Positions 1 to 64,000 of a stretch of DNA of 64,000 nucleotides are shown in pieces (position 1 is the first letter of the stretch; every line of letters starts with the position of its first letter). The notes beneath the pieces are model-generated. The model was given only the letters and a program-made list of their open reading frames with translations. It ran no database searches and was not told the origin of the DNA. Source of the DNA: Diphasiastrum complanatum (lineage: Eukaryota > Streptophyta > Lycopodiopsida > Lycopodiales > Lycopodiaceae). The translations under genes were made by a program, and so were the position numbers. The DNA is taken from NCBI GenBank assembly GCA_029204225.1, contig CM055111.1, forward strand, positions 47,779,594 to 47,843,593, read 5' to 3'.

Positions 1-1257
1 CCCAACAGCTTGCTCCCCCCCAAGAGCAACTACAAATTTACGAAATAGAGAATACGCGCCTGGGGGCAAAAGTCAAAGTTCTACAAAGTGAAAAGCTCAT
101 CTGGCTAGCTCAACTTGCACCAGACTCAAGACCGCTATCTGAAAGATGAATCTCTTTAGAAGTCAGGTGCAGGTATATAGTCAAACATTAAACAGTTACC
201 AGATAGAGTACGATAAATACCGGGCAAGCGCAACTCATGAGCTCAGCCAGGCCAAGCAAGCCCTCAAGGCTTGCCAACAGTACATGGAGAAGAAGGCCCA
301 GTTCGAAGGCCAAGACCAAGAAGCAACAGATACGTTTCAGCGAGACCAAGGCCAAGGCACAGGTCCTGGCCAAAGCCAAGAGGAAGGACATGCAATATCA
401 TCCAGAGGTTCGCGCACCATATCTGCCAGCTGGGCCTTCCGAAGACCAAAGTCCATGGAGGAAAAAATAAACGAATTCCTAGCAAAGTATCCCCACGAGT
501 CATCAAGAGGCGGCTGGCAGATATCAAATTCAGCTCAGACAATAAAGGGCAAGGAGCTGCAAGCATTACCCACCCTCCAACCACAACCAGAGTGGCATCA
601 ACAGCTTTTTGAAAGAGATCCTACAGCCATCAGGGCCTATGTGACAAGTCTGCAACAACTACAGGTGAATGTGCACTTCCTGCCATGCACACGATGATCC
701 AAATGGGCGGAATGCAATACCCCTTTGCACAAGATCACCATTCAAAATTTTAATTGGCCGACCATTCCATCATAGCATGGTTGGGATACGGATGTAGATG
801 CCAGAAGGGCTCTCACTATGTTTGCCAATAACTATTTCAACTGCCCTGATCCAACAATCCACGCGGCAGCCACTTATGCCCGGGACTTAGAGCATTTAAT
901 GAGGATTGAAACTAAATGGGACAATTTTCTCCCCCCCATATTTTTTGATCCTAATAAGGTGCTAGCTTTCGACAAAGTCGAAGATCAGCTGCCAGTCGCT
1001 CGTGTCTATTACTGAGCTGCCTTCCTCAGTGATCCTTGGACGCACAGATTCTAAGCATGGGTCGACCAGGATTGGTTGACAAGAGACGCCAAAGGACTTG
1101 AAGAAACTGAACCGCATCAATTTTATGGAAAACGTCACAGGCTACATGATCCACCAGAGGTGGGCAAAGAAGACGCTTTACTGAACCGGCAAAGTGCTGA
1201 GGGACCGGCACTACTTCAGGCCGTGGGTCCTGTTGGGGGTATTCCCGATAAATTGTA
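1..1257 (+). pseudogene. Extra 3' ORF of gypsy G1 (coiled coil plus conserved C-terminal region), partial
   Basis: This is a protein of unknown function encoded between pol and the 3' LTR. The longest open piece (146-697) starts MNLFRSQVQVYSQ and holds a helical, Q/K/E-rich stretch, then a P/Q/S-rich linker. A shift of frame leads to 818-1015, which has the conserved segment DNFLPPIFFDPNK and the motif VARVYY. A stop at 1012 and a further shift follow before the tail near the LTR. The copy at 35165-36576 aligns along its length, and gypsy G2 has a weakly similar YYRAAF segment at 23467-23721. The position after pol recalls env-like ORFs of Athila-type elements, but I see no signal peptide or membrane segment, so the env label is not supported. 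Confidence 0.7.
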
Positions 1258-2046
1258 AATAAATAAAATTGACCAATAAAATGTGTTGCGAGGGCATGGC
1301 ATCCTGCGCGTATAAGCCCATGGCCCAATGAGCACGCAAGCTAAGTTGTAATTAAAATAATAGGCTTGGGACCTTTGTAAGTAAAATAAAACTTGAGGCC
1401 CAAAGTCAATTTTAAACTTAGAGATTACTTTTTTAGAGTTGACTCCAATTTGGGACTCACATGAATCTTGTGAATTTCAATGTACTTTTTGTGGACCCTT
1501 GGATCAAGTTGGGTCCAAGATTAATGGATAGGATCAATGTAAATATTAGCCAATAGGATTTTGGGGCAAGGGCCTTCCCCATTTTATAAACAGACGCCAT
1601 TTGTACTCTATTTCCATGCTTAATAGAGAGGAGGAGACTCTATCATTTTGAGAGCTCAAGCATCCTCATTTGCTAATCACTCTTGTTTATGCTATTGTTG
1701 TGGTTTGCTTGTTATTTCCATTTCCCATGCTTTTTGTTTATGCTAGTTAAGGTTTTTCCATAAGCAATGAAATTGAGCATTTGAGCTAACTTCCATCTCA
1801 TCTCTCTCTCTTTCTCTCTTCTCCTTTTTCTTCCTCTTCTATTCTATCCTTTCTCTTCACCAACAATCATGATGAAGTTAGTTAGGGGAGTAGAGTTAGT
1901 GTGAGTAGTGTTAGGGGAGGTAGACTTAGACAAAAAGTAGATACTAACTAAAAGTAGCATCTATGTATAGTTAGGTGCCTATCCAATGAACTAACCCTTG
2001 TTGACAGACGGGAGGGCTATTACAACGTCGGATCAAAGACCCTACA
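1231..2046 (+). repeat. 3' LTR of gypsy G1
   Basis: The 816-bp LTR begins TGTTGGGGG and ends CCTACA. It aligns with minus-strand LTRs at 34373-35188 and 53704-54520. It holds a TATA-like stretch near 1580 (TTTTATAAACAG) and a pyrimidine run at about 1800-1860. Confidence 0.88.
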
Positions 2047-2105
2047 ATGACAAGCCACAACATGACCATAATACAATTTACAAGCAACATGACCAAAATT
2101 GGTCA
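2047..2105. repeat. Short repeat shared, inverted, with 31143-31200
   Basis: About 55 bases (ACAAGCCACAACATGACC onward, through CCAAAATTGGTCA) match the reverse complement of 31143-31196. The match stops on both sides. On the left it ends at the G1 LTR, and on the right at TTAGGGCCC, so a different sequence has probably been inserted at about 2105. The parent repeat is not identified. Confidence 0.6.
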
Positions 2106-2474
2106 TTAGGGCCCTTTTTGGACTCAAAAAGGGCCTCTTCCTTGCCTAAACAAGTTTTCTAATCATAATTAATTTAGTGCTAATCAATCCTACGTGGCAC
2201 CTTTACCTTGGGTTACCATACAAGGTGAGCAAGAGTTAAGGCCTAAATGTAGCTCTCATTTTCATAGACTATTGTAGGTTATTTGCATAGACTATAATAG
2301 GCAACTAATAGGTAAGTTACAAATTACAACTAGAGTAGGGTTAGTATAGGACGACCTTTCATTGTCCTAACTACAATAGGACCCTAGGGATGGAAACTAG
2401 TATATGCCTAATAAAGCTTATATCATGGTTAGTTCACATTGAACTTTGACACCATTTGATTAAGGTATATTGTA
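2106..2474. other. Non-coding stretch upstream of the gene A-like remnant
   Basis: No coding signal is seen. It opens with an imperfect palindrome at 2109-2136 (GGGCCCTTTTTGGACTC and its complement). The words CATTAG and TCAAAAAG also occur in the inverted termini of element X, which weakly suggests a related terminus. Confidence 0.35.
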
Positions 2475-2995
2475 ATGTTCTACATAGATTCTTTTGGAAA
2501 ATTTGACATCTTCAAGATGACAACCAAGTATCACTTACATGTGAAGTTAGAGAAGAATTATGCGACCACCAAAGCCGCATGGCGTGTTAACTTAAATCCG
2601 TATGACATGCATTGTTGGAGATTAGAAGGAAAAAAACATATTGACCTATGGGTATGAGGTGATTTATACCCTCATAATCCATTAGTAGATGCTTCTCCTA
2701 AATTTTCTGATGTACATAGTTTGTTAAGGTTCATTGGGGATGGTCAGAATGGACTGCTTGGCTATTGTCAAGCAATGGATTCTCGAAGAATTCAAGCTGA
2801 GACATTGGCAAATACGGCAAACATTCATATATTGAGTATGAATGACAATTTAAGTCATTACATGGAATAAATATGAAATTGGAGCAGGAGATAAATGGTT
2901 TGAAAATAGAGCTTGCCAGTTCTGTTGCAAAAATTTCTGATATGGTGACATTAGCAGAAGAGCTTTAGGACGTGGCTAATCCACCACTCTTGTAA
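2475..2995 (+). pseudogene. Diverged relative of element X gene A
   Basis: I do not recognise a family. The translation shares with 16527-16946 the opening YHLHV, then EGKKHIDLW, LYPHNP, and NGLLGYCQ (EGKKNVDLW, LYPQDP and SGLLGYCE there). The frame is broken by a TGA at 2655-2657 and by stops and a shift near 2870. After the shift a helical segment (MKLEQEINGLKIELASS) continues to about 2990, matching the coiled-coil region of gene A. The two copies are clearly diverged, so this is an older or separate lineage of the same coding family, not a recent duplicate. The encoded role is unknown. Confidence 0.65.
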
Positions 2996-3389
2996 TCCAT
3001 GATTAGTTATAGATGTTTAATCTGTCTAATCAGGAATGTTACTCGAAGTGATACAAAAAAGTTCACGAAATATATACATTTTGCTAGATGTATCAAATAC
3101 ATATAGATAGACAAAAAATACAAAATATAAGTCCGCCTGTGAGCGAGACAATTTTTTTTTTGTATGCAAGATTCACAGAGATCCAAGAAGTCCGCTATTG
3201 AGCTTTTCTGGGTCCATGAACATTTCTTCTTTATGTTCGGGTATCCTTCAGTCAACGAACGTTCGACTGTCATCCTCGGGTCTTCACTCCTTGAAGCTTT
3301 GGTCTTCGCATCTAGGCAGCTCCCTTGTGTTTCTGCAGAATGGAGCTCTAAATTTAGTAGAGCTTTGTGGCTCGAAACAAATTGTTCCT
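2996..3389. other. Unassigned junction region
   Basis: The open stretches here (3007-3273 minus, 3164-3449 plus) show no known domain. The homology of the copia C2 gag to its other copy stops at about 3400, so part of this stretch may be foreign sequence joined to the truncated element. Confidence 0.3.
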
Positions 3390-3638
3390 TTATACTCTTA
3401 CCACCTCTTTAAGGAGTTCATTGGTAACATTCATCATTATCATGTGTAGAGCCTTTTTAGCTCTCTTGTCATACCTCCCTTGATCTTGTTGTTCCATGGG
3501 CCTTTCCTCCACACCTAAAAAAATATCTAACAAGTCATTCATTTCAAGAAGTGATTCCATCCTCACCTTCCACAATGAATAGTCGCTTGAGGTAAGTCTA
3601 TCATTGCCTTCCAACATAAAACCACGTGACGTAGCCAT
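3390..3638 (-). pseudogene. Copia C2 gag, N-terminal fragment
   Basis: The 82-residue open piece starts MATSRGFMLEGNDRLTSSDY and contains LWKVRMESLL, the usual opening of copia gag (UBN2-type). It then reads RYDKRAKKALHMI, which matches the plus-strand gag at 28322 nearly word for word. Homology ends after NELLKEV, so the rest of gag-pol is lost. The start is supported by position, because the leader and primer site lie directly upstream on the same strand. Confidence 0.8.
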
Positions 3639-4225
3639 GTTGCAATGACCTGATCTTCTCTTTCAACATGTTCCAATGCACAAATCACTCTTTTGAATAA
3701 CAACAAATGTTTTTAAAAATAAATCACAAAGATATGGAACCTCTCAATTCTCTTCTAGCACTATAACTAGCAAATCAACACATTGAATGAAGAAATTCTG
3801 ATCAACCTATGATCCACCTACAATCTAATGAATCTTGCCACTTTCTAATATTGAAACACACTCTATTGAAGTACAGCAACCTCAAAAAATAGAGATCCAA
3901 TAAAAAAATAAGATTTTGAAAAAATCACAAAAAATTGAATATTTCAAATTCTACATGCAATTGTGAAAAACTTGATATAGAATCTAGTAGCCTCTAATGA
4001 AGCTTTCCTAATGCATCAAAAATTGTCCAAATACAGTAAGCCATGTGTGAAATTAGAATTCTTTAAGTTCATAAACCTAAATTTAGTTTTGACCTACAAA
4101 AGATCAATTCTACATATGCAAAATGCTTGATTTTTGAGTAGAAATCAATCTAGCACACTCTAGAATTGATAACTCCTCCAAATCTTTGATAAATGTGGCT
4201 TTTTTATTCATAATCTACAACGCAA

Positions 4226-4237
4226 GCTCTGATACGA
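4226..4237 (-). promoter_or_regulatory. Primer-binding site of copia C2 copy A
   Basis: The minus strand reads TCGTATCAGAGC, one base off the TGGTATCAGAGC complementary to initiator tRNA-Met used by most plant copia elements. It abuts the LTR end (TTCACA). Confidence 0.8.
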
Positions 4238-4543
4238 TGTGAATATTTTGTCAATCATTAAGATCCAACATCACCTATTGATCTTTGGTTAGAAAAACAA
4301 CATTATTTACACCATTTGCAATATAGAAAATCAACATCTACTTGATGAAAGAGATGCAAACTCAACAAGATCTTGATCAAACATCAAACTTATGATAAAA
4401 TGAAGTTGTTGTCCATACAAAAATAGTAAGCTCCTATATTTCACACGTGTGGATCCGAATATCAACTAAACAATACATTCTACACACAAGATTGCAAGAT
4501 ATCACCAAGATAGTGCACCAATGGATAGATGAATCCAAGAGAA
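4238..4543 (-). repeat. Copia C2 LTR, copy A, inner part
   Basis: This is the inner 306 bases of a 420-bp LTR. The outer part is at 10333-10446. The copia C1 element lies between them with a GAGAA duplication. On the minus strand this part ends TTATTCACA-like, next to the primer site. Confidence 0.75.
4539..4543. repeat. TSD of copia C1 copy A, left (GAGAA)
   Basis: GAGAA is found here and at 10328-10332, immediately outside the two LTR ends. It is a perfect 5-bp duplication. Confidence 0.9.
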
Positions 4544-5281
4544 TGTGAAGAATTGAAAAAAGATTATCTATGTTAGATATAGGGGTCTTATGTTTTTTAC
4601 ATCAAGCATCTAGATGTAGGATGCTGATAGGAATAAATTTGGCATAGATGGCAAATTATGCATTTCCACTTGTAATGCCACTATTGAGCCAAAATAGAGT
4701 AAGAGGCTAAACACTTGCTAATTAGAGTGTAGACAAGTGTAAAGTTTTTGTTTGATGAATTCCAAGAGGTCCAATAGGATTTAGAGGTGGAACCTTGTGA
4801 GGTCCAATAGGAAATTGAGGTGTGCTTGAATATAGTCCAATAGAATCAAGAGGTGCATAGATCAATGATCCAATAGGATCAAGAGGTGACAAAATATGGT
4901 CCAATCATAGTTAAGCATAGTGGTAGCTCGTGGACCTACTAGTATCATTGTACTCCTCATTTTGAAATCAATTGATTTGGTGATTTCATGAATTTTGTGA
5001 GTTATTGGATTTCTAGCTTTCTCTCTCTACCCGAGAGCTCATGATGCATTTTCTCTCTCTACCTGAGGAGAGCAACTTGTTTTTACTTAGATTATTTTTT
5101 GAATACTTCCCACACGTGTGAGTGAGAGTTGGAAGTGATTGAATGCATGTAGTAGCGTGTTTTTGCCAGAGGATTCAAGATTGATCTTGAATCTCAATCT
5201 AGTCTTGATTTTGGTGCATCTACACACCTTAGGAGATCACAAGTACATGTAGTGGACAGTCCACACGTGTGAAATTCAACA
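4544..5281 (+). repeat. 5' LTR of copia C1 copy A
   Basis: The 738-bp LTR begins TGTGAAGAATTG and ends TTCAACA. Between about 4768 and 4905 it carries five CCAAT words at roughly 30-40 bp spacing, mostly within CCAATAGG. Near its end is the palindromic ACGT motif CACACGTGTG. These are candidate promoter elements. Confidence 0.92.
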
Positions 5282-5293
5282 TGGTATCAGAGC
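5282..5293 (+). promoter_or_regulatory. Primer-binding site, copia C1 copy A
   Basis: TGGTATCAGAGC follows the LTR with no spacer. It is the standard initiator tRNA-Met site of plant copia elements. Confidence 0.95.
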
Positions 5294-5984
5294 CTACCTA
5301 AGGTTACCATGCATTTTGATCCATCTAAGTGAAAAAATTTCCATCAATCTTGAGCTATAAGTTGTCAAGGCCCATTTTCCTAGCTATCTTGTTCAATCTT
5401 GGATCAAAAGAGATCAAAAGGACATTGATTGGGTCTGACCTGGTACTGTACGGAATCAGGTGCTCAGACACGTGTGAGGAACATCCAATTTCAGTTTGAA
5501 AATTCTCTCTCATGTTTGATCCATTTATCTTGCTTGATAGCTTGTTTTGAAGCTATTTTTGTCTAGTTTCTGTTGCAATCAGTTTTATTCCATTTGGTTG
5601 AGCCAATCAAAAGTTATAAGCTTTTGAAGAAGGTTAGGTAGGGCACCTAGACCTGGGTGGACACATTTGGTTTGTTCAAGAGATTGCTTGGTTGATCCAA
5701 AATCACAGTTGTATGCTTGCCAATCTCATCTATATGTGATCTAGGCACTGTTTTGAGATCTTAGCCATTTTGTTTCATGCAATATCATTGTATTTGAGTC
5801 AAATTTGGTTTCTTAGTGTATTTCACACGTGCTAAGAGTGTTAGATCCTAACTTTGCCTATACTCCATCATTTGATGTGAAACAGATCTTGTTTTAGAGA
5901 GATTTGAGTAGCTAGTGAGAATCAATTCACAAATTGTTGTAAGATCTTTCATAGGAGGAGATAGTACTCAATTATTGGATCCTA

Positions 5985-8900
5985 TTGAAAGTGTGTAACA
6001 ACATTTATTGTTCATCATTTGAGTTTTCTTCACTTCAAATGTCTTCAATGGGTTCATCCTTGTTGGAACCAAGTGAAAGATTGACCACTTCAAATTATTC
6101 AATTTGGAAAATGAGGCTGGAGTCCATCTTGATTCTTCAAGACGTGATGGACATAGTTCTTGGCCTTGAAGAAGAACCACAAGTTCTTCAAGAGGTTCAA
6201 AAATACAAAAAGAGAGCTAGGATGGCTCTCCACTACATTAAGATGAATGTCTCTAATGAGATATTGAGGGAGATAGGTACTTGTACAACAGCCAAAGAAG
6301 CTTGGGATTGTCTCAAGACTATCTATGAGGCTAAGAATACCTCTAGGCTTCTCACTCTTAGGAATCAAATCTTTCAAAGTAGCCAAAAGAGTGATGAGAG
6401 TGCATCTAGTTATGTTTTGAGAGTAAAAGATATTCATAGAAAGCTTGTTTGCATTGGTGATTCCATCAATCAAAATGAGCTAGTTCAAGTCATTCTCAAT
6501 GGCTTGATAAGTGAATTTGATAACCTTGTCCAATCCTATGCCATTAAGGAGGAGCTACCAAGTTTGGAGACTCTCCAAAGTGTGCTAATTTCAGAAGAAT
6601 CAAGACAAGAGTACAAGCACTTGAGGATGGACAAGCTTTCTCTCACTCATAATGATGGCAAAGCTCTCTTTGCCAAGGATAAGCACAAAGAGAGGAGCAA
6701 GAACCAACATCAACAATCCTCAAGCAAGGACAAAGTCAAATCCAAAGACAAAGATGAGGAGGAAGATGATTCCTCTAATGCTTCATCATCCAAGCTCAAG
6801 AAGAAGAAGAAGATCAAGTGCTTTTATTGTGGCAAGAAAGGTCATTATGCCACCAATTGCTTCAAAAAGAAGAATCAACTCAAGCAAGCCAATATTACCA
6901 ATGAGAAGGAAGATACTATTGCAAGTGATGGAGAGGGATCTCTTATGGTCTCTAGTTTCTCATCTACTCCTTTCAAGAAGGACGGCCTATGGTATATTGA
7001 TAGTGGATCCTCTTCACATATGTGTAGCTTCAAGGACTCTTTCTCTTCTATTGCACCTTATGATGGAGTGAGGAAATCAATATACACTACAAATGATTTT
7101 GAATGTCCTATTGAAGGCATAGGGAACATTCCCTTGAAGCTTGCATCCTCTAAAGTTCTTTCTCTCTCTAGAGTTCTTTATGTACCTAAGCTTACCAAGA
7201 ATCTTATTAGTGCTGGCCAATTGCTTGATAATGGCCTTGATGTAGAATTCAATGTTGATACTTGCACTATCAAGAAGAATGATGAGATACTTGCATTAGG
7301 ATCTAGATTTGGTGGCATCTATAAACTAGATCCAAATGAGTATGTGAATGCTTGTAATGTTGCTCTTGTGAACAAGCTCTCTATGGAGGAATTATGGCAT
7401 AGGAGGTTGGGACATCCCAACTACAAATCCATGCTCTCTATGATCAAAGAGACCAAAGCTATTGGTTTGCCAAAGTCATTCTCCAAGAAGATCAAGCCTT
7501 GTGAGGCTTGTGCTGTTGCTAAATCTCACAAAAAGCCATTTACAAGATCTTCTATCAAAAGCAAGCATCCTTTGGAGTTAATCCACTCGGATGTGCATTT
7601 CTCATCAACTACAAGCAAGGGAGGAGCCACTTGTTTTGTTACTTTCATTGATGATTACACAAGATTCACTTGGATATATCTTCTTGCTTCAAAATCTATG
7701 GTGTTTTATCATTTCCTTATTTTCAAAGCTTATGTAGAGAAGCAATTCTCATTCAAGATTAAAGATCTTAGAAGTGATAAAGGTGGTGAATATATCTCCA
7801 ATAAATTTCAAGATTTTTGTGAGCTTGAAGGCATTAAAAGAGAGTTTTCTTGTGCCTACTCTCCATCTCAAAATGGAGTGGCCGAGAGAAAGAATAGATC
7901 TCTATGTGAATGTGCAAAATCTATGATAATTGAGGCATCTTTGCCCAAAGATTTTTGGGGAGAAGCCATCAATTGTGCAAATTATCTTTGCAATAGGCTC
8001 CCACATATAGCTCTTGGAGGAAAGTCACCATATGAAATCTTTTTTTTTAAGAAGCCTAAGGTTGATCACCTTAGAGTTTTTGGATGCTTATGCTTTGTCC
8101 ATATTCCCTTGGAAACAAGGAAGAAGGAAGATCCTAGTGCATGCAAAGGGATCATGGTTGGATACTCATCCACCAAGAAGGCCTATAGATTCTTTATACT
8201 CTCTACTTCTCAAGTTGTTGAAAGTAGAGATGTTGTCTTTCATGAAGATCAACACTCATCATTTGAAGAGGCCGAGATCAAGAAATCTATGAATGCATCA
8301 TCAATTATTGATTTTGAAGACAATCATGATGTGATGGGGTCGAGATTTGAAGAAGACTCTCCTCGGATTTTTTCACCAAGAAGATCCATGAGAGATAGAT
8401 CCGAGCCTAAGAGGCTCTCATATGTTGACAAAGGCAAACAAGTGGATCTTGATTCCACTAATTATGTTTTTTATGTCTCTCATGAAGAGCCAAAGAATGT
8501 ACAAGAGGCACTCAATACCAAGGAGTGGTATGATGCCATGAAGCAAGAGTATGATGCATTGATCACCAACAATACTTGGGAGCTTGTGGATCCTCCATCC
8601 AACAAGCATGTGATTGGTTGCAAGTGGGTATTTCGGATCAAGTTCAATCATGATGGCACCATCAACAAGCATAAAGCAAGATTATGTGCCAAAGGATTTG
8701 CTCAAATCCATGGTCTTGATTATGAGGAGACCTTTGCATCCGTTGCAAAGATGGTGACAATAAGAATTCTTATATCTCTTGCTTGTTTTTTCAATTGGAA
8801 GGTGTTCCATTCTAAGAGCATAGATACTCCAATGGAGCAAATTGTAAAAGATCCTAATAAAGGTGATGAAAGATCCTTTGAGGACATCACACTTTTTAGG

Positions 8901-9572
8901 AGTCTTGTAGGCTCCTTGATTTGGCTTACCATTACTAGGCCCGATCTTAGTTTTTGTGTGCACAAATTGAGTCAAGTTATGCAAGATCCTAAGATCCATC
9001 ATTGGAAGATGGCCAAGAGGATTCTAAGATATGTATCTTCATCTTGTGATTATGGTCTACTCTATAAAAGTGAAGATCTATCCATTATTGGCTACTCGGA
9101 TTCGGACTTTGCAAGTGACAAGATGGATCGAAAGTCTATTAGTGCATACACTATCTTTCTTGGAGGCAATCTAATATCTTGGCTTTCCAAAAAGCAAGAT
9201 ACTATATCTCTCTCTTCATGTGAGGCCGAGTACAAAGCACTCACTACAACTACCAAAGAAGTGCTTTGGATCAAGAGGATATTAATGGAACTAAAGTGCA
9301 TCAAGGAGGATGATCTACCAATGATCAAGTGTGATAACATCTCGGCCCAAGCTCTTGCCAATAATCCCATATTTCATGCAAGAAGCAAGCACATAGAAGT
9401 GGCACACCATTTTGTGAGAGAAAAGCTTATTGGAGAAGAAATCTATTTGGAGCATGTCAACTCGTCCTCTTGTATTGCCGATCTACTCACCAAGCCTTTG
9501 AGCAAAAGTGCTTTCATCAAGCATAGATCTAATCTTGGAGTTATATCAAGATCAATGTTCAAATCTTCATAG
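5985..9572 (+). CDS. Copia C1 gag-pol polyprotein, RT core deleted
   Basis: This single 1195-codon frame encodes the structural and enzymatic proteins of the element. In order: gag (SNYSIWKMRLESIL near residue 40); a basic/acidic linker; a CCHC knuckle CFYCGKKGHYATNC (near 280); protease WYIDSGSSSHMC (near 336); the pre-integrase motif ELWHRRLGHPNYKSM; integrase with ELIHSDVHF, LRSDKGGEY and NGVAERKN; the start of RT (KWVFRIKFN, KARLCAKGF); then RNase H (ITRPDLSFCVHKLS, SSCEAEYKAL). The frame jumps from NWKVF to SKSIDTP near 8808. The other copy has about 450 extra bases here, including YVDD. The deletion preserves the frame. The likelier start is the ATG at 6039, since MSSMGSSLLE gives a normal gag N-terminus. 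Confidence 0.93.
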   Translation: MKVCNNIYCSSFEFSSLQMSSMGSSLLEPSERLTTSNYSIWKMRLESILILQDVMDIVLGLEEEPQVLQEVQKYKKRARMALHYIKMNVSNEILREIGTCTTAKEAWDCLKTIYEAKNTSRLLTLRNQIFQSSQKSDESASSYVLRVKDIHRKLVCIGDSINQNELVQVILNGLISEFDNLVQSYAIKEELPSLETLQSVLISEESRQEYKHLRMDKLSLTHNDGKALFAKDKHKERSKNQHQQSSSKDKVKSKDKDEEEDDSSNASSSKLKKKKKIKCFYCGKKGHYATNCFKKKNQLKQANITNEKEDTIASDGEGSLMVSSFSSTPFKKDGLWYIDSGSSSHMCSFKDSFSSIAPYDGVRKSIYTTNDFECPIEGIGNIPLKLASSKVLSLSRVLYVPKLTKNLISAGQLLDNGLDVEFNVDTCTIKKNDEILALGSRFGGIYKLDPNEYVNACNVALVNKLSMEELWHRRLGHPNYKSMLSMIKETKAIGLPKSFSKKIKPCEACAVAKSHKKPFTRSSIKSKHPLELIHSDVHFSSTTSKGGATCFVTFIDDYTRFTWIYLLASKSMVFYHFLIFKAYVEKQFSFKIKDLRSDKGGEYISNKFQDFCELEGIKREFSCAYSPSQNGVAERKNRSLCECAKSMIIEASLPKDFWGEAINCANYLCNRLPHIALGGKSPYEIFFFKKPKVDHLRVFGCLCFVHIPLETRKKEDPSACKGIMVGYSSTKKAYRFFILSTSQVVESRDVVFHEDQHSSFEEAEIKKSMNASSIIDFEDNHDVMGSRFEEDSPRIFSPRRSMRDRSEPKRLSYVDKGKQVDLDSTNYVFYVSHEEPKNVQEALNTKEWYDAMKQEYDALITNNTWELVDPPSNKHVIGCKWVFRIKFNHDGTINKHKARLCAKGFAQIHGLDYEETFASVAKMVTIRILISLACFFNWKVFHSKSIDTPMEQIVKDPNKGDERSFEDITLFRSLVGSLIWLTITRPDLSFCVHKLSQVMQDPKIHHWKMAKRILRYVSSSCDYGLLYKSEDLSIIGYSDSDFASDKMDRKSISAYTIFLGGNLISWLSKKQDTISLSSCEAEYKALTTTTKEVLWIKRILMELKCIKEDDLPMIKCDNISAQALANNPIFHARSKHIEVAHHFVREKLIGEEIYLEHVNSSSCIADLLTKPLSKSAFIKHRSNLGVISRSMFKSS

Positions 9573-9577
9573 ATAAT

Positions 9578-9590
9578 TTTTTAGGAGGAG
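9578..9590 (+). promoter_or_regulatory. Polypurine tract of copia C1 copy A
   Basis: TTTTAGGAGGAG lies directly before the 3' LTR. The same tract occurs on the minus strand beside 47674. It is the plus-strand primer site. Confidence 0.85.
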
Positions 9591-10327
9591 TGTGAAGAAT
9601 TGAAAAAGATTATCTATATTAGATATAGGGGTCTTATGTTTTTTACATCAAGCATCTAGATGTAGGATGTTGATAGGAATAAATTTGGCATAGATGGCAA
9701 ATCATGCATTTCCACTTGTAATGCCACTATTGAGCCAAAATAGAGTAAGAGGCTAAACACTTGCTAATTAGAGTGTAGACAAGTGTAAAATTTTTGTTTG
9801 ATGAATTCCAAGAGGTCCAATAGGATTTAGAGGTGGAACCTTGTGAGGTCCAATAGGAAATTGAGGTGTGCTTGAATATAGTCCAATAGAATTAAGAGGT
9901 GCATAGATCAATGATCCAATAGGATCAAGAGGTGACAAAATATGGTCCAATCATAGTTAAGCATAGTGGTAGCTCGTGGACCTACTAGTATCATTGTACT
10001 CCTCATTTTGAAGTCAATTGATTTGGTGATTTCATGGATTTTGTGAGTTATTGGATTTCTAGCTTTCTCTCTCTACCCGAGAGCTCATGATGCATTTTCT
10101 CTCTCTACTCGAGGAGAGCAGCTTGTTTTTACTAAGATTATTTTTTGAGTACTTCCCACACGTGTGAGTGAGAGTTGGAAGTGATTGAATGCATGTAGTA
10201 GTGTGTTTTTGCCATAGGATTCAAAATTGATCTTGAATCTCAATCTAGTCTTGATCTTGGTGCATCTACAAACCTTAGGAGATCACAAGTACATGTAGTG
10301 GACAGTCCACATGTGTGAAATTCAACA
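9591..10327 (+). repeat. 3' LTR of copia C1 copy A
   Basis: The 737-bp LTR begins TGTGAAGAATTG and ends TTCAACA. It differs from the 5' LTR at scattered single bases, so the insertion is fairly recent but not brand new. Confidence 0.92.
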
Positions 10328-10332
10328 GAGAA
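10328..10332. repeat. TSD of copia C1 copy A, right (GAGAA)
   Basis: This is the partner of 4539-4543. Confidence 0.9.
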
Positions 10333-10446
10333 CTCATGTATAAATATGAAATGAGATGAGAGAGAGAATGCTTCTCTTCCCATGAGTTTACATCTATTTA
10401 TAACAGGTCCATGTCTCATTAATGATCTTGGTTTCCCTCCATAACA
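10333..10446 (-). repeat. Copia C2 LTR, copy A, outer part
   Basis: On the minus strand it starts TGTTATGGAGGG and includes a TATA-like TTATAAATAG followed by a CT-rich run and TACATGAGTTCTC. This matches 14163-14277 of copy B. It is the outer end of the split LTR. Confidence 0.72.
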
Positions 10447-12218
10447 AAAACCCTACTATTAATGTGGACTAGATTCAATGAACAAGATATTCAAATTTGA
10501 ATCATCCAAATTGGACCTCCTACATTTTCCCTTGATATGGTTTAAGTTTGGATCAATTTCACCATGTAATCTGGCGCCATGCAACATTGTATTCTCTCAA
10601 TGTTTTAAAAAGACTTTCCAAGTCTGTAAAACATTATAAGATAATTTATTGTTAAGGTTTTTAGCCTTGAGTAGGCCCAACAAGTCGTACATGGGCCCCT
10701 AGAGGCAATTTCACATACTTCTAGCTTAATGTTGGAATTTTGTCAATTTTGCATGTAGAAGAGGGTGCATTTTTCCTAGTGTGGAAACCTGTGGACCAAG
10801 GCAAATCATGCAAAGACTCATTGCATGTAGAGAGAATGTGAAAACCCATGCATAAAAGTGCATGCTTGAGACTTAGCATGTGGGACACGTACTTTGACAC
10901 TTGGAAGCCATGTACATCACATATTATTTGTTTCTTATCTATAAAAGAGACCTGCTAGTGGGTGCACTTTTGATGGAGAGATATTTCTTACATATGCTAT
11001 AGTGTTTTGCTCTCTTGTGTGGTAGATTTCTTGCTCATTAATGATAGTGTTATGCTCTCCATATGGTTTCTTGAATGGTGTTTAGTTGGATCTTGTTTCT
11101 TTCATTGTATCTTGCTAATGTTATGTTCTTCATGCTGGAAATTTGTGGACAACAAGTATTTGAGATCCATTTGGCCTAATTGAAGGAGCAATATCAAAGA
11201 TTAATGATGCTAGAATGCTCCCTACAACACACACTATCATTCTAGATAATGAAGCAAGTTTCTTTCATGAGTATTTTGTAATTTTCTGCTCACATCCTCT
11301 TCATCTTCTTAGTTGTCCACCATAGCTGGGTAGATCCAATCGCTTCATAAGTATGATCAATTAATCGCATGTCAACAAATTTACAATTTGCTAGCAATTT
11401 ACTTTTGCATGTGCAAGTATTAGTCCATGCATGTTGCATGCATGTCTCTTGATTTTTTCAGATTGCTTGCATGTTGCCATATATGCTTGCATGTCGAATG
11501 CATGTTAGTGGTTTTAATCTATTTTGAGTTGTCGAAGACCATCAAGGTCTCCTAGATTGGTAAACCTTGATTCAAAGATTCTTTCTATCTCTATTCTCAG
11601 TTTTACAACATCCCTCACTTTCTAAAAATGGTAATTCAAAAACATTTGAACTAAAATAACTTTGAAATGTTAATCTCTAAGTCTAAAATGTTAAATAAAC
11701 AAATTATGACCAAACTTGACTAAACTAGTTGAAATCTCTCACAAGTTTTACTATGATCCTTTGTGTACGCTACAAATGAATCTTTGCTACAAATAGTAAA
11801 AATATTTTTTTTAATGTTTTGCTAAGATCTCACATTATAAGAGAGATCATATGTCATTGGTTCCCTCACCGGTACCCCAACGGGTGTTGTCTACCATGGA
11901 GTGTGCAGAGATTGCAAAGCATTGGAGTGGAATACACTCATTGACAAAGACATCCACCTCTTTAGAGTGGCATCTTGACGTACAATGCATTGGCCCTTTT
12001 GGATAAAGATGTAATTGTTGTATACACATATGACAATATTAGAATTCAAGCACAATAGTACTTCAACATGACAAATGAGATTGAATTTGGAGGCCAATGA
12101 AAGGCCAATTTTTTTTTATCTAGTCCACTTTATAAAAAAAAGGTGGTCTTTTCTAAGTCCAATAATAAGTTTGATTGTATTTTTGGCACAATCAATGGAG
12201 TGGCATGTCAAGAATTGA
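10447..12218. other. No gene recognised
   Basis: This is AT-rich sequence with no open frame of substance and no terminal motifs I could pair. Near 11390-11500 the words GCATGC and GCATGT recur (CATGCATGTTGCATGCATG and similar), which looks like simple local redundancy. Confidence 0.4.
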
Positions 12219-13060
12219 TCAACAAATAGACAAGTAATTAGTCGCGAAGAGCAGACAGCCAGACAAAACATAGAAAAGCATTGCAGTATTGACACAAATC
12301 TGAACGTAGAACCCAGCAGGTTTTGTAATCAGATTAAGTATAATGAAATATACAAGCCAATATTGCAGGCGAGCACAAAACAATAGCGGACGTGACCGTG
12401 TGCTTCTCAAAGCTAATCACAATTTGTAAAGGTTATGAACCTATTACTGACAATCTATCTAAAAGAAAGAATCAATGCGCGAAGGCATCTACAATGTCTG
12501 TCTCTGAATTACAAATCATGTTTAGTTCTATCTTCTGTTGTTTAAATACTAAGATGGTATTCAATATCTACATAAATTTTATAGCTGTGCAGATGAAGAA
12601 GGTACAAAAGTGGTTGTGTTGTCTGTGGGAGATCGTGGGTGGTTGTTGTTGTTGTCAATTTGATTGCACAGTGCATAGAACGAGCGTGAGGAGGCCGCAA
12701 CGTCGGGCTTCGCTAAATTTCATGCTGGTGAAAATGCGAAAATTGCAACACTCTGTCCAATGCCTTAGAAAATGATTTGCAAGGTACCTTCGCCTTTCTA
12801 TAAGGGCACCTTCGGCTATTGTAGGGCACCTTCGGCATTTATGTCTTCGCAAAAAATACAAAGGTGAAACTTTGTCGCATTTTTCGCCTATCTTATTTTA
12901 CGTGTAAATATGCAAATTGTGGTGACTGCCGCATTTTTCGCCTGTCTTATTTTACATGTAAATATGCAGACTGTGCGACAACACAAGTAAAAATACAGCA
13001 ACATGAATGGAAGTAGATTAACATAGGATTTAAGAGAGTAGAGAAGATAAATCCAACAAT
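12219..13060 (+). repeat. Dispersed repeat R1, copy 1 (inverted partner at 60606-61500)
   Basis: Several blocks match the reverse complement of 60606-61500 in the same order: AGTCGCGAAGAGCAGACA; GAAAAGCATTGCAGTATTG; GGTTATGAACC; the GTGCATAGAACGAGCGTGAG block; CCAATGCCTTAGAAAATGA; and a final block with ACATAGGATTT. The translation of 12392-12775 resembles that of 61068-61316 reversed (GYEPITDNLSKRKNQCAKAS), but I recognise no protein. The class is unknown. It could be one LTR or terminus of an element. Confidence 0.65.
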
Positions 13061-13335
13061 GCATACATGAAGAAGGTGGTTCTTCTACATTCTTTTGTGA
13101 TGAGTCCAAGAAAGTCATTTTTGCATCAAGTGGAGTCACATATTTTCATAAAGAGAGTAGATCAAATGGTTCCATCATGAGACTTGGTGAGGGAGGTAAA
13201 CACAATTCAAGAAGAAGAGAAGTATTTGAAGAGTTCAAAGTAGGGTGTACTTTGAATGATGTCCTTGTGAATGATAGTGAGAAATAATCATCATCATATT
13301 AGTCATTACCTAAAACATTTAATAGAAGTTCTTGT

Positions 13336-13850
13336 TTGAAAAAAGAGAGTACTTCAATCGTCCTTATGTTGAAGGTACTGATGATTTTTATCATGGCTTC
13401 TAATGTTTTTGAGATTTCTACTTCTTATGATGCAATCATTAAGAGGAAGTCTTATGAAGGAAAGAGCAATGGAAGATCCAAGGCATGGATCTCACATCTC
13501 TTCATCAACTCAAAGGATTCTATGATTATGAATTAATCACTCATGATCGAGATGGAAAAAGGTTGGTTGGAGAAGACTACATGGAGCAAATCGAGAGGCA
13601 ATTTCTACAAGGCAAGGGAGATCTCATTGGTGAGCTTATTGAGGTTCCTTATGGACTCAAGAAGTCTGGATCTATTAGGTTTGATACTCATCTTCACCTA
13701 CTCTACTTCATGTTCGATGAAAAGTTTGGAATCTATCTTTTGCTTTATGATGGTGGCATTGTTTTCACTAACCTTTGTGGAAATTCAAAATCAGACATTG
13801 ATGAGATCTTGTTGGATCTAGATCATATGTTTGAGAGAGAAAATTTTTAG
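13336..13850 (+). other. Unrecognised open frames, possibly an element remnant
   Basis: Two overlapping open frames occur (13336-13536 and 13485-13850). The longer gives 121 residues with IGELIEVPYGLKKSG and DIDEILLDLDHMFEREN. I do not recognise a family. The stretch from 13850 to 14162 is degraded sequence that would read partly on in the same frame. It ends with a purine-rich AAAGGAGGGT just before a copia LTR, so it may be the tail of another retroelement. Confidence 0.3.
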
Positions 13851-14162
13851 AGGTTCAGGTCTGAAGATATTGATATATTTGATATCTTTGACGATCAAGA
13901 GAAAGGTAAGCAAGTGGAAGTGACACTCTTTGTTTTACTCACACGTTTGGAGAATCTTCTTCCGTAGATGATGCTATGCAAGTAAATATTGGTATTCATG
14001 GTTTTACATAAACTAAAGGATTTGTAAAGGAGATCTTAGTCAATGAATTTGATGGTCAAGTGGAAGATCAAGAATTTGATCTCAAAGGGCTTCAACAACA
14101 CAAAAGGGAAAGCGGGAATTCGGAACTAGTCAAGAGCATCAAAGGAGGGTCATTTTTAAAGG

Positions 14163-14581
14163 TGTTTTGGATCCATTTTTGTAGAATGTGTCATGGATCT
14201 ACTATATATAGCTATACACATGTGTGAGGAGAAGCATTCTCTCTCTCTCTCATCTCATTTCATGCTTATACATGAGTTCTCTTGGGTTCATCTAGCCATT
14301 GGTGCACTATATTTGTGATATCTTGCAATTTTGTGTGTAGAATGCTCATTAAATGTTATAATCGGATCCACATGTGTGAAAAATAGTAGCTTACTATTTT
14401 TGTATGGACAGAAACTTCATTTCATGTTTTGATTTATGTTTGATCAAGATCTATTAGAGTTTGCATCTCATTCATAGAATAGATGTTGGTTTTTCTACAT
14501 TGGCAAGGTTGGTGATTTGTTGTCTTCTAACCAAAGATCAAAGGGATGATTTTGGATCTTAATGGTCTGAAATTATTCACA
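14163..14581 (+). repeat. 5' LTR of copia C2 copy B
   Basis: The 419-bp LTR begins TGTTTTGGATCC and ends ATTATTCACA. It has a TATA-like CTATATATAG near 14200, a (CT)n run after it, and ACGT or ATGT palindromes such as CACATGTGTG. Its length agrees with the rejoined LTR of copy A. Confidence 0.8.
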
Positions 14582-14593
14582 TAGTATCAGAGC
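14582..14593 (+). promoter_or_regulatory. Primer-binding site of copia C2 copy B
   Basis: TAGTATCAGAGC, one base off the tRNA-Met complement, directly follows the LTR. Confidence 0.85.
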
Positions 14594-15014
14594 TCTTGTG
14601 TTTTAGGTTATGAAGTAAGCAATCACATTTATCAAGAATTTGGAGGAGATATCAATGCTAGAGCATTAATGATTAACTTCTACCCAAAGATTGAGTTTCT
14701 TGCATATGTAGATTGGATCTTTTGTAGATCAAAACTCAAATTAGGTTACAATTCCAATTATACACTTCACATATTGGATTTGGTCAATTTTTTTTTGAAT
14801 TAGAAAAGCCTAAGTGGTAGCTACAAGATTGCATATCAACTTTTAAGCAATTGCATGTAGAAATTGAAATATTCGATTTTTTGTGATTTTGTCTGTTCAC
14901 AGATTCACTGAATCTGTGAACACGGTTTTAGAATTTCTTTTACTTCTTCTTCGTTCTTCTGTAGTTACGGTTCTTATGGTTCTTCTTCTTATTAGAACAG
15001 TTACAAAACAACAG
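14594..15014 (+). other. Leader of copia C2 copy B up to the G2 insertion
   Basis: The first 300 bases match the reverse complement of the copy A leader (to TTTTTTGTGATTTTG near 14894). After that the copies diverge. No coding sequence is seen. Confidence 0.55.
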
Positions 15015-15976
15015 TGTTACTTAGATTGCAACATGTATTTCATAGCCTGTCAGTGGGAGTCGCGGTTCCGATACTCAGCTACGTGCATAAACCAGCCATT
15101 TAACCAGATATACCTCAAGAGGATCAACGTTCTGGAACGGGGAGCAATCCTACCACTATCTACCAATTCAAAAAACAATCAAGAACAAGATTAACTACTG
15201 AAACAAGAAAAAACTAGATTCCTTACAGCATTTTAACAGTCTAAGAATCAAGAAACACTCATTTCTTGAAGCTTAGATTACTCAAGAACAATCAAGAACT
15301 GGACTGTAAGAAAGTATGCAAGATCTACACCACAAACCAGCCTATTTAGTTTACTTGAATGCTGATTTCTACCTTATTTCACAAGCAAGAAAATGAATCC
15401 TAATCCGTAACTAAGCAAGAGACAAGAAAGCAAGAACCTAGTTAATCCACAGTAGCATGCTCATAGAAACTTCACTCAAGAACATTGCCATTAACAAGGA
15501 GCTTAGCAATCATCAAGAACTCGTGGAGGATCCTCTTTATTTGCTCAAGAGAATTTGATAATACATTCAAAGCTCCCTCACAAGAGAGGGGGGCCCTTAA
15601 ATAAGCAAGAAGGCTGCCCATGTAGAGCCCAAGTGGCAATTCCACCAAATTAGAAATTACATGTGGAATTTGCCCTTTCACTAAAGGTCGCCATCAAAAG
15701 GTGGCTCACTCTAACTAATTTAAGGGGGGTCTACATTTATTTACAATGCCTAGGAAATATTGCTACCTCCTACATGGTCGTTCCTTCTCTGGGATACACC
15801 ATGTAGGCTCACATAGATATTTTACTGTCATTCTAGCTAGTAATTTCTCGGCTCTCATGCTCGGCTCTCAACTTCTTCTGCTCTCCTCCTTCTGAGACCT
15901 CCTCGGTCATGGGTGAGAGATATTTTGTGTCTTCAACTTGGCTTGACATCTGGGGATTCTCCGAAATCTGCTAACA
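15015..15976 (-). repeat. 3' LTR of gypsy G2
   Basis: On the minus strand this 962-bp LTR begins TGTTAGCAGATTTCGG and ends CTAAGTAACA, giving matching TGTTA/TAACA ends. It has a TATA-like CTTATTTAAGGG near 15600. Only one copy is in the window, so the outer end rests on the terminal motif alone. Confidence 0.7.
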
Positions 15977-15987
15977 TTATCCTCCCC
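15977..15987 (-). promoter_or_regulatory. Polypurine tract and ORF stop of gypsy G2
   Basis: The minus strand reads GGGGAGGATAA directly before the LTR start. If element X and one TAAT are removed, the extra ORF from 23303 onward reads KRKDIRGG and stops at this TAA, so the stop codon lies in the polypurine tract. Confidence 0.72.
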
Positions 15988-15991
15988 TAAT
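15988..15991. repeat. TSD of element X, left (TAAT)
   Basis: TAAT stands outside the CTG terminus here and outside the CAG terminus at 23303-23306. The host ORF of gypsy G2 becomes continuous when one copy is removed, which supports the 4-bp size. Confidence 0.7.
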
Positions 15992-16036
15992 CTGTTGCAG
16001 GCATTAGAGGAGTTCTTAATATCAAAAAGACCCTTT
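15992..16036 (+). repeat. Left terminal inverted repeat of element X
   Basis: About 45 bases pair with 23250-23302 in reverse complement, with two small indels near the outer end. The inner block ATATCAAAAAGACCCTTT is identical. Confidence 0.75.
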
Positions 16037-16526
16037 AAGAAATGCCATGTAGGATATACAAAAATATCAAAATAAATAAAACAATATTGTTTGTTTGCTT
16101 GCCCACACCACTCCCAAGGCCTCCCCAACTCTCAATGATCTAACCACAGTGTCTATAGTCACAGTTAAGAACTGTTAATAGTTCGCAGTATAACTTGACT
16201 AAATTCAAAAATATTCCCTCCATTGGTTACGAAAAGGACAATATTTTCACTGGATCTAGAATATGACCGCCATCCCCAAATTTGAATCAGAAAAAATTGC
16301 AAAATGTTTACATATGCATTCCTTCCACAAGAATGGAAATATGAGCGCCAACTACCTATTGGAATGAAAAAATGAGCGGCATTTCCAAATTTGAATCAAG
16401 CATACAAGCATGGAGATTGGATTGATCGTACATAGTATATAATATAATCAAAGATGAGTATTTTGTTTTGCTTCATAGAATCTGGTCATAGTACTTTGAT
16501 GCAAGTGATTACTCTATTTTTTTTTT
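16037..16526. other. Left subterminal region of element X, upstream of gene A
   Basis: This is AT-rich with no gene. The phrase CCAAATTTGAATCA occurs twice (16273 and 16385), each just after a GCC/GCGGCAT-type word. This gives a short subterminal repeat of about 110 bp. Confidence 0.45.
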
Positions 16527-17519
16527 ATGATGACATTATATCATCTACATGTGGATATCCCTGTTGATTTGGCACCTTTGCAGAGAAGAGGAGGCAAAGG
16601 AGTTCAAATATCTACTGAAGATCGTTCTCGTTACAGGGCAGAAGGAAAGAAAAACGTGGATTTGTGGACAGATGGAACATTATATCCACAAGATCCAAGC
16701 ACTTTGACACATCCCACATTCTCTTCAATAACTCATTTAGTTACATGGATATGCAATGGGCATAGTGGATTACTAGGATATTGTGAAAGATTGCAAAACC
16801 ATGGAAAACAACTTTATATGAATAAAGTTCACTTTTTAGAAGGTGAGTTAATTCAGATATCCTCTTATTGTCAGAATAGAGATTGTCATCTCCAAAAGAC
16901 GTTAGAAGAAAATGAACAACTTAAAAAAAATCATGAATCATTATAGAAGATAGCAATCAATATCAAATCAAAAATAGAGCAAATGCAATCAGTCTTACAG
17001 TCTATTCGTATTGAAAACTTGCAATTACTGAAGGATGTGGATTTAGTAAAGAAGAAGGCTGAAAGTAAGAAGCGAAAGCGACAAAGTTGCAAGGATATTC
17101 AAACGCTTTCAAAAGGAGGTTATCGAAATAGAAGGATCTGTGCATTCAAGTAAGCATATTCTAAATTTTGTAAGTTTTTCAATGACATTTGGATTTTAAT
17201 TTCAGCTATGGTGATATTCTGCTAACTATCTATTTTTTTTTGCAGATCTGCATTAGTAGCTCCTCGGAATATTAAAGACAATGCTTCACTAGGAATGTCA
17301 TTGGGCACAATATTGACTTCAAATCCATTGAGCGTATCATGATGAACAATAGGATTTCAAATGTAAAGTTTAAAATAGCAGAGTCTTTGATGGTGGACAT
17401 TCAAAATATTTTAGATAAGACTATAGTTCAGGGTGCTTGTGATTTTGTAGGTATTAGTAGGGAAGCATATGCAACAATATTTAAACTAAAGAAATTATCT
17501 GCTAGCGTATGCATCTAAT
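16527..17519 (+). pseudogene. Element X gene A: unrecognised coiled-coil protein with nuclear-type basic cluster
   Basis: Exon 1 runs 16527-17149 and exon 2 from 17246. The donor GTAAGC and acceptor TTTGCAG are intact and phases agree. The protein opens MMTLYHLHVDIP, has EGKKNVDLWTDGTLYP and GHSGLLGYCERL, then a long helical stretch (LEENEQLKKNHES, IKSKIEQMQSVLQSI) and a basic cluster KKKAESKKRKRQ. A TAG at 16944-16946 interrupts exon 1. In exon 2 the frame shifts after SLGMSLG and continues FKSIERIMMNNRISN to a stop at 17517-17519. The 3' end overlaps the convergent end of gene B, so the protein may once have been longer. No family is recognised. A relative lies at 2475-2995. Confidence 0.6.
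17150..17245 (+). other. Intron of gene A
   Basis: The 96-base intron starts GTAAGC, is T-rich near the end, and closes TTTTTTTTTGCAG. Joining the exons keeps the frame (AA + A gives Lys). Confidence 0.7.
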
Positions 17520-18737
17520 AGATGTGCATTATCCTTATTTCCACTAAGCTCAATATAAGTGGAATACAATGAATAATGGGATCTCCTTAAAGGAACATTC
17601 CCATCAGTAAAGCCTAAAATGTTCAAAACATAAGATCTTTTGACAAAAATGATCTTATTTGTCTTAACAAATTTATGTCCTCCTAAATAAAATGATAAAG
17701 CTTTAACTGCCATTATAAGACTCTCCCCGACTGGGCTCAGCTTGGAATGAGCAATACAGATCTCACTCTTCAAGAAATGCCGAAGATAGTGGCCCAGTCC
17801 ACTGTCCCTCTGGAACAAGGATGCGTGTTGTCTGAAACCACCTCGTCTCACAGAAAAATCATCTATTATGAGAGCATTTTGCAATAGGAAATATGTTAGC
17901 GAAAATACATTCAGTGATTGAAAACATTCAAATGCAAGGAAGATTAAACACTTACACATTCTTCATCATCAGCAGCAACCAGATCAGGATGATCAATATA
18001 ATGACCATGTATTGAAGTGGAATCATCAGTGAAATGCATTAATGATGGACGAAGGAAGCCCATCTGGGATTGAAATGCCGTGAATTCTTCATCGGATGGT
18101 CTGCCTCACCCATCCTCAGCTATATTTGATAAAGGCTTATTCAGGCATTCTTCACCGGTCATAAGACCCTCCTCATCATCAAAATCAATACCAACAACAA
18201 TGTCATCTGTCTCAAAATCTACAAAGTCGGAGAATTCGGAAATTGTGCCGGATAATAAACATAGAACCTCGTCCTCACGATAGTCAAATAATTTACATAA
18301 ATCAGCAGTAGTAAAATATACATTGTCATTAATATAATATACAAGCAAATTGAAAAGACATTTCGAATCCTCCATAGATTTGGATTCATCATCAGATGTA
18401 TTTTGGCCAGTGAAAGAATCCCGGAGAACATCAGTATTTAAATCAATGAAGTCACTTTCTTTATCAGGAGTGTCGATAAGAAAGTGACTGATATCCCTAA
18501 TGGCTGATGAACAGAGGAGGGTGCAAAAGGAGAGTCAGCAACAAGAAACTCATCATCATCTGGGATCTGAACTAAAAGAAAAAGTACGAAACCACTCTGA
18601 TATTCAACCAATTGACATTTCTTGTTGCAATACGAACACATAGAACTACTTTTGAAAAGATCAAACAATTTGGTGAACATTCTATCCAGTCTATGTCTAA
18701 AAGCTGGGAAGAAATGAACAAGATCAGTATAATGCAT
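17495..18737 (-). pseudogene. Element X gene B: unrecognised acidic protein
   Basis: Minus strand: exon 1 from an ATG at 18737 (an upstream exon is possible) to 17956; intron 17955-17879; exon 2 17878-17495. The translation has CSYCNKKC near residue 35, an acidic middle (IPDDDEFLV, DFETDDIVVGIDFDDEEG), and a C-terminal region with RRGGFRQHASLFQRDSGLG, SPVGESLIMAVKALSFYLGG and LLDAYASR. Damage: a frame change near 18490, a TGA at 18103-18105, and an acceptor that reads TTGCAA where TTGCAG is expected (donor GTAAGTG intact, both phase 0). I do not recognise it. It diverges from gene C and converges on gene A. Confidence 0.55.
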
Positions 18738-19532
18738 GTACTGGAGTTGACCTATGGAGGAAATAGGCTTCTAAGTATATCCCTGAATCTGACATAATGT
18801 TTATAAAATACGTCAGAATTTGGTTATACAGTCCTGAAAACATGTAGATATGAAATGAGCATGCACAAAAGCGATATGTCGCGAATTTCGAGAACGCAAA
18901 AGGTAAAAAAATATTCGGTTTTCGTGCCATTTATATTAAATTTTCGCACATGGTCAACGGACTTATGACACATGTCTACTTTCAATTCGACAACAGGCGC
19001 AGGCACGTGTGAGATGACACCTGCACATGTGTGAAATGACACCTAGACACGTGTCGCGTGTTCATTCGAGTGCTTATAAACACGTGTCGCTCTCACATTC
19101 GATCGTACAAATCCCACACGTGTAGTGTGACAGAGTGACACGTGTCGCTCTCGCATTTGTCCGTACAACTCCCACACGTGTGACAGGACGTTCTTTCGCA
19201 CGTGCAAACCCCGATATAAAATCACAAATTTCGATGAATTTTTTTCACTTTTTTCTCGCTTCGCATATCGCATTTGTGCGCGTCCTTCACGATCAAAATT
19301 CCTCCTACTACCTTCCATGCGCACAGGTCTGATACATCTTCCTACGTGTCACCCCATATCGCACTTGTGCGTCTTTCCTCAAATCTAATCGTTCTCTCTG
19401 ATATTCGGCTCGCATAGGTCCGATATACCGTACATTCTGTCCGTACATAGTGGTCCTCTGCGAGTCCTTTATCATCCCTTCCTTGTCATCCTAACCTTCA
19501 CGCACAAGTCCGCTATCACACAGTTCACGCCC
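18738..19532. promoter_or_regulatory. Shared upstream region of genes B and C with clustered ACGT-core motifs
   Basis: Between divergent genes, 18990-19350 holds at least eight CACGTG or ACGTGT-type words: GCACGTGTGA, ACACGTGTCGCG, ACACGTGTCGCTC twice, CACACGTGTAG, CACACGTGTGAC, GCACGTGCAAA and TACGTGTCACC. A unit of about 59 bases containing ACACGTGTCGCTCTC and then CCCACACGTGTG occurs twice (19080 and 19138). Such G-box-like motifs bind bZIP and bHLH factors in plants; their function here is inference. A TATA-like GATATAAAA sits at 19213. Confidence 0.5.
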
Positions 19533-20500
19533 ATGGATAGGAGAAAGCAGACAAGGAGAGACTTCTTCTCTCCTGGCTGATCCTCATCTCCTACGGTTGC
19601 CATCACACCCCCTGCTAGACCTAGAACGCGCAACCGCAGCAGGTGGCTCTCTGAGATACGCAAGTATCAGAGGTCAACAGCTCTGTTGATCCCAAGAGCT
19701 CCATTCTACTGTGCTATCCGAAACATAACAAGAAATGATCTCGGATAGCACGTTAGATTCACACCGAGTGCTCTTCAGTGCCTTCAGGAGGCTGCTAAAG
19801 ATTATATTAGCCTTTTTTTTTAGGATTCTTTTTTGCTTGCCATCCATACCAAGAGGGTTACCATAATGCCCAAGGATTTTCAGCTTCTGATGAGAATGAG
19901 GGATAGGTACTATAGGTTACATGTATCTCAGCCTGCTGCTCCTAGACCAACTCCTGTAGATAGGACTCATCTTCCTACAAAGCGTCCTAGGAAGCAGACA
20001 GCCCCCAAGCATGCTCCTAAGAAAGTGAAGCCTATCCCAGAATCCATTGTAGATAATGCTGTAAATATAGCTACCTCTGTTTTGGATACTCCTAATATTG
20101 CTGTAGATACTACACTTCCACCTCCTCCTCCTCCTCCCAATTTCTATACATATATAGATTCGCATGATTATCTTAAATTTGAGAAAGACATATCGGATGC
20201 TATAGATACAATTGGTACTCCTTTTTGTTTTAGACTAGAAGAACTTGATTTTAGTATTGATTTTAGAGTTCTAGATTGTCTGGATCTCAAAGACAGATGG
20301 GCTTCTATCATTGATCCTGTGATAGATTCCGGACTGACACTCTTGCAATTTGACATTGCAAGAGATTCATCAAACGAGTTGCTGGTGCTGAGTAACTTTC
20401 GGCTCCAGGCCTTCAAGGAGAATAATGACACATTGTCACAGTGTCTGACAAGTGGATTCACACCAGCAACAAAGTATCTGGTCATTCCTTATCATACCAA

Positions 20501-20607
20501 ATAAGATATATTAAGTGCTTCTTCTTGTTTTATGCATTAACATTGACATTTTCAATTTAAATAGTTCTCAGAATTGCCGCTAAAGTACTTTCAATCTTAT
20601 TTTGCAG
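20501..20607 (+). other. Gene C intron 1 with mutated donor
   Basis: The acceptor TTTTGCAG at 20600-20607 is good. The donor reads ATAAGA, which is GTAAGA with one change. Joining 20500 to 20608 gives the codon AAT and restores the run PYHT-N-DHWSL expected in Ulp1 proteases. Confidence 0.65.
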
Positions 20608-20794
20608 TGACCACTGGAGTTTAAACCTGATCTCTATTAAGAGATCTGTAAATAATATTACTAAATGTTCTTGTGTCAAGATGAATTCGGCGAGAAATAC
20701 GCATAAGGATGTAGATATATTCATTCCATATCTAAGTAAATATATTCCTACAGACGTTCCCCATTCCGTGGACTGGCAGATCGTCAGCTTGGAG

Positions 20795-20905
20795 GTAAAC
20801 TCTTCTTTCTTAATAGCATTTTGAAATCAGTATTCTAATGAAATATTTTCAATCTAATTCATTCTGTTTCATAATTGATTTCTTGTGTGCTGAATTATTT
20901 TGCAG
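20795..20905 (+). other. Gene C intron 2
   Basis: It runs from donor GTAAAC to acceptor TATTTTGCAG, in phase 0 on both sides. Confidence 0.7.
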
Positions 20906-21010
20906 TCACCCTAGCAAAATGATTCATTCAACTGTGGGTGGTACACATTGTACAATGCCAAGCTGTTTTTTGAGTGGTTCATCCTTCAACAAGATGTTGA
21001 TATTTCTAAG

Positions 21011-21109
21011 GTAATAAATTCTGTTTATTCTTATTTTGGAATCATGATTAGTTTTCTATTCTGGTGATGTTATTGGCCATTACTAATGCATAAATGTTCT
21101 ATTTTGCAG
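21011..21109 (+). other. Gene C intron 3
   Basis: It runs from donor GTAATA to acceptor ATTTTGCAG, in phase 0 on both sides. The last exon then gives FTLPEYTSSQVYRFRQEI and ends DDVVVLN at the stop at 21245-21247. Confidence 0.7.
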
Positions 21110-21442
21110 TTTACACTTCCAGAGTACACATCAAGCCAGGTGTACAGATTTAGACAAGAAATTATCCTGAGTATACTGGCTCGGGCAAGGCTTCAGCCTC
21201 CCGTTATTGATGATGGTGCAAAAGATGATGTAGTTGTACTAAATTAAAATCAGAAACAATATAGATAGCATAGAACCAAAATACATGTATAGACTTCATA
21301 GAAAAATATACATTGATATATCAAATGTTGCTCCAGTTTATGAATTTGGGAGCACAAAATACATGTACAGATGCCCAACTTGGGCTTTCATTTATTGAAT
21401 GAAAGGGTGTATACACAGATTTTTACCAAAGTTTATTTGAAA

Positions 21443-22817
21443 CTATTGTTCTCCCACAATGGTGATTGTTGTAGGTAGATCTTTGCAGCACGTTATCAGC
21501 TCCTGTCTTTTTCGCATCTATGACATGGCAAATATTAGTGAATGTGTAATTGTAAATGATGACATTTTCTATTATTTTGTTCTATTTTGAAATGGCAATA
21601 AACATAAAGTACTTACGAGTCTTCCGTTGATGATAAATCTGAAATATGTTGGTAGATTGGTTTGTAATAGCATCAGCTCTGTTCTGATAAAATCAAGCTT
21701 TTAGTGCTCTTCCACCTCAACCATAGTCAAATATTCCTCATTGTAGATAATGCTTATCTCCATTCAGTTTGTGTGACCATTTAGTTCAAAGTCTTAATCC
21801 AGTGGTAGCCATGTACCTTCAATTTTCTTGTATCTCTGGTAGCTAAATGTGAGACTGAGCATTTGCTTTTCGATATAATATTGAAAGATCATTGAGTACT
21901 TTTTAATCCTGAATTCTATGCCATTATTTGTTTTACTATCCCAGCCTTGATCCATGAGATCTGACAAAGTCTCATCTGATAAATCCTTGCAAACAAATAA
22001 AGTTGGTGTCCTACAAACACTAGCACTCGAGAAAAAATCAACAAATGTATGCAATGAGATAAACCAACTTAGGTGAACAATTTTTGAGCTTGTGCTTATC
22101 TTCATAGCATTTTTAATATCAATGAGTAGCTTGCATCTCAAGGATTCAGAAACAATGTTGTCAGGAGTAGGCCACTCATCACTTTGAAAACTAGGCAATG
22201 GAATTGCTTCGAGCTTGCCAAAACCTCCATCTGTTTGTGGCGTATATAAAGATTCATAAAAATAGATACCACAATCTGCAAGTTCCTTTGGACTTCTTCC
22301 TCTGTATTGTAGCTTTCCAACATCAGAGTGAATCATGTCTAATATTCCTGCAAGTGATTGTGCGGGCTCCCATTCACTTATGCATAATGGATATAAATCC
22401 GAAAAAAAAAAAAACAATGTTGAAGCATTTAAATCATAATCTGAAGAGCATCAATAAAGGAAATCACCTATGATTGCTGTAGAGTGCATATGTTTTGATA
22501 TACTTACAATTACATTTTTTATGATCATGAGGATTGATATCATGTACTTTGATTTCTGAATGCATATATACATGTTGCACTAAGACTTCGGATATCGATT
22601 AACCTCCCAGGGTAGTCTTAAATCCCAAAATTTTTGCTTTCCAATAAGATTTGTAAGTCATTTTTGCTCTTTTCTTTTGTCGAAAATTGCCTTTTGATGA
22701 TGGATGCAGCAATACCCATGAGTTCTTCGTATATTTTGTTGGCTTCTAGTTATCAGCTTCATCTTTCTCATTGTAAAGAATCACATAATCGATTGTAGAT
22801 CTGGGTCTCCTCACCAT
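21443..22817 (-). pseudogene. Element X gene D: unrecognised four-exon protein
   Basis: Minus strand exons: 22817-22604, 22555-22508, 22440-21617, 21517-21443. Donors are GTTAAT, GTAAGTA and GTAAGTA; acceptors TTCAG, TTCAG and CATAG; phases agree (1, 1, 0). The protein starts MVRRPRSTIDYVILYNEKDE. Its long middle exon reads CISEWEPAQSLAGILDMIHS, LQYRGRSPKELADCGIYFYE and FRIKKYSMIFQYYIEKQ. The end has LPTYFRFIINGRL and DLPTTITIVGEQ. Damage: a TAG in exon 1, a slip in a poly-T run at about 22400, and stops after TWLPLD and at two later places. No family is recognised. It is transcribed inward from the right terminus. Confidence 0.58.
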
Positions 22818-23249
22818 TGCTATTTTCAAAGCTTGGGCGCCAAAAATCTCTCTGATATGTTACTTGGTTTTAATTTTTCGTATCACATTTAATCTAATGT
22901 GAATGCCAACATAGTCACAATTACTGCGTATACCATATTTTATGTAACTGTACATACTTTATTTCTATAACCGTAACTAGTATAGTTAGAAAATTTCATT
23001 ATACTAACTAGCATAGTAAAGTAAATTTAACTTGAGATATTGACGTCGGGCATATTAGCATGTGTCGAGCAGGAAAAAGAAACCAATGGGATACGTACAT
23101 GTTGCCCGGACAAAATTTTAAATTTCGCTATATTGCATTTTTATTTTTTAGTCAATTTGAACTACGTTACGTAGATTTCAAATCTGTGCATTTTGATTGG
23201 ACCTGGTGACGGTCGAAACTGAAAAAAATAAAAAATAAAAATATCTATA
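22818..23249. other. Right subterminal region of element X, upstream of gene D
   Basis: No gene is seen. It is AT-rich, with the repeated words ACTAGTATAGTTAG and ACTAGCATAGTAAAG near 22975-23025. Confidence 0.45.
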
Positions 23250-23302
23250 CAAAGGGTCTTTTTGATATTGAGAACTCCTCTAATGACCCACTACAACACC
23301 AG
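23250..23302 (-). repeat. Right terminal inverted repeat of element X
   Basis: It pairs with 15992-16036. The outer bases are ACACCAG, flanked by TAAT (23303-23306). Confidence 0.75.
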
Positions 23303-25110
23303 TAATGTCTTTTCGCTTGGCACTTGGAAAAGCGTGGATCTTCATTCGCTTCCGTAAAACCAGGAGCTTATTATCTGCAAAACTTATTCTTCAAAATTGG
23401 AAGTCTCTCAATTGGCCGCTACATTCCAGCCCTGTTGAGAGCTTTTTGCGAGTCCTGCTCGCCTCGTCATCGTGCTGTTTGCTTTCTCTCACTCATCTTT
23501 CGCCCCAGGGCTTCAAAAACTTGGAAGCGGAGCTTACTTCCAAAATTGAGGGGCCCCAGGTATTCTCTTACCTTTTCAACAAAGCCCATTTCTTGCCAGT
23601 CCTCCACCATGGTCACATAGCATGATGACATGAAAGCCGCTCTGTAGTATAGCTTGGCCATCATCTCATGGTCTTCTTTCGACTGGAGAGCTACATTCAG
23701 GTTGATCTTGATGGGATCCAAGCCTCGATCCCAGAAACAATCTTTGGGTTGGGTACTGATCTGGAGTGTGGGATGGTGAGGCTAAACCAAAAAATAACCG
23801 TTGTGTTAGAGCTGAAAATGGAGGTGGAGGTGGAGGTGGAGGAAGTGGAGGGATGATGTTAGTAACTGTTGTAGTGGTGGTGGTTAGTGGAGGGGTCATA
23901 CTTCTTCTTGGCTGCTTCCCCTTTTCTGTCTCGTCGTCGTTTATTTTCATCAAGTCCGCGGCATCAAAATATTGCAATGTGTCCAATGTGTGGACTTGTT
24001 GGGCCTGTGGTTGTTGGTCGTGTGGTTGTTGAGCCGCCTCTGTGTCCTAGGGACTAGATATCCCCACTCGTCCCCTCCCCAAAACTTGTGTCGGTGCTGA
24101 TGTTGGTGGCGTTGGTGTAGTAATCAGTGTGGGTGGAGTGGTGACTCTATCTGGCTGACCTGTGACTTGAGATACTGTTGTGTCAGGTGCCGGTGTGGAG
24201 GTAGTTGCTCCATCACCCCCGTTGATGACATGTGAGGGTGATGAGTGTTGTTGTGATGACATGGATGAGCTTCCATCATCTGAGGCAGAACCATCTGAAA
24301 CTGATCCCACTGGTGAGGTGCTCCCAACTTGAAGCTACTTTTGCATCATTTGTTGTCATGTGTTTGGCAACTGGGCCTTGGAGGTATCGGCCTCTTGAGC
24401 TTCGGAGGTTGCAGTGATTTGTTGATCTTGCTTCTGTACCAGAGGGAGAATACTGGTGTGGACTCGTTTATCTTGGGATCCTGATAGGGAGGTAGCTCGT
24501 GATCGTGCACGCTTGGACTTTTTTTGCTCGATGGGAATGTCCCATGCCTTGTTCGCAAGCTGCAAGTGGTGTTGAAGCTTTGGCCCGTTCTAGACTTGGT
24601 GGAGGGTGATATCTGTCAAGAGATATCTGAGTATTGTTATTGGCTACTTGTTCTTAATGCACTCATGAAGGCAGTTCAAAACAAACTGTGCCCAATCATA
24701 GAGATTCTGAAAATGCAGTCGTGAATCTGCCATCATGTGAAACATGGACATGGGTACACTCTGCAACTTGGTTCTTGGTCATTGTGTGCACTTTGTCAAG
24801 TACACACATGTCGCTTGTAGTTGTGAGTCATTGATTGCTTCGACTCAATACCCATCCTTGTTTTCTCACTTGGCCATGGATGGGTCAATGAATTTAAAAT
24901 ATACTGTCTGCTTGATCTTTTTAAGTGTTCTGGTGACAGCATTGGGTCCTCCTGGTAACCCAAAAGGTTGCAAGTCAGCCGATGCAAATGATATGTTGTA
25001 AACATAGTTCCTCACAGGAGGAACTATTAGCTGGCACAACCTTGCTGAAGCATTGTAGTTGGCAGATATCATATGCACGAGGTACAGGCTTTGATACCTC
25101 ATCAAGACTG
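23303..25110 (-). pseudogene. Extra 3' ORF of gypsy G2, broken
   Basis: Read on the minus strand between pol and the LTR. An upstream part (about 25110-24356) contains QPFGLPGGPNAVTRTLKK, AINDSQLQATCVYLTKC and LHFQNLYDWAQFVLNCL, broken by several stops. A low-complexity P/T/S-rich middle (24327-23760) follows, then a conserved-looking end (23721-23467) with DPIKINLNVALQSKEDHE and LYYRAAFMSS. The last segment resembles the G1 extra ORF (ARVYYRTAF). After the end of element X the frame closes at the polypurine tract at 15977. The function is unknown. Confidence 0.55.
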
Positions 25111-25307
25111 GCATCTGGAACTCAATGGCTTGAAATAAGGACGCTGCTTATTGGTACCAGTGTTGCATTTCAGTAATATCCAATTTGGACAATTGGATGT
25201 CGAGCTTATTGGCATCAGGATCATCAAAACTAGAGGCAGGGTTGGTAGACATGATGAAAAACTGGGAAAGAAGAATCTAGAAAAAATGGTGTCAGTTGAG
25301 ATTTCAG

Positions 25308-25498
25308 ACAGGGTTAACAGGCGTTGGTTGAGATTTGATCGGAGGGTGTTGGCTGAGATGGGAGCGGAGGGCGTCGGTTCAGATGGGAGCGGAGGGCGTC
25401 GGCTGAGATGGGAGGGGAGGGCGTCAGCTGAGATGTAATAGAAAGGCGTCGGCTGAGATGTAATGGAAATGTGTCGGTTGAGATGTAATGGAAAGGCT
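25308..25498. repeat. Tandem array, about 25-26 bp period
   Basis: Roughly seven imperfect units with core GGGCGTCGGCTGAGATG run head to tail inside gypsy G2. The core is related to the array at 26191-26380. Confidence 0.7.
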
Positions 25499-26190
25499 GG
25501 CTGAAGGGAGTGATGGCGGGAAAGGAATGGACTGTGAGGAACTGAGGTTGGGAAGGAAGGTGTGTGAAAGTGGAGGCGTTGTGGATAGAAGGGTATGGAG
25601 GATGTGTGGAAAATGAAGTATGGTGTGAACAATGGAAAGTAGAAGTTCCGAAAAAGAAGATGTTGATATATGTTTGTGACTAAGCGAAAGGGATGAAGAT
25701 ATTGGGAGATGTAAAGAAAGTAGCTTTCGGTGAAAACGGGTGTTTGGACAGGATGAAAGAAAAGTGTGTAAGATTAAAAGGTGATACTCAATAGTGTAAC
25801 GGAAGTGTGTTGAAGGCTTGCATGACACTACCCCTCAGCGTGCGAAATGTTTCAAATGCTTTGTTCTCCACTGGCAATATAAGGTTTGGAGATGGTTTGT
25901 GATGGCACTCTCAATGGGAAACACACTAGGATGGCTGATATTGGGTGGAGATGGTGTGGAAGCAATGACTGATGCACCGGACGAGAGAGCGCCAAGATCG
26001 TGTAGGAGAGCCAGAAACTCACCAACAGATTGTCATCAGAGAGCTCCAGAGTTCGCACTTTGCTGAAGTGTGAATGGCGTTGAAGTGATGGCATTTATGG
26101 TCGTCGTCGGCTAGGTTCGGGCGCGATGGGACGTGTCTGTTCGTTGGATTTTGAATGAGAAGTGTCAAGATTTGATGAAAATCCATCAGT

Positions 26191-26380
26191 TGAGATTCGG
26201 GCGGATCCCGTCGGTTGAGATTTGAGCGAATCTCGTCGGTTGAGATTTGAACAGATCCCGTCGGTTGAGATTTGAACGGATCCCATCGGTTGAGATTTGA
26301 GCAGATCCCATCCGTTGAGATTTGAACGAATCCCGTCGGTTGAGATTTGAACGGATCCAGTCGGTTGAGATTTGACAAAA
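26191..26380. repeat. Tandem array, 25-bp period
   Basis: There are seven full units (starts 26191, 26216, 26241, 26266, 26291, 26316, 26341) and a partial one. The unit is TGAGATTTGAACGGATCCCG plus TCGGT. It is open in several frames only because the unit carries no conserved stop. It lies after pol in gypsy G2. Confidence 0.9.
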
Positions 26381-26793
26381 TTCCAATATGAAGGAATTGA
26401 TCTATTTTCTGCAAGTGAAGAACTTCAAGGGAAAACATGACTGTGGCTCAGAGTAGAAGCTCTTACGAAGAAGGTGTATCTCCAGGAATGTTTGTATGCC
26501 TGAGATACCAGTCAGACGAAGATGAGGTGGCTAAAGTGTGAGAATCACTTCCTATGGTGTAGCCTATCATTTGTTGATCTAGAACATCCATGACCCATGA
26601 GTATGTACAGAAAAAAGAAAATGCATAGATAGTACATAAGAAATGGTATGAAGTATAAACAAGGAATGAGGTGAACAACAGGCATGCAAAACGAGAATTA
26701 CAAACAAGGAAATAAAATAAAAAGTAATAGAATGAATAAAAAATAACACAAAAAATAAAAATAAAATGTAGAATATATACGAGAGAAAAGATG

Positions 26794-28320
26794 TTAAATT
26801 GGGTCAACAAAGAACAACTCTTCGTAATACCGTCGTAGACGACCACCGTTTACGACAGTGTCTAGGAGTATCCCGTCAAGTGTTTGTAACTGGACTGCAC
26901 CATTAGGAAAGATTTTACTAATAACATACGACCCCTCACTTCTGAATTTCAATTTGTCAGGGTGCTTCTTTGATGTATAAAGAAGCACCTGGTCACCTAA
27001 GTGTAGATCTTTATTGCGTAGGTGACAGTCATGCCAGGCCTTTTGGCGTCATTTGTTAACCAGTTGTGCGTGGTAAGATATAAGTTGTGTCTCGCATAAC
27101 TGGGCTAACGTAAATAGTCTGGTTTTGACTTGTTGTTCGATTGCAGCTTTTTCACAGAGATCTGTTGAAAAAGCTTCCATGACTCTTAGCGAAGGTACTA
27201 AGAATTCTACGGGCATTACCGCCTCTTGACCATATACTAAAAGTGGAAAGGGGTAACCCACCCAGTGGCTTTCTTCGGGGTGGTGCGGTAAGCCCAGACA
27301 GCTGAGAAAAGTTTTGTTTCCCAATCAGAGTGACTAGTTTCAACTATCTTGGTCAAAATGTTACATAACGTCTTGTTAGTTGATTCAGCCTAGCCATTAC
27401 ATCTAGGGTAGTACGGTAGACTTTTTCTGTGAACGACAAGGTAATGGCATAGGAGGTTATCAACAACAGCATTTAAAAAATGCATGCCGTGATCACTAAC
27501 TAGCTCTATGGGATAGCCAGAACGTGTACTAATGTTTTTCTAAAGAAAACGCGCGACTGTCTTTGCGTTGGCGTCCTTTGTTGCTCGAGCCTCAACTCAC
27601 TTAGTGGCGTATTCGGTGGCTATGAGGATGTAACGAGCTTGCGTATGTTTTGCGACTGAACTGATTGGTCCAACAAAGTCAATTTCCCATTTATGGAAGG
27701 CTTCGCCTTCTATAATGGGAGTCAGTGGTGTGAAGTCTGCTTTGGTATTTCTCTTTGCTCGTTGACAGACATCACACGCTTTAATGATAGCAAACGTGTC
27801 CTTAAACAAAGATGGCCACCACAATCCTGCTCGAAGGATAATCTTCATTGTGGCTTCAGCAGAATAGTGGCCACCTCCAATGCCCTCATGAGTCTAAGAT
27901 ATGATAGGTTGTATTTGAGATCCATAAGCACATCGACAAATGATACCGTCAATGCCCCTTTTGTAAAGTTGTCCCGCAATTAACTGAAAGGGCACTACTT
28001 TTAGTAAAAAATTTCTTTTTGCCGCCGTACTTGGGCCTTCTTTGAGCCTACCTGTTGTTAGAAACTAAGTGATCTCCTCAGCCCATAAGGGTGTAGCATC
28101 AATCCGAAAAAGGCATGCATAAGGGAGATCATCGTTGACTGGTGCAGTTGCTTTTTCAGCACTTGGTAGTCGGGAAAGGTGGTCCGCCATGAAATGTTGG
28201 GTCCCTTTCCGAACGACTACGCGAAAATTGAATTCCTCTAAAATCAACAACCATCGAGCTATGCGTCCCATTTTACAAGATTTATTAACGATATATAGAA
28301 GGGCTTGATGGTCTGTGTAG
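26794..28320 (-). pseudogene. Gypsy G2 pol fragment: end of RNase H and integrase
   Basis: On the minus strand: MGRIARWLLILEEFNFRVV and FMADHLSRLP (RNase H end, 28271-28065); LWWPSLFKDTF and CDVCQRAKR (integrase zinc site) with KWEIDFVGPIS (core, first Asp, 27848-27597); then YGQEAVMPVEFLVPS (27324-27049) and LKFRSEGSYVISKIF (26988-26794, C-terminal domain). Stops and frame changes separate the pieces. No RT, protease or gag of this family is present; the 28321 edge abuts copia sequence. Confidence 0.8.
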
Positions 28321-28321
28321 A

Positions 28322-29291
28322 ATGCAAGACCAAGTGAGGTATGACAAGAGAGCTAAAAGAGCTCTACATATGATCAAGATGAATGTTACCAATGAACTTC
28401 TCAAGGAAGTTGGTAAGAGTACTTCATCAAAGGATGTTTGGGATTCTTTAAAGAAGCGTTATGAATCCAAGTCTACTTCTAGAGTGTTGATTCTAAGAAG
28501 ACAAATCTTTCAATGTTTGCAAAAGAGTGAAGAAAGTCCGAATACTTTGGTTTTGAGAGTAAAATCTTTGAATGATGAGTTGGCTTGCATTGATGAGAGC
28601 ATTAAGGAAAGAGAGCTTGTTCAACTTATTATTAATGGTTTGTTGGATGCTCATGCTAACATTGTACAACGTCTTTCCATTCAAAGAACTTTTCCAAGTT
28701 TGATTGATCTTCAAGAGATCTTGATCAATGAAGAATATAGGCTTCAAGCAAGAGGTGGATCTTCACAAACATCTCAAGTTGGAGAAGAGGCTATGTTCAT
28801 CAAGGGCAAATTCAAGGGAAGATGCAAAAGCAAGTGGTCTAAAGGGCAAGATCAAGGGGAGTTCAAATGAAAAAAAGAAAGATAGGTCAAAGCTCAAGTG
28901 CTTCTATTGTGGCATCAAAGGACACTTTGCAAGTGAGTGCTACAAAAAAAAAAAAGATCAAGGAGACAAGCAAGGTAATCTAACTCTTGATGAGGATGGT
29001 TTGGATGTTCAAAATGAGGATGCTTTTGTGATGTCTTCATGTATGCTTGCTAATGATGGAGATCTAGATCCATGGTGGATTGATAGTGGAGCAAGTTCGC
29101 ACATGACTATAGAGTACTTCACTTCTTTGTTGGCATATGGAGATGACAAGAGGGTGATCTATATTGCCAATGATGATGAGTGTGCAATCAAAGGGATTGG
29201 CACAATTCTTATTTTTCTCTCTACAAATAGGAACATTTGGAAGATGTTTTGTTCATTCCATCCATTACCAAGAACACTTAATGTGAGTTGA
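28322..29291 (+). pseudogene. Copia C2 copy B gag and protease fragment
   Basis: The open frame at 28322-28870 gives RYDKRAKRALHMIKMNVTNE and LVLRVKSLNDELACIDES (UBN2-type gag). A frame change near 28850 leads to a CCHC knuckle CFYCGIKGHFASEC (near 28905) and the protease site WWIDSGASSHMT (near 29075). Homology ends at about 29290. The first residues of gag are absent because the left edge is the junction with gypsy G2. Confidence 0.85.
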
Positions 29292-31142
29292 TAGGAGAAA
29301 ATTCCCGACGGGGGGTTTGGTCTCGCCAGGTTGCCCTACAGGGGAAGGGCCCACACTAACCTTACGCAAGTGATTGAGGGATGTCGCTTCCAATCCCGAG
29401 GGCCGTCTAAATCACCCCGTGCTCCCCAGTCGATGGGGGTTTTCCAGGCCCCAAGAGGCACGACTGTAGGGAGGTGTAATTGCAATCTCAGTCCTATCAG
29501 TCTTGATGCCTAGACTGCTCGTCCTCTAGATTGTCCATCCCTCTATATAGAAGTCTATAGAGGGGTCATTGCTACTGGTTTCATCTCTCTTTGTTTCTAG
29601 TGGATCTAATTATGGGGGTCTGTTAGTACTGCCAGTTGGTTCGGGTGACTGCGCTGGCGATCCAAATGGTATGAAAGGCTGCGTGGGTTTCGTGTAATCG
29701 GTGGAAACGGCGTAAGTCAGATGCCAGAACCCATCAATATTGAGCTCATAGGTTTCGAAGTTATTATAACCCCCGCAATGTTGTACTCTAAATATAGTAT
29801 CTCCCGCCCGTAGGTGAGGGTGGAGTGCCGGGGTATAGACATAGTAGTGTATGGCTCCTTCTCGGATTAATGGACAGACATCCCCTAATGTAGGGTGGAA
29901 CTGATTCTCATCCATTATGTTTAAGGGTCCAACCCCCCACGAGGACGGAAGTTGTTTGGCGCGTCCCCCATCCTAGGTCTCTAGAGGCACCGACTATTGT
30001 CAAGACGAGATCATATCTATAACTCGAGATACTATTCTGAGTAGTTTTGCTCATGCCAGTGTTTCTGGTACTTCACAATGGTCGAGGTTCACGGCTCGAG
30101 GCCACCCGAGTGTAATTACTTCCAAATGCTATAGAGGTTTCCATAGGGGTGCTCAATCATAGGTCAAATGAAATGGAGCCATCGTCTGTTGCTTGTTACT
30201 TACTTGGAATGCGTCACTAGAGTGTCCAACTGATCAGGGTGAGATAAGCAAACCGTTCTCAGATAATTATGCTACGATATGTCATGATTAGTTTCGTGCA
30301 GTGTGAGGGTGTCAATTATACGTGTCGCCTTGTTTGTTAGGCGTCGGTATTTTGCAAAACATCAGGCCTAGATATTTCGCTAGGCAGTTCCAACAATGGA
30401 GGTGACTATGATGACCCCTAACCGAGGTGGGGTATTTCAACCACATACGGTGACGACCCGTTCTTCTATTTCAAAGAGGTCGGGCCAGTGACTTAAGTAC
30501 ACACAGAACATCTCATTTCCAAATACAACATCAAACTGAGTCTTATAACCTAAGCATAATAAGCGTAGAGATTTTAACTTTGGATGATTGTGAGCATACT
30601 CTGAGGAGACACGACTAGCATGCTATCTAATTTTATCATCGTCAAGCAAACCCATACCAAGGTAACAATACTAATTCATAATCAAAGTCAAGCTAGAGAG
30701 CCACGCCAAATCCAAGTTGTGCTAAGCAATGCCCACAAAATTCCAAGGATGACATTATATTTCATCGACATATGAACTTACGAATGGAAAGATACATGCT
30801 TTAACAAGGAACTGAAAACTATAGCTTATGTGGAAACGCTTTAACAAGGAACTGAAAATTATACCTTATGTGGAAACGGGGGACCGGAGTGCCCTTGGAC
30901 TCCCAAAAATCATGAGTTCACACCATTTCCGATTGATGCCATAAGTCTTGGTACGAGATTCGTTGGTCTTTTGGATGGTCGTATTCATAGCTCATCTTGG
31001 CCTCGTTGGTCGTTCTTTCTAGCCTCTCCGGAGGTCGTGTGACTTTGAGATGTCGTAGCTGCTGGTCAATTTGCAGTTATGCTTCAGGTGGGCGTGTCCA
31101 GATGTTGACTGTTAAAATTTCACAATTCTAGCTTGACCAATT
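29291..31142. other. Unassigned block, GC-richer than surroundings
   Basis: This block begins abruptly where copia C2 ends. 29300-29480 is GC-rich (TTCCCGACGGGG, CCCCAGTCGATGGGGG). Around 29550 an imperfect palindrome reads CCTCTATATAGAAGTC and then TATAGAGGGG. A minus-strand frame at 29915-29610 (101 residues: HPTLGDVCPLIREGAIHYY, HPHLRAGDTIFRVQHCGG) looks protein-like, but I do not recognise it and find no partner exon. A 25-base direct repeat with ACGCTTTAACAAGGAACTG sits near 30795 and 30836. Confidence 0.35.
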
Positions 31143-31200
31143 TTGGTCATATTGCTTGTAAATTGTATTATGGTCATGTTGTGGCTTGTCACACGTGCCA
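31143..31200. repeat. Short repeat, inverted copy of 2047-2105
   Basis: It contains ACCAATTTTGGTCATATTGC and TGGTCATGTTGTGGCTTGT. Here it continues uninterrupted into AGCTTGACC on the left, where the other copy is broken. Confidence 0.6.
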
Positions 31201-31962
31201 AATAGCATAGGATACTCTTTGTAAGTCTCATTACTAACCTAGCATAGGAGTGGCACCTTTGGAATGAGTCCAAATAGTGCTTTGATAGGCTAGAGAGATT
31301 CTGGAGCTAAAAATAGCATGTTTTTCATTGTTTTGGGATCTCGAGATCTTGACCCCTAATTAGGGTGGATCAAGTGGATATTTAGGTTAGATGTTAGGGT
31401 TAGGTTATGATGAATGCATAGAAGCCCTGATATGCTCAGATTTGGGCTCTATAGGTATAAATATGTGATGGGATTTCCATCCAATTATGAGCAAAATTGA
31501 AATTTTCCTTATTGACTAGTTTGAGTCTATGATTTGATTGATGAATGCTATTGGCATATGATTTTTTGTGATGATTGAATGAGTTTGGAGTTGTAGGTAT
31601 AGTACATAGGCAGCAGCAGGCCGTATTCACACGTGTAAAGAGTTTTGGAGCTAATTCATGGAGTTCAAGCCAAGATAATCTAGGAATCAATGCATTGATT
31701 TAGTAATCTAGCTTCTAGATCTTGTTTGGATCTTAAGCAGGTGCTTTCTCCATCATTTCTAGGATCAAATGGGAAAAATTTTGCTATATTTGTATCAGTT
31801 CTTGACTATCATCATATTCAAGCTCTATGATTCTAGTCGTGGCATCATACTTTTAAAGTCTTAAAGTTAATAGGACTTTCTCATGTAAAACAAATTATAT
31901 AGTCTATGTGATAATGAGAGTACCAAATTGTGCTCTATGTGACAATCCATGTATCAAACCAT
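31201..31962. other. Left flank of the large nest; no gene recognised
   Basis: No coding sequence is seen. 31797-31862 (CTTGACTATCATCATATTCA, then TATGATTCTAGTCGTGGCAT) matches the reverse complement of 55655-55735 beyond the other side of the nest. Confidence 0.5.
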
Positions 31963-31967
31963 CATTG
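31963..31967. repeat. TSD of copia C3, left (CATTG)
   Basis: CATTG is also found at 55277-55281, directly outside the other LTR. Confidence 0.82.
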
Positions 31968-32242
31968 ACTTAGAATTTGCTTCAAATAGGAACACAATTC
32001 ATGCTACACAGTAACACAGACAGAAAACACTCTCCACACCAAGCTCTCTTAACAACTGTATTTCTCAAAATAAAATTACACTGTACAAATAGTTCTTCAC
32101 TCAGGCAACTCATGCATGACCCATGTTGTTGTTGGCGGGACACGTGTCCTGTCGACTCTCCTCGTGGCAAGGCCAACTGATCCGATATCGACTGATAGGA
32201 CCCACAGTACAGTAGCATAGTGATTCTACTTTAATTCTAACT
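31968..32242 (-). repeat. 3' LTR of copia C3, non-TG/CA ends
   Basis: The 275-bp LTR reads AGTTAGAATTAAAG at its minus-strand start and AATTCTAAGT at its end. The termini are a 10-bp inverted repeat with one mismatch. The inner junction is GGGAGAG/AGTTAG, so no TG is present. Confidence 0.8.
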
Positions 32243-32251
32243 CTCTCCCTT
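32243..32251 (-). promoter_or_regulatory. Polypurine tract of copia C3
   Basis: AAGGGAGAG on the minus strand abuts the LTR. Confidence 0.75.
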
Positions 32252-32533
32252 AAAGTAGAGTCTACTCTTTATACAGTCATATACATAGCTTTAAAGTCAA
32301 CAAACTTTCTTTGATCTAAACTTATTAAAATTTTCTCTAACAAGTGGCTTAGTAAAAATATCAGCTAGTTGTTCTTCCGTACTAGAATGAACAACATGAA
32401 TTTCATGACTCAATAGCCTCTCACGTATAAAGTGATACTGAATCTCAATGTGTTTGGTTCTCACATGGAACACTGGATTCTTTACAAGCTGAATGCCACT
32501 CTGACTGTCGCTATGTATAGTTGTGGGATTTTT

Positions 32534-33292
32534 CTACTTCATGCCAACTTCTTCCAAGATTTGTCTCAACCATATAGCTTCCTGTGCTGCACTACACATT
32601 GCCTTATACTTTGTTTCTATGGTGGATAGAGCAATTGTACTTTGCTTCTTACTAGACCAAGAAAAGCAACTGCCACAAAGCTGGAATAAATACCCTGTGG
32701 TGGATCTACGATCATCATAGTCACCTCCACAATCCGCATCCACATAGCCACACAACTCAGGTAAACCCTCATGCTTCTTGTAAATCAAGCCATAATTTAA
32801 AGTGCCTTTGACATAATGCAAAATGCGCTTAGATGTTTTCCAATGTATTTTCGTAGGTGCTGCCATAAACTGACTTACAATACCAACAGCATAGCATATA
32901 TCCGGTCTAGTCGTGGTAAGGTAAATCAAGCTCCCTACTAACTGCCTATATAGCGTAGCATCAAATGGCTATGACTCATCAAGCTTAGAAAGCTTTTTAC
33001 CTGGTTCAATAGGAGTATTCATTCGTTTGCAATCCTGCAACTTGAACTTGTGCAACAACTCTTTGACATACTTCACCTGTGTTAAACCCACTTTGTGTCG
33101 TTTTTGCCACACCTCTACTCCAAGGCAATAATGCATCAGACTGAGATCTGTCATCTCAAATTGTTCCATGAGGTCTTTCTTGATCATGTCTATCATCTCT
33201 TGATTATTTCCCGTAATAATCAAGTCATCAACATAAAGAGCAATCAAAGCAACCATACCATCAAAGCATAAGACATACAGACGGATTTGACG
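32534..33292 (-). pseudogene. Copia C3 RT (C-terminal part) and RNase H
   Basis: Minus strand: IRLYVLCFDG, then ALIALYVDDLIITGN (RT catalytic YVDD), YCLGVEVWQ and MNTPIEPGKKL (33256-32969). After a stop at 32966 comes MIYLTTTRPDICYAVGIVSQ, GYVDADCGGDYDDRRSTTGY and STIETKYKAM (RNase H, 32929-32534). The usual STIEAEY is STIETKY here. Upstream RT, INT and PR are missing through a deletion near 33293. Confidence 0.88.
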
Positions 33293-33579
33293 TCTCGAAC
33301 TGCTCTTTTAGCACATCTTATGTCTATTTGGGTGTAACAACATCACAAATGTGGGTAATGATGTGATCCTTCATTGACAAGTTAATGAAGGTCAAAGTTT
33401 TCCTCACCTTCTTGTCGAACACTTTGATGTCCACTTCATTTGGCAGCCTTCTCTCATCACCTGTGATGACTTCTCACACGTCTTTCTCCATCAAAATTGT
33501 TTTTTATTTTGAATTTTCACACTGCATAAATGGAAATCCCGTTCAATTTGTTACTTTCACTCAAAATGGACTCTCCCAT
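33293..33579 (-). pseudogene. Copia C3 gag fragment
   Basis: The minus strand starts MGESILSESNKLNGISIYA and has KFKIKNNFDGE, then VRKTLTFINLSMKDHIITH and LKEQFETS, the usual order of copia gag. It has internal stops and is joined directly to RT by deletion. Not a usable protein. Confidence 0.7.
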
Positions 33580-34367
33580 GTTTATCATCCCAAAATTGCT
33601 TGAAACTTCTGCCGTAGGCTAAAAGCAGAAAATAATGACCTGCACTTTTTCCCTTACCAGGCCACCCACCGCTTTTCCAACAAATTGAAAGCCAAATCGG
33701 TGTCGCCTTCCGAAATGCACTTTGTCGTCAACTCCCAACTACGTGCCCAATGGAATGGCAAAATCACTTTTGGCGCACTCTGAACACTTTCTGCACTGCA
33801 ATCACTCTGTTTTGTTCTACCGTACTTGTAGGTATAGTCCGGGTACCCTTCGTTTGGAGTCTTTAGTCTTTCGTTTGGTTCAAAACAAATAAAGGAGGCA
33901 AAATTAACAACTTTTTCACTTTTTGAACTAATTCTTCAATTTGAAGAGAGTTCAACTTTCAGTGAATTTGGACCCAACTCAACTTTCAATATGAAGATTT
34001 TTATTGAAGTTGAAGCTTATTTTTCCTTTCAACACTCTTCAGGCCCTCTTCAAACCAATCCAATGGTTTTTGCAAGTTAGATGGCCCAGATTTCTCCTTG
34101 AGGACATTATCTTGGCCCTTGATTTATTGGCCTTTCATCCTACGGTGATGCACGATCTGGCACGCTAATGGTAGTCCCTCCAACCGCTGGCCCACCTAAG
34201 CATACTACTTGTCTCTTCCGGTTGACTACGCACAACCTGTCTGCACCTTCTCCACGAGCTTCCTATGGCCGCCCTCTGAAAGGCTGATTCAGCTCCTTGC
34301 TGCTCCTCGTGCTCTCTATGGCTAGTCACGGCCTTATGTCTACTAGGTCACCCTCCTATTGCGCCCA
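33580..34367 (-). other. Leader of copia C3, part next to gag
   Basis: Between gag and the gypsy G1 insertion. No coding sequence is seen. It continues at 54526 when G1 is removed. Confidence 0.55.
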
Positions 34368-34372
34368 GCTAT
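34368..34372. repeat. TSD of gypsy G1, left (GCTAT)
   Basis: GCTAT is also at 54521-54525. Confidence 0.9.
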
Positions 34373-35164
34373 TGTAGGGTCTTCTATCCGACATTGTAAT
34401 AGCCCTCCGGCCTTTCAACAAGGGTTAGTTCACTAGATAGGCACCTAACTATGCATAGATGTTACTTTTAGTTAGTTCTCTACTGTTTGTCTAACTCTAC
34501 CTCCCCTAACACTACTCACACTAACTCTACTCCCCTAACTAACTTCGTCATGATTGTTGGTGAAAAGAAAGGGTAGAATAGAAGAGGAAGAAGAAGGAGA
34601 AGAGAGAAAGATAGAGAGATGAGATGGAGGTTAGCTCAAATGCTCAAATTCATTACTTATGGAAAAACCTTAACTAGCATAAACAAAAAGCATGGGAAAT
34701 GGAAATAACAAGCAAACCACAACAATAGCATAAGCAAGAGTGATTAGCAAATGAGAATGCTTGAGCTCCCAAAATGATAGAGTCTCCTCTTCTCTATTAA
34801 GCATGGAAAAAGAGTACAAATGATGCCATTTTATAAAATGGGGAAGGCCCTTGCTGCAAATCCTATTGGCTAATATTTATATTGATCCTATTTATTCATC
34901 TTGGACCCAACTTGATCCAAGGGTCCACAAAAAGTACATTGAAATTCACAAGATTCATGTGAGTCCCAATTTGGACCCAACTCTAAAAAAGTAATCTCTA
35001 AGTTTAAAATTGACCTTGGGCCTCAAGGTTTATTTTACTTACAAAGGTCCCAAGCCTATTATTTTAATCACACCTTAGCTTGCGTGCTCATTGGGCCATG
35101 GGCTTATACTCGTAGGATGCCATGCCCTCACAACACATTTTATTGGTCAATTTTATTTATTTAC

Positions 35165-35188
<24 letters not shown>
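34373..35188 (-). repeat. 3' LTR of gypsy G1
   Basis: The 816-bp LTR starts TGTTGGGGGTATTCCC on the minus strand and ends GACCCTACA. It differs by scattered substitutions from the 5' LTR. Confidence 0.92.
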
Positions 35189-37890
<2,702 letters not shown>

Positions 37891-38280
37891 TCATTTGTTC
37901 AAATGTGAGCACTTCTGGAGTAAGATAGAAAAATTGAACTCGACATAGCTTTGAGCCTTCATGTCAAAATTTTGACTAGTCACATAATTATTATTTTTCT
38001 GATTGGAGCTTGGATCTTTTCTAAGTGACCACCAAAGTTGATCAATGCTCGAGGTGACAAAAGGTTTGATCAAAGTTTTTGCCTGATGATGGGAGATGGG
38101 CTGACGGTCACCGGACATAATGCCAATGGTGACCATCGAGTTTGTGTTAATCCTGACCTTGTACGTGGTACCTTGGTACAGGAAATGGAAGTGTGTCTTT
38201 GAAGTGTCCCAAGTGGCGTAAGCGTGAAGGGCAAGGCCCATGTTAATCTCAGAATGGAAAAGCGCTAGAAAAAAATCCAT
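37891..38280 (-). other. Unrecognised open frame in the G1 post-pol region
   Basis: 129 codons, MDFFLALFHSEINMGLALHA onward, with THFHFLYQGTTYKVRINTNS and DRQPISHHQAKTLIK. The composition looks coding, and the position before the coiled-coil ORF suggests an upstream part of the same extra protein, but no splice path is evident. No family is recognised. Confidence 0.4.
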
Positions 38281-39568
38281 TGCCTCAAGAAGTGGGCCGG
38301 CTGTCTGAAGTCATGGTTGAATCAGAGCGTTAGAGGGTAAGGGCCAAATCTATGTGGCTAAGGGGATTTCACGTCGGATCACCTGCTTGGTGCCAGAGTC
38401 ATGAGAAGGCCATGTTAGCAGTGATAGTTAAAGGGCAAAAAAGTAGAAAAAATTGTAGAAAAGATAAAAACGTGTGGAAACGACAAAAAAATGTGAATAA
38501 CGAGTGTTGGATGGCTAGAACTATAGTTCAGAGCGCAGATCTGTATTCAGTATAAGCAGATGATAGCTTGTAGGAAGTTTGGTCTCAAACAGAGAACTTG
38601 AAAATTTTAGTGAAAATTTGAATAAAGTTTCGCCAGCAAAGGTGACAAATGACTCGAAATCAGCCCTTATATAGCGAAATTTAGAGTGCGTATTAGGTCA
38701 AATCCACTTTCCCTTATTCAGTTCCACCCAAATTTTGGCTGGGACTTTCTTCACAAAATTCTAAGACCTCAGGGAAGTCTGCGAGAGTTCAGAAGGTGAT
38801 TTGACTGCCCTGCGAAGGTTTTGTGAGGGTTCAACTCTCGTAGGAAGTCATCTCTCGCACAACATATTCATGTGATTGCATTTTCAAGATCAGAACATGT
38901 AGGCAGACTAATTTCACTGCTCTAATTCCATTTAGACACCTTGCGAGGGTTTGTAGGATGATCTTGATGCTCTGCGGGGGTTTTGAAGATTCAGCTTTTG
39001 AGAACCCTCGCACACACTAAAAAATGATGATTCCTCCATCAGGAACTATCACGGATATGTTTATAGATGCATCTGGGTCAAATCTAGTGACTGTCCAAGT
39101 TTCAAGAGCTATCTCCCAGGAGGTCTCCAAAAATCATGAAAAACGTGCTCTTGTAGAGTGTTTTTTGACGAGATCTTGAGATTTTCTGATTCTTACTTTT
39201 ACAAACTGGTAATCAGCTTCATCCATGCTTGATTTGACTGTTGGTAGTTCTCTAAAAGTTCTGATGGATATTTGATAGCAGATCCATCAGTTATGGTTGA
39301 ATTTGCCCTTAATTTGCCATAGTTACTGAGATCGAGGTCCCTGATCTACAAATTTAGGAGCCTTATTGGCATAATCTGATGATCTGCTTCCTTCTTGATC
39401 CCATTTGGATCTGGATTTCCCTTGGACCCTGATGGATTTCCCTGATCTTGCCAGATCTAGCCGAATTTTGATGGATCTAGCTTGATTTGAGTTAATCTTC
39501 CTAGATCTAGTGGTGATGGTCTATCAGAATAGCTTTTTGTAACGTGCCACCACCAATCTGGATCTATC
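38281..39568 (-). other. Gypsy G1 spacer downstream of integrase
   Basis: No ORF of substance. The phrase TGCGAGGGTT or its complement recurs (for example 38813-38830, 38942, 39004). Similar phrases occur in the G1 leader (52670-53340), so both ends of the element share this word. Confidence 0.45.
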
Positions 39569-40861
39569 TCACTGTGGTGGCCGGTACTTGTGCAACCGGC
39601 TGTCATTGATGGGTGTATTGAATGGTGTCCCATCTAGCTTCTCTAAATTCACATCTCCATGATTATGAATTTCCTTGATCCGATAAGGACCTTCGCCTGT
39701 GAATTTTAATTTTCCCTTGATCACCTTGGTTTTATACATCAGGACCAGATCTCCAGAGCGAAGATTCTTCTTTTGTAACCTGCGATCGTGCCATGCTTTG
39801 CATCTTTCTTTTTCAACTGCCAGTGCACGCACAACTAGTAAGCGTGTTTCACAGAGTTTATGCAGAGCTTCGTGGTGTAGTTGTAGAGATTTGGATTCAT
39901 TAAGTCGTTGTGTTGTGGCAATCCTTAATGAAGGGACTAAAAACTCTACTGGCATCACAGCATCCTGACCATATTCCATTGGAAAGGTGCTTGATCAGTA
40001 CTTCCCTTATATGTTGTCCTGAATGCCCACAGAGCAGCATGCAACTTATGTTCCCAATTTGATCTGCTAGCATCAACTGTTTTTGTGAGCACACTACACA
40101 GGATCTTATTGGATGATTTTGCTTGTCCATTTCCATGAGGATAATAAGGCGTACTGGTTCTATGGATCACGAAGAATTCCTCCAATAGGACCTTGATGGT
40201 CTCATTGACAAAATGACTTTCGCTGACTAGCTCCATCGAGCATCCAAAGCATATTTTTATAAAGGAACTTGGCAGTGGTCCTAGCATCAGCTACTCTTAC
40301 TGCCTTGGCTTCGACCCACTTGGTGAGATAGTCGGTAGCTACGATTATGTATTGAGCATCGGTACTTCTTGCTGTAGGGTGAATTGGACCGATGTAATCC
40401 GATTCCCACTTTTTGAATGGTGCTTGGGCTAAGACCAGGTGCAGTAAGTCATAATTCAATCTCGTTGGTCTCCTCGCCCTTTGGCACACATCGCACTTTC
40501 TCAAGTATTCCTCCGTATCCTTATGAATCGTTGGCCACCAACATCCTGATTGCAGGATCTTGCGAACTGTAATGTCGGATGCAAAATGGTCTCCACCCAT
40601 GCCTTCATGTGAAAGCAAAATGATTTGGGTGGCCTCATGAGGGAGAATAGACCGCCGAAGAATCCCATCTAGTCCTCTTCGATACAACTGGCCGACAATC
40701 AGTTGATAAGGTCTAGCCTTCAGGATCAATTTTCGTTGATCCGCCTTTGGTAGTGATTTATCTAGCTGAATCTTGATGGATTTAGCTTGATTTGGCTTGA
40801 TTTTCTTAGATCTAGCGGTGATGGCTGAGTAGATTAGCTTTTTGTAACGTGCCACCCCCAA
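39569..40861 (-). pseudogene. Gypsy G1 integrase, second (downstream) copy
   Basis: Minus strand: ILPHEATQIILLSHEGMGGD (HH zinc half), CDVCQRARRPTRL (CC half), KWESDYIGPIHPTARS (first Asp), VATDYLTKWVEAKAVRVADA, then a shift into VNETIKVLLEEFFVIH and YPHGNGQAKSSNKILCSVL (Glu region altered to K), then YGQDAVMPVEFLVPSLRIAT and GEGPYRIKEIHNHGDVNLEK (C-terminal domain). It repeats 40868-42143 with an offset of about 1,305 bases. It retains the C-terminal domain that the first copy loses at its end. Confidence 0.85.
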
Positions 40862-40867
40862 TCTGGA

Positions 40868-42143
40868 TCTGTCTCACTGTGGTGGCCAGTACTTGTGCAA
40901 CCAGCTACCGTTGATGGGTGTGTCAAATGGCGTCCCATCTAGCTTTTCTAAGTTCACGGCTCCATGATTAAGAATTTTTTTGATCCTATAAGGACCTTCG
41001 CCAGTGAATCTTAACTTCCCCTTGATTGCCTTGATTTTCATACATCAAAACCAGATCTCCTGAACAAAGATCCTTCTTTTGTAATCTGCGATCATGCCAA
41101 GCTTTGCGTCTTTCCTTTTCAGCTGCCAGTGCATGCACAGCTAGTAAGCGTGTTTCACAGAGTTTATGCAGAGCTTTGTGACGTATCTGTAGAGATTTGG
41201 ACTCATTAAGACATTGCGTGGTGGCAATCCTTAATGAAGGAACTAAAAACTCTACTGGCATCACAGCATCCTGATCATATACCAATTGGAAGGATGTTTG
41301 ATCAGTGCTCCCTTTATATGTTGTCCTGAATGCCCACAGTGCAACATACAACTTGTGTTCCCAATCTGATCTACTAGCTTCAACTGTTTTTGTGAGCACG
41401 CTACACAAGATCTTATTGGATGATTCTACTTGCCCATTACCCCGAGGATAATAAGGCATACTGGTTTTGTGGATCACGAAGTATTCCTCCAATAGGACCT
41501 TGATGGTCTTGTTGATGAAATGGCTTCCGCAATCACTGACTAGTTCCACCGGGCATCCGAAGCGCACAATGATATTTTCATACAGGAACTTGGCAGTGGT
41601 CCTAGCATCAGCTACTCTTACTGCCTTGACTTTGACCCATTTGGTGAGGTAGTCTGTGGCTACGATTATGTATCGAGCCTGGGAACTCCTTGCTGCAGGG
41701 TGAATTGGACCAATATAATCCAATCCCCATTTTTCGAACAGTGCTTGGGCTAAGACTGGGTGCAGTAGATCATAGTTCAATCTCGTTGGTCTTCGTGCCC
41801 TTTGCCAAACATCACACTTTTTCAAGGATTCCTCCGTATCTTTATGAATCGTTGGCCACCAACATCCTGATTGCAGGACCTTGCGAACTGTAATGTCAGA
41901 TGCAAAATGACCCCCACCCATGCCTTCATGTGAGAGCGAAATGATTTGGGTGGTCTCATGAGGAAGAATACACCGCCAAAGAATTCCTTCTTGACCTCTT
42001 CGATACAACTGGCTGGCAATCAGCTGATAAGGTCTAGCCTTCAAGATCAATTTTTGTTGTTCCGCCTTTGATAGTGATTTGTCTGGTTGGCCATGCATTA
42101 GATATTCAACAATGTCGGCAGCCCATTCTGGTACTGTGTCCAC
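40868..42143 (-). pseudogene. Gypsy G1 integrase, first copy
   Basis: The 385-codon open frame (42143-40986) has LSHEGMGGGHFASDI, CDVWQRARRPTRL (one zinc Cys changed to Trp), KWGLDYIGPIHPAARSSQA (first Asp), VELVSDCGSHFIN (second Asp) and YPRGNGQVESSNKIL (Glu). It then has YDQDAVMPVEFLVPSLRIAT and a frame slip in the C-terminal domain at about 41020. It reads on from RNase H (YMADHVS) through a stop near 42207. Confidence 0.88.
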
Positions 42144-43504
42144 GTAAAATAAGGCAGCATCGGCCAGTTGATAGTCGGGTTGGGTTGCAACCTCCTTTTT
42201 CTTGATTCACGACACATGATCTGCCATGTAGTGTTGTTTTCCCTTGCAGAATACTATCCGAAAATAAAACTCCAACAACACAAGTAGCCATCTGGTGATT
42301 CTCCCAATGTTGCAAGTTTTGTTAACGAGATAGAGCAAGGGTTGATGGTCCGTATAAAAAGCGAAATGTGTAGCCATCAAGTAGTGCCAAAATTTCTTAA
42401 CCACATAGATCATCACCAGTGCTTCCCGCTCTGTGGTTGAATAATTCATTTCTGTATCACTGAGTTGTCAGCTTGCAACTCGGATTGGAAAATCCTTTTT
42501 GTGTTCTCCTGGCTAGGTTAAGACTGCTCCAACTGCATACTTCGATGCATCTGTATGCACATGAAACTCAATGGACCAATTGGGTGGACGTAAGATTGGT
42601 GCTGAAACCAATGCATTCTTAAGCTTTTGGAAAGCCTTCAGGGCTTTCTCGTTCCAATGTAGATTCGTTGTGAGTTTGTAAATTGGTCGGGCTAACTCCA
42701 CAAAATAAAAAATGAAGATCCTATAATAGTTAGCATGACCCATGAAAATGTAGACTTCACGGATCGTTTCCGGTGGTGGTAGATCAACAATGATCCTGAT
42801 ATTTGATAGGTTTGTGGCGATCCCGTGTCTTGACACTATATGGCCGAGAATCAAGCCATGTGTCACCCAAAATTGACATTTTTTTGAATTCAAGGAGATT
42901 TGGAAGTTGCGACATTTTCATGCACGCACAGATCGTCCAAGAAAATTTTCAGAAATTTTTGCAAATATTATTTGAATGCCACCTGCATGACACGCTGGAA
43001 GGTGCTTGGGGCATTGCAAAGTCCAAATGGCATCACTTTATAGGCATAGGTTCCCCATTCCGTGGCAAATGTTGTCTTGTGTTGGTCTTGGGGGGCTATT
43101 TTCACCTGGTTGTAGCTGCTGAAGCCGTCTAGAAAACTGTAGGCTTCGGCGCCAGCTACTCTGTCGAGGACACTTTCTGTAAATGGTAAAAAAAAATGAT
43201 CCCTTTTGGTGACTGCATTTAGCACCTTTAGATTCACACAAATCCGTATTTTTCCTTTCTTCTTGGGTACTATAACTATTGGCGATACCCATTCCGTGTG
43301 CTCGATTTCATAAATGAAATTTGCATCCATCAGCTTCTGCAACTCCTGCTTGATTAGCTCTATGTAGTTCGGATTGCAGCGGTAGTAACGACTCACCTTG
43401 GGGACTACTCCATCCACCAAGGGTATGGTGTATTGGACTACTGTTGGTGGAATGCCCTTAAGATCACTATAACTCCAAGAAAAACAGTCTCTATACACCA
43501 CCAC
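42144..43504 (-). pseudogene. Gypsy G1 reverse transcriptase and RNase H
   Basis: Minus strand: YTIPLVDGVVPKVSRYY, IVPKKKGKIRICVNLKVLNA, FLDGFSSYNQVKIAPQDQHK and YKVMPFGLCNAPSTFQRVMQ (43504-42968). Then a stop, and the catalytic box reads FLDD (near 42930). It continues LGHIVSRHGIATNLSNI (connection) and FHVHTDASKYAVGAVLT, TEMNYSTTEREALVMIYVV and FAFYTDHQPLLYLVNKT (RNase H, to 42207). Several stops. Confidence 0.9.
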
Positions 43505-45225
43505 AATGATCGTAGTCTCTTGAACTGTGTGGGCGTTAACTGCTCTCCCACATGCACTATATTTTCTTCTTCACCTGGCTCGGCAAGGTTCATCGACTGT
43601 GTTCGCACAAGTCCCTCGAAGACTTGTTTCGTTGGTGCCTGATTTTGATTAGATTCTTGTTGGGCTTGCGACATCATAATTACCACGTCGTCCAAGGTAT
43701 AATTTTTGAAAGTCTCAGGCATATTGTGAACTGCAGCTCGTCGAGATTCCTCTTTCAACATATTGATCTTAACCCGACTGGCCATCTTTTGGTTTTCTAT
43801 CATCGGTATAGAAGATGACGCTGTATCTGAGTCCATCTTGATTGACTTCAAGGAATCCAACACCTTCTTTTTGTCCTTTTTTGTCATTTTGGTGGATTCG
43901 TCCTTGTTGTCTTTCATCAGAACTGCCGTGACATTCGCCTCGTGGTTGCGAATATCAACATCCACTGTAGTTATCACCTCTTCGGATAGATCACTCCATC
44001 CGATCACCTGGTTGTAGCGTTGCTTCAACTGATTCTTCTTATTCGTAGGTGCCTTGGGTGAATCGATCCTTGAGACTTTCGCCATAGTAGACTTTTGCGG
44101 TGGTTGAGCTGGTACTTTCTTGATTCCGTAACGATCTAGGTCCATGTGGTGTAGGACCTGATCATCAGTGAGCTCAATCTCCTTATTATAAGTTAGAACA
44201 TGTTGCCAAGGGACTAAATCATCGTCCACTAGGTTCTCAATAGGTTCCGCTGACAACCATGCTACGTTTATCATATTCACCCCAAATGTGATTGGTGTGT
44301 CCATAGTGTGACACTTGGGTGACGATGAACTGGGTTCAAGATCTTATTCATATTGACATGTCCGACAGTCAATAGTTGCTAATGCATCTGTCCATCTCAC
44401 GACATTTGTCTCTGAATCATAGTGACCTCCCTTGGCTGGCCTTGGGCGATCAATTGTGTGATCTGTCGTGGATGATCCGTCATCAGCTTTGGGTGCAATA
44501 GGTTTCACCGCCCATGTGGTTGGATCAACCTTTACAACCTGCTCCATGTTCTCGAAGGTGAGTTTCCCCGTACTCCAATTGTGTACTACTTGCGTAGTCC
44601 TCAACCATGGTCTTCCTAGTAACACACGATATGCAGTTGGAGATTCAGGTATATCCATGACTACAAAAGTGATCACAAATTGCATGCCTACTATGTTTAC
44701 AGGGATATCGGCAACTACACCTTTTGGTTTCACATAGGATTGATCCGCCAGCTTGATGGCGAATCTTGCTGCCTTCAACCCTTGTAAACCCCATTTTTCA
44801 TATAAAGTAGTGGAGATCAAATTGACACCTGATCCTCCATTTACTACTGCTGCCTCGTCCTCGTATCTCTTGTGTTTGATTGGCAAAGTGATGTTGTGTT
44901 TCTCACTTTCCCATGCTGTCCCGATGTGGAGGAGGTTACTTGTTTCTTCATAGCCCATACAATATATGGGCTCAGGTGCTACTAGCTCCTCTTCCACTTT
45001 GGCCCATTTAGCTAGAAGGCTTTTCACTTGTGGTGCAATCTGCAGGAGTTCCCTGAGTGGTAAACTAACATGGCTTGGTAATAAAAGTGTGAGCCTTTCA
45101 GTGCGTGATTCATCAGGCTCCACCATGTGAAAAGCTAGTTCATGCTGGTGCAACCGATCATTCTGATCAGTGCACAGTGGTGAGTCCGCTTGCGGTTCCC
45201 GTTCGCTGCCAACTGGAGACTCCAT
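43438..45225 (-). pseudogene. Gypsy G1 protease and linker
   Basis: The open piece 45225-44344 has KRYEDEAAVVNGGSGVNLIS, the aspartyl-protease active-site region. The expected Asp-Ser/Thr-Gly is Asn-Gly-Gly here, so the catalytic Asp is changed. VVADIPVNIVGMQFVITFVV and YRVLLGRPWLRT (flap and end) follow. The next piece, 44304-43438, is a linker before RT (ITFGVNMINVAWLSAEPIEN; MSQAQQESNQNQAPTKQVFE). A stop near 44344 separates the two. Confidence 0.78.
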
Positions 45226-45392
45226 GGGATTGTCCCCTTCCTGCTCTTTTTCCTCCGCTTCTGCCCTCTGTACCCAATGTCATATTTTCTGGTACTGTCT
45301 TCTTTCTTCTCTCACATTCGGATATGGTGCTGAAGTTGAGGGTTGGTCGTTAGTGACCGAGGGTGGTGTTGAGGGAGCCACTCCTTCCTCTT

Positions 45393-46598
45393 CTATGCTC
45401 GCGTGACGGCTAACACAGGAGCATGGAGCTGTTGTCTTTTCGATGGCATCCCTGCTGGAACTGCTGGTTGTTGTATGGCAATGAAATTGAGAGGTGCACT
45501 GGTTCCAGGTCTCAATGGACAATTCTTGAAACAGTGTCCATAACCGCATTCTCGACAGAAGGATGTATATTGTCCCTTGTAGGGACATTCCGCAATTCTG
45601 TGTCCTTCGCCACATTCGTAGTAGCCGTAGTTTCTCCTGCCTTGACGCTGAGTTTGAGCTGCATAGGCTGCAACATATTCATTTATGGAAGGATCCATAA
45701 ATGGTTCATCTGGTCCGTACCATTGTTGCTGCTTAGGTTGAGGTGGTACTTGCATCTCTAGTTCCGCTGCTGTTAGGTTTACATGGGCCACTTGTTGATT
45801 GGCTGGCCCTGGTGGTGCAGGTAAGGCCATATGCTATTGTTGATTCGGTGCGCCATACCTCGGTGTCGCAGTTGGTGCCTCTTGATGATATGGATAAGAA
45901 GTCTAATAAGGACTTCTATTTTGTTGAACAATCCGAGGGTTAAACGGGCAAAATCTCGTATTGTGCGATGTTGCATTACACAAATGGCAAAATTTATGTG
46001 TTAGTATCAGATTTTGCTTTAGGACTGGACACTCGTTCGTTGTATGGTTTTACGTGCATACTGAACACCATACATTCTCCCGTCGTGGATACTGTAGCTG
46101 GGGTTTCAGTTCTCTTCTGATGCTTCGTGGTAGTCTGGCTAGGAACCACATGATCACTACATGATCGGGAGTTAGGGCTACACTACACTCAGATCGTAGA
46201 TGTTTGACCCATTCAATATAGTCCGTGACCCTTTCTCGTTTTCCCATCTTGACTTTACTCAGCAAGAGAAACAGGTCTTCAAGGAACTTTCTTGGTATAA
46301 AGAGCGTAATGAGAGCCGCCTTAACCGCTTCCCAGGTGGATTTTTCTTCCTCTAACAGGTTGAAAAACCAATCTTGAGCCACTACCAATAAGGACATGGG
46401 AAACAACATCAACTATTCCGCAGGTGTCCGTTCGCCGTAGATTTTACAAGCTTGCTCATAGATCTGGATCTGATGATCCGTCGTATTTTGGTATTTCCAT
46501 CCGTGGTGCTCTCCGGACTGCTTGCAAGGGAGCGACAGGTACGGGTTGGCCCATTGGTTCCATTGGTGCTGGTTCTGGTTCTGCCTCTTGTTGTGCAA
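45393..46598 (-). pseudogene. Gypsy G1 gag with two zinc knuckles
   Basis: Minus strand: IQIYEQACKIYGERTPAE, a stop, then LVVAQDWFFNLLEEEKSTWE and ALITLFIPRKFLEDLFLLLS (retrotransposon gag domain, to 46050). After degraded sequence, YYECGEGHRIAECPY and FCRECGYGHCFKNCP (CCHC-like knuckles, 45620-45520). The first knuckle lacks its first Cys (YYEC). The start of gag lies near the copia C1 insertion. Confidence 0.8.
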
Positions 46599-46932
46599 CT
46601 GCTAATCTAGGAAGGTGTGATGCTTGATTTTCTAATCTCCGTGCTATTGATCATCCCGATCTCAGATTCATCCGATGGTGGATTCCAAAGTAGTTGGATC
46701 TTGCTTGTACAGTGGGATGCAGTCTGGATCTTAAGGATCTGATAAATCTGATCAGTCTGAAGTGAAATTTAGGCCTTTTATGGTGGTTTTTCCTTGATAA
46801 CTTCTTACTCCTTGCACTGATTGACCTGCGATTTTGACAGTAGCTGGATCTGGTGCAGATCTTTTCACTGATCTAGTATGCGAGGGTTGGTCATGCGAGG
46901 GTACTTTAGTTGTTTTTGCACATAAAAAACTT
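46599..46932 (-). other. End of gypsy G1 leader / start of gag
   Basis: Between the nested copia C1 and gag. No clear domain. It holds TGCGAGGGT words as in the leader beyond C1. Confidence 0.45.
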
Positions 46933-46937
46933 GATAT
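46933..46937. repeat. TSD of copia C1 copy B, left (GATAT)
   Basis: GATAT is also at 52663-52667. Confidence 0.92.
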
Positions 46938-47674
46938 TGTTGAATTTTACACGTGTGGATTGTCCACTACATGTACTTGTGATCTCCTAAGGTGTGTAGA
47001 TGCACCAAGATCAAGACTAGATTGAGATTCAAGATATATCATTGATTCTATGGCAGAAACGCACTACTACATGCATTCAATCACTTCCAACTCTCACTCA
47101 CACGTGTGGGAAGTATTCAAAAAATAATCTAAGTATAAACAAGCTGTTCTCCTTGGGTAGAGAGAGAAAAAGCATCATGAGCTCTAGGGTAGAGAGAGAA
47201 AGCTAGAAATCCAATAACTCACAAAATTCATGAAATCACCAAATCAAGTATATCCAAAATGAGGAGTACAATGATACTAGTAGATCCACGAGCTACCACT
47301 ATGCTTAACTATGATCGGACCATACTTTGTCACCTCTTGATCCTATTGGACCAATGATCCATTCACCTCTTAATTCTATTGGACTATATTCAAGCACACC
47401 TCAATTTCCTATTGGACCTCACAAGGTTCCACCTCTAAATCCTATTGGACTTCTTGGAATTCATCAAACAAAAGCTTTACACTTGTCTACACTCTAATTG
47501 GCACGTGTTTAGCCTCTTACTCTATTTTGGCTCAATAGTGGCATTACAAGTGAAAATGCATAATTTGCCATCTATGCCAAATTTGTTCCTATCAACATCC
47601 TACACCTAGATGCTTGATGTAAAAAACATAAGACCCCTATATCTAACATAGATAATCTTTTTCAATTCTTCACA
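46938..47674 (-). repeat. 3' LTR of copia C1 copy B
   Basis: The 737-bp LTR has the same TGTGAAG start and TTCAACA end (with TTTTACACG near the end) as copy A. Confidence 0.92.
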
Positions 47675-47692
47675 CTCCTCCTAAAAAATTAT

Positions 47693-49662
47693 CTATGAAA
47701 ATTTGAGCATCGATCTTGATATAACTCCAAGATTAGATCTATGCTTGATGAAAGCACTTCTGCTCAAAGGCTTGGTGAGTAGATCGGCAATACAAGAGGA
47801 CGAGCTGACATGCTCCAAATAGATTTCTCCTCCAATAAGCTTTTCTCTCACAAAATGGTGTGCCACTTCTATGTGCTTGCTTCTTGCATGAAATATGGGA
47901 TTATTGGCAAGAGCTTGCGCCGAGATGTTATCACACTTGATCCAATGATCATCCTCCTTGATGCACTTTCGCTCCATTAATAACCTCTTGATCCAAAGCA
48001 CTTCTTTGGTAGTTGTAGTGAGTGCTTTGTACTCGGCCTCACATGAAGAGAGAGATATAGTATCTTGCTTTTGGAAAGCCAAGATATTAGATTGCCTCCA
48101 AGAAAGATAGTGTATGCACTAATAGACTTTCGATCCATCTTGTCACTTGCAAAGTCCGAATCCGAGTAGCCAATAATGGATAGATCTTCACTTTTATAGA
48201 GTAGACCGTAATCACAAGATGAAGATACATATCTTAGAATCCTCTTGGCCATCTTCCAATGATGGATCTTAGGATCTTGCATAAATTGACTCAATTTGTG
48301 CACACAAAAACTAAGATTGGGCCTAGTAATGGTAAGCCAAATCAAGGAGCCTACAAGACTCCTAAAAAGTGTGATGTACTCAAAGGATCTTTCATCACCT
48401 TTATTAGGATCTTTTACAATTTGCTCCATTGGAGTATCTATGCTCTTAGAATTTTCCATATGGAATTCTTTCAACATAGAGTGAGCATATCTAGATTGGC
48501 ATATAAAGACATGATTTTCATAAAAATTAATTTCTAGGCCTAGGATGTAATGCATCTCTCCTAGATCTTGCATTTTAAACTCACATCCAAGTGCTAGCTT
48601 GGTTTCATCAACTAGCTTGATACAACTTCCACAAAGAATAATGTCATCAACATAAATTAGAAGAATGACAATATTGCTATCAACAAACTTTAGATACATG
48701 GAAGGATCATAGTCACTAAGAGTAAATCCTAGTGAGATAAGAAAAGAATTAAGTCTTGAATACCATGATCTTGGTGCTTGCTTGAGTCCATAAAGACTTT
48801 TAAAGAGAAAACACACTTTGGACTCATCCTTGATGAATCCTTGAGGTTGTTCCATATAAATCTCCTCCTCAAGATAACCATTTAGAAAAGCATTGGATAC
48901 ATCTAATTGGAACGCCTTCCACTTGAAAAAACAAGCAAGAGAAATAAGAATTCTTATTGTCACCATCTTTGCAATGGGTGCAAAGGTCTCCTCATAATCA
49001 AGACCATGGATTTGAGCAAATCCTTTGGCACATAATCTTGCTTTTCTATAGGCCTTCTTGGTGGATGAGTATCCAACCATGATCCCTTTGCATGCACTAT
49101 GATCTTCTTTCTTCCTTGTTTCCAAGGGAATATGGACAAAGCATAAGCATCCAAAAACTCTAAGGTGATCAACCTTAGGCTTCTTCAAAAATAAGATTTC
49201 ATATGGTGACTTTCCTCCAAGAGCTATATGTGGGAGCCTATTGCAAAGATAATTTGCAAATTTAATGGCTTCTCCCCAAAAATATTTGGGCAAAGATGCC
49301 TCAATTCTCATAGATTTTGCACATTCACATAGAGATCTATTCTTTCTCTCGGCCACTCCATTTTGAGATGGAGAGTGGGCACAAGAAAACTCTCTTTTAA
49401 TGCCTTCAACCTCACAAAAATCTTGAAATTTATTGGAGATATATTCATCACCTCCATCACTTCTAAGAGCTTTAATCTTAAATGAGAATTGCTTCTCTAC
49501 ATAAGCTTTGAAAATAATGAAATGATCAAACACCATAGATTTAGAAGCAAGAAGATATATCCAAGTGAATCTTGTGTAATCATCAATGAAAGTAACAAAA
49601 CAAGTGGCTCCTCCCTTGCTTGTAGTTGATGAGAAATGCACATCCGAGTGGATTAACTCCAA
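47693..49662 (-). pseudogene. Copia C1 copy B integrase, RT and RNase H
   Basis: The main piece 49662-47977 has MELIHSDVHFSS, LRSDGGDEYISNK and NGVAERKNRSL (integrase D,D,E). It then jumps from STKKAYR to KARLCAKGFAQ near 49045, where copy A has about 480 more bases. RT follows: FQLDVSNAFLNGYLEEEIYM, GLKQAPRSWY and VILLIYVDDIILCG. RNase H follows (ITRPNLSFCVHKLS, SDSDFASDKMDRKS). A shift near 48080 moves the end into 48082-47693 (SSCEAEYKAL, ALANNPIFHARSKHIEVA). Not functional as it stands. Confidence 0.92.
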
Positions 49663-49701
49663 AGGATGCTTGCTTTTGATAGAAGATCTTGTAAATGGCT
49701 T

Positions 49702-51229
49702 TTAGTGAGATTTAGCAATAGCACAAGCCTCACAAGGCTTGATCTTTTTGGAGAGTGACTTTGGCAAGCCAATAGCTTTGGCTTCTTTGATCATAGAGAG
49801 CATGGATTTGTAGTTGGGATGTCCCAACCTCCTATGCCATAATTCCTCCATGGAGAGCTTGTTCACAAGAGCAACATTACAAGCATTCACATACTCATTT
49901 GGATCTAGTTTATAGATGCCACCAAATCTAGATCCTAATGCAAGTATCTCATCATTCTTCTTGATAGTGCAAGTATCAACATTGAATTTTACATCAAGGC
50001 CATTATCAAGCAATTGGCCAACACTAATAAGATTCTTGGTAAGCTTAGGTACATAAAAAAAACTTTAGAGAGAGAAAGAACTTTAGAGGATGCAAGCTTC
50101 AAGGGAATGCTCCCTATGCCTTCAATAGGACATTCAAAATTATTTGCAGTGTATATTGATTTCTTGACTCCATCATAAGGTGCAATAGAAGAGAAAGAGT
50201 CCTTGGAGCTACACAATAAATATACCATAGGCCGTCCTTCTTGGAAGGAGTAGATGAGAAACTAGAGACCATAAGAGATCCCTCTCCATCACTTGCAATA
50301 GTATCTTCCTTCTCATTAGTAATGTTGGCTTGCTTGAGTTGATTCTTCTTCATGAAGCAATTGGTGGCATAATGACCTTTCTTGCCACAATAAAAGCACT
50401 TGATCTTCTTCTTCTTGAGCTTGGATGATGAAGCATTAGAGGAATCATCTTCCTCCTCATCTTTGTCTTTGGATTTGACTTTGTCCTTGCTTGAGGATTG
50501 TTGATGTTGGTTCTTGCTCCTCCCTTTGTGCTTATCCTTGGCAAAGAGAGCTTTGCCATCATTATGAGTGAGAGAAAGCTTGTCCATCCTCAAGAGCTTG
50601 TACTCTTGTCTTGATTCTTCCAAAATTAGCACGCTTTGGAGAGCCTCCAAACTTGGTAGATCCTCCTTAATGGCATAGGATTGGACAAGGTTATCAAATT
50701 CACTTCTCAAGCCATTGAGAATGACTTGAACTAGCTCATTCTGATTGATGGAATCACCAATACAAGCAAGTTCTCTATGAATATCTTTTACTCTCAAAAC
50801 ATAACTAGATGCACTCTCATCACTCTTTTGGCTACTTTGAAAGATTTGATTCCTAAGAGTGAGAAGCCTAGAGGTATTCTTAGCCTCATAGATAGTCTTG
50901 AGACAATCCCAAGCTTCTTTGGCTGTTGTACAAGTACCTATCTCTCTCAATATCTCATTAGAGACATTCATCTTAATGTAGTGGAGAGCCATACTAGCTC
51001 TCTTTTTGTATTTTTGAACCTCTTGAAGAACTTGTGGTTCTTCTTCAAGGCCAAGAACTATGTCCATCACATCTTGAAGGATCAAGATGGACTCCATCCT
51101 CATTTTCCAAATTGAATAGTTTGAAGTGGACAATCTTTCACTTGATTCCAACAAGGATGAACCAATTGAAGACATTTGAAGTGAAGAAAACTCAAATGAT
51201 GAACAATAAATGTTGCTACACACTCTCAA
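49702..51229 (-). pseudogene. Copia C1 copy B gag, protease and pre-integrase region
   Basis: The piece 51229-50114 gives gag (TSNYSIWKMRMESILI), linker and CFYCGKKGHYATNC. The protease motif breaks after GLWYI, where a change replaces the DSGSS site and the frame. The piece 50013-49702 gives ELWHRRLGHPNYKSM. A stop near 49702 precedes integrase. The likely true start is the internal Met of MSSIGSSLLE, as in copy A. Confidence 0.9.
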
Positions 51230-51921
51230 TAGGATCCAATAAGAGAGTACTATCTCCTCCTATGAAAGATCTTGCAACTATTTGTGAATTGATTCTCACT
51301 AGCTACACAAATCTCTCTAAAACAAGATCTATTTCACATCAAATGATGGAGTATAGGAAAAGTTAGGATCAAACCCTCTTAGCACGTGTGAAGTACTCTA
51401 AGAAACTAAATTTGACTCAAGTACAATGATATTGCATGAAACAAAATGGCTAAGATCTCAAAACAGTGCCTAGATCACATATAGATGAGATTGGCAAACA
51501 TACAACTGTGATTTTGGATCAACCAAGCAATCTCTTGACCAAACCAAATGTGTCCACCCAGGTCTAGGTGCCCTACCTAACCCTCTTCAAAAGCTTATAA
51601 CTTCTGATTGGCTCAACCAAATGGAATGAAACTGATTGCATCAAAAACTAGACAAAAAATAGCTTCAAAACAAGCTATCAAGCAAGATAAATGGATCAAG
51701 CATGAGAGAGAACTTCCAAACTGAAATTGGATGTTCCTCACACGTGTCTGAGCACCTGATTCTGTATAGTACCATGTCAAACCCAATCAATGTCCTTTTG
51801 ATCTCTTTTGATCCAAGATTGAACAAGATAGCTAAGAAAATGGGCCTTGACAACTTCTAGCTCAAGATTGATGAAAATTTTTTCACTTAGATGGATCAAA
51901 ATGCATGGTAACCTTAGGTAG

Positions 51922-51933
51922 GCTCTGATACCA
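51922..51933 (-). promoter_or_regulatory. Primer-binding site of copia C1 copy B
   Basis: TGGTATCAGAGC on the minus strand directly follows the LTR. Confidence 0.95.
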
Positions 51934-52662
51934 TGTTGAATTTCACACGTGTGGATTGTCCACTACATGTACTTGTGATCTCCTAAGGTGTGTAGATGCA
52001 CCAAGATCAAGACTAGATTGAGATTCAAGATCTATCTATGGCAAAAACACACTACTACATGCATTCAATCACTTCCAACTCTCACGCACACGTGTGGGAA
52101 GTATTCAAAAAATAATCTAAGTAAAAACAAGCTGCTCTCCTCGGGTAGAGAGAGGAAAAACATCATGAGCTCTCGGGTAGAGAGAGAAAGCTAGAAATCC
52201 AATAACTCACAAAATCCATGAAATCACCAAATCAATTAGATCCAAAATGAGGAGTACAATGATACTAGTAGATCCACGAGCTACCACTATGCTTAACTAT
52301 GATTGGACCATACTTTGTCACCTCTTGATCCTATTGGACCATTGATCCATGCACCTCTTAATTCTATTGGAGTATATTCAAGCACACCTCAATTTCCTAT
52401 TGGACCTCACAAGGTTCCACCTCTAAATCCTATTGGACCTCTTGGAATTCATCAAACAAAAGCTTTACACTTGTCTACACTCTAATTGGCACGTGTTTAC
52501 CCTCTTACTCTATTTTGGCTCAATAGTGACATTACAAGTGGAAATGCATAATTTGCCATCTATGCCAAATTTATTCCTATCAACATCCTACACCTAGATG
52601 TTTGATGTAAAATACATAAGACCCCTATATCTAACATAGATAAGTTTTTTCAATTCTTCACA
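51934..52662 (-). repeat. 5' LTR of copia C1 copy B
   Basis: 729 bp, with the same CCAAT-word series and CACACGTGTG as copy A. It is slightly shorter than its partner LTR through small deletions. Confidence 0.92.
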
Positions 52663-52667
52663 GATAT
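52663..52667. repeat. TSD of copia C1 copy B, right (GATAT)
   Basis: Partner of 46933-46937. Confidence 0.92.
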
Positions 52668-53684
52668 CGCTCAGATCTTTGGGAAATAACTCTCTCAAGG
52701 ATCACAGTAGCTGATCTGGGTCAGATCTCACTATGGAAATCTCTACGTGAGTTAACTCTCATATTTAAGTGGAAATTTTAGTGTATGCGAGGGTTCAGAA
52801 CCACTATTTTGGCTTGATCTTCACCAAATCTCAATACTAACTCTCGCAGACTTCATTGCTGATGGAAATTAACATTCTGAATTGATTAACAGGGTCTGCG
52901 AGAGTTCTTACTGGAAGAATTTGCTGGATCTTTATTTTTTAGTGATTTTTTAGCACTTAAACCCAATTTTCTACTCACTATAATCAAACTAACTCTCTCA
53001 AGCTTTTTTGTGTCCCTGTCTCACTGAGATGGAACTTCAAAATCTTCTACAAGAGTTCTTGCCCACTGGAACTGAAAATTTTGATATCTGCGAGGGTTTT
53101 CTAGTACTTTTCCATCTTTTTTTTCACTGAGAACTCTCGCACAAGCACATAGACATCAAACTAACTCTCACAAGCTTTTCTGTATCCCGGTGTCACTGAT
53201 ATAGAACTTCAAAAGGCACTGCGAGGGATCTGGTGAAGATTTGAATTTTTTTGGATTTTTTTTAAGGGTTTTTTGAGTTTTTTATGATTTTTCTCTGATT
53301 TTTGCAATCTACTTGGAACTAACTCTCGCAGGCTTCTATGCAGGTCTGGGACAGTACCCTGGAGCTGCTGCCAATCATGCAAGAATTAATTCTCACTGGT
53401 TTTGGAGATATTGAAATCTGATGAGATTTTAGGCTTTTTTTCCCTCCAAAATGCAGATTGGTGTGTTTTTTTTGGGTTTTTTTGGCTGGTTGGTTTAAGT
53501 TTCAAGCCCTTAGAGGCTGTTCAGGGCCTCCTCTACCCTCTCACACCTCCTCCGCTAGTTGTGAACAGTCCAAACACAAAAAAAATATAGAAAACTAACT
53601 CTAAACTCCCAAAAATCTACCTAAAACTACTCTAAAAAGCAAGAAAATAGCTAAAATGCAACTACACTAGTTAGTCGAAACCTA
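52668..53684 (-). other. Gypsy G1 leader
   Basis: About 1 kb between the primer site and the nested copia. No ORF of substance. Recurrent words AACTCTCGCA or CTCACAAGC with their complements TGCGAGGGTT give it a loosely repetitive character. Confidence 0.6.
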
Positions 53685-53702
53685 TCCCCGGCAACGGCGC
53701 CA
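53685..53702 (-). promoter_or_regulatory. Primer-binding site of gypsy G1 (tRNA-Asp)
   Basis: The minus strand reads TGGCGCCGTTGCCGGGGA, the 18-base complement of plant tRNA-Asp 3' ends used by Tat/Athila-type gypsy elements. It lies one base from the LTR. Confidence 0.92.
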
Positions 53703-53703
53703 C

Positions 53704-54520
53704 TGTAAGGTCTTCGATTGGACGTTGTAATAGCCCTCCCGCCTGTCAACAAGGGTTAGTTCATTGGATAAGCACCTAACTATGCATAAATGCTACTTTT
53801 AGTTAGTTTTCTACTTTTTGTCTAATTCTACCTCCCCTAACACTACTCACACTAACTCTACTCCCCAAACTAACTTCGTCATGATTATTGGTGAAGAAAA
53901 AGGGTAGAATAGAAGAGGAAGAAGAAGGAGAAGAGAGAAAGAGAGAGAGATGAGATGGAGGTTAGCTCAAAAGCTCAATTTCTTTGCTTATGGAAAAACC
54001 TTAACTAGCATATACAAAAAGCATGGGAAATGGAAATAACAAGCAAACCACAATAATAGCATAAGCAAGAGTGATTAGCAAATGAGGATGCTTGAGCTCC
54101 CAAAATGATAGAGTCTCCTCCTCTCTATTAAGCATGAAAATAGAGTACAAATGGTGTCTTTTTATAAAATGGGGAAGGCCCTTGCCCCAAAATCCTATTG
54201 GCTAATATTTACATTGATCCTATCCATTCATCTTGGACCCAACTTGATCCAAGGGTCCACAGAAAGTACATTGAAATTCACAAGATTCATGTGAGTTCCA
54301 ATTTGGACCCAACTCTAAAAAAGTAATCTCTAAGTTTAAAATTGACCTTGGGCCTCAAGTTTTATTTTACTTACAAAGGTCCCAAGCCTATTATTTTAAT
54401 TACAACTTAGCTTGCGTGCTCATTGGGCCATGGGCGTATACGCGTAGGATGCCATGCCCTCGCAACACATTTTATTGGTCGATTTTATTTATTTACAGTT
54501 CGTCGGGAATACCCCCAAAA
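53704..54520 (-). repeat. 5' LTR of gypsy G1
   Basis: 817 bp. The outermost bases read TTTTGGGGG where the other copies have TGTTGGGGG, a single terminal change. It ends GACCTTACA. Confidence 0.92.
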
Positions 54521-54525
54521 GCTAT
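54521..54525. repeat. TSD of gypsy G1, right (GCTAT)
   Basis: Partner of 34368-34372. Confidence 0.9.
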
Positions 54526-54989
54526 GGATTTTTACAGCTTTAAAAACCATTTTCTACAAGGAGAGAACAATCATTTTCAGACTGTAAACTCTAGCTTCAA
54601 GAAAGAGAATGATTGCTTGAGCTTTGCTCAGACTTTTCTTGAGCTTCTTCTTGTAGTTGCACACCTCCCTCAGGTCGCCCTACTATTGGAAATCTGATGC
54701 TTCAATCCGTTTGTCAAACGGTGTCCGATTGAATGCACACTAACTGCAAATGCCAACTAGCCTTCCATCGGAATTTTAAAATTTTGTTTTGCTAAGGTTC
54801 TGATTCAGCCGACAACTCTTGTCTTCGAATCCTCACACAGTCTCAAGCTCAACAAGCTTTTATGTGCTAGACACTGTGCACCAGTGCTTCTCTTTCCGTC
54901 TTTAACCCGTCGTAAACCCCGAACTCTCAGAAGACTATTCTCCCGAAGCTCTCTTCAACGCAACGTTGTACTGTGTACACTCCCTGTAC
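54526..54989 (-). other. Leader of copia C3, part next to the primer site
   Basis: No ORF of note. It continues at 34367 on the far side of gypsy G1. Confidence 0.55.
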
Positions 54990-55002
54990 GACTCTTATAC
55001 CA
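54990..55002 (-). promoter_or_regulatory. Primer-binding site of copia C3
   Basis: TGGTATAAGAGTC, one base off the usual TGGTATCAGAGTC, directly abuts the LTR end AAGT. Confidence 0.8.
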
Positions 55003-55276
55003 ACTTAGAATTTGCTTCAAACAGGAACACAGATCATGCTACACAATAACAGAGACAGAAAACACTCTCCACACCAAGCTCTCTTAACAACTGTATTTCT
55101 CAAAATGAAATTACACTGTACATAAAATTCTTAACTCAGGTTATCCATGCATGACCGAGGTTGCCGTTGGCGGGACGCGTGTCCCGTCAACTCGCCTCGT
55201 GGCAAGGCCAACTGATCCTTATCGACTGATAGGACCCACAATATAGTAGCATAGTGATTCTACTTTAATTCTAACT
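55003..55276 (-). repeat. 5' LTR of copia C3, non-TG/CA ends
   Basis: The 274-bp partner of 31968-32242. It begins AGTTAGAATT and ends AATTCTAAGT on the minus strand. Confidence 0.8.
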
Positions 55277-55281
55277 CATTG
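55277..55281. repeat. TSD of copia C3, right (CATTG)
   Basis: Partner of 31963-31967. Confidence 0.82.
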
Positions 55282-56686
55282 TCATGTTAAATAATATCTA
55301 CTTTCAAGGTAAGCGTTTATTGTATTTTTGTGGACACATCTGAGAACCAAATTTTGAGTAAAAACATTATTTAAGAATATTTTTTTCAGCTTCTAAACAT
55401 AGCAGGCGGGTGTGCTTAGTAAATCAGCTAGAATTGTTTTTTGGCAACCTTCAAAGATAGCATGTGGGGGTGCTAAATGAAACAAAACTTTTTTTTGCGG
55501 CGGAATAAGATTTGAAGTAATAGCATAAAAAAGCTAGCACACCATGTGCTATCCTTTTGATGAGTCATGGCAAAAAAGAAACTCGCAAACTCGCAAAAAG
55601 TTTACTCTCAAAATGCCAAGGCCCACTAGAATCATTGCCATTTAGACTTTCAAAGTTCAATGCCACGACTAGAATCATAGACTTCTATAGAAGAGACTCT
55701 TACCATGAATATGATGATAGTCAAGAATAACAACTCAAGATTTTTAGTATCATAGAGAGATGTGATGAGTGGATTTCAAAAAGTTGGTCCATTAAAAAAA
55801 ATTATACGGAATTTATTTGTTTTAGTTTGTTGATGGTTTGCTTGTAGTTTCCATTTCAATTAGGCTATGCATCATATTCGGTTGGACGTCTTTCATTGGA
55901 GGGGAAGTTACCAAACTTCAATTGGCTTGATTGCACCATTATTTATAATCTACACATTCATAACTTTTTATCATAGTGAAAATCTCAATAAGTTGTTCAA
56001 TAGTCATCTTTTGGGCATAAAACTAAGAAGTTCTTAACACAAAACTAAGAAGTTTTGGGCAATAAATATGCATGTTTTTGCTACACTGTTGACAAATAAA
56101 ATCGAGTCATGTAAAATATGGTGGTTGTTGGAAAGCGATGTTGTCAATCTATACTTGGCATAAAGAAGATTAAGATTTACTTTGTCAATTTATGTAGTAC
56201 ATTTGGACAAGATGATATAAAAAGTGCTAAAGAAAATGAGTTTGTGAAGGAAACTCATTATGAAAAAAAAAAATAGGTACGTAAAATGGACCGTTAACTC
56301 TAAGTGATCTTTGTGATCTAAATGAGGGTTCATAAAAAAAAAATTTTAAATTTTTAATGAACCTTGAATTGGATCATTAAGCAGGGGAAGGCCTAAGCCC
56401 CTCAGCCTTCCGTGCAGGTCGGGCCTGGCCTCGGGCTCCCTTCCTCAGGCAAGGGCAATGGCCCTCCCAGCAAAGAGCGCTCCGTCGCGCCCCCCCCCCC
56501 CAAAAAAAAGAAAAAGGAGTTTAGCAGGAATCTCCATTTTCTGCATAATTACACATTCTCTCTCTCGGTTTTTCTTCAATTCATCGATGTTTTTTCCTTT
56601 TCTTTGATCACGATTTTCTGCCAATACACTCCAATCCCTTTCGTTCCATCATCATTCATCCCTATAGTAATTTCTCACCAACTATC
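55282..56686. other. Right flank of the nest; no gene recognised
   Basis: 55655-55735 is the inverted partner of 31797-31862. Near 55360-55550 two phrases resembling ATAGCA(G/T)G(C/T)GGGTGTGCT repeat. 56385-56500 is GC-rich (GGCCTGGCCTCGGGC) and ends in a C10 run followed by A-rich sequence. No ORF of note before the kinase. Confidence 0.45.
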
Positions 56687-58753
56687 ATGATCAGAAACAT
56701 GAAGCTTGAAAAACGTCGCTGCTCGCTTGCGCAGGCAGCGCTTTATCTCCTCCAGCTATTGCTCATCATGATCACACAATCTTTTAGGAATAGTCATGAG
56801 CAGATTGTTGAGAGCTTGCCCCTAGGATCCATTCTGCAGCCCAACCAGACTGTGGTCTCCAGAAATGGTAGCTTCGCATTGGGATTCTTCCCACTGGCCC
56901 GTGATCGAAACTATTTGGGAGTCTCTTATGCTACAATTCCTAACCGTACACCAATTTGGGTGGCTAACAGACACAAGCCTGCCAAGGATGGTGCATCCTT
57001 GAAATTTTTCGTGGATGGTGACTTGGTCATCTCCAATCCTGATCAAATTATTGTCTGGACGAGTGGTACAAGTGGACAGAACATCAGCTCGATGCTGATG
57101 GAAGAAAGTGGTAATCTTATCCTCAAGCACAACTCAGGAAGAACAATATGGCAAGGTTTCGATCACCCAACAGACACTTGGATGCCAGGCATGAAAGTTT
57201 ATATGGGCTCAAAGATTCTAATTACCGCCTCCAAATCCCTTATCGATTTAGCTGAGGGACGTTATGCACTCTGGGTGCGGCAGACAGGTGAAATTGTGGA
57301 GATCTGGAACGCAACCACAGAATATGCGACCACTGGTGTCTGGACTGGACACACCTTTGCCAATCTTCCAGAGTACTCGCTTTCCAACTGGCCCTTTGTG
57401 AACTGGTCCTTAGTAAACGATTCTGGGCGTCCTTATTACACTGGGAATGGAAAACATAAAATTCTCTTGCATGCAACTCTTGACTATGACGGTGTCACTC
57501 GCGCTCGCATTTGGGACAGTTCTAATGCCATGTGGCACATCATCGCGTTAATACCCAAGAATCCATGCCATGTAGATCATCTTTGTGGCCAGAACGGAAT
57601 CTGTAATAGCGATTCCATACCCCTCTGTAGTTGCCCGCAGGGATTCAAGGCCGTTGATCCTGTGGGATGGAACCACAGGTTGATCCTGTTTCTCTAGGAT
57701 GCCTGGCGAATCTCACGTTGGACTGCAGCAGTAAAAGTACATTTTCCCCTTTGCAAAATACGTATTACGATCAAGGGAGTGGCTCCGCGAGATCTTATAG
57801 TGGCCACGATCAAGCCTGGTGTGAAGCATCTTGCACAATCGATTGTGCCTGCTTGGGGTTTTCTTTCAACGGAGGATCTAGCAACTCTTCACTGCAGTAC
57901 GGGCCTTTCTTCAATGGCAGGTCTTCCCCTGAAATCGGCCAAAATTTCTTTCTACGAGTCAACTCCTCGGAGCAAATTCAAAATAATCAATTATCGCTTC
58001 TGAATGATGGAAAAAAGAAAGGAACAACAGCTAGGAATACTGAATTCGGAGTTGCCTTTGGGTTTGCATTGATGATAACAATTGGGTTTCTTATCTGGAA
58101 ATTTTTTTGGAGAAAACGTATTGAAGAGAAGCAATCCTCAGAATACATATCCGGGGTCCTGAAAAAATTCTCCTACAAAGAGCTACAGACCGCCACCGGC
58201 AATTTCGGTGAGGAGCTTGGTACAGGTGCGTTTGGGTCTGTGTACAGAGGCTCCCTTGCAGATAAAACCATGGTTGCAGTAAAGAAGCTCCGCAGTATGA
58301 GTCAAGGGGACAACGACTTCCGCAGAGAAGTAAGTACTCTCGGAATGATTCAACACGTCAACCTTGTGAGACTTCTAGGCTTCTGTGCTGCAAACATGCA
58401 CAGGCTTCTAGTTTACGACTTCATGCCCAATGGAGATCTGAACAAGCTTCTGTTTACAAAGACTGATGAAGCACACCAGCACACTGTTCTTGATTGGGAC
58501 ACCCGATTCGCCATGCCCTGGGGACTGCACGGGGAATCGTCTACCTGCACGAAGAATGCAGGAGCTGCATCATACACTGTGACATCAAACGTGCGAACAT
58601 TCTACTGGATGCTAATTTTGCCAAAAATTTCAGATTTTGGCCTGGCCAAGTTGATGGGTAGAGAATTCAGCCCGGTGATCACAAACATGCGGGGCACCAG
58701 AGGTTACCTAGCACCGGAGTGGCTTTCCAGCCTACCCGTCAGCCAAAGCTGAT

Positions 58754-58766
58754 GTCTACAGCTATG
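58754..58766. repeat. TSD of SINE, left
   Basis: GTCTACAGCTATG is repeated exactly at 58851-58863. Confidence 0.92.
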
Positions 58767-58850
58767 CTTCTTGGTTTCCAAGGGGAGGCTCGAACCTGAG
58801 ACCAAAGAAACTTTGGATGTCAAGCTAACCAACTAAGACAACCCCGTTGG
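58767..58850 (-). mobile_element. Short tRNA-derived SINE inserted in the kinase
   Basis: 84 bases. On the minus strand TCTTAGTTGGTTAGC resembles a pol III A box and GGTTCGAGCCTCC fits the B box (GGTTCNANNCC). Flanked by a perfect 13-bp duplication. Removing it restores ADVYSYGMTLFEIISGRK, the normal kinase reading. Confidence 0.85.
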
Positions 58851-58863
58851 GTCTACAGCTATG
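58851..58863. repeat. TSD of SINE, right
   Basis: Partner of 58754-58766. Confidence 0.92.
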
Positions 58864-59103
58864 GCATGACTCTCTTTGAGATCATAAGTGGACGAAAAAA
58901 TATGGATACGAATTCTAGCGTGGACAATTGGTATTTCCCACTCCGGGCATGCCAAATTAAAAAGCTCGGCTAGGAGAATTCTCTTCACTGGCAGACATAA
59001 AACTACGTGGGAATTTCAATGAACAACAGCTGGTCAGTTTTGGTTGCCATCTGGTGCATACAAGACGAAGAAATCAACAGGCCTGCCATGGCAAGGGTAT
59101 CGC

Positions 59104-59329
59104 AGATGCTTGAAGGCACTTTTGAGGTCGTTGATCCACCGTTCCCAAGCTCTCTGAAGCTTTTGGTGGTAGGGAGCAACAATTCTGGGTCAGATGTTTC
59201 GTAACCATATATCTATAGATGCTTGAAGGCACTTTTGAGGTCGTTGATCCACCGTTCCCAGGCTCTCTGAAGCTTTTGGAGGTAGGGAGCAACAATTCTG
59301 GGTCTGATGTTTCCTAACCATATATCTAT
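59104..59329. repeat. 113-bp tandem duplication of the kinase 3' end
   Basis: Unit 59104-59216 is repeated at 59217-59329 with a few base changes (for example TTTGGTGGTAGG vs TTTGGAGGTAGG). It covers the last coding residues, the stop and a short UTR. Confidence 0.92.
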
Positions 59330-59884
59330 CCAACGACAAGAGGAATGGACCACACACAAAAGATCAACCGATCGTCTGTGATGCATCTGACATGCAAAAT
59401 CATCTCCTTATCCAGAACATATACTACACTAGGAGGAAATAGCCTATTAAGACACACGCAATTATTTCCATAGTTGCAGTTCATACGAATACAGATCATT
59501 ACATTTTGGAGTGTCATACACTAATACTATAGTCTATCTAATGAGACGAGAATATATGATGATCTAAAAAGAATGTAATAAGTCCATAGTATTATGATCA
59601 TTGAATAGACTTTTAATATTTGACTTAGTAATGAAAGGAGTACAAAACTGAGATACTAGCATGCCCACATAAGAGCTAGGAATTACAGCTATGAGTCTAT
59701 TTGAGCAATGTGTCATTATACTATAATATGTGTCTACATAGTCTCCCTCCTGATTCTTACTTTAGGTCTTAATCTATTTTTCTATTGTATCTTCTATCTA
59801 GTCTTTTACCTTGTTGATAAGGAACTAATCTGTAATTATTTGTAGTCTCTCATTATTGTAACTAGCTGAACTATTTTGCTAATG
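59330..59884. other. Non-coding, no feature recognised
   Basis: AT-rich sequence downstream of the kinase. No open frame or terminal motif stands out. Confidence 0.4.
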
Positions 59885-59945
59885 CGTCTTGATTCTCAAA
59901 GGGAGTCTTGAACTTGGGACCAAAGAAACTTTGATGTAGTTGAAT
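59885..59945 (-). mobile_element. Diverged second copy of the same SINE, partial
   Basis: The minus strand has CATCAAAGTTTCTTTGGTC, then CCAAGTTCAAGACTCCC, aligning with the B-box half of the SINE at 58767-58850. The A-box half is not clear. Confidence 0.6.
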
Positions 59946-60456
59946 ATATGTTACCACATTCTTTATGCGCAGTGGGCTAGTGCCACCTGTTCTGCCCTCA
60001 TTTTCTATACAACATAACTATGATGCAAATAGCACAACTTGAGATAGATTGGGACTATACAAAGTCTAGTCCAGATATCTATTAATTTGAGACTAATGAT
60101 TTTTGGTTTGAGAAAACATATTTAAAGTCATGTAAATGTTATTCTCTTCTTGAATGAAGGGGATCCTTTTCAAATCTCTTTTCAATAAGTTGGCTCCCGA
60201 ACTCCATATCCTTGTCATCCATAATTAGATTGGTCACACCAAATGTCATTCCCTTTTGACAATGTTCTTAACATGCGGACTACCATTCACTATTTTCTTT
60301 ATTATATTGCTCATATTTTGTTAGTAAAAGTGATCTTATTAATGTTGTTGATAGTCTAGATCATACTTTTGAATGTTATATCAAAGGCTTTGGAACCTTG
60401 CCCTAGTATTTCTTGAACCCGACCTGTGCAATATGTAGCACTACATACTCCTAGAT
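59946..60456. other. Non-coding, possibly degraded LINE sequence toward its right end
   Basis: No intact frame. The right part may continue the LINE reading frame upstream, but stops make this uncertain. Confidence 0.35.
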
Positions 60457-60640
60457 ACATTTTGTAGGTGGAGGTGGTGTTTCCAAATCTTTTCATGTAC
60501 TATGTGGTGTCAGACAAGGTTGCCCCCCCTTATCATTGCTATTTGCACTTGCCACTATACCCTTGTTGTACCATTTTGACAATCTTATTACCCATACAAC
60601 TTCCCTCTTGTGTGGTGTTGGATTTATCTTCTCTACTCTC
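60457..60640 (+). pseudogene. LINE (non-LTR) reverse-transcriptase fragment
   Basis: The translation reads GGGVSKSFHVLCGVRQGCPP then LSLLFALATIPLLYHFDNLI, matching the conserved GxRQGCPLSPLLF box of plant LINE RT. Nothing of the endonuclease or the YADD box is seen. Repeat R1 starts around its right edge. Confidence 0.75.
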
Positions 60641-61500
60641 CTAAATCCTATGTTAATCTGCCTCCATTCATGCTGCTGTATTTTTACTTATGTTGTCGCA
60701 CAGTCTGCATAAATACAAGTAAATTTGAATATGCAAAAAATGCGAAAAATGCGACACTGCATTTTTACACGCAATTTATGACAGGCGAAAAATGCGACAC
60801 TACCCTACAAATGCCGACGGCACCCTTATAGAAAGGCGAAGGTACCTTACAAATGATTTTCTAAGGCATTGGACAGGGTGTCGCAATTTTTGCATTTTTA
60901 TCAGTGTCAATTTTAGCGAAGCCCGGCGTCGCGGCCTCCTCACGCTCGTTCTATGCACTGTGCAATCAGATTTGACAACAACAGCAGCCACCCACGATCT
61001 TCCATAGACAACACAACCACTTTTGTACCTTCTTCATCTGCACACCTGTAAAACTTATGTATATATATTACATACCATCTGAGTTTTCAAACAACAGAAT
61101 ACAGAAGACAGAACGAAGCATCATTTGTAATTCAGAGACATACATTGTAGATGCCCTCGCGCATTGATTCTTTCTTTCAGATAGATTGTCAATAACAGGT
61201 TCATAACCTTTATAGATTGTGATTAGCTTTGTGAAGAACGCGGTTACGCCTGCTATTGTTCTTGTATATTTCGTTATACTTAATCTGATTACAGCTCTAT
61301 TTGATTTTGCATTCAAATTTGTGTCAATACTGCAATGCTTTTCTACGTTCTGTCTGGCTATCTAATTGTTTAGTCTGGTTGTCTGCTCTTCACGACTAAT
61401 TATCTGTCTAGCTCTTTGCGACTAATTTTTTGTCTAGCTCTTCGCGACTAATTATTTGTCTAGCTGTTCGTGACAAATTATTTGTCTGATGTTTTGATGT
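60606..61500 (-). repeat. Dispersed repeat R1, copy 2
   Basis: Reverse-complement partner of 12219-13060, with the same blocks in order. At its right end is a 26-bp tandem array that copy 1 has only once. Confidence 0.65.
61393..61488. repeat. 26-bp tandem repeat, about 3.7 units
   Basis: Unit CGACTAATTATTTGTCTAGC plus TCTTCG, starting at 61393, 61419, 61445 and 61471. Confidence 0.85.
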
Positions 61501-61665
61501 TTAATGTTTGGCTACGTAATCACTGTACTACTAACGATTTCAAAGTTAGTTACTATCCAATCGAACGTGATTTCTATCACTATTTGAAAAATAAAATGTT
61601 TCTGTTACCAAAGCTCTGCTAGCTCTCAACTCCCAATTTGACGAAAAGACACGAAAGAAAAATAT

Positions 61666-63155
61666 TTGCGAACAGCACGAACAACAGGAGAAAGTCAAAC
61701 GATGCGAAGCGACACGAAACTCTTCGCGACACGAAACCCTTCGCGCTCCAAAGGACCAAGAAGATCAAACAAGTATCATGAAGTACAACTATCTAGCAGA
61801 CCACATAAAGACAAGAGCATTGCATTACCAGAGGGATCTCCTAGAAGATCAACAAGAGAACGAAGAGTGCCAGCAAGATTTGTGCCAAGCAGCTCAGCTT
61901 CTACATCAGAAGAGTTTTGTGGATTCAGTGGAGAACCACAAACATTCGAAGAAGCAATTAAATGTCCAGACAAAGACAAATGGATCCAAGTCATGAATGA
62001 GGAGATGGAATCCATGAAGAAGAATGAGGTATGGACATTGCAGCCATTACCAGATAAGCAAAAGACTATACAATGCAAGTGGGTTTACAAGCTGAAGTAT
62101 GGACCGAATGGAAATATTTCAAAGTATAAAGCCAAACTTGTAGTGAAGGGTTTATCTCAGAGATATGGTATCGACTATGCTAAGACCTTCTCTCTTGTGG
62201 TGAAACATTTGTCCCTACGCCTACTATTTGCATATGCAGTCGTTTATGATCTCAGGATTCACATTGTGGACGAAAAGACAACATTCTTACATGGTGACCT
62301 AGACAAAGAAGTCTACATGGATCAACTTTCACTCTATATTTTGAACTCACTTCCTACTTATGCATGCAGAATACACAAGAGTATCTACGGTCTGAAGCAA
62401 TTAGCGTGACAATGGTATAAGAAGAAAGATCAAGCCCTGAAATCCTTAGGATTCAAGGCACTGATAGCTGATTCCAATATTTATGTAAGAATTACAGATG
62501 GAAAGATCGTAATTGCAAAAGTGAAGAACTTTGCAAAAGTGAAGAACTTATTGTTGAGGTGAAGTACGACATCTCGAAATATTTCGAGATTGCAGACCTA
62601 GGAGAAGCTAGATGTTATCTTGGCTTACAGATTGACAAAGACTATGAGGAAGGGAAATTGTACCTTCATCAGTCTAGATATACCCAGAAGATCTTAGAAG
62701 ATTTCGGGATGATGAATTACAAAAGAGCAAATACTCCAATGCTTACAAGAACAATCTTGACAAATAAAGATTGCTCGAAGACTGAAGAAGATAAGAAAAT
62801 TGATGGAGCATACACCATACAGGAAGCTGATCGGATCACTAATGTGTCTTGTAGATAACACACACCCTGACATTGCTTATGCCGTGTTCAGGATGAGCCA
62901 ATTCAGTACAAATCCAGGCTCGACTCATTGGAAGATCGCGAAACGAATCTTGCAATATCTTCAATTAACGAAGGATTTTGGATTGTGTTATTCTCGTGAT
63001 GCAGGGTTCCAGATGCTTTCATATAGTGATAGTTGGGCATCTCTCAAGGGACAACTGCAAAAGTGTCTCAGGAGGATGTACCATTTCATCAGGAGTAGCA
63101 ATTCTCTGGGTCAGCAAAAAACAGACCATCGTGGCTCAGTCATCCTGTGAAACCA
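61666..63155 (+). pseudogene. Copia family C4 reverse transcriptase and RNase H
   Basis: The open frame 61666-62409 runs from a linker (RRSTRERRVPARFVPSS) into RT (FEEAIKCPDKDKWIQVMNEE, CKWVYKLKYGPNGNISKYKA, IHIVDEKTTFLHGDLDKEVY, KSIYGLKQ). A stop at 62407 and a deletion remove the YVDD box. 62559-62858 gives DLGEARCYLGLQIDKDYEEG. 62800-63150 gives HTPYRKLIGSLMCLVDNTHP and THWKIAKRILQYLQLTKDFG (RNase H), with a slip near 63040. Confidence 0.85.
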
Positions 63156-63520
63156 TTTAGATCAAGCCATCAATATACTGCTAGAGGATTGTTAGATGTT
63201 GTGCATACAAACATTTGTGGCCTGATGAAAAATCCTTCTCTGAAGGATGTAAAGTATTTCATAACTTTTATTGATGAATTCTCCAGAAAAGGACTATGGT
63301 GTATTTTATCAAGTTGAAATCAGAAGCTTTCAATTGCTTCAGAATCTTCAAGGAGTGTGTAGAAAAAGAGACTGGAAGGACGATCAAGGCCCTGAGTTTG
63401 ACAATGGTGGAGAGTACATCTCTACTAAATTTAAGGAGTACTGCCAGAGCCAGGCATTGAGAATACAAGTTTTTTCATCTGGTCCAAATACTGAATCAAA
63501 TAGCCATGATCGAAAACTTA
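63156..63520 (+). pseudogene. Copia C4 integrase fragment, downstream of RNase H
   Basis: Frames read across shifts give HQYTARGLLDVVHTNICG, SLKDVKYFITFIDEFSRK (core, first Asp replaced by Asn), ECVEKETGRTIKAL, then EFDNGGEYISTKFKEYCQSQ (second Asp region). In copia elements integrase precedes RT, so the order here is rearranged. Confidence 0.75.
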
Positions 63521-64000
63521 GTGGAATCTTCCCCTCCTTGACTACAACCCATGAACTCCAAGAGAAAGTTTTGCCCCTCTCCTAGAGCGTATAAATTTAA
63601 TGAATTTTGTGCATGGAATCCATTACTCTCTTGCCCCTCTCAACTTACTTAAAGCTAAATGCATGGCTCACACCCCTATCACATCGATCCTCCATGAGAT
63701 CTCTTGCCCCAACCACATTTCAATTGAATATGTCTAGAGTGCTTAGGATGAGTCAAACACTACGGGAATCTTTTGGTACAATTGTGGGTCGAGGATTCGT
63801 AGACACAAAAGTAATAGCAAGCACCATGATCAAGCATAACTCATGACAGTTGCGAGACTTTCATCGACAACAGTGAAAGAAACATTTCGAATTTGTAGTT
63901 TACTGCATTCAAAGTTGAACTGGAGATGTGGCTGACCTCTTAGTCAGTCTTTTGATTGAAGTGTACTTCACGTATTCTCACTACATGCGATGCATATACA
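63521..64000 (+). other. Degraded copia tail at window edge
   Basis: 63820-63960 reads, with stops, like the end of a copia RNase H (ASTMIKHNS; FEFVVYCIQS; TGDVADLLVSLL, compare the DVADLLTK motif). 63590-63820 shows no clear domain. The element may continue outside the window. Confidence 0.45.

Follow-up and report, generated by a model that had tools for sequence, protein, structure and literature searches.

Among plant transposons, MULE and CACTA elements can contain Ulp1 domains (PMC2528002, PMC13317346), some Cryptons encode a C48 peptidase (PMC3212892), and a fungal hAT element has captured histone H3 (PMC6710886). Transposon-borne counter-silencing is also known, the reported examples being VANC, SET and TET/JBP (PMC12730594, PMC10398659), and VANC proteins recognise tandem repeats of non-coding sequence (PMC10398659). 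The CMCT clade is described as marked by C(2)C and H(3-4)H motifs, CA..TG termini and duplications of 2-5 bp (PMC12730594).

Here, we analyse a stretch of 64,000 nucleotides, referred to as the window, which contains a transposon with a gene (gene C) whose predicted protein joins an H3-like tail, an H3 core, a linker and a C48/Ulp1 domain. A literature search of titles and the beginnings of abstracts recognised no H3-Ulp1 fusion; as most subscription papers and Repbase Reports lay outside its scope, the absence of such a fusion from the literature is unproven.

Results

Structure and insertion sites of the element

A 35-nt inverted repeat flanks positions 16002-23285 of the window and delimits an element of 7,284 bases. 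Its left copy (16002..16036, + strand) starts with CATTAGAGGAGTTC..., is 97% complementary to the right end (23251..23285, - strand) and has a terminus common to other copies. The termini of the element read CATTAG..CTAATG, i.e. they are of the CA..TG type. Copies in which both ends are present measure 7.8-9.4 kb, and compared with other copies the window element has deletions of about 1.8 kb at 17489 and of 0.25 kb at 18852.

The element carries four genes in the order A (+), B (-), C (+) and D (-), the fusion gene being the third. Gene A, of which 16509..17489 (+) contains the start, encodes the transposase, and its remainder (about 1.8 kb, including the DDE core) is absent after 17489 and present in other copies. 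Genes B (17495..18800, -) and D (21430..22826, -) are both broken, their ends are approximate, and they match no Pfam family above the cut-off. Short repeats with CACGTG (19002..19181, no strand assigned) precede the fusion gene, in the interval that separates it from the divergently oriented gene B, and by analogy these repeats are possibly comparable to those bound by VANC.

A target-site duplication of 2-9 bases was found in none of the nine distinct copies with both flanks, the best partial agreement being 7 of 9 bases in one copy. For two of these nine insertions (L018 and L024), the joined flanks of 200+200 bases align across the junction to related window sequence. There are three such unoccupied sites, with identities of 85-93%, and their junctions are seamless, with neither duplication nor loss. 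MULE elements create a target-site duplication of about 9 bp. Membership in that group was rejected, because gene A has no Pfam MULE match and no duplication of up to 9 bases was present. To judge by its ends and its copies, the element is a high-copy DNA transposon with terminal inverted repeats.

Other repeats are present in the window. Gypsy-like remnants at 39569-46412 (-) include two related integrase-like stretches, recognised by eye, and both match the flanks of L024. Two closely similar Ty1/copia-like polyprotein copies, also identified by eye, lie in opposite orientation at 5955-9572 (+) and 47693-51259 (-). The region 56549-58752 (+) contains, in two overlapping frames, a gene that presumably resembles G-type lectin S-receptor-like kinases.

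The fusion gene in the window

Gene C spans positions 19533-21247 of the + strand and comprises 465 codons and a stop codon in four exons. Exon 1 (19533..20500, 968 nt) encodes the H3-like tail (MDRRKQTRRD..., 19533..19610), the H3 core (19611..19901, residues 27-123 by Pfam Histone), the linker and the start of the C48 domain. The C48 His (in DHW) is located in exon 2 (20608..20794, 187 nt), and the C48 Gln and Cys (in FNCG) are located in exon 3 (20906..21010, 105 nt). Exon 4 with the stop codon (21110..21247, 138 nt) completes the gene. The Pfam C48 match covers residues 311-436, which corresponds to 20463..21157 with the introns within.

An earlier note on this DNA, made from the sequence alone, had described the same gene, and its exon coordinates and structure proved exact on re-reading. 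Introns 2 and 3 are of the GT..AG type, and the donor of intron 1 is AT and not GT in this copy; in addition, the frame is interrupted by stops at codons 16, 72, 97 and 388, the last of them in exon 3. With four in-frame stops and a lost intron 1 donor, the window copy is unable to make the protein and is a pseudogene.

For the Pfam search, the translation of the window copy was written with X at the stop codons. The Histone profile matched it with an E-value of 1.3e-24 (87.2 bits versus a cut-off of 26.4), and the Peptidase_C48 profile matched with 4.2e-9 (37 bits versus a cut-off of 20.7), so that both families are present above their curated cut-offs. In the open copy L011 (see below), the values were 1e-27 (97.3 bits) and 1.1e-10 (42.2 bits), respectively, which also exceed the Pfam cut-offs. 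The two domains that the note had named are recovered by profile search, and the H3 fold also by the fold comparison described below. Its view that they form one gene inside a mobile element agrees with the profiles, the fold comparison, the other copies and the terminal inverted repeats. At the level of genomic sequence, neither of the outcomes that would have contradicted the note (an absent H3 or C48 profile match, or related copies with the halves always apart) was encountered. The fold of the transposase, the lack of a target-site duplication and the recurrence of H3-like genes beside related transposases, all described below, go beyond the note.

Copies in the source genome

A 1,001-base query from the gene region returned 1,959 first-look candidates from the source genome, which has 1.745 Gb and is probably plant-like by its genes; 40 candidates were scored, and all of these were 94-100% identical. 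Twenty of the 40 were read together with the window, and 17 of these rows span gene C; L010, L014, L019 and L022 do not and were excluded. The two halves are joined in the same order in all 17, which, with the high identity of the scored copies, shows that their proximity is not accidental. After L009 (near-identical to the window locus) and L016 (same protein as L015) had been collapsed, 15 distinct copies remained. L009 (C20:47958800-47967800) is an inverted repeat of the element and its flanks (window 15901-23400) about 163 kb away, with an identity of 99.9%, and may stem either from segmental duplication in recent times or from the assembly.

Among the 15 distinct copies, L011 on C7 and L015 on C1231 (with L016 on C5) alone are fully open; the elements with the open gene on C7 and C5 span about C7:71809545-71818225 and C5:31928552-31937796. 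Each has 470 codons, no internal stop and GT..AG at all three introns, and in both of them exon 1 is open over 331 codons that contain the H3 core, the linker and the start of the C48 domain together. Apart from stops, the frame is kept in eight of the 15, these two included, and the other seven carry frameshifts. The codon 97 stop, which lies within the H3 core, occurs in eight of the 15 copies and is scattered over a star-like tree. Hence, many copies multiplied while lacking a complete gene themselves and moved with help in trans. Replacement/silent counts, in which stops were not included, are 60/30 for variants shared among copies and 173/76 for variants found in a single copy, and the neutral expectation is 2.35-2.65 depending on the region. 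Within the fusion family of the window, variation is therefore near neutral and there is no clear signal of selection.

The H3 half

A model of the exon 1 product, calculated with eight H3 proteins in the alignment, contains four helices in the H3 order. The mean pLDDT is 56 overall and 72-81 per ten residues in the core. When this model was compared with the PDB using Foldseek, nucleosome entries accounted for all of the 50 matches listed, and a PDB sequence search with the first half of the protein returned H3 chains (best 60 of 186 matches). Structure prediction thus gives an H3 fold for this half, as the earlier note had proposed.

The core is identical to canonical H3 at 47 of 94 positions, i.e. 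it differs at about half of them. Its identity is 45/97 to Arabidopsis CENH3 and 44/98 to human CENP-A, and its loop 1 is one residue longer than that of H3. A nine-row tree, with CENH3 rows from outside the host, gave a support of only 34/10 and settled neither H3 nor CENH3 as the ancestor. The key H3 positions R83, F84, H113, K115, R116 and D123 are kept in 15 of 15 copies.

In the tail, a comparison of MDRRKQTRRD with the host MARTKQTARK shows that R2, K4, Q5, T6 and R8 are kept and that the position of K9 is occupied by Asp. K4 is retained in 14 of 15 copies. Thirteen of the 15 have Asp in place of K9, and the remaining two have Asn and Tyr. Among the first 40 residues of L011, the sole Lys is K4. 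The canonical ARTKQTARKS tail is absent from the fusion.

The fusion as a query of the protein database retrieved 8 proteins at E up to 1e-3, all of them H3 and none a fusion; the top match, P0001, is a tandem H3. Three of the H3 matches (P0002, P0003 and P0005) have long N-terminal extensions.

The C48/Ulp1 half

The protease half of L011 matched an Ulp1-like SUMO protease (PDB 6dg4, E 0.00097), yeast Ulp1 (1euv, 0.0014) and SENP2 (0.0095) in the PDB. Residues 205-465 gave nothing in the protein database at E up to 1. All 15 copies have the His residue; Gln394 is present in 14 of them, and Gln393 and the Cys are each present in 13. By these residues, the domain is likely to be catalytic, and this is less than secure because a triad Asp was not seen at the usual spacing after the His when a weak alignment to 1euv was inspected by eye.

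The transposase

A composite of several copies was used as the gene A protein in searches. It has 18 protein relatives, on contigs of up to 9.4 kb, with E-values from 2.7e-119 to 4.5e-70. A viral origin was considered and rejected, since 63 pattern matches in viral contigs included zero relatives. The model of one relative, P0010, is of moderate quality (mean pLDDT 65, pTM 0.50). In a Foldseek search with this model, 11 RAG1 chains came first (E 8.7e-8 to 2.0e-6), followed by HzTransib (1.4e-3), and the next match had an E-value of 1.0.

The motifs of gene A are arranged in the order D383, D479, C499xxC502, H703-x4-H708 and E728, and the corresponding residues of RAG1 are D600, D708, C727, C730, H937, H942 and E962, so the spacings are close to those of RAG1. 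In 16 of 19 sequences, the CxxC motif follows the second D at a distance of 20 residues. The HxxxxH motif and the E are visible in three of the 19, most of the others ending before that point. As both CxxC and HxxxxH-E fall into regions of the P0010 model with pLDDT <50, these motifs are read from the sequence and not from the model. A PDB sequence-profile search with the transposase family found no RAG1 or Transib at E up to 10 and gave weak coiled-coil-type matches only, and gene A matches no Pfam family above the cut-off. In summary, the transposase family looks built like one of the RAG1/Transib-type fold, but we do not file it as RAG1 or Transib because the sequence profile reached neither.

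H3-like genes next to related transposases

Out of 6,059 first-look candidates for a canonical H3 query of the source genome, 150 were scored and sorted by hand. They comprise 13 full-length H3 genes with near-identical sequence, 8 partial matches (77-91% identity) and 129 H3-like domains (44-57% identity), the latter spread over many contigs. Nine of the 13 full-length matches (L039-L042, L046-L050) are found on one chromosome-size contig, C11.

A query with P0010 resulted in 20,242 first-look candidates, and 51 loci were scored. An H3-like match is located within 8 kb of the transposase at 14 of the 51 loci, compared with 0.07 pairs expected for random placement. This number is a lower bound, because 150 of the 6,059 H3 candidates were scored, and the 14 pairs are not independent events, as some look like duplicates of one another and as the two H3-like genes that were read among them, L060 and L061, both belong to the second family described below. 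Thirteen of the 14 neighbouring matches are on the strand opposite to the transposase, and none is a full-length H3 gene. In the fusion family of the window, the H3 gene has the same direction as the transposase.

The eight loci read (L052, L053, L054, L056 and L058-L061) form a second H3-like family by their core, with genes at L052:738-1983 and L053:700-1890. Their tail, ARTKQTARD, is present in L052 and L053 and was not found in L054 and L056, and the other four reads are too short to contain it. A Pro-rich linker separates the tail from the core; in L053, both lie in the same frame, interrupted by a single stop. Next to L054 there is a relative of gene B (BLASTP E 1e-12, 32% over 110 residues). 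No C48 match better than E 0.4 was found in the 0.8-1.6 kb downstream of the second-family gene at the eight loci, and a more distant exon is possible. Both families keep K4 and have Asp at K9. Together with the retained H3 fold, this hints at selection for a histone exempt from K9 methylation, although it is not proof of it.

Discussion

Gene C is very probably what its domains and surroundings indicate, namely the third of four genes of a transposon with terminal inverted repeats and a transposase of the RAG1/Transib fold, encoding an H3-C48 protein. Taking identity and mechanism jointly, our best reading is that the product is an element-encoded anti-silencing chromatin factor with a SUMO-type protease, to which we assign a probability of roughly 0.45. 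The H3 part would pair with H4 or with histone chaperones and thus bring the protein into or onto nucleosomes. Its tail would be readable at K4 and unable to carry K9 methylation. The C48 part may then take SUMO or a similar tag off silencing factors at these nucleosomes, as a result of which the transposase gene would stay transcribable.

This reading is supported by the Pfam domains, the H3 fold, the two open copies, the kept residues, the K4/Asp9 tail, the similar tail of the second family, the 14 of 51 co-locations and the known cases of counter-silencing by transposons. It is weakened by the codon 97 stops, the small number of open copies (2/15), the near-neutral variation, the doubt about the triad Asp, the lack of a C48 match beside the H3-like gene at the eight second-family loci and the lack of a fusion protein in the database. 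A more general form of it can be put forward tentatively: a lineage of RAG1-fold transposons in a plant-like genome that insert without a target-site duplication may carry their own H3 variant with K4 but without K9, and the fused form, found in one family, would combine a nucleosome component resistant to heterochromatin with removal of SUMO from silencing factors at the copies of the element. We regard this extension as rather doubtful.

It is unlikely that gene C acts in transposition itself, its H3 part tethering the transposase complex to nucleosomes and helping in the choice of targets, and its C48 part releasing SUMO from the transposase or from target factors, or only binding it. The recurrence of H3-like genes next to the transposase in the source genome would fit such a role, and a doubtful triad Asp would fit SUMO binding, but many copies have spread despite a stop in the H3 core, and nothing indicates contact between the products of genes A and C.

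A captured H3 and a captured Ulp1 could also have been joined accidentally and then amplified along with the element as functionless, passive cargo. Captures of both kinds by transposons have been reported (PMC6710886 for H3, PMC2528002 for Ulp1), the family varies near-neutrally, and the majority of copies are broken. However, it would then be hard to explain that an H3 core diverged at about half of its positions keeps its fold and key residues, that two copies are open, that H3-like genes recur beside related transposases and that Asp is found at K9 in two families. We consider passive cargo rather improbable.

The longer loop 1 and LIPxAPF-like residues common to the fusion and Arabidopsis CENH3 could point to a CENH3 origin of the H3 half, which would direct the protein to centromeres and favour insertion or survival there. 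This is very unlikely, given the tree support of only 34/10, an identity to H3 that is no lower than that to CENH3, and the distribution of H3-like matches and fusion copies along many chromosomes (with centromeres unmapped). Two separate transcripts that mimic one gene are scarcely credible in view of the single open exon of L011 and L015 and the intact splice sites after it.

If the anti-silencing reading is true, a core histone would be a new anti-silencing tactic, in which the nucleosome itself is altered and a SUMO-type protease is brought along. The presence in a plant-like genome of a transposase with an apparent RAG1/Transib fold, whose insertions lack a target-site duplication, is also of interest for how the RAG1 fold evolved. 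The open copies make H4 binding, nucleosome incorporation, SUMO cleavage and anti-silencing directly testable.

Comparison with known systems

The element resembles the CMCT clade (EnSpm, Transib/RAG1, Plavaka, ESTA and Lanisha) in its D-D-E residues, the last two of which enclose C(2)C and H(4)H, and in its CA..TG termini, and other members of the clade likewise carry epigenetic genes, such as TET/JBP (PMC12730594). It has all of the marks of the clade except the target-site duplication. It differs from the described members by lacking the 2-5 bp duplication and by its H3-like gene, with Lanisha compared by its description only (PMC12730594). Spy transposons are also reported to be DNA transposons without a target-site duplication, but they are grouped with PIF/Harbinger and ISL2EU (PMC12730594).

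Oomycete Cryptons share with the element a transposon-encoded C48/Ulp1 peptidase, but they are tyrosine recombinase elements, and the part of their description available to us mentions no histone partner (PMC3212892). Comparable in cargo are also KIU/VANC and the other MULE and CACTA elements with Ulp1 cargo, in which an Ulp1-type domain is likewise carried by a plant DNA transposon and possibly acts against silencing (PMC13317346, PMC2528002). In contrast to KIU/VANC, the protease here has an H3 partner, and the element has a transposase of apparent RAG1/Transib fold instead of a MULE transposase, terminal inverted repeats and no target-site duplication. Finally, the hAT capture in fungi is alike in that H3-related sequence has been multiplied by a DNA transposon (PMC6710886). 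In the present case, the H3 part has diverged strongly, has an open frame in some copies, is joined to a C48 domain and is carried by a transposon of another kind.
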